From a virus, in IMG/VR virus record IMGVR_UViG_3300010883_000453, positions 1 through 24,246 of that record: a stretch of 24,246 nucleotides of DNA. One strand, 5' to 3'. Shown here piece after piece: positions 1 to 24,246 of this stretch. The first letter of the stretch is position 1, and every line of letters begins with the position of its first letter. The position numbers and the translations under genes were made by a program. The notes beneath the pieces are model-generated. The model searched no databases and had not been told where the DNA came from. It saw nothing but the letters and a program-made list of their open reading frames with translations.

Positions 1-54
1 CGCACTTTTATGGAACCTTCCGGGTCCCAGAAAAGCAATGCCCAACATCCTTAA
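1..54 (+). CDS. Possible 3' end of an upstream gene (portal or other head gene), partial
   Basis: The first frame is open from the window edge to a TAA at 52-54, with a C-terminus reading MEPSGSQKSNAQHP. It would overlap the proposed start of the giant gene (ATG 38), as other genes here overlap. In head modules of this kind a portal gene usually sits at this place, but 17 codons cannot identify a product. The giant-gene frame is also open to the window edge, so this fragment could equally be an untranslated shadow. Confidence 0.25.
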   Translation, partial: RTFMEPSGSQKSNAQHP

Positions 55-3000
55 AAAGAGATTCTTGTTTGACGATGTTGTGGAAACGAAGGGGGGGTAT
101 CTGGCCGGGACCAAGAGAGTAACGACGCAGACCAAGTTGATGAAGCATCACAGGACACTGATGTATGAGGACCTGTATGCAGATACCGTTACCGATGCAC
201 TTAACGTCACAAAGGATAGTGTAGATGAAGTCATGGCGGCGACGGCAGAAAGAGGGAACGTGTTCGTCTCCAAGCTGGATGCCTACTATGTGCCGACTGT
301 AACCAACCCTGAGTTTGCCAAGGAACTGGATTCCTTGTTAATCCCGTGGGACAACGCAACTGGGACTCGTAGCCTCGGTAAAGTGGTAGCTCTTACCGGG
401 GAGCAGGGAAGGGAGCTACTAAACTCTAATATCGGTGCAATGCGGTGGAGTGGCGAGCATGCGCAATTCATAACCCCTAGAGAAACGTTGCGAAAGGCTA
501 TGTCCAAGGCTCTTAGGAATACCGATGCAGCGTCTTTGCAGATTTCACTACCGACAAGAAGGGCTCTTGGGGTGGATGCTGTATTGCCAAGGCCGGTTAC
601 TGCGAAACTCACAACCGGTGTTAAAACACCGCCTACTGTTGGGAGCCTCAATCCCATTACAGGAATTGATGACGGGTCAGCAGTGGTGTTTTCAAAGGTT
701 ACCCCGTTGGTCGAAGGCACGCCAGAAGGATTGAGGATTCTGGATGGGCTTGAGGCCCACCAAAGCATTATCCACGCACCCCGATGGCCGAGGCCCACCC
801 CATTATCAGGTACATCAGGTGGATGGTGGGATGAGTACTCAAGATATTCAAAGGCTCAGGCGGTGGGGGAGCCAACTGATTTCTTGAAGGTCCAGAAGAA
901 GACGATGGACGGGTTTAACTGGTCAACGATAGACAATCATATAACGGCCTCAGATATAGACCGCCCTGCGGTATCCAAGGTAAAGATTGCCCCTGCCCCC
1001 AAGGGACACAAGCGTCTGTACAACGCCAGCACAGTAGACTGGGATGTAGATGATTACCTTGAGCCGCATGTTAGTGACTGGGTTAAGGAGGTAGCTGGCG
1101 GGGCTGGGGATGTGCCAGTAGAGGATATCACCGCACCGCTGGTTTTTATGGCTGAAGAGCCCGGCGACTGGATGACAAGCATTGTTTCTCGCAAACTAGG
1201 AAAGCCGAATAAGGCTGTGACCCTTGAAGATATCCGTGACCACGGGCGACTGAATATAATTGATGCAGATATCGACGATGCGATTTATAAGGTAGGTGAT
1301 TTTTCTGAGACTGGGGAGGTTATTGATTTAACCGGCTCTCGGCTGAAGTTCCATGAGACGGCGCTATACAGTGAGGGGGATGTGTATTCCGGGGCCGGTG
1401 CCCTTACTGATATGCCAGTGGGACCAGAGCCCCATGATTTTATAACCGGGAATGTGATGGACGTGAAAGCATCACTTACCGGGGATGACCTGATTGTATT
1501 TTTACGCTCGGAAGGCGTCGATTTACCTGACGGGGTAGTGGCTGCCCCATCGTCTGCGGCCCCCCCTAAAGTTTTCATCCCTGATTCCTCTACGAGGAAA
1601 GGTATTTCAGGTAAGGCTTACATGCTCGACAACCCAGAAAAGTATGCGTCTGGCCGAGGGGCGAAAGACCTAGCTATCTATGATGATATTCGGTTACCAG
1701 CGGATGGGGACTTACTCGTCGCACAACATACGACAAGCGAGAAATGGATAACCACGTTTTTAGATGAGGGCGTGGATGGGACCATACCACCACCTGACCG
1801 CAATCTAGGGAAGCTGACCATTACCGAATCTGGGGTCACGGTTAATACAAAAATAGATACCCCCGGCTTATACGTTACGCATTCCTCTGACATTACTTCT
1901 AAACCGCGAGTGGTGATTGTTACGCGGGCCGATGAGGTTATATCAAGCGTAGAGTCTATAGGGGCCGGGAGAAAGACTGGGTACGGGGCCTTGTATAACG
2001 GCGATGCCCTTTTGAATAAGCATATACCGGCTTCTGATATTGCTGGGAAAGTCCTTTACAGCGATGCTCAGTGGAAGGCTACTGGACAGGGGTGGTCGTA
2101 CACCCCCAATCCCAAAAGCCCTTACGGCAAGATGTTTCAGCTAAATGCACGTAATGAAGTTGTGCTTGCGCCCGCGCCTGTACCCGCGCCTGTACCCGCG
2201 CCCGCGCTTGCGCCCGCGAAGATAGATAAGTTCTTTCTTAGAACTGCTGATGACGCCATAGTTGTTAGAGAAGAGATTGAAGCTATTGAAGATGCTTGGT
2301 ACGGGACTCCAGCCAGTTTTGGAGAGCGGTATCCAGCACGTGCGCTATCTGACGATGTACCCGGATACACTGCTTACCGTAAGGAGCTGCAAACGGCTGC
2401 AAGAGAGGAGCTGGGAGAAGAGTTTACTGTATACCGTCTATGGGACAAGAATCATTTTGAAGCGTGGAAAGGCGGTGAGGACATAGGCCCGCTTTCTACA
2501 ACTCTCAGTAAGAAGAGGGCCGAGAGTTTTAGGAAGATGCCAGCTAATAAGGGGAAGGATTTAGTAGTCACTGAAATACGGGCCACCCCAGACGCTATGG
2601 TAATGCGTGGCATTGAGGGTGAGCTGGAGGTAGTCCTTGATTTTAATGAGCTAAGTTTTGCTGACTCGATGAAGGGTATGGGGCCGCTATCGGACATAGC
2701 GCCTACCCCTGCACCCGCGCTAGGGTCTGCGCGTCTGAAGTACTTAGACGACACGCTACCATTCTTTCTCGACAATGCGTCTGAGACTCTACGAGACACA
2801 AACAAGGTTTTACGTGAGCTGGCTGAAGGTGGGTTACCACGCGGGGCACCAATCCCCACAACAGTTAATGTTGCAGACGACATCGTAGCTGCTGCGTCTG
2901 GGAAGCCGGGGGCCACGTCACAGGTCTTTGCCGATAACGTTGATATGCTGGACTTTCTAACCCAGACAACGACGTTGAAGGAAGATGTGTTTTTGTACCG

Positions 3001-6000
3001 GTCAGTAAGTCCGAGTGTAGTAGAGAAGACGTTCGGCAAATCTTTATCCATAGGACAGGTTGCCGGGAATGACGGGTTCATCCAATGGTCGGCAACGTCT
3101 AGCGCCCCCGCACGCAAGGCCATGCGCCATAAGCCCGAGAGGAGAACCGTGCTTCGTATTCGTGCAGCCAAAGGCACTAAGGGGTTTTACTACGGGGGCG
3201 AGAACAAACAGTTCATCCTACCGCGTGGGACTACGTACCGGTTATCCAATGTAGAGGAGAATGTACTGGTTGGGTACCACCCAACTAAGGGCGGTAAGAT
3301 GAATTTATCGCGCCCCATATATTCCCGCGTGGTTACTGTGGAGTCGATTGCTAAAGTTGATGGGGCTGTTGTTGCGCCTGCAAAGACGGTGACCCATAGA
3401 GTGCCCCGTGGAAGTTCGTTAACGGCTATGGATGAGTTTGCGCGGAGCACAGATATAGAGTCCGTGAATGTGTTTACGGATACCACTTCTTCGGTAGGGG
3501 TTCATTCGGTAGTCGTGCAAAACGATATAACCAATTTATCAACCGGGGCTAGTAACGTGTACTCGAAATCTATGGCGGCTGGGATATCAGACCAACTGAC
3601 GGATGAGGCTTACAAGGCTGCCCGTAACGATACTCGTTTACTGCAATCGTATGCGGGAGCGAAGAGGGAACTGATTACCGATAAGTACATGCAGAAGGTA
3701 ACAGACGTGCAGCAAAAACTGGACGCGGTGTTTACCTCCCCCACCACTTCCAATTATCTCCCTGACCGCGTGTATACGTATGCGGCTATACAGGAGGGCC
3801 AAGACAAGGCGTGGAAGGGGATGCAGGTAGGAGATGCTTACAGTTCCCCCGGATATACGTCGTCTACTCTTGGCCCGCACACAGTTTTAGAGTCGGCTGG
3901 AATAGAGGCCAGTACTTTTGAATCTGGCAAATATGTAAAACGTACTATTGCCGGGGTGCCGTACAGCGTTGTTAAGGTGCCTGCCGCGACCCAGCCCACC
4001 ATTGTTCGGTACGTACTTCCTGAAGGCCAGCGAGCCCTTACGTCTTACGATAATCTAAATGTGATGTTGCCACGCAACACAACGTTTCGAGTACTGGGTA
4101 AAGAGCTGGATGTGCCCGTGTATCAGTGGACTGATGATGTTGGGGAGCTTCGCACCGTTACCGGGCGGGTTATTACGGTGGAGCCGATTAGCTTAAAAAA
4201 CATGGCCCCGACAGGTGCTGTTAAGGGGGCGGCAACAATACCCTTAAAGTTAGTCCCGCCTCCGCAGATGCTTCCGACGATACCTGTTTCCCCCACTTCA
4301 AAGCTGGGGAAGAAGGCTTCTAAACTTGCCAGCCAAGTCCCAAAAGCTGGTAAAGCTAAGGGGCGGGTGCGGGGGTATGGGGGCCTTAGCTCAGAAAGGT
4401 ACATGCACCCAATCAACGACCCTCTTAATCAGTCCGCAACGAAGGCGGCGTCAAAGATAGGGGCTGACTTAGAAATTAAGTACACACTGGTGGAAGAAGC
4501 CGGGTCATCTGGCCCCGCCTCATTCCGACCAGTTCTGGAGCAGACAGGCAGGAAAGTTAAAACCACTGGTGGGAGGAGGTTAAGTAAGTTTGAGCCAGCA
4601 GAACAGACCTACCTAGCGACATTGGACGATGCTAGGGATATACCCGTCAGCCTCCACTTAGATGACGTGATGCCGGTAGGCCGCTTAGGCGGTGGTGAAG
4701 GGTTCGAGTCGTTCATCGAGAAGGAATTTCAAGAGCGTATAGACACCCCTTGGGCTCATCGCGGGCGAACGACGGAAAAAATTAAGGGGGCTCGGGGGAG
4801 TATATCTAAGGTAGATGAGGTGTTTCGTGGAACGTTGTCGGCGGATGCGTTAACGGAAGCAGAGCTTTCTATGCACGCTGGTGCTAAAACAGTGTTTGAT
4901 AACGTACCCACCTTGCCGCAGGAGCTTGTCGTATACCGTGCGATGCGGGCATCTGAGTTGTTGGAGGAAGGTGCAAGGGACGTAGCCGGGGCAGTCGGTA
5001 GGGCTTACGCAAACCCAGCCCCCACGTACCTTACGACAGACATACGCCGCGCATCTAGGCATGCGGCTAGTATGCGTAAGGCAACACCGGATGCGGAAGT
5101 AGTCTTGGTGCAACTGAGATTAGAGGAGGGGGCCAAGGTTCTTTATATGGGTGATGGTAACGTGGTGGCTTCGCCCGGAACCGTGTTCCAGCTAGACGAA
5201 TTATTGCCAAAGGTAAATACCTTTGAAAGCACACTGGCTAATTCGACCAAGCCTGCTGGGTCTTTCGGCAGCTTTCAGGAGGCTAATCTTCTTCGATACA
5301 AGAGGTCTTTGTTAGACCCGGCCACGCCTTTTAGTGACGACGTATTTACAGCGTCAGCCTTTGCTAGACCCGATGAGGGTATGTGGGATTTCCCTGTTTT
5401 AAGTGGCAGGCAAGTCCCCACTACGCAAAGTGTAAACACGTCGGCCCGTCTTGGTAAGGGAACGAAACTGGGTATTGAGTGGGCGGACCACTCGTTCGGG
5501 GCACCAATACGGGGGGCATCGACTTCCGTTTCGGACATTATTGTAATGCCTTCCATAAGAGAGCCGGTACGGAATGTTACGGCAGAGGCAAGTACTTTTG
5601 ATGACGGTATTAAGCATTTCTATAGAAAGTATCGGGACGAGACGGATGTAAATTCGTGGTTGCGGGAGGTGCCTTCGGTAGACACTTCCAGTGATATCTA
5701 TGGGCTTGGTCAGGTTTCAACAGCGGACGATTTTATATCTAGCCACTCACTTATTGATAGAGACGAGATAGAGGCAGTGCGGTCGTGGTATACGGCTAAA
5801 GAAAATTCTAGTGAGGCGCTTTCTGTTTACATGCATGGAATGGCTGATGGCAAGAACGCAACTCTTATAGATGACGTTGCTAGGGGTATCGAGAAACCGG
5901 GGTTGGGTGCGCTAGAACTTCAAGCACGGGAAAAGTGGATACCTGCGTTGGACGAGTTGATAGAAACGTCGGAGGGGGCGTTTCCTAGACCGTACAGCAG

Positions 6001-9000
6001 GACCGCCGGGCGGTCAGCGGTGGACGACGTGTGGCCTGCGACTTACGGAGGCTCTGCCAGCAAGGGCACTATGGGGGTGGGAGATGTACATATAAATAGA
6101 ACGTACATGCACACCACGGTGCATCCACACAAAGCTGTTTTAGATGCCATAGAGAACAAGACACCGACGTTAACGAAGGACGGTACACGGGCGGTATACG
6201 AAGATGTAACGCTGACGAGGGTGTACATAAAGAAGGGGGACAAGGTTATACAAGTCGGCAGTCAGGAGGCCGAGGAGTTTTTACATGGAAGGGGGGCTGC
6301 ATTCCATGTTACTGAGGTTGAGAGTAACGCAATCTTAATGGAAGTCTCGAACATTCAGAGCAAAACAGAGGGCATAGATACAGCAGCGTGGTTCCCTACC
6401 CTAGACCCTAAACGTGCGGCGAAGGTGGACACGGTTTTTGTGCGTGGCGATATCATTACACTAGAAAGTGTAGCCCCTCAGCAAGTAGAAGCGGCGGCTG
6501 AAATAGGTGCGCGTCGTGGGGGTGTTATTGTGCCCGTAGACACCGGGGGCTACATAGCCGCTGATAACTCGTACTCTGCTGCGTGGAAAACGGCGTTGCG
6601 TGAACGAAAAGAGGCTGGGGTCTACGATGGTCGCTACGCTATAGAGGATATAGTTACGGACACTTACAAGGATTCGTATGCGGGTAATGGGCTCACGTCA
6701 CAATATGCATCACGTCCTCTCGACAAAGCAGCGGCTGCAAAATATGTCGAGGGGCCTCAAAGTTTTGTGCCGAACAAGGTGAAATTCGACCATGAGGCTG
6801 CGGTCAAGCGGGCGCGGGCTGCTGATGCGGGAAAGAAGCTCCCGAAAAAAGCTGTAGGTCATTATACCGGTATTGGGTCCGGGGAGATGAATGAGATTTC
6901 TAGGCTGTTGGATGAAGCCGAGAGATTACCGTCGTCTAGGCGTATGATTAGAGAGTCAGGGGCATGGGACCCGGACGTTGGGCTGGCAGAGACACTGTAT
7001 CCAAAAGGTGGTAAGTTTGATACCTACGCTGCAAACAGAATCATAAAGGCATTCAATGATGGGACGCTAAATTTCAAGTGGGGGGATGCGGAGTGGGCTC
7101 CCCGTGGCCAAAAGCTAGATGGCTGGTTAAGAATGGGGTTAACTGCTAGGGCGGGTAGTGGCACCACGCTTCGCATGCAACTAAGCCTACAACAAGCCCT
7201 TAAATACAAGTCATCGCCATTACCAGAAGATGTTATTTTGATGCGCGGCATCAAGGGGGCTCATCCGGGTAGGATGGGCGGGTTTAAGGAAGGGGAGCTG
7301 TTCACTAATTGGACAACCGGTAGTTGGACTGGTGACCCCAACCTAGCCTCTTCTTTTGGGAGGCTCGGTGGCCGTACAGTAGACGACATTGATGACCTGT
7401 TGAACCTTGGAAAAGTAACCTCCGATGGTAGCCGTGTATATTCCCCAGCCATCGTAGCGGCAAAGAAGGAGCGTGGCATTATGCTTCGGGTTAAGTATCC
7501 TAAAGGTGCTCCCTATACCACGGCCCCAGATTTTTTTGAGGAGGAATTTATTCTAGGGCCGTCTACGTTTAGAATTAAAAAGGCTACATACCGTGGGCAC
7601 GGCGAGGCGTCGTTCCATGATGTAAACTGGGAATTGAGAGGGGAAAGCAAGGCGCTTCTTCCAGAAAATGCTAAAGCCTTTGCGGATGGTCAGTGGGGTA
7701 AGCTCGGATTGGCGGACGATGAAATTGCCGAGCTTGACCAATTGCAGAATTTTCGTGACTGGCTGACCAAGGCATCGCAACTTCCTGATGACGATATACT
7801 GTGGGTAACAACGCCGTACACACGTTCCGATTTTGTTGAGACGTTGGATGCCCTTACGGATTCGGCTAAATATCGGGCAGCGGTAGAGGAGGCGGCTGGG
7901 GCGGGGCGCGAGTTTTTAGAGGGCATGGCTAGTAGGGCTAAGTTGGCTGGGACTATACGACCGTTTCAGCCCCCGCTTACACGGTGGCCGGTATTGAGCC
8001 AGATACAAGTCGGAGAGGGGAGCGTATACAGCGTACGCCACAGAGTAAGGGTCACTATCCCTTACGAGAGTATACCAGCACGGGTGCTGGATTTAGAGTA
8101 TGTCCCCACCGCCGCCGCTGCGGAAGCCATTGCCCCAGTACAGACACAGGCGGCGCTGGCAGAGGCGGCGGTCAAACTGGTCGATGACGCCGATGTCACG
8201 TTCAAACGTATTGCACGGGTTACCGATGAGGATTTTTTGCCGAAGACATGGCTGTCTGATGTTGACCCTGATGATGCCCGGTCTGTATTTACGGATACAG
8301 ATATAGGGGCGCGAAAAATATTTGTAACTGAAGTCAAGCCTGCCGACGTTGCCGCCCATATAAAAAATGGGGGGTCCATGCATGTTTCTGATAGCCGCAA
8401 AGTTGGCGCTTTGGTTACAGATAAGGGCACCGTGGGGAATCTGTTTAACAGCAATGGACCGGGGGCTGGGCGTGAGATGCTGCTCGACCTTATCGAAAAT
8501 GGAGATGCAAAAACTCTTGATTGTTTTGATGGGTTTTTGCCAGAGTACTACAAGCAATTCGGTTTCGTTGAGTACAAGAGGGTAAAGTGGAATGACGCAT
8601 ATGCCCCTAAGAAATGGGACTATGGTAAGCATGGCCGCCCAGATATAGTGTATATGAAATACGCAGGAGGAAATCGTGCCACAGTCAGACAAAGATTTAT
8701 TGCGGGGCAATCTCTTACATCAGACGCACAATCAGCTTTCGAGAGAGGGGCAGCTATCTCTCATCAAGCAGAGATTCGAGCATCGTTTAAGGGAGGAGCG
8801 GGGGGAGAAATGGCTAAACGAAAATCGCTTGCTGCTGGAAGAGCAGTGGAAAGGAATGATAAATCTAGGCTTATTCTGAACCAGTTGGCCGAACCCACGG
8901 ATAAACGGTCCCCCGCGTGGGCCATACGGTTTGGTGATGAGGGCAACGAGTTTTGGTTAGGTACTAGCGATGTCGGCCCAGACTTGAGGAGGGCCACCAC

Positions 9001-10072
9001 TGACCGGGCGGCAGTTGCCAATACTGTTGAGACGTTGACTACGGTACAAGGCTTTAACTCAGTGGATGAGGTTATCGAGTGGGCTGTTAGTCGAGGCGCT
9101 AAAAGGGAGTCGGTTACAGCCGTGTCGCGTTCGCTAGAGGCGAAGTATTCCCGCGCCCGTTTAATTGACCCTAGTCTTCGTAGCGGGGCGTCAGCGGAGG
9201 TTCTTGTTCAAGAGGCTAAAAGGGCGGCTAAAGCCGTTAAGAAGAAGGACGCACAGAGGGTGTTTTTAGATTTGCTGGAGCGCCCTGATATTACGCGAAA
9301 TATTGATGGGGTAACCTCCCGCCACAGGTTGTCCAAAACCGTTCGGAAGCAGCTCTTTCTTGACTCGGTAGACGATATGACAGAACTCCATAGGTCAGAA
9401 AGTTTTTTACCAGACATTGTTACAAAGCCCTACAGCGTAGTCGAGGTAGAGCTGCCTACTCCGGTGGCCCGTGCGACCGGGACTGTATTTGATTCATCCA
9501 CCCTAGTTATTACCCCGCCTAGTAACGTTGCGAAAAAGGTTATCCCGGTAATTAAGCCGACACCCGGTTCTTCCCAAATAGATGATACCGCCAGTGCTTT
9601 TTACGGCAAGGGGAGCGGGGAAAAGGTGACCTTCAGGTATGTTCGTAACCCAGAACCGGCTCCTAATTTTGGAAGTTTATACGGGCAAGATGTTGAACCG
9701 GCAGGGATGTACGTCAATGAGGCGACTTCGGGCCATGTGCCGCCCGGCTACGACTCCGGTACCCTGACGTTTAAGTCACCCCTTTATATTGAGGCGACGG
9801 GGGCCTACCAAGATAAATCGAGCTGGAAGCATGTATTGTCGAGCCGATATAGAACGACTGCCGATTCTGTTGGGACGACGTTATCGCGGAGAATCGTACA
9901 AGATGGGTATGACGGGGTAGTGGTAATTGAGCCAGCTACTGCAAAACGCGGAAGTTACGTAAGTGAGATTGTTGATTTGCGGTCGTTTGTGACCAAGAGC
10001 GAGGCGTTGCTAGAAGACGTGCTCCAGAATTCTCGGTACTTGCATGGGGTTGGTGGGGCGTCTTTATCGTAA
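38..10072 (+). CDS. Giant multi-domain ADP-ribosyltransferase-like phage protein (3344 aa)
   Basis: A single frame of 3344 codons, roughly 360 kDa. Read along its length: an unrecognised N-terminal region (1-310); a possible ART-like domain (about 320-500); a HTTS...GLYVT ART-like segment (about 552-680); an Ala/Pro linker (711-727); ART modules at about 735-880, 895-1110, 1170-1385, 1590-1725, 1850-2150 and 2290-2520; a GNAT-like segment (about 2730-2875); a helical region; and a C-terminal ART-like domain ending GYDG...E-IVDLRSF (about 3182-3322). ART enzymes move ADP-ribose from NAD+ to target proteins. Only two modules keep a clear R / STT / ExE set. The stop shares its last base with the next ATG. 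ATG 38 has only a weak ribosome site and the frame is open upstream, so the true start may lie outside the window. The position before the protease and capsid genes suggests a virion-associated, injected protein, but this is inference. It may also be read in parts (see 8676-8879). Confidence 0.88.
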   Translation: MPNILKKRFLFDDVVETKGGYLAGTKRVTTQTKLMKHHRTLMYEDLYADTVTDALNVTKDSVDEVMAATAERGNVFVSKLDAYYVPTVTNPEFAKELDSLLIPWDNATGTRSLGKVVALTGEQGRELLNSNIGAMRWSGEHAQFITPRETLRKAMSKALRNTDAASLQISLPTRRALGVDAVLPRPVTAKLTTGVKTPPTVGSLNPITGIDDGSAVVFSKVTPLVEGTPEGLRILDGLEAHQSIIHAPRWPRPTPLSGTSGGWWDEYSRYSKAQAVGEPTDFLKVQKKTMDGFNWSTIDNHITASDIDRPAVSKVKIAPAPKGHKRLYNASTVDWDVDDYLEPHVSDWVKEVAGGAGDVPVEDITAPLVFMAEEPGDWMTSIVSRKLGKPNKAVTLEDIRDHGRLNIIDADIDDAIYKVGDFSETGEVIDLTGSRLKFHETALYSEGDVYSGAGALTDMPVGPEPHDFITGNVMDVKASLTGDDLIVFLRSEGVDLPDGVVAAPSSAAPPKVFIPDSSTRKGISGKAYMLDNPEKYASGRGAKDLAIYDDIRLPADGDLLVAQHTTSEKWITTFLDEGVDGTIPPPDRNLGKLTITESGVTVNTKIDTPGLYVTHSSDITSKPRVVIVTRADEVISSVESIGAGRKTGYGALYNGDALLNKHIPASDIAGKVLYSDAQWKATGQGWSYTPNPKSPYGKMFQLNARNEVVLAPAPVPAPVPAPALAPAKIDKFFLRTADDAIVVREEIEAIEDAWYGTPASFGERYPARALSDDVPGYTAYRKELQTAAREELGEEFTVYRLWDKNHFEAWKGGEDIGPLSTTLSKKRAESFRKMPANKGKDLVVTEIRATPDAMVMRGIEGELEVVLDFNELSFADSMKGMGPLSDIAPTPAPALGSARLKYLDDTLPFFLDNASETLRDTNKVLRELAEGGLPRGAPIPTTVNVADDIVAAASGKPGATSQVFADNVDMLDFLTQTTTLKEDVFLYRSVSPSVVEKTFGKSLSIGQVAGNDGFIQWSATSSAPARKAMRHKPERRTVLRIRAAKGTKGFYYGGENKQFILPRGTTYRLSNVEENVLVGYHPTKGGKMNLSRPIYSRVVTVESIAKVDGAVVAPAKTVTHRVPRGSSLTAMDEFARSTDIESVNVFTDTTSSVGVHSVVVQNDITNLSTGASNVYSKSMAAGISDQLTDEAYKAARNDTRLLQSYAGAKRELITDKYMQKVTDVQQKLDAVFTSPTTSNYLPDRVYTYAAIQEGQDKAWKGMQVGDAYSSPGYTSSTLGPHTVLESAGIEASTFESGKYVKRTIAGVPYSVVKVPAATQPTIVRYVLPEGQRALTSYDNLNVMLPRNTTFRVLGKELDVPVYQWTDDVGELRTVTGRVITVEPISLKNMAPTGAVKGAATIPLKLVPPPQMLPTIPVSPTSKLGKKASKLASQVPKAGKAKGRVRGYGGLSSERYMHPINDPLNQSATKAASKIGADLEIKYTLVEEAGSSGPASFRPVLEQTGRKVKTTGGRRLSKFEPAEQTYLATLDDARDIPVSLHLDDVMPVGRLGGGEGFESFIEKEFQERIDTPWAHRGRTTEKIKGARGSISKVDEVFRGTLSADALTEAELSMHAGAKTVFDNVPTLPQELVVYRAMRASELLEEGARDVAGAVGRAYANPAPTYLTTDIRRASRHAASMRKATPDAEVVLVQLRLEEGAKVLYMGDGNVVASPGTVFQLDELLPKVNTFESTLANSTKPAGSFGSFQEANLLRYKRSLLDPATPFSDDVFTASAFARPDEGMWDFPVLSGRQVPTTQSVNTSARLGKGTKLGIEWADHSFGAPIRGASTSVSDIIVMPSIREPVRNVTAEASTFDDGIKHFYRKYRDETDVNSWLREVPSVDTSSDIYGLGQVSTADDFISSHSLIDRDEIEAVRSWYTAKENSSEALSVYMHGMADGKNATLIDDVARGIEKPGLGALELQAREKWIPALDELIETSEGAFPRPYSRTAGRSAVDDVWPATYGGSASKGTMGVGDVHINRTYMHTTVHPHKAVLDAIENKTPTLTKDGTRAVYEDVTLTRVYIKKGDKVIQVGSQEAEEFLHGRGAAFHVTEVESNAILMEVSNIQSKTEGIDTAAWFPTLDPKRAAKVDTVFVRGDIITLESVAPQQVEAAAEIGARRGGVIVPVDTGGYIAADNSYSAAWKTALRERKEAGVYDGRYAIEDIVTDTYKDSYAGNGLTSQYASRPLDKAAAAKYVEGPQSFVPNKVKFDHEAAVKRARAADAGKKLPKKAVGHYTGIGSGEMNEISRLLDEAERLPSSRRMIRESGAWDPDVGLAETLYPKGGKFDTYAANRIIKAFNDGTLNFKWGDAEWAPRGQKLDGWLRMGLTARAGSGTTLRMQLSLQQALKYKSSPLPEDVILMRGIKGAHPGRMGGFKEGELFTNWTTGSWTGDPNLASSFGRLGGRTVDDIDDLLNLGKVTSDGSRVYSPAIVAAKKERGIMLRVKYPKGAPYTTAPDFFEEEFILGPSTFRIKKATYRGHGEASFHDVNWELRGESKALLPENAKAFADGQWGKLGLADDEIAELDQLQNFRDWLTKASQLPDDDILWVTTPYTRSDFVETLDALTDSAKYRAAVEEAAGAGREFLEGMASRAKLAGTIRPFQPPLTRWPVLSQIQVGEGSVYSVRHRVRVTIPYESIPARVLDLEYVPTAAAAEAIAPVQTQAALAEAAVKLVDDADVTFKRIARVTDEDFLPKTWLSDVDPDDARSVFTDTDIGARKIFVTEVKPADVAAHIKNGGSMHVSDSRKVGALVTDKGTVGNLFNSNGPGAGREMLLDLIENGDAKTLDCFDGFLPEYYKQFGFVEYKRVKWNDAYAPKKWDYGKHGRPDIVYMKYAGGNRATVRQRFIAGQSLTSDAQSAFERGAAISHQAEIRASFKGGAGGEMAKRKSLAAGRAVERNDKSRLILNQLAEPTDKRSPAWAIRFGDEGNEFWLGTSDVGPDLRRATTDRAAVANTVETLTTVQGFNSVDEVIEWAVSRGAKRESVTAVSRSLEAKYSRARLIDPSLRSGASAEVLVQEAKRAAKAVKKKDAQRVFLDLLERPDITRNIDGVTSRHRLSKTVRKQLFLDSVDDMTELHRSESFLPDIVTKPYSVVEVELPTPVARATGTVFDSSTLVITPPSNVAKKVIPVIKPTPGSSQIDDTASAFYGKGSGEKVTFRYVRNPEPAPNFGSLYGQDVEPAGMYVNEATSGHVPPGYDSGTLTFKSPLYIEATGAYQDKSSWKHVLSSRYRTTADSVGTTLSRRIVQDGYDGVVVIEPATAKRGSYVSEIVDLRSFVTKSEALLEDVLQNSRYLHGVGGASLS
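1690..2075 (+). other. Possible ART-like domain (HTTS / GLYVT type) in the giant protein
   Basis: Residues about 552-680. The segment starts with VAQHTTSEK (H564), continues with FLDEGVDG, and has GLYVTHSS about 50 residues later, before a mixed alpha/beta end. An early His-x-Thr and a later Gly-Leu-Tyr recall the H-Y type of ART fold (PARP-like, often written HGT...Y). No convincing third catalytic residue was found, so the fold is a guess from pattern. The preceding segment (residues about 320-500, around PLVFMAEEPGDW) may be a related domain but was not recognised. Confidence 0.35.
2168..2218 (+). repeat. Ala/Pro-rich linker encoded by a tandem 12-base repeat
   Basis: The 12-base unit CCCGCGCCTGTA occurs twice in tandem and is followed by degenerate GCGCCC units. 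It encodes APAPVPAPVPAPALAPA (residues 711-727). It separates the N-terminal unknown region from the first clear ART module. Similar shorter linkers occur at residues 318-322 (APAPK), about 888-896 (PTPAPALG) and 1113-1116 (APAK). Such sequence usually forms an extended, flexible spacer. Confidence 0.8.
2240..2680 (+). other. ART module 1 of the giant protein, catalytic residues intact
   Basis: Residues about 735-880. A helical N-lobe with GYTAYRKEL leads into FTVYRLW (R800), then LSTTLS (S820-T-T822), then EGELEVVLD (E862-L-E864). This is the order and spacing of the R-S-E class of ART enzymes (ExoS, VIP2 and C3 relatives): Arg and Ser-Thr-x contact NAD+, and the last Glu is catalytic. The usual LPRGT after ExE is replaced by LDFNE. 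This is one of the two modules most likely to be active. The target protein is unknown. Confidence 0.75.
2720..3365 (+). other. ART module 2 of the giant protein, catalytic Glu apparently replaced
   Basis: Residues about 895-1110. VFLYRSV supplies R988 and IQWSATSS (1018-1022) matches the STS strand. FILPRGTTYRL, typical of the strand after the ExE motif, is preceded by ENKQ. If the LPRG strand is aligned, Q1058 sits at the catalytic Glu position and N1056 at the first Glu, although a one-residue shift would bring in E1055. It ends with RVVTVESI, which recurs as RVITVEPI after the next module. Confidence 0.7.
3545..4195 (+). other. ART module 3 of the giant protein, pseudo-enzyme
   Basis: Residues about 1170-1385. 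It is closely related to module 2: SSPGYTSST (1272-1277) fits the STS strand, and VMLPRNTTFRV matches FILPRGTTYRL. The Arg strand reads VYTYA, so Arg is replaced by Thr. The ExE position reads N1339-L-N1341. With both Glu and the Arg missing it is unlikely to transfer ADP-ribose and may serve for binding or structure. Confidence 0.7.
4805..5215 (+). other. ART module 4 of the giant protein, ExE lost
   Basis: Residues about 1590-1725. LVVYRAM gives R1634 and PTYLTTD (T1666-T1667) the STS-like strand. The last strand, NVVASPGTVFQL, aligns with EVLLPRGTKFRV-type sequences, but the ExE position reads D1706-G-N1708. The NAD-contact residues survive in part while the catalytic Glu is Asn, so it is probably inactive as a transferase. 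Confidence 0.65.
5585..6490 (+). other. ART-like module 5 of the giant protein, divergent
   Basis: Residues about 1850-2150. The helical start (IDRDEIEAVRSWYTAKENSS) resembles the N-lobe of ART toxins. RTYMHTTVH (T2026-T2027) fits the STS strand. EAEEFLHGRGAAFHV (E2077-A-E-E2080) fits the ExE strand with catalytic Glu at 2080 but Ala two residues before it. It ends with DIITLESV, like the RV-TVE-I endings of modules 2 and 3. The Arg strand is unclear (PRPYSR is one candidate). Confidence 0.5.
6900..7605 (+). other. ART module 6 of the giant protein, catalytic residues intact
   Basis: Residues about 2290-2520. VILMRGIKG provides R2403, TNWTTGSWT (2426-2429) the STS strand, and FFEEEFILGPSTFRI the ExE strand with E2501-E-E2503. 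The spacing between the STS and ExE strands is longer than in module 1, with a GGRTVDDIDD loop between them. With module 1 it is the best candidate for an active transferase in the chain. Confidence 0.7.
8225..8665 (+). other. GNAT-like acetyltransferase segment of the giant protein
   Basis: Residues about 2730-2875. NSNGPGAGREMLLDLIENG resembles the acetyl-CoA pyrophosphate-binding loop and helix of GNAT enzymes (Q/R-x-x-G-x-G/A). TLDCFDGFLPEYYKQFGFVEYKRVKWND matches the strand-helix-YxxxGF ending common to the fold. Acetyl transfer is the family reaction. Whether this copy binds acetyl-CoA, and its substrate, cannot be told. It ends right where the nested AGGAGG site lies. Confidence 0.55.
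8665..8670 (+). promoter_or_regulatory. Strong Shine-Dalgarno inside the giant gene
   Basis: AGGAGG, five bases before GTG 8676. Among the purine-rich AGGAGG-like hexamers I could find inside the giant gene, this is the only one that is both a perfect match and well placed before an out-of-frame start with a long open frame. Confidence 0.55.
8676..8879 (+). CDS. Nested out-of-frame small gene, unknown function (67 aa)
   Basis: GTG start five bases after AGGAGG, ending at TGA 8877-8879, in a different frame from the surrounding 3344-codon gene. The product (starting MPQSDKDLLRGNLLHQ, ending EEQWKGMINLGLF) is charged and leucine-rich with even heptad-like spacing, as expected of a real helical protein. 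Over the same bases the giant frame reads an Ala/Gly/Ser/Gln/Arg-rich run (residues 2880-2948) unlike its flanks, which is how an off-frame reading of a real gene often looks. A further in-frame ATG for the giant frame occurs at 8810 after a purine-rich stretch, so a downstream product 8810-10072 (420 aa) is possible. No family was recognised. Confidence 0.5.
   Translation: MPQSDKDLLRGNLLHQTHNQLSREGQLSLIKQRFEHRLREERGEKWLNENRLLLEEQWKGMINLGLF
9575..10010 (+). other. C-terminal ART-like domain of the giant protein (GYDG type)
   Basis: Residues about 3182-3325. FRYVRNPE (R3200), AGMYVNEATS, LTFKSPLYIEA, IVQDGYDGVVV (around 3290) and EIVDLRSF (E3310) appear in that order. This order recalls small ART-like domains of large phage and mobile-element polyproteins, where a GYDGI strand precedes a final Glu-containing strand. 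The assignment rests on pattern alone. Confidence 0.45.
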
Positions 10073-10365
10073 TGCCGCGCATACTAAAAAAGGATTTGCA
10101 GGTAATTGCACAGAGGGTATCCGGGTCTGGTCGCCCCCTAAGCGGGGAGATAGGGGCCTTCTTGGTTGGGTGGTCACCGGAGAATAGAGCCCAGACTTCA
10201 GCTACGTACATTGTCCGGTTGGATGGTGACACGGTTGTCGCAGGCCCACGGTCCTATGAATCGGTAGTTAAGTTTGGGTACTGGGGTCCGGTTACCAGCC
10301 ACGCCGTAATACCAGATGTAATCGGTAGGGCGTGGCGATTTATTAACAGGGGGGCACCAGTTTAA
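10072..10365 (+). CDS. Hypothetical protein (97 aa), coupled to the giant gene
   Basis: Its ATG shares one base with the giant gene's TAA (TAATG), so translation is probably coupled to it. The product begins MPRILKKDLQ and has a compact mixed fold with beta-like stretches (GAFLVGWSP, TYIVRLDGDTVV, FGYWGPVTSHAV) and no signal peptide or membrane segment. Its first seven residues resemble those of the giant protein (MPNILKK). No family was recognised. Close coupling to the giant gene and distance from the capsid genes make a partner of the giant protein (chaperone, packaging or silencing factor) possible, which is a guess from context. Confidence 0.75.
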   Translation: MPRILKKDLQVIAQRVSGSGRPLSGEIGAFLVGWSPENRAQTSATYIVRLDGDTVVAGPRSYESVVKFGYWGPVTSHAVIPDVIGRAWRFINRGAPV

Positions 10366-10646
10366 TGCCACCCTTCCCTGCCCCCAGTTATCGTCTCTAT
10401 GGGGACCTTCCGGTTAAGTGCGAGCCCGATGAAGTCAGCGGGGTTCGGTTCATGGTTTATAACTGGGGGACCGGGGGGTTTGAGCGCAATGACCGCTTAG
10501 GTGTCTGTGTCTATCTCGGACTAGACCCCTATGCTGACCCTGAAGATGCGTCCGCACAGGACGGGTTTGATACCACTGTTTTGTCTGCACGTAGTTTTAA
10601 CAGTTACGTTGCTAACTTAAAAAAATTAAAGGGCCAAGGCACCTAG
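10365..10646 (+). CDS. Hypothetical protein (93 aa)
   Basis: Starts at a TAATG overlap with the previous gene and is followed by a 35-base gap. The product (MPPFPAPSYRLYGDLPVK...) has two Cys (VKCEPDE and GVCVYLG), an acidic stretch DPYADPEDASAQDG, and a basic end KKLKGQGT. No signal peptide, membrane span or known motif was seen. The tight three-gene coupling from the giant gene suggests one transcriptional and functional unit. Function unknown. Confidence 0.72.
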   Translation: MPPFPAPSYRLYGDLPVKCEPDEVSGVRFMVYNWGTGGFERNDRLGVCVYLGLDPYADPEDASAQDGFDTTVLSARSFNSYVANLKKLKGQGT

Positions 10647-10665
10647 AGAACTATGGGGAATTTAG

Positions 10666-10683
10666 GTATGCTAGAGTAGGTAT
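10666..10683 (+). promoter_or_regulatory. Promoter-like or processing element before the protease gene
   Basis: GTATGCTAGAGTAGG lies in one of the few true gaps (10647-10681). A very similar GTATGCTACAGTATGG occurs in the gap before the tail tube gene (17459-17474). TATGCT could be a -10 box, but no good -35 lies 16-18 bases upstream. It could also be an operator or an RNA cleavage site. Confidence 0.3.
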
Positions 10684-12337
10684 GCCGACGACTGAGACAC
10701 ATGCGCACAAGGCCGATATGGTTGCGAGTGACTTGGTTGCCGGGGGGCGATTGAATGACGAACAACGCCCATCTACTACAAGGAGGAACGCCCCTGTGCC
10801 GATAGAGGTATGCACTACAGATACTAACGTAAAGGGGTGGCGTTGGGGGTCTTCCGGTAAGTGTTACACGGGCGCGGGCGCACGCGCACAGGCACGCGCA
10901 CAAGGGGCGGCGCAAATGGCATCTGAGAGCCGGGGAGTAAAAAAGGCTGCCCCACTAGCTGCTCTTTTAGTTTTAGGGCTGATTGCCGAGAAGGTGGTTC
11001 TCTATGCCGTCCGTTTTTATGAGACTATGCACGTGGGGAAAGTAGCGTCTCACTTGGGGCATAAGTTGAGTTCCAACGACTCTAGGCCAGCAGTCAAGGA
11101 CCTATTCTCTACGATTGAGTCAGGGGGGGAGGTTACTCGGCGTCAAGTTGGTAGAGTGATGCGGGGTATGACCCTGCCCCAGATAAACCGTGTGTTTGGC
11201 GGTCTTCCAGAGGCCCGTAGGATGCTTAAAGCCTTGGGCGAATTAGAGAAGAGTCGAAAGGGTTTCATAGCGCAGGGTGATATGGGACCCAGCAGGTACC
11301 CGAAACCTAATATACCCGTGGAGCCGGGTGCCCTTTTGGCGTATGTCCAGAACTCTGTATGGAAGCAGGAAACTGAACGCAGTGATGTTGAGGTGCATAA
11401 GATAGCTCCTTTGTTAATGCACGCCATGCATAAACTTGTGAAACTTGCGGAGATAGCGTTAGTAGCGTTCTTCACACACGAACAGATAGAGCGGGGGCGT
11501 AAATATTTTCACGAGGACAGCGAAAAACAGGCGGATAAACGCAAGCGGAGGGAGGTGCGTGAGGACCTACGCACCCTGTCATTGAAAGAAATAAAAAAAC
11601 GCTATGGGAGTGTGCGTGAATTCAAGGCGCTGATGTCCCACCTTAAACAGGTGCGCTCAGAGTTTAGCTTGGGCCTACCAGAAAAAGAGTTCTACGCGCA
11701 AATAATGCGCAGGGCTCCTAAGTCCCAGTATACGACGGTCAGCAAAGATGAGGTCATTACGGCTACGATGTCCGAGGTTAAAAAGACGGATAGTGAATTA
11801 CGTATTGCGTGGGGGGAGGTCTACGCACCGAATGTGCCAGATTCACAGGGTGACTACATGACCGCTGATGAGATACGAAAAATGGCCCACCGGTTTATGG
11901 AGAACGGGCGTCAGCATAAGGTGGACTGTAACCACGATAACAAGGAGGCCCACACCAACGTGGTGGTGGAGAGCTTTATCGCCCGTAAGGATGACCAGAC
12001 GTTTATACCTGAGTCGTGGGTGGTGGGGGTGCATGTCCCTGACCAATCTATCTGGGAGTCGATTAAGAAAGGGGAGATAAACGGATTTTCGTTACAGGCC
12101 CGCGCAATGCGTAGCGCCACTACTTCTAAGCTCGAAGTTCTGCGTGAACCGTCCGGTATGGTGTTGGCAGCACATGGACACACGCACTCTTTTAACGTAT
12201 CGTTTAGTGACGAAGGTAGGTTTATTGGCGGGGAGACATCATTTGACGAAGGGCATGCGCATGCGATTAACGGTGGAACCGTTACAGAACCGGCTGGGGC
12301 AACCAGCCACATACATAGGTATAGTGTAATAGGATGA
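10682..12337 (+). CDS. Prohead protease, XkdF-like, with His-rich tail (551 aa)
   Basis: Residues 376-480 match the XkdF family of phage prohead serine proteases: VYAPNVPDSQGDYMTADEI (from V380), VDCNHDN (H418), ESWVVGVHV and GEINGFSLQ (S470). H418 and S470 are the likely catalytic pair. The enzyme would process scaffold and head proteins in the procapsid. Before it come a GWRWGSSGKCYTG motif (about 52-64) seen in other phage head proteins, a hydrophobic helix (about 90-112), and a long basic helical region. After it, from residue 498, come HGHTHSF, GHAHAI and SHIHRY, a metal-binding-like His repeat. The first 28 residues copy the major capsid N-terminus. ATG 10682 has a poor ribosome site, whereas in-frame GTG 10796 (V39) sits nine bases after AAGGAGG, so a 513-residue form is a serious alternative. 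Confidence 0.85.
   Translation: MPTTETHAHKADMVASDLVAGGRLNDEQRPSTTRRNAPVPIEVCTTDTNVKGWRWGSSGKCYTGAGARAQARAQGAAQMASESRGVKKAAPLAALLVLGLIAEKVVLYAVRFYETMHVGKVASHLGHKLSSNDSRPAVKDLFSTIESGGEVTRRQVGRVMRGMTLPQINRVFGGLPEARRMLKALGELEKSRKGFIAQGDMGPSRYPKPNIPVEPGALLAYVQNSVWKQETERSDVEVHKIAPLLMHAMHKLVKLAEIALVAFFTHEQIERGRKYFHEDSEKQADKRKRREVREDLRTLSLKEIKKRYGSVREFKALMSHLKQVRSEFSLGLPEKEFYAQIMRRAPKSQYTTVSKDEVITATMSEVKKTDSELRIAWGEVYAPNVPDSQGDYMTADEIRKMAHRFMENGRQHKVDCNHDNKEAHTNVVVESFIARKDDQTFIPESWVVGVHVPDQSIWESIKKGEINGFSLQARAMRSATTSKLEVLREPSGMVLAAHGHTHSFNVSFSDEGRFIGGETSFDEGHAHAINGGTVTEPAGATSHIHRYSVIG
10780..10786 (+). promoter_or_regulatory. Strong Shine-Dalgarno for an alternative protease start
   Basis: AAGGAGG, nine bases before the in-frame GTG at 10796. 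It is much better than anything before ATG 10682. It may mean that the protease proper begins MPIEVCTTDTNVKGW and that the upstream 38 codons are an extension. Confidence 0.5.
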
Positions 12338-13827
12338 CAAAGAAAGCTACTGTAATGGTTGACGCCAGCGAATTATTTGATGCGGATGTTGAGTTTGTGT
12401 CCCTTGTTAATAAGGGTGCGAATCGCCTCCCGTTTCGGGTTTTGAAAACAGAGGGCGGTGGGGCAGATACCCAGCCCTCTGCGGATGCATGGATAGAGGC
12501 TATTACTGTTGTTAAGGGGGAGGGTCACGATGAGCTGATGGAGTTGATGGGGCAGTGTAATTTGAACACCGAGGACCCGCTTACAGTCGATGGCAGTGGT
12601 GCTGATATATATATGTACATGCAACCCATCGAAGGCGCTGGCCCAGACGAATTGGCCGATTTGCCGCGTACCATACTGAAGGTGGATGACCGTACTTCAT
12701 TTGTTATTGCCAGCAATGGCCCGAACCTCCAGCAGTTAATGGATGAAGTAGACCTTGAGAAAGAGGTCAAGTCTCGTAAATCGGATGAGGTAGAGAAAAC
12801 CTACGACCGTGATGAAGGTCGCCCGACAGCAAATGTTGATGTGCCGTATGAATATGGCTCAAGTTTTTTCGAGAATGTAGGCGAGGCCGGGTTTACCCCC
12901 GGATTACACTTAGCTAGTGCGATACTGGTTAAAACTATAAATGCAGTGATGCACTCGTCACCCACTGCTAAGGCCGCTCATAAAGGGATTGCGGAAGCGG
13001 TAGGGGCGTATAAGAACTACGTAACTAAGCTGGCCTCTATGGTTCCATCTACAACATTTCAATTGGAGGCTCTCATGGTAAAAACAGATAGTGAAGTAAC
13101 CGATGGACCCGTTGACCCGATTAACCCCTTTGACCCGGATACCTCGTTCGGTCAAACCCTCGCGTTTGCCATAGACAAACTTATAGATTCCGGTATCCTA
13201 AGTATTAACGCGGAGGTTATGAAGACCTCCGATGAGGAGTCTGCGGACTCCGATGGAGAGGGCACTGTGGAATCACAAGTTGAAACAGACGTTACGAAAA
13301 CCGATGGCCAGTTGGAGAATACGGATTCCCCCACCCTTGCAGCAGCAGCGGTGGAAGAATCTACAGATACCACAGAAGTCGTGGCGAGTAGTGAGGGTGA
13401 AGTAAACGATACGACCCAAGCAGTGTCCCAAAGTAGTACCGAAGACGATAAGGCGGAGGCAGTTGAAAACTCGACTGCTGATGACGTTTCGGCTTCAGAC
13501 GAAGACACCTCCATTACCGTTGATGCTAACATGCAAATGTTAATGGATGCGGTGGCTTCTCAGATATCTGAAAAGATAGGGCCGCTAACCGTAGCGGTGC
13601 AGAAGTTGCAGGAAAGTCACGACACTGTTGCAGAACGTATGACCACCGTAGAAGTGGAGGCTGCGCAGGCTACTGAAGCTGTTAAAGGGACAGTAGTCGG
13701 CTCTTATACCCCCACAGATGCGCGGACAGCACTGGATGCGTCGGTTGAGAAATCTGACCACCCTATGCTTGATACCGGCTACAGCTCCCGCGACACCCGT
13801 CGTCGGCGGCGTGGCATGGTTATTTAA
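12334..13827 (+). CDS. Head protein with XkdF-associated N-terminus and scaffold-like C-terminus (497 aa)
   Basis: Starts in an ATGA overlap with the protease stop. Residues 20-37 (EFVSLVNKGANRLPFRVLK) match the VSLVxxGANRxPFxxLK motif that commonly accompanies XkdF-type proteases in phage head operons. The middle is ordinary globular sequence. Residues about 290-390 are strongly acidic and Ser/Thr/Glu-rich, about 396-453 form a probable coiled coil (MQMLMDAVASQISEKIG...), and the end is basic (RDTRRRRRGMVI). Acidic plus coiled coil plus basic end, directly before the major capsid gene, is the usual look of a scaffolding protein, which guides capsid assembly and is then cleaved or expelled. 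An internal start at 13075 may give a separate scaffold. Confidence 0.75.
   Translation: MTKKATVMVDASELFDADVEFVSLVNKGANRLPFRVLKTEGGGADTQPSADAWIEAITVVKGEGHDELMELMGQCNLNTEDPLTVDGSGADIYMYMQPIEGAGPDELADLPRTILKVDDRTSFVIASNGPNLQQLMDEVDLEKEVKSRKSDEVEKTYDRDEGRPTANVDVPYEYGSSFFENVGEAGFTPGLHLASAILVKTINAVMHSSPTAKAAHKGIAEAVGAYKNYVTKLASMVPSTTFQLEALMVKTDSEVTDGPVDPINPFDPDTSFGQTLAFAIDKLIDSGILSINAEVMKTSDEESADSDGEGTVESQVETDVTKTDGQLENTDSPTLAAAAVEESTDTTEVVASSEGEVNDTTQAVSQSSTEDDKAEAVENSTADDVSASDEDTSITVDANMQMLMDAVASQISEKIGPLTVAVQKLQESHDTVAERMTTVEVEAAQATEAVKGTVVGSYTPTDARTALDASVEKSDHPMLDTGYSSRDTRRRRRGMVI
13065..13069 (+). promoter_or_regulatory. Internal Shine-Dalgarno in the scaffold gene
   Basis: GGAGG, five bases before an in-frame ATG at 13075. 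Motif and spacing are both good for initiation inside a coding region. Confidence 0.5.
13075..13827 (+). CDS. Possible internal-start scaffolding protein (250 aa)
   Basis: This is the in-frame C-terminal half of the 497-residue gene, from M248 (MVKTDSEVTDG). It contains exactly the acidic stretch, the coiled coil and the basic end expected of a scaffold and leaves the globular N-terminal half out. Lambda makes Nu3 from an internal start in protease gene C in the same manner. The site GGAGG-N5-ATG supports initiation, but only protein mapping could show that both forms exist. Confidence 0.45.
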   Translation: MVKTDSEVTDGPVDPINPFDPDTSFGQTLAFAIDKLIDSGILSINAEVMKTSDEESADSDGEGTVESQVETDVTKTDGQLENTDSPTLAAAAVEESTDTTEVVASSEGEVNDTTQAVSQSSTEDDKAEAVENSTADDVSASDEDTSITVDANMQMLMDAVASQISEKIGPLTVAVQKLQESHDTVAERMTTVEVEAAQATEAVKGTVVGSYTPTDARTALDASVEKSDHPMLDTGYSSRDTRRRRRGMVI

Positions 13828-13835
13828 CCACCTTA

Positions 13836-13842
13836 TAAGGAG
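13836..13842 (+). promoter_or_regulatory. Shine-Dalgarno of the major capsid gene
   Basis: TAAGGAG, eight bases before ATG 13851, in the 23-base gap after the scaffold gene. It is strong and well spaced, as expected for the most abundant protein. Confidence 0.75.
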
Positions 13843-13850
13843 CAAAACTT

Positions 13851-14921
13851 ATGCCTTCAAATGAAAATATAATCCAGAAAGCCGATATGGTCCTTGCGGA
13901 CCTGTCGGGCGGCACAAAGGGAGGGCTGCTCAATGACGAGCAAGCCGCTGCTTTTGTCCGTAAACTTATTGACCAGCCGACTTTGCTGCGGCAGATTCGC
14001 ACGGTGGAAATGAATTCCCCGACTCGCCAGATAAACAAAATCGGTTTTGGGTCGCGCATTATGAAAGCTGGCCCGGCAGCGTTGACTACCGGCGGTGTGG
14101 CGCTTGCCGCAGGTGACCGAAGTTCTGCTGTTACCGAGCAGGTGACCCTGACGACTAAAGAGGTAATGGCTGAAGTCCATCTCCCCTATGACGTTATCGA
14201 GGACAACATTGAGCGCGGCAACACGTCGGCTGGCGGCCCTACTGGTACAGGCGGCCCCAGAGCTGGGGGCATACAGGATACAATCCTGTCGCTGATAGCC
14301 GAGAGAGCTGCCCTTGACCTTGAGGAGCTGGCTCTTCTCGGGGACACCGCCAGCGGTGACGCCTATCTGGCTTTGCAGGATGGGTTCTTGGAGCAGGCGA
14401 AGGACAATGGCGTTGCTGATAGCACGCAGATTGACTTTACGGCCAACGCCGAGGGTTACATCCCGAACACGTCAACGGCGTATGCTGGTACCACCGGTAC
14501 TATCTATGACCTCGGTGAGATAAATAAAGAGCTGTTCCGCAAAGCCTTGCAGGCAATGCCGACGCAGTACTTGCGAAACCGGGCGGACATGAAGTTCTTC
14601 TTGTCGATAGACCAAGAAATCAACTACCGAAATTCGCTTGGTAACCGCGTGGACGCCCTCGGTGACCGCATGGTTGAAGGCAATGATGCGGTCCGGGCTT
14701 TCGGAGTACCGGTGGAGCCGGTGGCTCTGATGCCAGCGGCTAACGGGTTGTTCTGTGACCCGCTGAACCTGATAATGGGTGTGCAGCGCAAGCTCACATT
14801 TGAGTACGACAAGGATATACGCGCACGGGAGTTTATCATTGTCGTGAGTAGCCGGGTGGCGTTTGCAATCGAAGAGGTTGACGCTACGATTTACATGAAG
14901 GGAATTGGGGTTAGCGCCTAG
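13851..14921 (+). CDS. Major capsid protein, HK97-like fold (356 aa)
   Basis: The N-terminal arm reads QKADMVLADL...GLLNDEQAAAF. It is followed by RQIRTVEMNSPTRQINKIGFGSR, a beta region ending LTTKEVMAEVHLPYDVIEDNIERG, a long helix (LSLIAERAALDLEELALLGD), and a C-terminal part with YLRNRADMKFFLSIDQEINYRNSLGNR and FGVPVEPVALMP...REFIIVVSSRVAFAIEEVDATIYMKG. This is the order of N-arm, E-loop, spine helix and A/P domains in HK97-type capsid proteins, and the length is normal. It lies after protease and scaffold and before connector genes. A strong Shine-Dalgarno and a terminator behind it fit high expression. No clear protease cleavage site was identified. Confidence 0.9.
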   Translation: MPSNENIIQKADMVLADLSGGTKGGLLNDEQAAAFVRKLIDQPTLLRQIRTVEMNSPTRQINKIGFGSRIMKAGPAALTTGGVALAAGDRSSAVTEQVTLTTKEVMAEVHLPYDVIEDNIERGNTSAGGPTGTGGPRAGGIQDTILSLIAERAALDLEELALLGDTASGDAYLALQDGFLEQAKDNGVADSTQIDFTANAEGYIPNTSTAYAGTTGTIYDLGEINKELFRKALQAMPTQYLRNRADMKFFLSIDQEINYRNSLGNRVDALGDRMVEGNDAVRAFGVPVEPVALMPAANGLFCDPLNLIMGVQRKLTFEYDKDIRAREFIIVVSSRVAFAIEEVDATIYMKGIGVSA

Positions 14922-14955
14922 TCCTCAGTAGTTGTCTAATGCGGTGACTGTAACA

Positions 14956-14991
14956 GGGGTGGGCCGGGTAAATCTGGCTCACCCCTCTTTT
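14956..14991 (+). terminator. Intrinsic terminator after the major capsid gene
   Basis: Ten-base stem GGGGTGGGCC / GGCTCACCCC (14956-14965 and 14976-14985, one G-U pair), loop of ten bases, then TCTTTT. It stands 34 bases after the capsid stop. It may be leaky, since the connector genes follow without an obvious new promoter. Confidence 0.85.
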
Positions 14992-14993
14992 GT

Positions 14994-14998
14994 GGAGG
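14994..14998 (+). promoter_or_regulatory. Shine-Dalgarno that sets the start of the post-capsid gene
   Basis: GGAGG, nine bases before ATG 15008. It rules against a TTG start at 14990, which would overlap the terminator T-run and this site. Confidence 0.75.
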
Positions 14999-15007
14999 CA
15001 ATTTGAA

Positions 15008-15298
15008 ATGGATGAATCTAGTACTAACCCCCTTGGGCCTACATGTGCGTTGAAGTACGTTGGCCCGGCGGTATCAAATCACTTGGGGTACATGGATTTA
15101 TTTGGGGTGAAGTGGGGCGCTGGGGTGCAAGCCGAGGTACTGGTTACACAGGCTGATTACGCTGTACGTGAGTACCCCCAGAAGTTTGAGAAGACCGGGG
15201 GGTCCCGCAAACTGTCTTCTGTAAGCGGTAAAAAGAAGGGCGGGGTCACAATAAAAAAGAAAGAAGCCACGCCGTCTGATGACGGAATCGAGATATAG
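15008..15298 (+). CDS. Small post-capsid head protein (96 aa)
   Basis: ATG 15008 is chosen because GGAGG lies nine bases upstream. The product (MDESSTNPLGPTCALKYVGPAV...) has a small beta-rich core with KYVGPA...FGVKWGAGVQAEVLV...FEKT, a pattern common in short proteins encoded after phage capsid genes. The tail is Lys-rich (KKKGGVTIKKKE). Genes at this place are often decoration or head-completion proteins, but no catalytic or binding motif identifies it, so the role is open. Confidence 0.7.
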   Translation: MDESSTNPLGPTCALKYVGPAVSNHLGYMDLFGVKWGAGVQAEVLVTQADYAVREYPQKFEKTGGSRKLSSVSGKKKGGVTIKKKEATPSDDGIEI

Positions 15299-15314
15299 CG
15301 ATATAGTGTAGTCT

Positions 15315-16268
15315 ATGGCTTCGACTAAACGACTTTCTACAGTTGCCGCTGTCCGTAGTCGTTTAGGCTATGACGCCATGACTGATGTGGACGCGGCTAT
15401 TGGTGTCGCTCTTACAGGGGCCACCCAGTGGCTGGATAACGAGTTACGAACATCGTTCGATAACACGGCTCTGACGGACACGTATTTTGTACGCCGGTCT
15501 ACCGGAAATCCGGCAGTAAATGCATGGGGGACCAGTTCAGATTGGCCTGTTTTCCGCACCCGGTTTTATCTGACGAGGGGGATGGTTGCATCGAATTCAT
15601 CCCCCCTAATAAAATTTACATCTAAGCTGTCTAATTTTAATGTGACTGGGACTCCCAGTGTACACACCATAGGGGCTTCCAGCTCCCACGATTACGCCCT
15701 CACCGACTATGTAATTTATGATTACGAGAGGGGCCTATTCAATATTGTCGATATCGACCTTGCTAACTACTACGTCCGTATTACCTACGAAGCTGGGTTT
15801 GAGACGGATACGGTAGATACAGCCCAGTACAAGGCATCTCAAGTACCAAGCTGGTTGACGGAAGCGGCGGAGCTGCGGGCCATAATTTCATTGGAGGCTA
15901 ACCCTATTCTACGCACTGAGGCGCGTGAGCAAGGAGAGTTGTCGTACATACATGAAGCTGTTTCTATGCTTATCAATCCTCATATACGGTACGAGCCGTA
16001 TTCACTGCGGCCCATTACAACTGAAGGCTCCCTGTACACCCTTGATACTACTACGGCGGCATCTGGTGAATCGTTGTCGCGTGTCAGCGGAACCGTATGG
16101 CAGTCTGCCTATACACCTACGAATTCTCCCATCGTGGTCTGGGGCAATATGGTGCTGGACAAAGTTGCTGCACTGACCGCCTCTAACCAGTACACCTTAT
16201 CGGGGGACACCTTTACGTTTTACGATGACCTTGGGACCACTGCCCCGACAGTCTGGTACGAATACTGA
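15315..16268 (+). CDS. Head-tail connector / adaptor-like protein (317 aa)
   Basis: The first 60 residues (TVAAVRSRLGYDAMTDVDAAIGVALTGATQWLDNELRTSF) have the helical start typical of head-tail adaptors (gp6/gp15-like, YqbG type). Such proteins bind under the portal and close the head. Residues about 180-225 (WLTEAAELRAIISLEANPIL...HEAVSMLINPHIRYEPY) are again helical, as in the C-terminal half of adaptors. The last 90 residues (from about SLYTLDTTTAASG) are beta-rich and may be an added domain, making the protein longer than most adaptors. It starts 16 bases after the previous stop with no strong ribosome site. Confidence 0.6.
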   Translation: MASTKRLSTVAAVRSRLGYDAMTDVDAAIGVALTGATQWLDNELRTSFDNTALTDTYFVRRSTGNPAVNAWGTSSDWPVFRTRFYLTRGMVASNSSPLIKFTSKLSNFNVTGTPSVHTIGASSSHDYALTDYVIYDYERGLFNIVDIDLANYYVRITYEAGFETDTVDTAQYKASQVPSWLTEAAELRAIISLEANPILRTEAREQGELSYIHEAVSMLINPHIRYEPYSLRPITTEGSLYTLDTTTAASGESLSRVSGTVWQSAYTPTNSPIVVWGNMVLDKVAALTASNQYTLSGDTFTFYDDLGTTAPTVWYEY

Positions 16269-16270
16269 GA

Positions 16271-16966
16271 ATGGCCTCAAATTCGTACATAGGTGGGGGC
16301 AAGGCGAGTGGTAAAAACAAAAAGACCACTATCACTTTTACGTTCCGTAATCGGAGATGGAAGGATATTGGACGTGGGCTGGACGCTTTCGCCAAGAGCC
16401 ATAAAACCGCTTATAAAGCAGTCGGGGCCAAAGTAATTGCTGACCATTTGGGGCGATACCTGCGCACAGCCGCAAGGGCTATGCAGATGCGTCACGGGAG
16501 GCCGTACCCCACCGGCACATCTGCCCAGACTCTTTCTGTACGTAGCGGGCTCGGGATGCGGTCTATAGCGGATAGCGTTAGGGTTAAAACGTCTAACACT
16601 CCAGATAAAGTAATGGGGTTTATCGGCGGCATGTCCTATCTTAAAACGCATGAGTTTGGCGGGGTCCTGCGTCCGGTACGCGCCTCGGCCCTGACCGTGC
16701 CCCTTCCTCCGGCTCTAAAGGCAGACGGGACACCCAAACGTGAGTCGGCTCGGCATTGGCCAAATACGTTTATTTACACATCAAAAAACGGGCATCGCCT
16801 GATAGCCCACCTTGTGGATGACCAGTTGGAAAATTTGTACGTGCTGAAGGACGAGGTGCGCATACCCCCACGACTAGGCTTACATGATACCCTTATATCG
16901 CACAAAACAACCTTTATAGATAGAGTTATGCTGGACTGGTATCGTGGAGTCCTGCGTAAAATGTAA
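16271..16966 (+). CDS. Neck / virion morphogenesis protein, Mu gpG or HK97 gp10-like (231 aa)
   Basis: Starts two bases after the previous stop. The middle reads TAARAMQMRHGRPYPTGTSAQTL...SIADSVRVKTS and then MSYLKTHEFGGVLRPVRASALTVPLPPAL, closely matching the HEFGGxIRPxxAxxLxIPL pattern of Mu gpG / HK97 gp10-type neck proteins, which join tail to head. The N-terminus is basic (GKNKKTTITFTFRNRRWKD). The end carries an IYTSKNGHRLIAHL strand and a helical tail. Its position between connector and tail terminator supports the call. Confidence 0.7.
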   Translation: MASNSYIGGGKASGKNKKTTITFTFRNRRWKDIGRGLDAFAKSHKTAYKAVGAKVIADHLGRYLRTAARAMQMRHGRPYPTGTSAQTLSVRSGLGMRSIADSVRVKTSNTPDKVMGFIGGMSYLKTHEFGGVLRPVRASALTVPLPPALKADGTPKRESARHWPNTFIYTSKNGHRLIAHLVDDQLENLYVLKDEVRIPPRLGLHDTLISHKTTFIDRVMLDWYRGVLRKM

Positions 16967-17439
16967 TGCCAGCTACCGTTCGAGAGCAAATTCTTGATGC
17001 GTTGGTAACTCATTTTACCGGCACGGCAGTATCTCCGTATACCATTACGTGGTCTGCGGTTACCCGTTCGCCCTTGGCAGTTAAAGACCGGCGTAAGCAG
17101 TACGCCCTGTCGATTATGGATGAAGCGGAGGAGAAGGAGGCCAAGACCCGGCAAGTACACTGTTCGCTCACCGTGGCGTTTATGTTCTGGGCAATGGCGG
17201 ATATAGCTGACAACCCATCCACGGTTGCCAACACAGTGCTGGGGGAGATACAGAAAAAAGCTCGGTCGGCCCTCTTTTCTACAACCGAGACGCCCCCTTT
17301 AGAAGGGAAGGCGGTAAATATTGTTGAGGTTTCAAATGACCTGATGGTAGACAGCGAGTACGACAGGCAGTTAATGGGTAGGCTTGTGTTTTTAATTACC
17401 TATCGGCACGCTTTGGCGGACCCTACTCTAGTGATATAA
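16966..17439 (+). CDS. Tail terminator / completion protein (157 aa)
   Basis: Joined to the neck gene by TAATG. The product begins with a helix (VREQILDALVTHF), has central strands (YTITWSAV, YALSIMDEAEEKE, HCSLTVAFMFWAMAD), a helix and a final MGRLVFLITYRH strand. This is the layout of lambda gpU-like / gp17-like tail terminators, which cap the tail tube and stop its growth. Size and place (right before the tail tube gene) fit. Sequence motifs in this family are weak, so the call depends largely on order. Confidence 0.6.
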   Translation: MPATVREQILDALVTHFTGTAVSPYTITWSAVTRSPLAVKDRRKQYALSIMDEAEEKEAKTRQVHCSLTVAFMFWAMADIADNPSTVANTVLGEIQKKARSALFSTTETPPLEGKAVNIVEVSNDLMVDSEYDRQLMGRLVFLITYRHALADPTLVI

Positions 17440-17458
17440 ACTAGCCGGTCTGGCTGCT

Positions 17459-17478
17459 GTATGCTACAGTATGGGTAT
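17459..17478 (+). promoter_or_regulatory. Promoter-like or operator-like element before the tail tube gene
   Basis: The 80-base gap 17440-17519 holds GTATGCTACAGTATGG, nearly the same as the element before the protease gene (10666-10680). CTGTA-TGC-TACAG at 17457-17469 is also a perfect short inverted repeat. TATGCT at 17460-17465 could be a -10 box, but no convincing -35 is seen. The rest of the gap holds a Shine-Dalgarno (GGGAG, 17505-17509, ten bases before ATG). Confidence 0.3.
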
Positions 17479-17519
17479 CTGTGGCCCCCCTTACACGGCT
17501 TCACGGGAGATAATAACAT

Positions 17520-18827
17520 ATGCTTTATGACAAGGGTTTAGTACTGGCGAAACTGGAGACGACATTTAGGACGGACGCCGCCCCGACTGCCGCTAGTGAC
17601 GCGCTTGAAGCCATTGACCCTAACTTTTCTCCTGAGTTTACGCTTCTTGAGCGCGACACCATTACCGGAGATAAATCTCCTAAGTTAGGTGTTATGGGCC
17701 GGAAGCTGGCTAAGATTACGTTTCAAACTGAACTCAAGGGGACAGGTTCTTCGTCTGAAGGTAAGATGGCTTCACTGTTGAAAGCCTGTGGGTTCGCGTC
17801 GCAATCGACGGCAACTACTAACTCGATTCTGATGGACCAGATTATTCCGATAGGTACTCCGACCGGGGTGGCTGGCACGACCTCGAAAACCACGGCGTTT
17901 ACCGGCACGTACCCACGACGTTGCCTTATGGAGTGCACGACTGCGGGCACACACTCCACGTCTCAGTGGACGGTTACCGCCCCGGCAGTGGGTAACGGGG
18001 TAGGTGGAAATGCCGCATTCTCTGACGCCACGGCTAATACTGCGGGGGTTATTTCTTTACCCCAGAGCGCCGAGCTGACTTTGGGCACACCCACCACTGA
18101 CTTTGTTGTGGGCGACAGGTTTGCCACTTTCGTTGTGCCGACTACAGGTAATCGCTACAAGGTTATCGACCACGCTGACAACGAGGATAGTCAAAGCATA
18201 ACTATTCACATATATTTCGATGGTATCTTACATAAAATGACAGGGTGTCGCGGGTCGTTTCAGATAACGGCCAATGCCGGTGAATTCGGGACCGTTGATT
18301 GGGATTTCACCGGGGACTACGTAACAGTAGGAAGCTCCCAAAATACCCCCGTCCCTACCGGGGCTGTCTTTGAGACAACCACCCCGCCGCAGATTGAAAA
18401 CGCCTCGGTGAGTCTCCCTAAAGGAGTTAATGCTGGTGGCGGCAACTCATTCGGAGCCCCAGCAACAATTGTTGCGAACACGTTTTCTTGGGATTGCGGT
18501 AACACCATTGTCCCCAGAACAGATATCACCGCGAGTGATGGGTATTCCGGGGCGAAGGTTTCCGAACGTGCCCCGACATTTGAAATTGACCCGGAAACAG
18601 AAGATACAGCTAATCAAGATTTTTGGTCGTACTACGAAGCTGGTACCACCCATGACGTTATGACAGGTGTAGGAACAACGACCGGTAACATGGTTTATAT
18701 GTTTGCTCCCCGCGCACAGTGCACTGGCATCAGCTACGCCAATCGTGATGCGACACGTGTAAGCTCTTTCTCGGCAAACCTTGTACGTAATGAGGGGGAA
18801 GACGAGTTTGTACTCTGGATAGGATAA
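17520..18827 (+). CDS. Major tail tube protein (435 aa)
   Basis: Begins MLYDKGLVLAKLETTFRTD, with GRKLAKITFQTELKG, EGKMASLLKACGF, then HKMTGCRGSFQITANAGEFGTVDWDFTGDY and, near the end, RVSSFSANLVRNEGEDEFVLWIG. The motif of a strand followed by GCRG-type and GxxGxxxWDFTG is typical of siphovirus tail tube proteins, which polymerise into rings along the tape measure. At 435 residues it is longer than simple tube proteins. The Gly/Thr/Ala-rich middle (about 100-200) may be an extra Ig-like or surface domain. It has its own gap with Shine-Dalgarno and a possible promoter, which fits high expression. Confidence 0.8.
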   Translation: MLYDKGLVLAKLETTFRTDAAPTAASDALEAIDPNFSPEFTLLERDTITGDKSPKLGVMGRKLAKITFQTELKGTGSSSEGKMASLLKACGFASQSTATTNSILMDQIIPIGTPTGVAGTTSKTTAFTGTYPRRCLMECTTAGTHSTSQWTVTAPAVGNGVGGNAAFSDATANTAGVISLPQSAELTLGTPTTDFVVGDRFATFVVPTTGNRYKVIDHADNEDSQSITIHIYFDGILHKMTGCRGSFQITANAGEFGTVDWDFTGDYVTVGSSQNTPVPTGAVFETTTPPQIENASVSLPKGVNAGGGNSFGAPATIVANTFSWDCGNTIVPRTDITASDGYSGAKVSERAPTFEIDPETEDTANQDFWSYYEAGTTHDVMTGVGTTTGNMVYMFAPRAQCTGISYANRDATRVSSFSANLVRNEGEDEFVLWIG

Positions 18828-18831
18828 GATA

Positions 18832-19032
18832 ATGGGAAACTCACAGTTGACGATATTTTCATCTTCTAACGCCAAAGGCCCCGTAGTTACGGTTGATAGT
18901 GGCACCGAGGCTATCGGTGTTGAGTACAACGGTGTACGGGCATCCCTGTCGGCAGCAGAGTGGTTGGCGTTAGCCAAGCCCCAATCACCATCTAAGAAGC
19001 GTCCGCGAGACGCCAGTAGTGATGACAACTAA
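18832..19032 (+). CDS. Small hypothetical tail-region protein (66 aa)
   Basis: Starts four bases after the tail tube stop. The product (MGNSQLTIFSSSNAKGP...) has short beta strands (PVVTVDSGTEAIGVEYNGVRASL), one helix (SAAEWLALA), and a charged disordered end (KKRPRDASSDDN). No family was recognised. Its place between tube and chaperone genes suggests a minor tail or assembly role. Confidence 0.6.
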   Translation: MGNSQLTIFSSSNAKGPVVTVDSGTEAIGVEYNGVRASLSAAEWLALAKPQSPSKKRPRDASSDDN

Positions 19033-19041
19033 ATTTTAATA

Positions 19042-19059
19042 GTGGGACCTCTGTCTCAC
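19042..19059 (+). other. Hairpin in the gap before the tail chaperone genes
   Basis: GTGGGAC / GTCTCAC form a seven-base stem with one G-U pair and a CTCT loop. No T-run follows, so it is not a standard terminator. It could affect RNA processing or translation. The gap (19033-19090) also holds the Shine-Dalgarno TAGGAGGG (19075-19082). Confidence 0.35.
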
Positions 19060-19090
19060 GCCACACCGATACTTTAGGAGGGTACTACCA

Positions 19091-19525
19091 ATGTCCATTA
19101 CAGGCTTGCGCCTAGATTCAACAGAAGAATTTGTTTCGGTTTTAGACGAGAATAAGGGTACGGACGGTGAGGTGACAGTGTGGGTGCTGGGCACTTTGTC
19201 TTCTCGGGTCCTTACGTACTTGCGAGACAAGTCAACGTCGTTCAGCACGAATAAGGATGGGGAAATATCGGCAACGTTCGCCCCGTTTTCATCTGCCTAT
19301 GAGACAACTCGCATCGGGCTGCGTGGGTGGAAGAATTTCAAAGATACCTCTGGGGGCGACATACCGTTTCACACGGTGTCGGAAGAAGTGGCCGGTGTAA
19401 TGATGGCGGTCGTGGCCCCGGCGTGCATGGATATCCTCCCAGTAGAGCTGATACGGGAGTTATCTGAGCAAATAACTGGGGTGAACTCTGTTACTGAGAC
19501 AGACGCGGGAAACTCAGACGGGTAG
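19091..19525 (+). CDS. Tail assembly chaperone, first frame (lambda gpG-like, 144 aa)
   Basis: Start behind a strong TAGGAGGG (eight-base spacing). The product has a short N-terminal strand pair (EEFVSVLDENKG...VTVWVLGTLSS), a helix with YLRDKSTSF, and the stretch TRIGLRGWKNFKDTSGGDIPF, which recurs in tail assembly chaperones, then MDILPVELIRELSEQI. It stands directly before the tape measure gene with a second frame after it, which is the standard gpG/gpGT arrangement. These chaperones coat the tape measure during tail assembly and leave the finished tail. The last codons contain the GGGAAAC slippery site. Confidence 0.87.
   Translation: MSITGLRLDSTEEFVSVLDENKGTDGEVTVWVLGTLSSRVLTYLRDKSTSFSTNKDGEISATFAPFSSAYETTRIGLRGWKNFKDTSGGDIPFHTVSEEVAGVMMAVVAPACMDILPVELIRELSEQITGVNSVTETDAGNSDG
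19507..19513 (+). promoter_or_regulatory. -1 ribosomal slippery site GGGAAAC
   Basis: In the first chaperone frame the codons are GCG GGA AAC, giving the canonical X-XXY-YYZ heptamer G-GGA-AAC four codons before the TAG. The -1 frame is open from here to the TGA at 19903-19905. Lambda uses GGGAAAG at the same point. No clear downstream pseudoknot was identified. Confidence 0.85.
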
Positions 19526-19905
19526 TTCTTGCCACGCGGGTGCTGCCCAATCGAGATTGTTCTTCATGTACCAGTGAAAATAAGATTGAGTGGGGGTGTA
19601 GTACCCCCGCTACCAACCCAGTTACCCTAGATAGGAAGCTACTTTTTACGTGCCCACTTAGACCAAAGTACGAAAATCCACTATACTATGAGTACGTGTT
19701 TGAGTGCTTTGCGTGGTACAAGCGCGGCATGCTCCCAGAGACAGGTACATGGACTCATCAGCCCGGAAAGTTGCTAACATTATTCCGCATCATAGATGCG
19801 GCGGTGACTGAGTTGGACGAGCACGAACGCAAGAAGGCTGACCGAAAATCTAGGCAGCGCACGTCGCCTTTACCACTTCCCCCGGTAGCACCCCGGTCCA
19901 GATGA
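19513..19905 (+). CDS. Tail assembly chaperone, frameshift extension (lambda gpT-like; fused form about 271 aa)
   Basis: This frame is -1 to the first chaperone frame and is open from the slippery site (reading LRRVVLATRVLPNRDCSSC...), so it is most likely made only as a fusion of about 271 residues by slippage at 19507-19513. The extension contains CSSC, WGC and CPLR (Cys-rich, possibly metal-binding), then YYEYVFECFAWYKRGMLPETGTWTHQP...IIDAAVTEL, conserved in the second frame of many such chaperones. The end is basic. GTG 19540 could be called a start but has no ribosome site. Confidence 0.85.
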   Translation, partial: LRRVVLATRVLPNRDCSSCTSENKIEWGCSTPATNPVTLDRKLLFTCPLRPKYENPLYYEYVFECFAWYKRGMLPETGTWTHQPGKLLTLFRIIDAAVTELDEHERKKADRKSRQRTSPLPLPPVAPRSR

Positions 19906-19911
19906 TGAGTT

Positions 19912-22900
19912 ATGGGCCTACAGGGTAACGACTTAGAGTTTGCCCTTCGTTTTGTAAACGAAGGCGCTGCTTCATTAGAGCAGGCTGCCAAGCAGATGCG
20001 CGGCCTTGGCACGGATGCCAAAAAAACCCAGACCTATTGGGAGAAGACTGGCATCACCATGCGTGACGTTGGCCGGGCTATAGGCTGGACCACGGGCGTA
20101 CTTCTTAGTTTTCGCAAGGGCCTAAAGGTTTTTGAAGAGTTTGATGTAGGTATTCGCAACGTTCAAACGTTGATGCCTGAGTCTGTGGCACAGGTCGAAG
20201 AAATGGGCTTGGCTATTGAGGATATGGCCGTATCAACGGGTGTGGCCACCAAGACTCTTACAGACGGCCTGTACCAAGTCGTATCGGCTTTTGGTGCCAC
20301 CAAAGATTCTATTGATATTCTGCGTATTGCTAATGAGTCGGCAGTTGCCGGATTAGCGACTACCGAACAAGCTGTTGCCCTGCTCTCATCGGTGATGAAG
20401 GGTTATGGGGATACCAGCTCCGAGGCCGCAGACCATATATCAGACTTAGCTCAGATGACGGTTAAATTAGGTCAGACAACGTTTGGGGAGTTAGCGCAAT
20501 CCATTCGGAAGGTGGTCCCCTTAGCCTTTGAACTAAACGTTACGACAGAAGAGCTGTTCAATACGTTTGCCACGCTGACTGGTGTTACTGGAGATACGCG
20601 GAGAGTATCAACGCAGTACCAAGGAGTGCTGCGTAGCTTGCTGAAGCCCCAAGGTCGGATGGCCGAGATGATACAGGCTACGGGGTTTGCGAGCGCCAAA
20701 ACGTTGATTCAGGTGAAGGGGTTTCAGGGTGCCTTAGAGGCCCTGAACTTAGCTGCTATCAAGGGCGGGGTTGGGCTTGAAGAGTTCTTTATTGAAACTG
20801 AGGGCCTAGTAGCTACCCTATCTCTCCTCGGCTCACAATCTGATGTTACAAAAGTAAAGCTAACTAAGTTTGCAAAGGCTGCCGGGGAGCGTGCCCGCGC
20901 ATTTGAGATTCAGATGGGCTCGCTGAAAACCAGTTTTGGGCAGTTGCGCGAATCGGTGGCAGTTATATGGAGGCATATAGGTAGTACTTTAGCACCGTGG
21001 GTTAAGGAGATGGCGGCAAAAGTTGTCATCTGGGCGCGAGCGTATGTGGCTCTTGAGCCGCAAATGAAACTGCACATCACCCAGATGGGGATATATGTGT
21101 CATTGCTGGCGATGGCCGTGCCGCTGCTAACCTTGTTTGTAAAATTTTTGAAGCCAGTTTTCGGCATGGTTAGGCTAGTTTCGACTGCGTTTATGTCGTT
21201 TAATCTTTTGATGCTGGGGCAAACGTTCCCCAACCTAGCGAAAGCTGTAGTGATGTTTAGGAAGCTCGCAGCGGCTCTCACTATGGTTGCTTTTAACCCC
21301 GCTTTTCTAGCAGCCGCCATAGCAATTGGGGGTATCATGTACGCCCTCGATGCAATGGGAATTTCCCTTAGTGAGCAAGTGGCCGCCATCGGTAATTTAG
21401 GCAGTATAGTGTTGCGTGAGCTGAAAACTTGGGTTGCGTATGTTTACCAGTACAAAGACGAAATTATCGGGACCGTAAAGGCCGTAATGAAGGCGGTGAT
21501 GCTATCCGTTCGAGCTGTAATGAGGACTTTTGGCGCAGTGCTACTGGGGTTTGCTGGCCTCCTTACGGGTAACATAGAGATGCTGCGGCGAGGCGCAGAG
21601 TTGCTGGAGGAGGCTATGAGCGACGTGGGGTCGGCCTTTCTGGGTGCGACGGAAGCGGTCCAAAGAGACTACACACGGTCGTGGGTACGGACGTTTGCGG
21701 CTGTTGCAGCAGGGGCGAAGATGAGTTTGGAGACTCTAAAGGGAGTTTTGAGCGACCCGTTCTTTGCGGCACAGCCTGTGGCGACTATAAATCGCCACCT
21801 CATGCACGGTCTGGTAGACGTTAGCAATGCCATGCAAGATGCTTTGTACCCTGATGCTAACGCATTCGTAGGGCCACCGGAGAAGATTAAGGAGGGGGCG
21901 AAGAAAACCCTAGACGACCTACGTGCCGAGATGGCTAGTGGTGGCTTGGATTTCGACAGCCTTTTTGGCTCGGCAAAAGGTGGTGGCAAGGCGGCCATTA
22001 ACAAAATCTTGAGCTTCTTTGGGTTTGGGCCGGGGCAATTGCCGGATGCTTTGAAGGAGGCGTTTGCCCAAGCGAGCGTAGAAATAGCTGTGGGGATGGA
22101 GTCGGTTGCGTTTGTTGGGGAGTCGTCGTCGGGTAAACAGTTGTTCACTTTGAAGTGGGCGTGGGAGGACCCGGAGGGCAAGATGCAAACCGGCTTCTCC
22201 ACCCGCACGTATTTTGCTAACGAATTGGAGGCGGCGAAGGCGGCTATTCAAGCTGGGAACTCGTCTATTCGAGGTGAGGTGGTTGAGGTCCCCTTAGCCC
22301 AAGTTGGCTACGACGCGACGTTAGCCCCACGGGATTCTCCTTGGTATGAGAACTTAACAGCTATACGTGCAGAAGCTATGAAGCTACAAGAGTCGTTGCC
22401 GGGGGCGGTGGCTCTACGGGAAGAGTACGACAAAACTATAAGACTGTTGGATGCGGCGTTAAGTGGCAATGAGCACTTGACGCAAGGTATCGGTGAACTG
22501 AGAGATGCGGCGCTAGTAGCCTACGACGAAGGTTTGTCCCAGCTTTACGACCTAGAAGAGCCTATTGACTCTATGGAGGGTTTTATATCGGCATGGAAAA
22601 TGTCGTTCAAGCAGATTGGTGACGAGAGCCAGATTACAGGCACGAATATAAAAGACATTATGGGGGATGCTATGGAGGGGATGGCCGACTCCCTGACTGA
22701 TTTTGTGATGACCGGTAAATCAAACTTTGCTGATTTTGCCAAGTCCCTTATCAAGGACATCGCAAGGATAATAATTAAAGCTAAAATGCTCCAGTTCCTC
22801 AAGGCCATGATGCCGGGGACATTTGGTGAGGGTGGGACGGTCGGTGCCGAAGTGGATGCCCTTGGTGGGATGGTGGGGCGTACCGGTGCCCCTCGCGCCC

Positions 22901-23265
22901 GCGTGCCTGCGAGCATGTTCGCGGGCGCGGGCTCATACGCGATGGGCGGAGCCGTTCCCGTTATAGCCCACAAGGGGGAGGGGATATTTACCCCTAAGCA
23001 AATGAATAACGCTGATATGCTGTTTGCCAAACTTCAGCAGAACTCATCCCCTTCGGTAACCGTTAACATATCAACTCCGCCGGGTACGTCTGCGACGGTT
23101 CAGGAAAAGCGCGGTGGTGGTGCGGGCGGTCAGGATGTGCAGATGGAGGTGTTGGTTGAGATGGTCGAATCTAAGATGAGTTCTAGGCTACAGAGCGGTG
23201 GGGGTTTGGCCCCCGCACTAGAGCAACAATATGGGCTTGACCGTAGCCGTGGGCAATACCGATGA
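19912..23265 (+). CDS. Tail tape measure protein (1117 aa)
   Basis: Residues about 60-330 match the TP901-type tape measure core (FDVGIRNVQTLMPESVAQ, STGVATKTLTDGLYQVVSAFG, GYGDTSSEAADHISDLAQMTVKLGQTTFGELAQSI, LNVTTEELFNTFATLTGVTGDTR). Two hydrophobic stretches follow (about 392-420 and 462-483), likely membrane-active at DNA entry. Residues about 884-1030 resemble the lambda gpH C-terminus (LTDFVMTGKSNFADFAKSLIKDIARIIIKAKM...GEGGTVGAEV...GEGIFTPKQM). It sets tail length; at about 1.5 angstrom per residue the tail would be near 165 nm. Residues about 722-802 form an odd globular insert (KQLFTLKWAWEDPEGKMQTG). It starts six bases after the chaperone stop and ends in an ATGA overlap with the next gene. 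Confidence 0.95.
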   Translation: MGLQGNDLEFALRFVNEGAASLEQAAKQMRGLGTDAKKTQTYWEKTGITMRDVGRAIGWTTGVLLSFRKGLKVFEEFDVGIRNVQTLMPESVAQVEEMGLAIEDMAVSTGVATKTLTDGLYQVVSAFGATKDSIDILRIANESAVAGLATTEQAVALLSSVMKGYGDTSSEAADHISDLAQMTVKLGQTTFGELAQSIRKVVPLAFELNVTTEELFNTFATLTGVTGDTRRVSTQYQGVLRSLLKPQGRMAEMIQATGFASAKTLIQVKGFQGALEALNLAAIKGGVGLEEFFIETEGLVATLSLLGSQSDVTKVKLTKFAKAAGERARAFEIQMGSLKTSFGQLRESVAVIWRHIGSTLAPWVKEMAAKVVIWARAYVALEPQMKLHITQMGIYVSLLAMAVPLLTLFVKFLKPVFGMVRLVSTAFMSFNLLMLGQTFPNLAKAVVMFRKLAAALTMVAFNPAFLAAAIAIGGIMYALDAMGISLSEQVAAIGNLGSIVLRELKTWVAYVYQYKDEIIGTVKAVMKAVMLSVRAVMRTFGAVLLGFAGLLTGNIEMLRRGAELLEEAMSDVGSAFLGATEAVQRDYTRSWVRTFAAVAAGAKMSLETLKGVLSDPFFAAQPVATINRHLMHGLVDVSNAMQDALYPDANAFVGPPEKIKEGAKKTLDDLRAEMASGGLDFDSLFGSAKGGGKAAINKILSFFGFGPGQLPDALKEAFAQASVEIAVGMESVAFVGESSSGKQLFTLKWAWEDPEGKMQTGFSTRTYFANELEAAKAAIQAGNSSIRGEVVEVPLAQVGYDATLAPRDSPWYENLTAIRAEAMKLQESLPGAVALREEYDKTIRLLDAALSGNEHLTQGIGELRDAALVAYDEGLSQLYDLEEPIDSMEGFISAWKMSFKQIGDESQITGTNIKDIMGDAMEGMADSLTDFVMTGKSNFADFAKSLIKDIARIIIKAKMLQFLKAMMPGTFGEGGTVGAEVDALGGMVGRTGAPRARVPASMFAGAGSYAMGGAVPVIAHKGEGIFTPKQMNNADMLFAKLQQNSSPSVTVNISTPPGTSATVQEKRGGGAGGQDVQMEVLVEMVESKMSSRLQSGGGLAPALEQQYGLDRSRGQYR

Positions 23266-24002
23266 GTCAAATACTGCCATCTACTTTACCTGCTCCAGAC
23301 GAGTTAGGGTACTCCATTGATTCAGGTAAATCGTTTATCCGCACCCAAATGGATTCTGGTCGAGCGCGGCAGCGGCGAGTTAACACGCGCCCCATAGTTA
23401 AACTGGAAATAACTTGGCGAATGGATGGGACTCAATACAACACGTTTAAGGCGTGGTGGGAGTCCGCTCTTAAAGAGGGCGCAGAGTCTTTTTTTATGGA
23501 GGTCTGGAGGGGGTCGGAATTCAGGCATTCCGAAGTAAGATTTACCGGCCCTTACCGTGCAATGTTGGGCTCCGGTGCATCAACTGAGTGGCAGGTTGAA
23601 GGTCAACTGGAGCTACTAGATGCAACTGATTTCATTATGTCTAGTGAGAAGTCGGCGGTTGTACATTCGATTAGCGGAAGGCTCCCGTACTACAGGAAAG
23701 ATGAGTCAGTAATACTTGGCGATTTGCCCGCGAATAACACCGTAACCGAAGTACTTGTTATTGGGCGTGGAGACATAGGGAATCTTACAGCATCAGCAAA
23801 TATAACTATCGGGTACACGGGTGATACAAACGCCTATGTAAATGATAGTTCCATAACTGACGTGGCTGATAACACAACCCAAACGTTTACGCCGGGTACG
23901 GGCGCGGATTCAACTGCACGAGAAGTAGTTGCTAAGTTTACGTTTACGGGGACAGCACCTGCATCTGGAGAGTATCTAGTAATAATCCAGTATACGGTTT
24001 GA
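23262..24002 (+). CDS. Distal tail-like protein with beta-rich C-terminal domain (246 aa)
   Basis: ATGA overlap with the tape measure gene. Residues 8-125 (LPAPDELGYSIDSGKSFIRTQMDSGRARQRRV...VKLEITWRMDGTQYNTFKAWWESALKEG...EVRFTGPYRA...WQVEGQLELLD) have the pattern RTxMDxGxxRxRR...W.M...QY..F..WW...L..G...F, seen in small proteins encoded after tape measure genes that act at the tail tip. Residues about 145-246 form a separate Thr/Asn/Gly-rich beta domain (ITIGYTGDTNAYVNDSS, VAKFTFTGTAPASGEYLVIIQYTV) resembling Ig-like or carbohydrate-binding decoration. A tail-tip structural role is likely; the exact family was not settled. Confidence 0.6.
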   Translation: MSQILPSTLPAPDELGYSIDSGKSFIRTQMDSGRARQRRVNTRPIVKLEITWRMDGTQYNTFKAWWESALKEGAESFFMEVWRGSEFRHSEVRFTGPYRAMLGSGASTEWQVEGQLELLDATDFIMSSEKSAVVHSISGRLPYYRKDESVILGDLPANNTVTEVLVIGRGDIGNLTASANITIGYTGDTNAYVNDSSITDVADNTTQTFTPGTGADSTAREVVAKFTFTGTAPASGEYLVIIQYTV

Positions 24003-24006
24003 TTGA

Positions 24007-24246
24007 ATGCCAAATACAACGCTCAGTGAGGCCATTAAGGAAGCATACAGCACCGCACCTACGGACGTGGTTATGTTGCATACGATTGAACTTAGGCACC
24101 CATCGTTTTCCTTCGTAGCAGATAAGGAGCGTGGGGCTGGTACAGCAGTCCGTATTGTAAGGGATACGCAAAACCTATGGGCTACGCTTGAGACTGATAG
24201 CTCAGATACGTATGCATATTTTGATTCAGGGACTGACAAACTCGTA
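24007..24246 (+). CDS. DUF1833-like tail protein, N-terminal part (cut by window edge)
   Basis: Starts four bases after the previous stop and runs open off the window (80 codons seen). The product begins MPNTTLSEAIKEAYSTAPTD and continues with VVMLHTIELRHPSF, AVRIVRDTQNLWATLE and DTYAYFDSG. This is the LxEAxxxAY...LxTxELRHPxF...xRVVxD pattern of DUF1833, a family found in tail-tip gene clusters of lambda-like and related siphoviruses, near the gpL/gpK genes. It fits its position. The biochemical role of the family is not known to me. Confidence 0.7.
   Translation, partial: MPNTTLSEAIKEAYSTAPTDVVMLHTIELRHPSFSFVADKERGAGTAVRIVRDTQNLWATLETDSSDTYAYFDSGTDKLV

What the first reader, a model, noticed from the sequence alone, without database searches (positions are those of the whole stretch)
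38..10072. A 3344-residue chain of ADP-ribosyltransferase modules in the head gene cluster
Directly seen: one open frame of over 10 kb, three times the length of the tape measure gene, with at least six segments that show ART strand patterns, plus a GNAT-like segment. Known: phages such as T4 inject ART enzymes (Alt), and single ART domains are found fused to head proteins. Inference: a head-packaged polytoxin or effector string delivered with the DNA. Six or more ART modules in one phage protein is, as far as I know, not a described architecture.
Basis: partly seen in the sequence, partly recalled or inferred. Interest (0 to 1): 0.88.

Follow-up and report, generated by a model that had tools for sequence, protein, structure and literature searches.

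The report
Giant multi-ART phage head-region protein
A virus of bacteria carries, among its particle-building genes, one enormous protein strung from about six copies of an enzyme fold that tags other proteins, several of them apparently dead; such chains were already known, but not built mainly from this branch of the fold.

Summary
The 10,035-base frame is real: 3,344 codons without a stop; a second IMG/VR record carries its last 5.7 kb, open, with three substitutions. Six ADP-ribosyltransferase (ART) modules are supported, unequally. Four (M3-M6, aa 932-2103) form an R-S-E (Alt/VIP2-like) array by leave-one-out profiles; a blind version, weak module by module, still sets the protein apart from 23 of 23 decoys. 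M7 rests on profile comparison and a low-confidence model. The C-terminal M9 belongs to a different ART-like family common in giant phage proteins, some of them Pfam-defined polyvalent proteins. A seventh (M2) has motifs only. A GNAT-like segment is present. No close relative of the array was found besides the second record. The catalytic glutamate looks lost in M3-M5, so 'polytoxin' overstates it. [quoted passage not shown] Most likely a virion-packaged, injected polyvalent effector of a DLP5-like siphophage; packaging and injection are inferred.

The parts
38..10072 (+). Giant gene, 3,344 codons; frame open to window base 2, so the true start may lie upstream
2270..2677 (+). M2 (aa 745-880): R-S-E ART candidate by motif only (YR at aa 799-800, STT at 820-822, ELE at 862-864)
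   Evidence: Motifs by eye, positions; failed leave-one-out and hhalign (73 and 79 of 100 shuffles as good)
2831..3280 (+). M3 (aa 932-1081): R-S-E ART module, arginine kept, catalytic Glu apparently Gln
   Evidence: PF03496 E 0.001 on a slice, below the curated cut-off; phrog_3895 E 7e-4; leave-one-out rank 3 of 3,289, 1 of 3,819; external profile
3617..4129 (+). M4 (aa 1194-1364): R-S-E ART-like module, strand-1 Arg and catalytic Glu both apparently lost
   Evidence: leave-one-out rank 2 of 3,289, E 5.2e-5, 6 of 3,819; blind pick at aa 1181 but blind rank only 104 of 901
4772..5227 (+). M5 (aa 1579-1730): R-S-E ART-like module, Arg kept, catalytic Glu apparently lost
   Evidence: leave-one-out rank 2, E 0.035 against best shuffle 0.049; rank 1 of 3,819, E 0.14; blind rank 1 of 901, E 0.003
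5840..6346 (+). M6 (aa 1935-2103): R-S-E ART module, acidic stretch EAEE kept, Arg uncertain
   Evidence: leave-one-out rank 2, E 0.0022, rank 1 of 3,819; external profile
7079..7609 (+). M7 (aa 2348-2524): R-S-E ART module with R and EEE kept
   Evidence: hhalign 0 of 100 shuffles as good, twice; low-confidence model matches R-S-E ARTs; failed HMMER leave-one-out (rank 84; rank 90)
8366..8887 (+). GNAT-like segment (aa 2777-2950)
   Evidence: phrog_2563 E 7.7e-15; tblastn to phage genes, 14 of 19 listed rows annotated acetyltransferase
9614..9997 (+). M9 (aa 3193-3320): H-Y-type ART-like module found in phage polyvalent proteins
   Evidence: 38 relatives by motif, 30 distinct; Pfam of carriers; model pLDDT 86.9; fold searches
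10072..10365 (+). 97-aa gene whose ATG overlaps the giant stop by one base; no family
10365..10646 (+). 93-aa gene, likewise overlapping; no family above chance
10682..12337 (+). XkdF-type head protease (domain at aa 363-477) with about 360 extra N-terminal residues
   Evidence: PF14550 E 1.5e-29; phrog_15223
13851..14921 (+). Major capsid protein
   Evidence: phrog_1623 E 9.5e-91; 48% identical to phage DLP5
19912..23265 (+). Tape measure protein, 1,117 aa
   Evidence: phrog_991 E 9.4e-27

Best explanation
The gene encodes a polyvalent effector of a DLP5-like siphophage, most likely packaged in the virion and delivered with the DNA. Shown: one frame; an array of four to five R-S-E (Alt/VIP2-like) ART modules, a GNAT-like segment and a C-terminal H-Y-type ART-like module. 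Inferred: it is made with the head proteins and enters the cell with the genome; the modules that keep the acidic motif (M2 if real, M7, perhaps M6, and M9) ADP-ribosylate host proteins at the start of infection, and the GNAT-like part acetylates something. M3-M5, which seem to have lost the catalytic glutamate, more likely bind NAD+, targets or structural partners.
For: R-S-E array: leave-one-out profiles recover M3-M6 at rank 2-3 of 3,289 (rank 1 each time is the near-identical copy of the window in L007), and in 5 of the 6 profiles the best foreign hits are mycobacteriophage VIP2-like ARTs. An external profile of 12 such ARTs scores windows over M3 and M6 above all 1,640 shuffles and below five T-even Alt-type proteins. 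The M3-M6 profile has two hits at E up to 10 among 177,635 PDB sequences, both C3-type ARTs (E 0.27, 0.30). Blind selection picks four of these modules unaided and the protein outscores 23 of 23 decoys. M9: 38 relatives, 2 of 4 carriers scanned are Pfam-defined polyvalent proteins, confident model with ART-fold matches. Context: head protease, capsid and tail genes follow; in 9 relatives with a portal the portal-protease gap is empty in 5 and filled in 4, in DLP5 by a protein with MuF-like and ParB-like matches. M9's only GenBank phage relative found is the C-terminus of a 960-aa podophage protein downstream of capsid genes. Literature: polyvalent proteins with ARTs are proposed to be packaged and injected (PMC5512222, PMC9503650).
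Against: No virion data. The upstream gene is cut off, so the portal's presence is inferred from relatives; one relative looked at, Vibrio phage PG28, showed no portal match upstream. No MuF domain found in the giant N-terminus. Most single scores for the array are weak: the external profile alone sees neither M4, M5 nor M7 among its 25 rows shown, the profile without M5 finds no ART among its top five, and four of the five blind picks have E of 2.4 to 51. The catalytic Glu is apparently lost in three of the four firmest modules. Large parts, including aa 1-740, have no assignment.
Confidence: 0.55

Rival explanations
1. Mainly structural or ejection-machinery protein: ART folds reused as non-enzymatic modules in the head or ejection path, with little or no transferase activity.
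For: M3-M5 lack the expected Glu by alignment; M9 relative at the C-terminus of a podophage protein in the virion gene region; VIA-align lists a cyanophage pre-ejectosome chain for M9 (9k3a_B, Z 3.9)
Against: M7 (EEE) and M2 (ELE) keep the acidic motif; a GNAT-like segment suggests enzymes; related phages such as RcZahn and RHph_TM16 have no gene in the slot
Confidence: 0.2
2. Decoy or sponge: an array of mostly dead ART folds that binds NAD+, ADP-ribose signals or host targets to blunt NAD-based defence on entry.
For: Several degenerate modules in one chain: M3-M5 at the Glu, M4 also at the Arg, M6 partly
Against: No test of ligand binding; M7 looks intact; the one paper that one search found with the terms ART domains, phage and pseudoenzyme is a general review, seen as a listing only
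Confidence: 0.1
3. Late intracellular effector that is not packaged, made with the structural genes and acting on the dying host or on superinfecting phages.
For: Only gene position argues for packaging; injection is not testable here
Against: Placement just before the head protease in the morphogenesis cluster; PMC9503650 puts about 44% of phage ARTs in contexts suggestive of head packaging
Confidence: 0.12
4. Artefact: a chimeric contig or a spurious frame.
For: Bases 1-4371 are in one record only
Against: Second record with the frame open; chance of the frame about 10^-73; module homologies along it
Confidence: 0.02

Closest known systems
Polyvalent proteins of phages and conjugative elements (Iyer et al. 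2017, PMC5512222), including P. aeruginosa prophage-derived protein WP_023121221.1 with 12 ART copies
   Same: Giant multi-domain protein, several ARTs in one chain, mixed domains, virion-gene neighbourhood; M9 belongs to a family seen in such proteins
   Different: [quoted passage not shown] here four to five modules are R-S-E type and three look catalytically dead
T4 Alt / VIP2-like R-S-E ARTs, including MuF-ART fusions and mycobacteriophage VIP2-like proteins
   Same: Same clade by profile; Alt is injected from the head (PMC9503650, PMC5512222)
   Different: Those carry a single ART per protein as far as I recall; here an array without a detected MuF domain
DLP5 gp2 (MuF-like and ParB-like matches) in the portal-protease slot
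   Same: Same gene slot, position inferred from synteny
   Different: 446 aa and no detected similarity to the giant protein
N4-type virion RNA polymerase (about 3,500 residues; PMC12633501, seen as a listing)
   Same: Works-like parallel: a giant packaged and ejected protein
   Different: Different domains; no polymerase family matched

Membership tests
Polyvalent proteins | Two or more domains of disparate activity in one chain | tested here: met
   R-S-E ARTs, GNAT-like segment, H-Y-type ART-like M9; activities not measured
Polyvalent proteins | Shares domain families with established polyvalent proteins | tested here: met
   M9 family occurs in L063 (LPD39, ART-PolyVal, PBECR5) and L048 (InPase, ddrB-ParB, ART-PolyVal), 2 of the 4 carriers scanned; L051 has PBECR5 only, L046 nothing
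Polyvalent proteins | Encoded by a phage or conjugative element | tested here: met
   Head protease, capsid and tail genes follow
Polyvalent proteins | Packaged and injected with the DNA | not testable with these tools
   No virion data; gene position only
R-S-E (Alt/VIP2-like) ART, as a clade | Profile similarity to known R-S-E ARTs | tested here: met
   M3-M6, M7 by hhalign only; M2 not met. By Pfam PF03496 only M3 is seen, below the curated cut-off; PF01129 finds nothing
R-S-E (Alt/VIP2-like) ART, as an active enzyme | Arg, Ser/Thr motif and catalytic Glu in place | tested here: inconclusive
   By alignment: M7 and M2 keep R and ExE; M6 keeps EAEE, Arg uncertain; M3 (Gln), M4 and M5 (Asn) lack the Glu, M4 also the Arg
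ART-PolyVal (PF18760) for M9 | Match to the Pfam model | tested here: not met
   Window domain: 0 families; 2 of 31 family members match at E up to 0.1, best 0.0087. M9 is filed as ART-like, not as PF18760
ART fold (superfamily) for M9 | ART fold | tested here: met
   Model pLDDT 86.9; VIA-align top Z 4.5, low, but 41 of 48 rows are ARTs by title; Foldseek PDB has no match at E up to 0.001, best 0.095, 13 of 50 rows diphtheria toxin and the rest mostly unrelated. A distant member at best; the consistency of the list carries the call
MuF fusion proteins | MuF domain | tested here: inconclusive
   Pfam and PHROGs nothing for aa 1-340, no similarity to DLP5 gp2; a divergent MuF cannot be excluded

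The most novel reading that the evidence does not exclude
A virion-delivered array of R-S-E ART folds in which most modules are pseudo-enzymes that bind NAD+, ADP-ribose signals or host targets, so that one particle brings a pre-made multivalent sponge or scaffold with one or two live transferases attached: an anti-defence device rather than a polytoxin.
Probability: 0.12. Interest if true: 0.8.

Novelty: new variant of a known kind. Interest (0 to 1): 0.52.

Why it matters
[quoted passage not shown] That makes a question testable: do phages keep dead ART modules for binding, and why several per chain? It also points to a widespread ART-like family (GQDxEPxGxY motif, 38 relatives in IMG/VR, 30 of them distinct) that Pfam's ART-PolyVal model largely misses.

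Tried and rejected
Rejected by test: aa 335-520 (M0) and 540-715 (M1) as ARTs: rank 817 and 1,140 of 3,819; hhalign 5 and 38 of 100 shuffles as good; tblastn of aa 325-721 gave one chance-level row. Other stretches: aa 1-200 had 3, aa 150-340 had 8 and aa 1760-1930 had 6 of 100 shuffles as good, which I do not count as hits. M2 kept as motif only. PBECR5-type match for M1: the top 16 rows were all shuffles, with a profile of three sequences, a fourth having come out empty. M9-like repeats elsewhere in the giant protein: none above shuffles. R-S-E modules in the M9-bearing proteins: best slice E 0.11 against a shuffle at 0.17. Internal self-BLAST: no repeats at E up to 1. MuF at the N-terminus: not found.

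Searches that gave no relative of the R-S-E array other than the second record: phages tblastn of aa 1-1654 (E up to 0.01) and of the M5 slice (E up to 10), plasmids, genome contigs (one of two scans used), viral contigs (aa 1-500); the pattern-based scans find only close relatives. Weak rows: the M3 slice at E up to 10 matched 7 records, 5 annotated ADP-ribosyltransferase and 2 hypothetical with the same alignment figures, E about 2 (my first notebook entry says 7 of 7 annotated, which is wrong). The M7 slice matched 5 records, one of them T2 Alt at E 9 and that one upstream of the module's core, the other 4 unrelated. PF01129 found nothing. PDB with M7 alone gave 11 rows, all T-cell receptors; M9 alone or as a profile gave unrelated entries. 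NCBIfam nothing.

Failed computations: the BLAST part looked for files that were not there (seen, redone); hhalign stopped with a format error for the true M3-M6 (one search stopped at M3), so those modules have no hhalign score; the '156 stops' line is a wrong-frame count of mine, superseded.

Dropped before counting: frames holding the giant protein's last 1,500 residues were meant to be removed, but the copy in L007 slipped through and is rank 1 each time; the frames of L007 and L014 (L038 too in 79) and the 12 VIP2-like ARTs were taken out of the background. Background 'frames' are six-frame open stretches of at least 80 aa, many of them not genes. In one search stretch I1 (rank 7) overlaps M5's edge, which is in the profile, and is not evidence. 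In the copy L053 was left out. Selection bias: module borders were chosen by eye from motifs, which is why the blind test was run.

Literature: statements on what is in print rest (open-access library only). One search's phrase search held 174 papers; the 15 listed were unrelated, so it tested little.

Full report
WHAT IS THERE. The window is an IMG/VR virus record of 24,246 bases. Frame 38..10072 (+) encodes 3,344 residues without a stop and is open to base 2, so the start codon at 38 is an assumption. In frame 1 another reading frame ends at base 54, which could be the end of the preceding gene; its 17 residues were not matched to anything. A second record, G001 (IMGVR_UViG_3300036814_000666), matches window 4372-24246 at 99.98% (19,875 bases, 4 mismatches, no gaps) and has the frame open for 1,899 codons. 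Three of the four mismatches lie in the giant gene and all three change an amino acid. Whether the two records come from different samples is not known to me.

SURROUNDINGS. Downstream on the same strand follow two small genes (97 and 93 aa), an XkdF-type head protease (PF14550, E 1.5e-29), the major capsid protein (phrog_1623, E 9.5e-91), a tail protein (phrog_290) and a tape measure protein (phrog_991 and others). The capsid protein is 48% identical to that of Stenotrophomonas phage DLP5 and 45% to Rhodobacter phage RcZahn, phages of about 100 kb. Nine relatives with a recognisable portal were looked at. The gap between portal and protease is empty in RcZahn, RHph_TM16, L008, L010 and L011; it holds one gene in DLP5 (446 aa, Phage_Mu_F match E 5.7e-6, below the curated cut-off, and a ParB-like match), one in L012, three frames in L013, and in L009 four frames of 138-323 aa besides two overlapping ones (in L008-L013 plus-strand frames of 120 aa or more). 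In a tenth, Vibrio phage PG28, no portal match was seen. The window's giant gene and two small genes stand just before the protease, so the same slot is the natural reading, but the portal itself is outside the record. None of the five slot proteins compared resembles the giant protein.

THE R-S-E ARRAY. By eye I marked six stretches with the pattern of R-S-E ARTs (Arg at the end of strand 1, an STS-like motif, an ExE-like motif): M2-M7. Whole-protein profile searches see only M3: phrog_3895 (ART exoenzyme, E 7e-4), and PF03496 at E 0.001 on a slice, below Pfam's curated cut-off. To test the others, I built profiles from five modules and searched for the sixth among 1,288 open stretches from phage DNA and 2,000 shuffles: M3, M4, M5 and M6 came at rank 3, 2, 2 and 2 (E 3.9e-4, 5.2e-5, 0.035, 0.0022), rank 1 each time being the copy of the window in L007; for M5 the best shuffle (0.049) was close. 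M2 (rank 710) and M7 (rank 84) failed. In five of the six profiles the strongest foreign hits were the mycobacteriophage VIP2-like ARTs; the profile without M5 showed none in its top five. Conversely, a profile of 12 of those ARTs, with nothing from the window in it, ranked five T-even Alt-type proteins first (E about 0.05), then windows covering M3 (0.14-0.25) and M6 (0.18-0.4), before the best of 1,640 shuffles (1.1) and the best unrelated frame (2.7); windows over M2, M4, M5 and M7 are not among the 25 rows shown, and these E-values are not significant by themselves. The M3-M6 profile has only two hits at E up to 10 among 177,635 PDB sequences and both are C3-type ARTs (E 0.27, 0.30); with all six modules the top two of four are ARTs and the other two a polyketide synthase. 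With the external ARTs added, M3, M5 and M6 rank first (E 0.008, 0.14, 0.011) and M4 sixth (0.1) of 3,819, all before the best shuffle; M2 is not found and M7 ranks 90.

Because module borders had been chosen by eye, I repeated the test blind: the five best windows by the external profile were taken automatically in the giant protein and in 23 decoys (1 reversed, 12 shuffled, 8 concatenations of real phage frames, 2 of other giant phage proteins). Four of the five windows picked in the giant protein are M3, M6, M4 and M5; the fifth (aa 1781) is not a module that I recognise. The summed leave-one-out score was -1.45, against -7.2 to -12.8 for the 23 decoys. Single blind scores were weak: only M5 reached rank 1 (of 901, E 0.003); M6 was 13th, M3 22nd, M4 104th and the fifth window 226th. 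So the blind test supports the array as a whole, not each module.

M7 rests on hhalign against M3-M6 plus the external ARTs (score 28.8; 0 of 100 shuffles as good in two runs, best shuffle 26.6; probability given by the program only 18%) and on an AlphaFold2 model whose confidence is low (mean pLDDT 45.7, pTM 0.34). That model's Foldseek matches are R-S-E ARTs in all 50 rows shown of 207 (12 matches with E up to 0.001, TM-scores low), and VIA-align gives Z up to 7.2 over residues 81-252 with ART folds in nearly all of 50 rows (what some entries are is from recall). The alignment behind the model contained VIP2-like ARTs, so this is not independent.

THE C-TERMINAL MODULE. aa 3098-3318 match the C-terminus of a 960-aa protein of a podophage (MW202647, 32% over 221 aa, E 1e-17). 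A degenerate DNA search for the GQDxEPxGxY motif found 39 stretches in 2.9 million viral contigs, one being G001; the frames of the other 38 all match the giant protein's end at E up to 1e-3, 30 domain sequences are distinct, and 23 frames are 700 aa or longer, up to 2,985, several cut by contig ends. Of four carriers scanned, L063 and L048 contain curated polyvalent-protein domains including ART-PolyVal elsewhere in the chain, L051 has PBECR5, L046 nothing. Ten neighbouring genes from seven of these loci were scanned: three gave virion families (terminase in L046, tail protein in L051, virion structural in L073), seven gave nothing at E up to 1e-5. With 31 sequences the model is confident (pLDDT 86.9, pTM 0.82). 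Foldseek against PDB gives no match at E up to 0.001; diphtheria toxin leads (best E 0.095; 13 of 50 rows), the other rows being mostly unrelated. VIA-align's best Z is 4.5, and 41 of the 48 rows are by title diphtheria-type toxins, PARPs or ParT; the other seven are two NatRT entries, an anti-CRISPR protein and an Xre-RES entry (ART-like as I recall), a cyanophage pre-ejectosome chain, a Toxoplasma entry and VirB11. Z under 5 is low, so the fold call rests on the consistency of that list. In the viral library the top match is E 3e-10; of 50 rows three are named PolyVal ART and one ART-PolyVal-like. The tyrosine and the late glutamate are invariant in all 31 sequences; the strand-1 position is Arg in the window and His in some relatives.

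OTHER PARTS. aa 2777-2950 is GNAT-like by its relatives, though Pfam does not see it. aa 1-740, 1420-1570, 2150-2290 and 2540-2700 have no assignment; aa 3006-3192 is shared with two M9 carriers, L050 and L060.

ACTIVE SITES (from alignments; positions). M7: MRG ... EEEFIL, intact. M2: YR ... ELE, intact if it is an ART. M6: EAEEFL kept, Arg not certain. M3: YR kept, but NKQ where ExE is expected. M4: no Arg, NLN. M5: YR kept, GN at the Glu position. The calls for M3-M5 depend on the alignment at the P-R-G-T anchor, which is clear for M3 and M4 and less so for M5 (searches place M5 differently).

HOW IT MOST LIKELY WORKS. Polyvalent proteins are thought to be packaged and injected with the DNA (PMC5512222: passages and the whole ART section read; PMC9503650: passages and section 3.7.1 read). 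In the latter, about 44% of phage ARTs lie in contexts suggestive of head packaging. Here the late-gene position, the slot and the M9 family fit that model. My inference is an injected effector with a few live transferases, an acetyltransferase-like part and several ART folds kept for binding. Packaging, injection and activity are not shown.

NOVELTY. PMC5512222 reports 12 copies in a P. aeruginosa prophage-derived protein (WP_023121221.1), in a section on H-Y-D type ARTs. [quoted passage not shown] PMC9503650 mentions Alt/VIP2 ARTs fused to MuF. So an array of R-S-E modules joined to an H-Y-type module is a new variant of a known kind, within the papers seen.

Noticed in passing
10682-12337: The head protease is 551 aa, against about 190-255 aa in the relatives compared; its first 361 residues match no Pfam family.
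   Followed up: partly
10072-10646: Two small genes (97 and 93 aa) follow the giant gene with one-base stop/start overlaps; no family. Their products could be partners or inhibitors of the giant protein, untested.
   Followed up: no
6708, 8027, 8034, 10323: Only four differences separate the two records over 19,875 bases; three are in the giant gene and all three are missense. Too few for a test.
   Followed up: partly
L039-L077: A GQDxEPxGxY ART-like family, 38 IMG/VR relatives, also in small frames of 134-186 aa (two of them cut by contig ends); Pfam's ART-PolyVal model matches only 2 of the 31 scanned at E up to 0.1.
   Followed up: yes
L009:1310-3917: In a related phage the portal-protease slot holds frames with glycine-rich domain matches (PF21722), so the slot's content differs between phages.
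   Followed up: no
L051 protein aa 881-1070; L073 protein aa 141-330: In blind scoring, decoys made from these giant phage proteins had top windows at 6.4 and 5.4 bits for the VIP2-like profile, so single R-S-E ARTs may occur in other giant phage proteins.
   Followed up: no

Follow-up and report, generated by a model that had tools for sequence, protein, structure and literature searches.

The frame of an XkdF-type protease opens with a copy of the N-terminal arm of the phage's own major capsid protein (MCP) in a virus record of 24,246 bases, called here the window. Related peptides mark other head proteins in relatives of this virus. The similarity is specific to MCP residues 1–32, is conserved at the protein level, and in the strongest cases tends to follow the MCP of the same genome. 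With a probability of about 0.6, the start of the protease frame serves as a signal for docking in the procapsid, by imitation of the N-arm of the MCP. The motif is not specific to proteases and, judged from the sequences which carry it, has the appearance of an address tag by which proteins are loaded into new heads.

The motif pair in the window

Features of the region are listed in Table 1. The protease ORF starts with MPTTETHAHKADMVASDLVAGG-RLNDEQ (in a longer reading of the same start, MPTTETHAHKADMVASDLVAGGRLNDEQ), the MCP ORF with MPSNENIIQKADMVLADLSGGTKGGLLNDEQ. Aligned from Met1, the two N-termini are identical at 17 of 28 aligned codons, with one 3-residue gap. The local BLOSUM62 score is 74; shuffling the whole protease 2000 times gave at most 63, and shuffling residues 1–60 alone, 5000 times, at most 46. 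When a six-frame translation of 2.1 Mb was searched with an HMM built from the N-termini of 119 other MCPs, the protease copy was recovered at E 1.2e-4. The first-pass annotation, which had described a copy of the capsid N-terminus, shared DNA words and divergence past the copy, is confirmed in these three respects: the words GCCGATATGGT (10712–10722 and 13881–13891) and AATGACGA[A/G]CAA (10754–10765 and 13932–13943) are exact, and the similarity stops at EQ, residue 28 of the protease frame. Codon differences between the two segments number 8, 9 and 16 at first, second and third positions; because of this distribution, the match is viewed as a protein-level match between diverged DNA segments, not as a DNA copy. 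Locus L001 is nearly the same virus as the window (4 differences in 13,653 shared bases, none in the motif).

Table 1. Features of the protease–capsid region of the window
Feature	Position	Strand	Remarks
A_AAA_AAA run	10619–10625	+	near the end of the upstream 93-aa ORF (10365–10646); phase suits a -1 shift to the motif frame
XkdF-protease ORF, 551 aa	10682–12337	+	motif, SGKCY module, helical region, XkdF protease domain
MCP-N-arm-like motif, aa 1–28 of the protease frame	10682–10765	+	core KADMVASDLVAGGRLNDEQ at 10709–10765
Shine-Dalgarno AAGGAGG for the internal start	10780–10786	+	
Internal GTG start and SGKCY module, aa 39–62	10796–10867	+	VPIEVCTTDTNVKGWRWGSSGKCY
Peptidase_S78_2 (XkdF) domain, aa 363–477	11768–12112	+	E 1.5e-29
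497-aa ORF between protease and MCP, probable scaffold	12334–13827	+	no motif copy
Major capsid protein, HK97 fold, phrog_1623	13851–14921	+	profile E 9.5e-91 and model
MCP N-arm, aa 1–31, cognate of the motif	13851–13943	+	core KADMVLADLSGGTKGGLLNDEQ at 13878–13943

The protease domain (PF14550) matched its profile at 102.9 bits, the gathering cut-off being 24. The MCP is XkdG-like, and its AlphaFold2 model (pLDDT 81.2) finds HK97-fold capsids as top PDB structural matches, P2-family capsids being the best; a sequence search found no related solved structure. The N-arm is modelled as a helix (residues 4–19), a Gly loop, and the start of a helix spanning residues 29–41. The motif consensus, K-[ADE]-D-x4-[DQ]-L-x3-GG-x-L-x-P-[ED]-Q, corresponds to the near-invariant N-arm of the MCP family, in which KAD[LIM]xxxDLxxxGGxLxPEQ is N-terminal and hardly varies. 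Rhodobacter phage RcZahn is a cultivable relative with the motif in its MCP. Accessible papers and record notes gave nothing usable on the N-terminal processing of the related MCPs of phiH1, phiCh1, psiM2 and VHS1.

The motif was found neither in the probable scaffold nor in the 3344-aa ORF located at 38–10072. The former starts with FDADVEFVSLVNKGANRLPFRVLK (12334–12460), a sequence reminiscent of how XkdF proteins of the PBSX type begin (in phage PBP180, VSYVDKAANQKKFFLMK; L002 and L003 are further examples), as though segments of protease and scaffold had been shuffled. The 3344-aa ORF has no Pfam match at E 0.1. It matches phrog_2563 (E 3e-15), shows a weak ADP-ribosyltransferase similarity (phrog_3895, E 0.008), and is probably a polyvalent effector.

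Motif carriers in related genomes

A profile of 119 MCP N-termini, not including that of the window, was compared with the six-frame translation of 188 loci (2.1 Mb). Beyond MCPs, it matched the protease frame of the window and several unrelated proteins; in all, non-capsid head proteins were matched by an MCP-only HMM in about 16 independent relatives. Core-profile scores were 29.7 bits in L138/L058, 29.1 in L121, 23.9 and 20.3 in L030 and L032, 20.6 in L050/L115 and 19.8 in the window, the best reversed or shuffled decoys reaching 10.5 and 8.9 bits. A loose regular expression of the motif hit 22 real frames, but only 1 after reversal and 2 after shuffling. Chance similarity is ruled out by the shuffles and by these decoys. 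In a sliding control along 17 MCP segments, strong non-MCP matches were obtained for residues 1–32 only (27.4 bits; at most 13.5 elsewhere), which excludes that any conserved MCP stretch gives such matches.

Wider scans added a copy in L198/L199 (17.3 bits) and weaker ones in L211, L216, L191 and L190; several copies are individually weak. Further copies came from whole-record scans, in which the model included known copies and the new finds were G037, G038, G025 and W02 only. The G025/L192 copy resides in a protein encoded about 51 kb away from its own MCP gene. The match in W02 (Rhizobium phage TM16) and a minus-strand match in G039 are too weak to count. In the former phage (RHph_TM16, MN988459.1 85446–85490, L189) the sequence LTLSDLAENGGKLPD, part of a hypothetical protein of 733 aa encoded upstream of the DNA polymerase, is a weak possible copy in a named phage. 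Of 107 distinct genomes in which the MCP gene is preceded by at least 5 kb, about 19 show an extra copy, so most relatives seem to do without a copy, or to use an unrecognised form. Across MCPs and carriers the invariant positions are D6, L12 and G16 only, and the terminal E/Q varies among carriers.

Non-MCP carriers are small SGKCY-type proteins, MuF minor head proteins, often with Acb1, an Acb1-ADP-ribosyltransferase protein, and one other protease fusion. The L138 carrier is a 100-aa protein (MEKKADITVGDLATGGGLRSPEQVGGAMPIQRC...GWQWGNSGKCY), the gene of which directly follows the portal gene. It has the same architecture as the window frame, the motif and a linker being followed by a [MV]PI..C..GW.WG.SGKCY module. 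The module, which in L138 matches phrog_31267, occurs without the motif in L057/L154. In L147, L198, L191 and L169 the carriers are MuF-like minor head proteins, in which an anti-CBASS Acb1 domain is located just after the motif. In L192 (1128–2600, minus strand) the order is Acb1-motif-ADP-ribosyltransferase. The Acb1 fusions of these five loci (PF23474, E 1e-31 to 1e-38) are candidates for virion-delivered anti-CBASS. Other carriers are a MuF protein (L065) that also has zeta-type kinase and NUDIX domains, and a topoisomerase IB/ART-like polyvalent protein (L127). MuF (PF04233) matches in L147, L198, L191, L065 and L169 have E values of 2.6e-4 to 1.4e-3 and do not reach the gathering score; minor-head PHROGs are matched by L198 as well.

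The motif is found at the ORF start in the window and in L138, with an uncertain start codon in both, and is internal in L121, L030, L050 and the MuF proteins. Carrier genes mostly reside near the portal gene. The carriers are proteins of head or virion type, their packaging being suggested by the MuF/effector context. MuF proteins fused to enzymes of such kinds have been proposed to be packaged and injected (PMC5512222). In a model of a MuF-Acb1 protein (whole-model pLDDT 63) the motif falls in a low-confidence linker (pLDDT about 30) predicted to be disordered; in the alignment of these proteins it is conserved as much as the MuF domain (0.70 vs 0.49 just downstream).

XkdF proteases rarely carry the motif. 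Among 245 protease frames, repeats included, it marks two lineages only, those of the window and of L121, both gene fusions; in L121 it lies inside a second, independent fusion with an XkdF protease. Outside these lineages, its carriers are of the SGKCY or MuF type, and it is thus no general feature of XkdF proteases. The first-pass annotation had suggested a survey of XkdF proteases for capsid-like N-termini; in nearly all relatives the protease domain lacks the motif, which in related phages recurs in other head proteins.

Codon changes and the pairing of copies with MCPs were analyzed at the five loci with an MCP at hand (window, L138, L121, L032 and L115). Copy and own MCP are identical at 73 of 114 aligned residues, 47 of the 73 being encoded by different codons. 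Differences at first, second and third codon positions number 31, 27 and 74 over the 114 codons, so that 74 of 132 are at third positions. Because the DNA diverged while the peptide was kept, these copies are not recent, and the peptide is, or long was, translated. When copies of the five strongest loci were compared with 113 distinct MCP N-termini, the own MCP ranked 3, 2, 5, 2 and 1. The true copy-MCP pairing is the best of 120 permutations, uncorrected for kinship between gene clusters, and common ancestry of whole clusters could contribute to the match. MuF copies, of the KDDxSxxQL type, match their own MCP less closely than the five loci do (moderate match, ranks 17–70 for most).

Translation start and alternative readings

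Translation of the protease may begin at either of two sites, a doubt already raised in the first-pass annotation. Shine-Dalgarno strength is -3.7 kcal/mol at ATG 10682 and -11.4 at GTG 10796, where AAGGAGG is found at 9 nt; in L138 too, a strong Shine-Dalgarno precedes an internal start downstream of the motif. A shorter, motif-free product from GTG 10796 is likely. Initiation at 10682 is favoured because the similarity between copy and MCP begins at the start codon itself (MP[TS]..E). The same strong internal sites, with weak or no sites at the motif start in both genomes, may alternatively denote that the motif is translated as a C-terminal extension of the upstream gene, and the protease from GTG 10796 or further in. 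In the window, the A_AAA_AAA heptamer, one of three A7 runs, could serve as an alternative expression route by -1 frameshift, since its phase is suitable and the stop of the upstream ORF follows some 20 nt later. In L138 (4097–4190) the motif frame continues the portal frame right after the UGA stop, which would have to be read through, and the module further down is equipped with an AGGAGG and an ATG of its own. Such a route of expression is improbable: the alignment from the start codon fits initiation at 10682, RNA downstream of the heptamer has no significant stimulatory structure (z -0.93), weak Shine-Dalgarno sites are also found at several other window genes, and the upstream genes differ between the two genomes. 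The strong start downstream of the copy would suit also a functionless scar, left by a chance duplication of the MCP gene 5' end upstream of the true protease start, as would the lack of a copy next to the protease domain in nearly all relatives. A recombination scar had been proposed in the first-pass annotation; it is not borne out, silent sites being largely diverged and amino acids kept. Codons changed at half or more of the identical residues, the independent copies in other proteins of other genomes, and the specificity for MCP residues 1–32 similarly leave a functionless scar hardly credible. A recent DNA duplication is ruled out by the codon-position bias at the five loci.

Two further explanations assign the motif a different function. 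It may mainly serve as a site that the XkdF maturation protease recognises and cuts, common to the MCP, the protease and the packaged proteins. In known phages one enzyme processes MCP, protease and internal proteins, with precedents in P2 gpO (gpN after residue 31), T4 gp21 (internal proteins) and SPN3US gp245 (many head proteins), P1 being named as well. The MCP motif in the window ends at residue 31, near the 31/32 cut of P2 gpN, and several copies lie between domains of multi-domain proteins. A pure cleavage site would be odd, because the motif is found in none of 224 frames located between protease and MCP (best score 1.5 bits), which are probable scaffolds and an expected main substrate. 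Moreover, constancy is highest at D6, L12 and G16, which are scattered along the motif, and the terminal E/Q varies. Cleavage as the main function is unlikely, but it can be reconciled with docking, if the signal is docked and then cut. Alternatively, the motif may bind a partner other than the MCP (such as portal, scaffold or host chaperonin), within a shared route for folding or assembly clients. The N-terminus of T4 gp23 is reported to direct proteins to GroEL, in a paper listed among the references of PMC10052503, and the carrier genes mostly lie close to the portal gene. A phage-encoded partner would account more easily for the cognate match to the own MCP. Binding to a partner other than the MCP is very improbable.

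Proposed docking at the procapsid

The preferred reading remains a docking signal imitating the MCP N-arm. Before maturation, the N-arm helix of the MCP would tuck into a site of the inner procapsid face, like helix alpha0 of P2 gpN under the neighbouring subunit. A low-copy protein endowed with the N-arm peptide could fill a few of the MCP N-arm sites, or the scaffold site reading them, and would thereby be built into the procapsid in few copies. In the window the peptide would tether the fused XkdF protease together with the SGKCY module; in relatives it would tether MuF-type proteins and fused effectors such as Acb1. It would probably be released when the N-arm is remodelled or cut in maturation. 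We infer both the binding site (the place of the MCP N-arm, or a scaffold surface) and the incorporation of the bearer. The first-pass annotation had envisaged a shared signal bringing the protease into the procapsid. A shared signal is favoured by recurrence in other head proteins, by protein-level conservation, and by the strongest cases tracking their own MCP; a role general to XkdF proteases is not. Several observations speak against docking: the stronger ribosome-binding site of the window and of L138 follows the motif instead of preceding it, a copy was found in only about 19 of 107 genomes and none in the 3344-aa ORF, and MuF copies match their own MCP only moderately, several of them scoring 6–12 bits individually.

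Comparable systems are known from other phages. The CTS of T4 is N-terminal, measures about 10 residues, and is removed by gp21. It is a short peptide common to several head-packaged proteins (IPI-IPIII, Alt), as the motif would be, and has been proposed to direct them to the procapsid. In contrast to the CTS, the motif measures about 20 residues, is often internal, and coincides with the N-arm of the MCP itself. The CTS of the internal proteins is a precedent for head targeting, and in P1 the first 30 residues (N30) of DarB suffice to load a reporter into the head, no common consensus being identified by BLAST among Dar proteins (PMC9024508). DarB is akin to the carriers, as about 30 residues direct an anti-restriction effector into the head, but the motif has a consensus, equal to the MCP N-terminus. 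In the P2 procapsid, helix alpha0 (residues 1–14) of gpN sits below the adjacent subunit, and the protease gpO removes the first 31 residues of gpN by a cut at 31/32 (PMC7552001). Like the MCP, P2 gpN has the HK97 fold and a short N-arm helix on the inside of the procapsid, and the closest structural matches to the MCP are capsids of the P2 family. In contrast, no copy of the gpN arm was recognised in gpO in the P4 procapsid study (PMC7552001), and the protease families differ. The carriers include MuF proteins fused to 2H/Acb1, ART and other enzymes, as the known MuF and polyvalent head effectors; no MCP-like motif was found in the accessible part of the account of the latter (PMC5512222).

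A broader proposal is more tentative, and somewhat less likely than not to hold: a lineage of HK97-fold phages may have turned mimicry of its capsid N-arm into a portable loading code. A peptide that fills the MCP N-arm site of the procapsid, and co-evolves with it, would be borne by small head proteins, protease modules and injected effectors against host defence (Acb1, ADP-ribosyltransferases), the cargo thereby being addressed to the own virion. The selection of proteins for the head is understood in few tailed phages, and in P1 a consensus signal was not found. The motif is a candidate signal searchable by sequence, with a clear origin in the arm of the shell protein, residing in a large phage family and attached to a protease as to anti-CBASS and ADP-ribosyltransferase effectors. 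No published description of MCP N-arm copies on head proteins was found in the accessible literature, mostly outside subscription journals. If the docking reading is correct, packaged effectors might be predicted from sequence, the recruitment of a maturation protease would be explained, and a portable tag for loading proteins into phage heads would be at hand.

The C-termini of MuF proteins (e.g. L198, L147, L082) feature a conserved tail, GPNAPKKKRKxQ...DYDDIxPDSSxxAFDxGxxNDxxAPLDR, in a low-confidence region, which is perhaps another short docking element.
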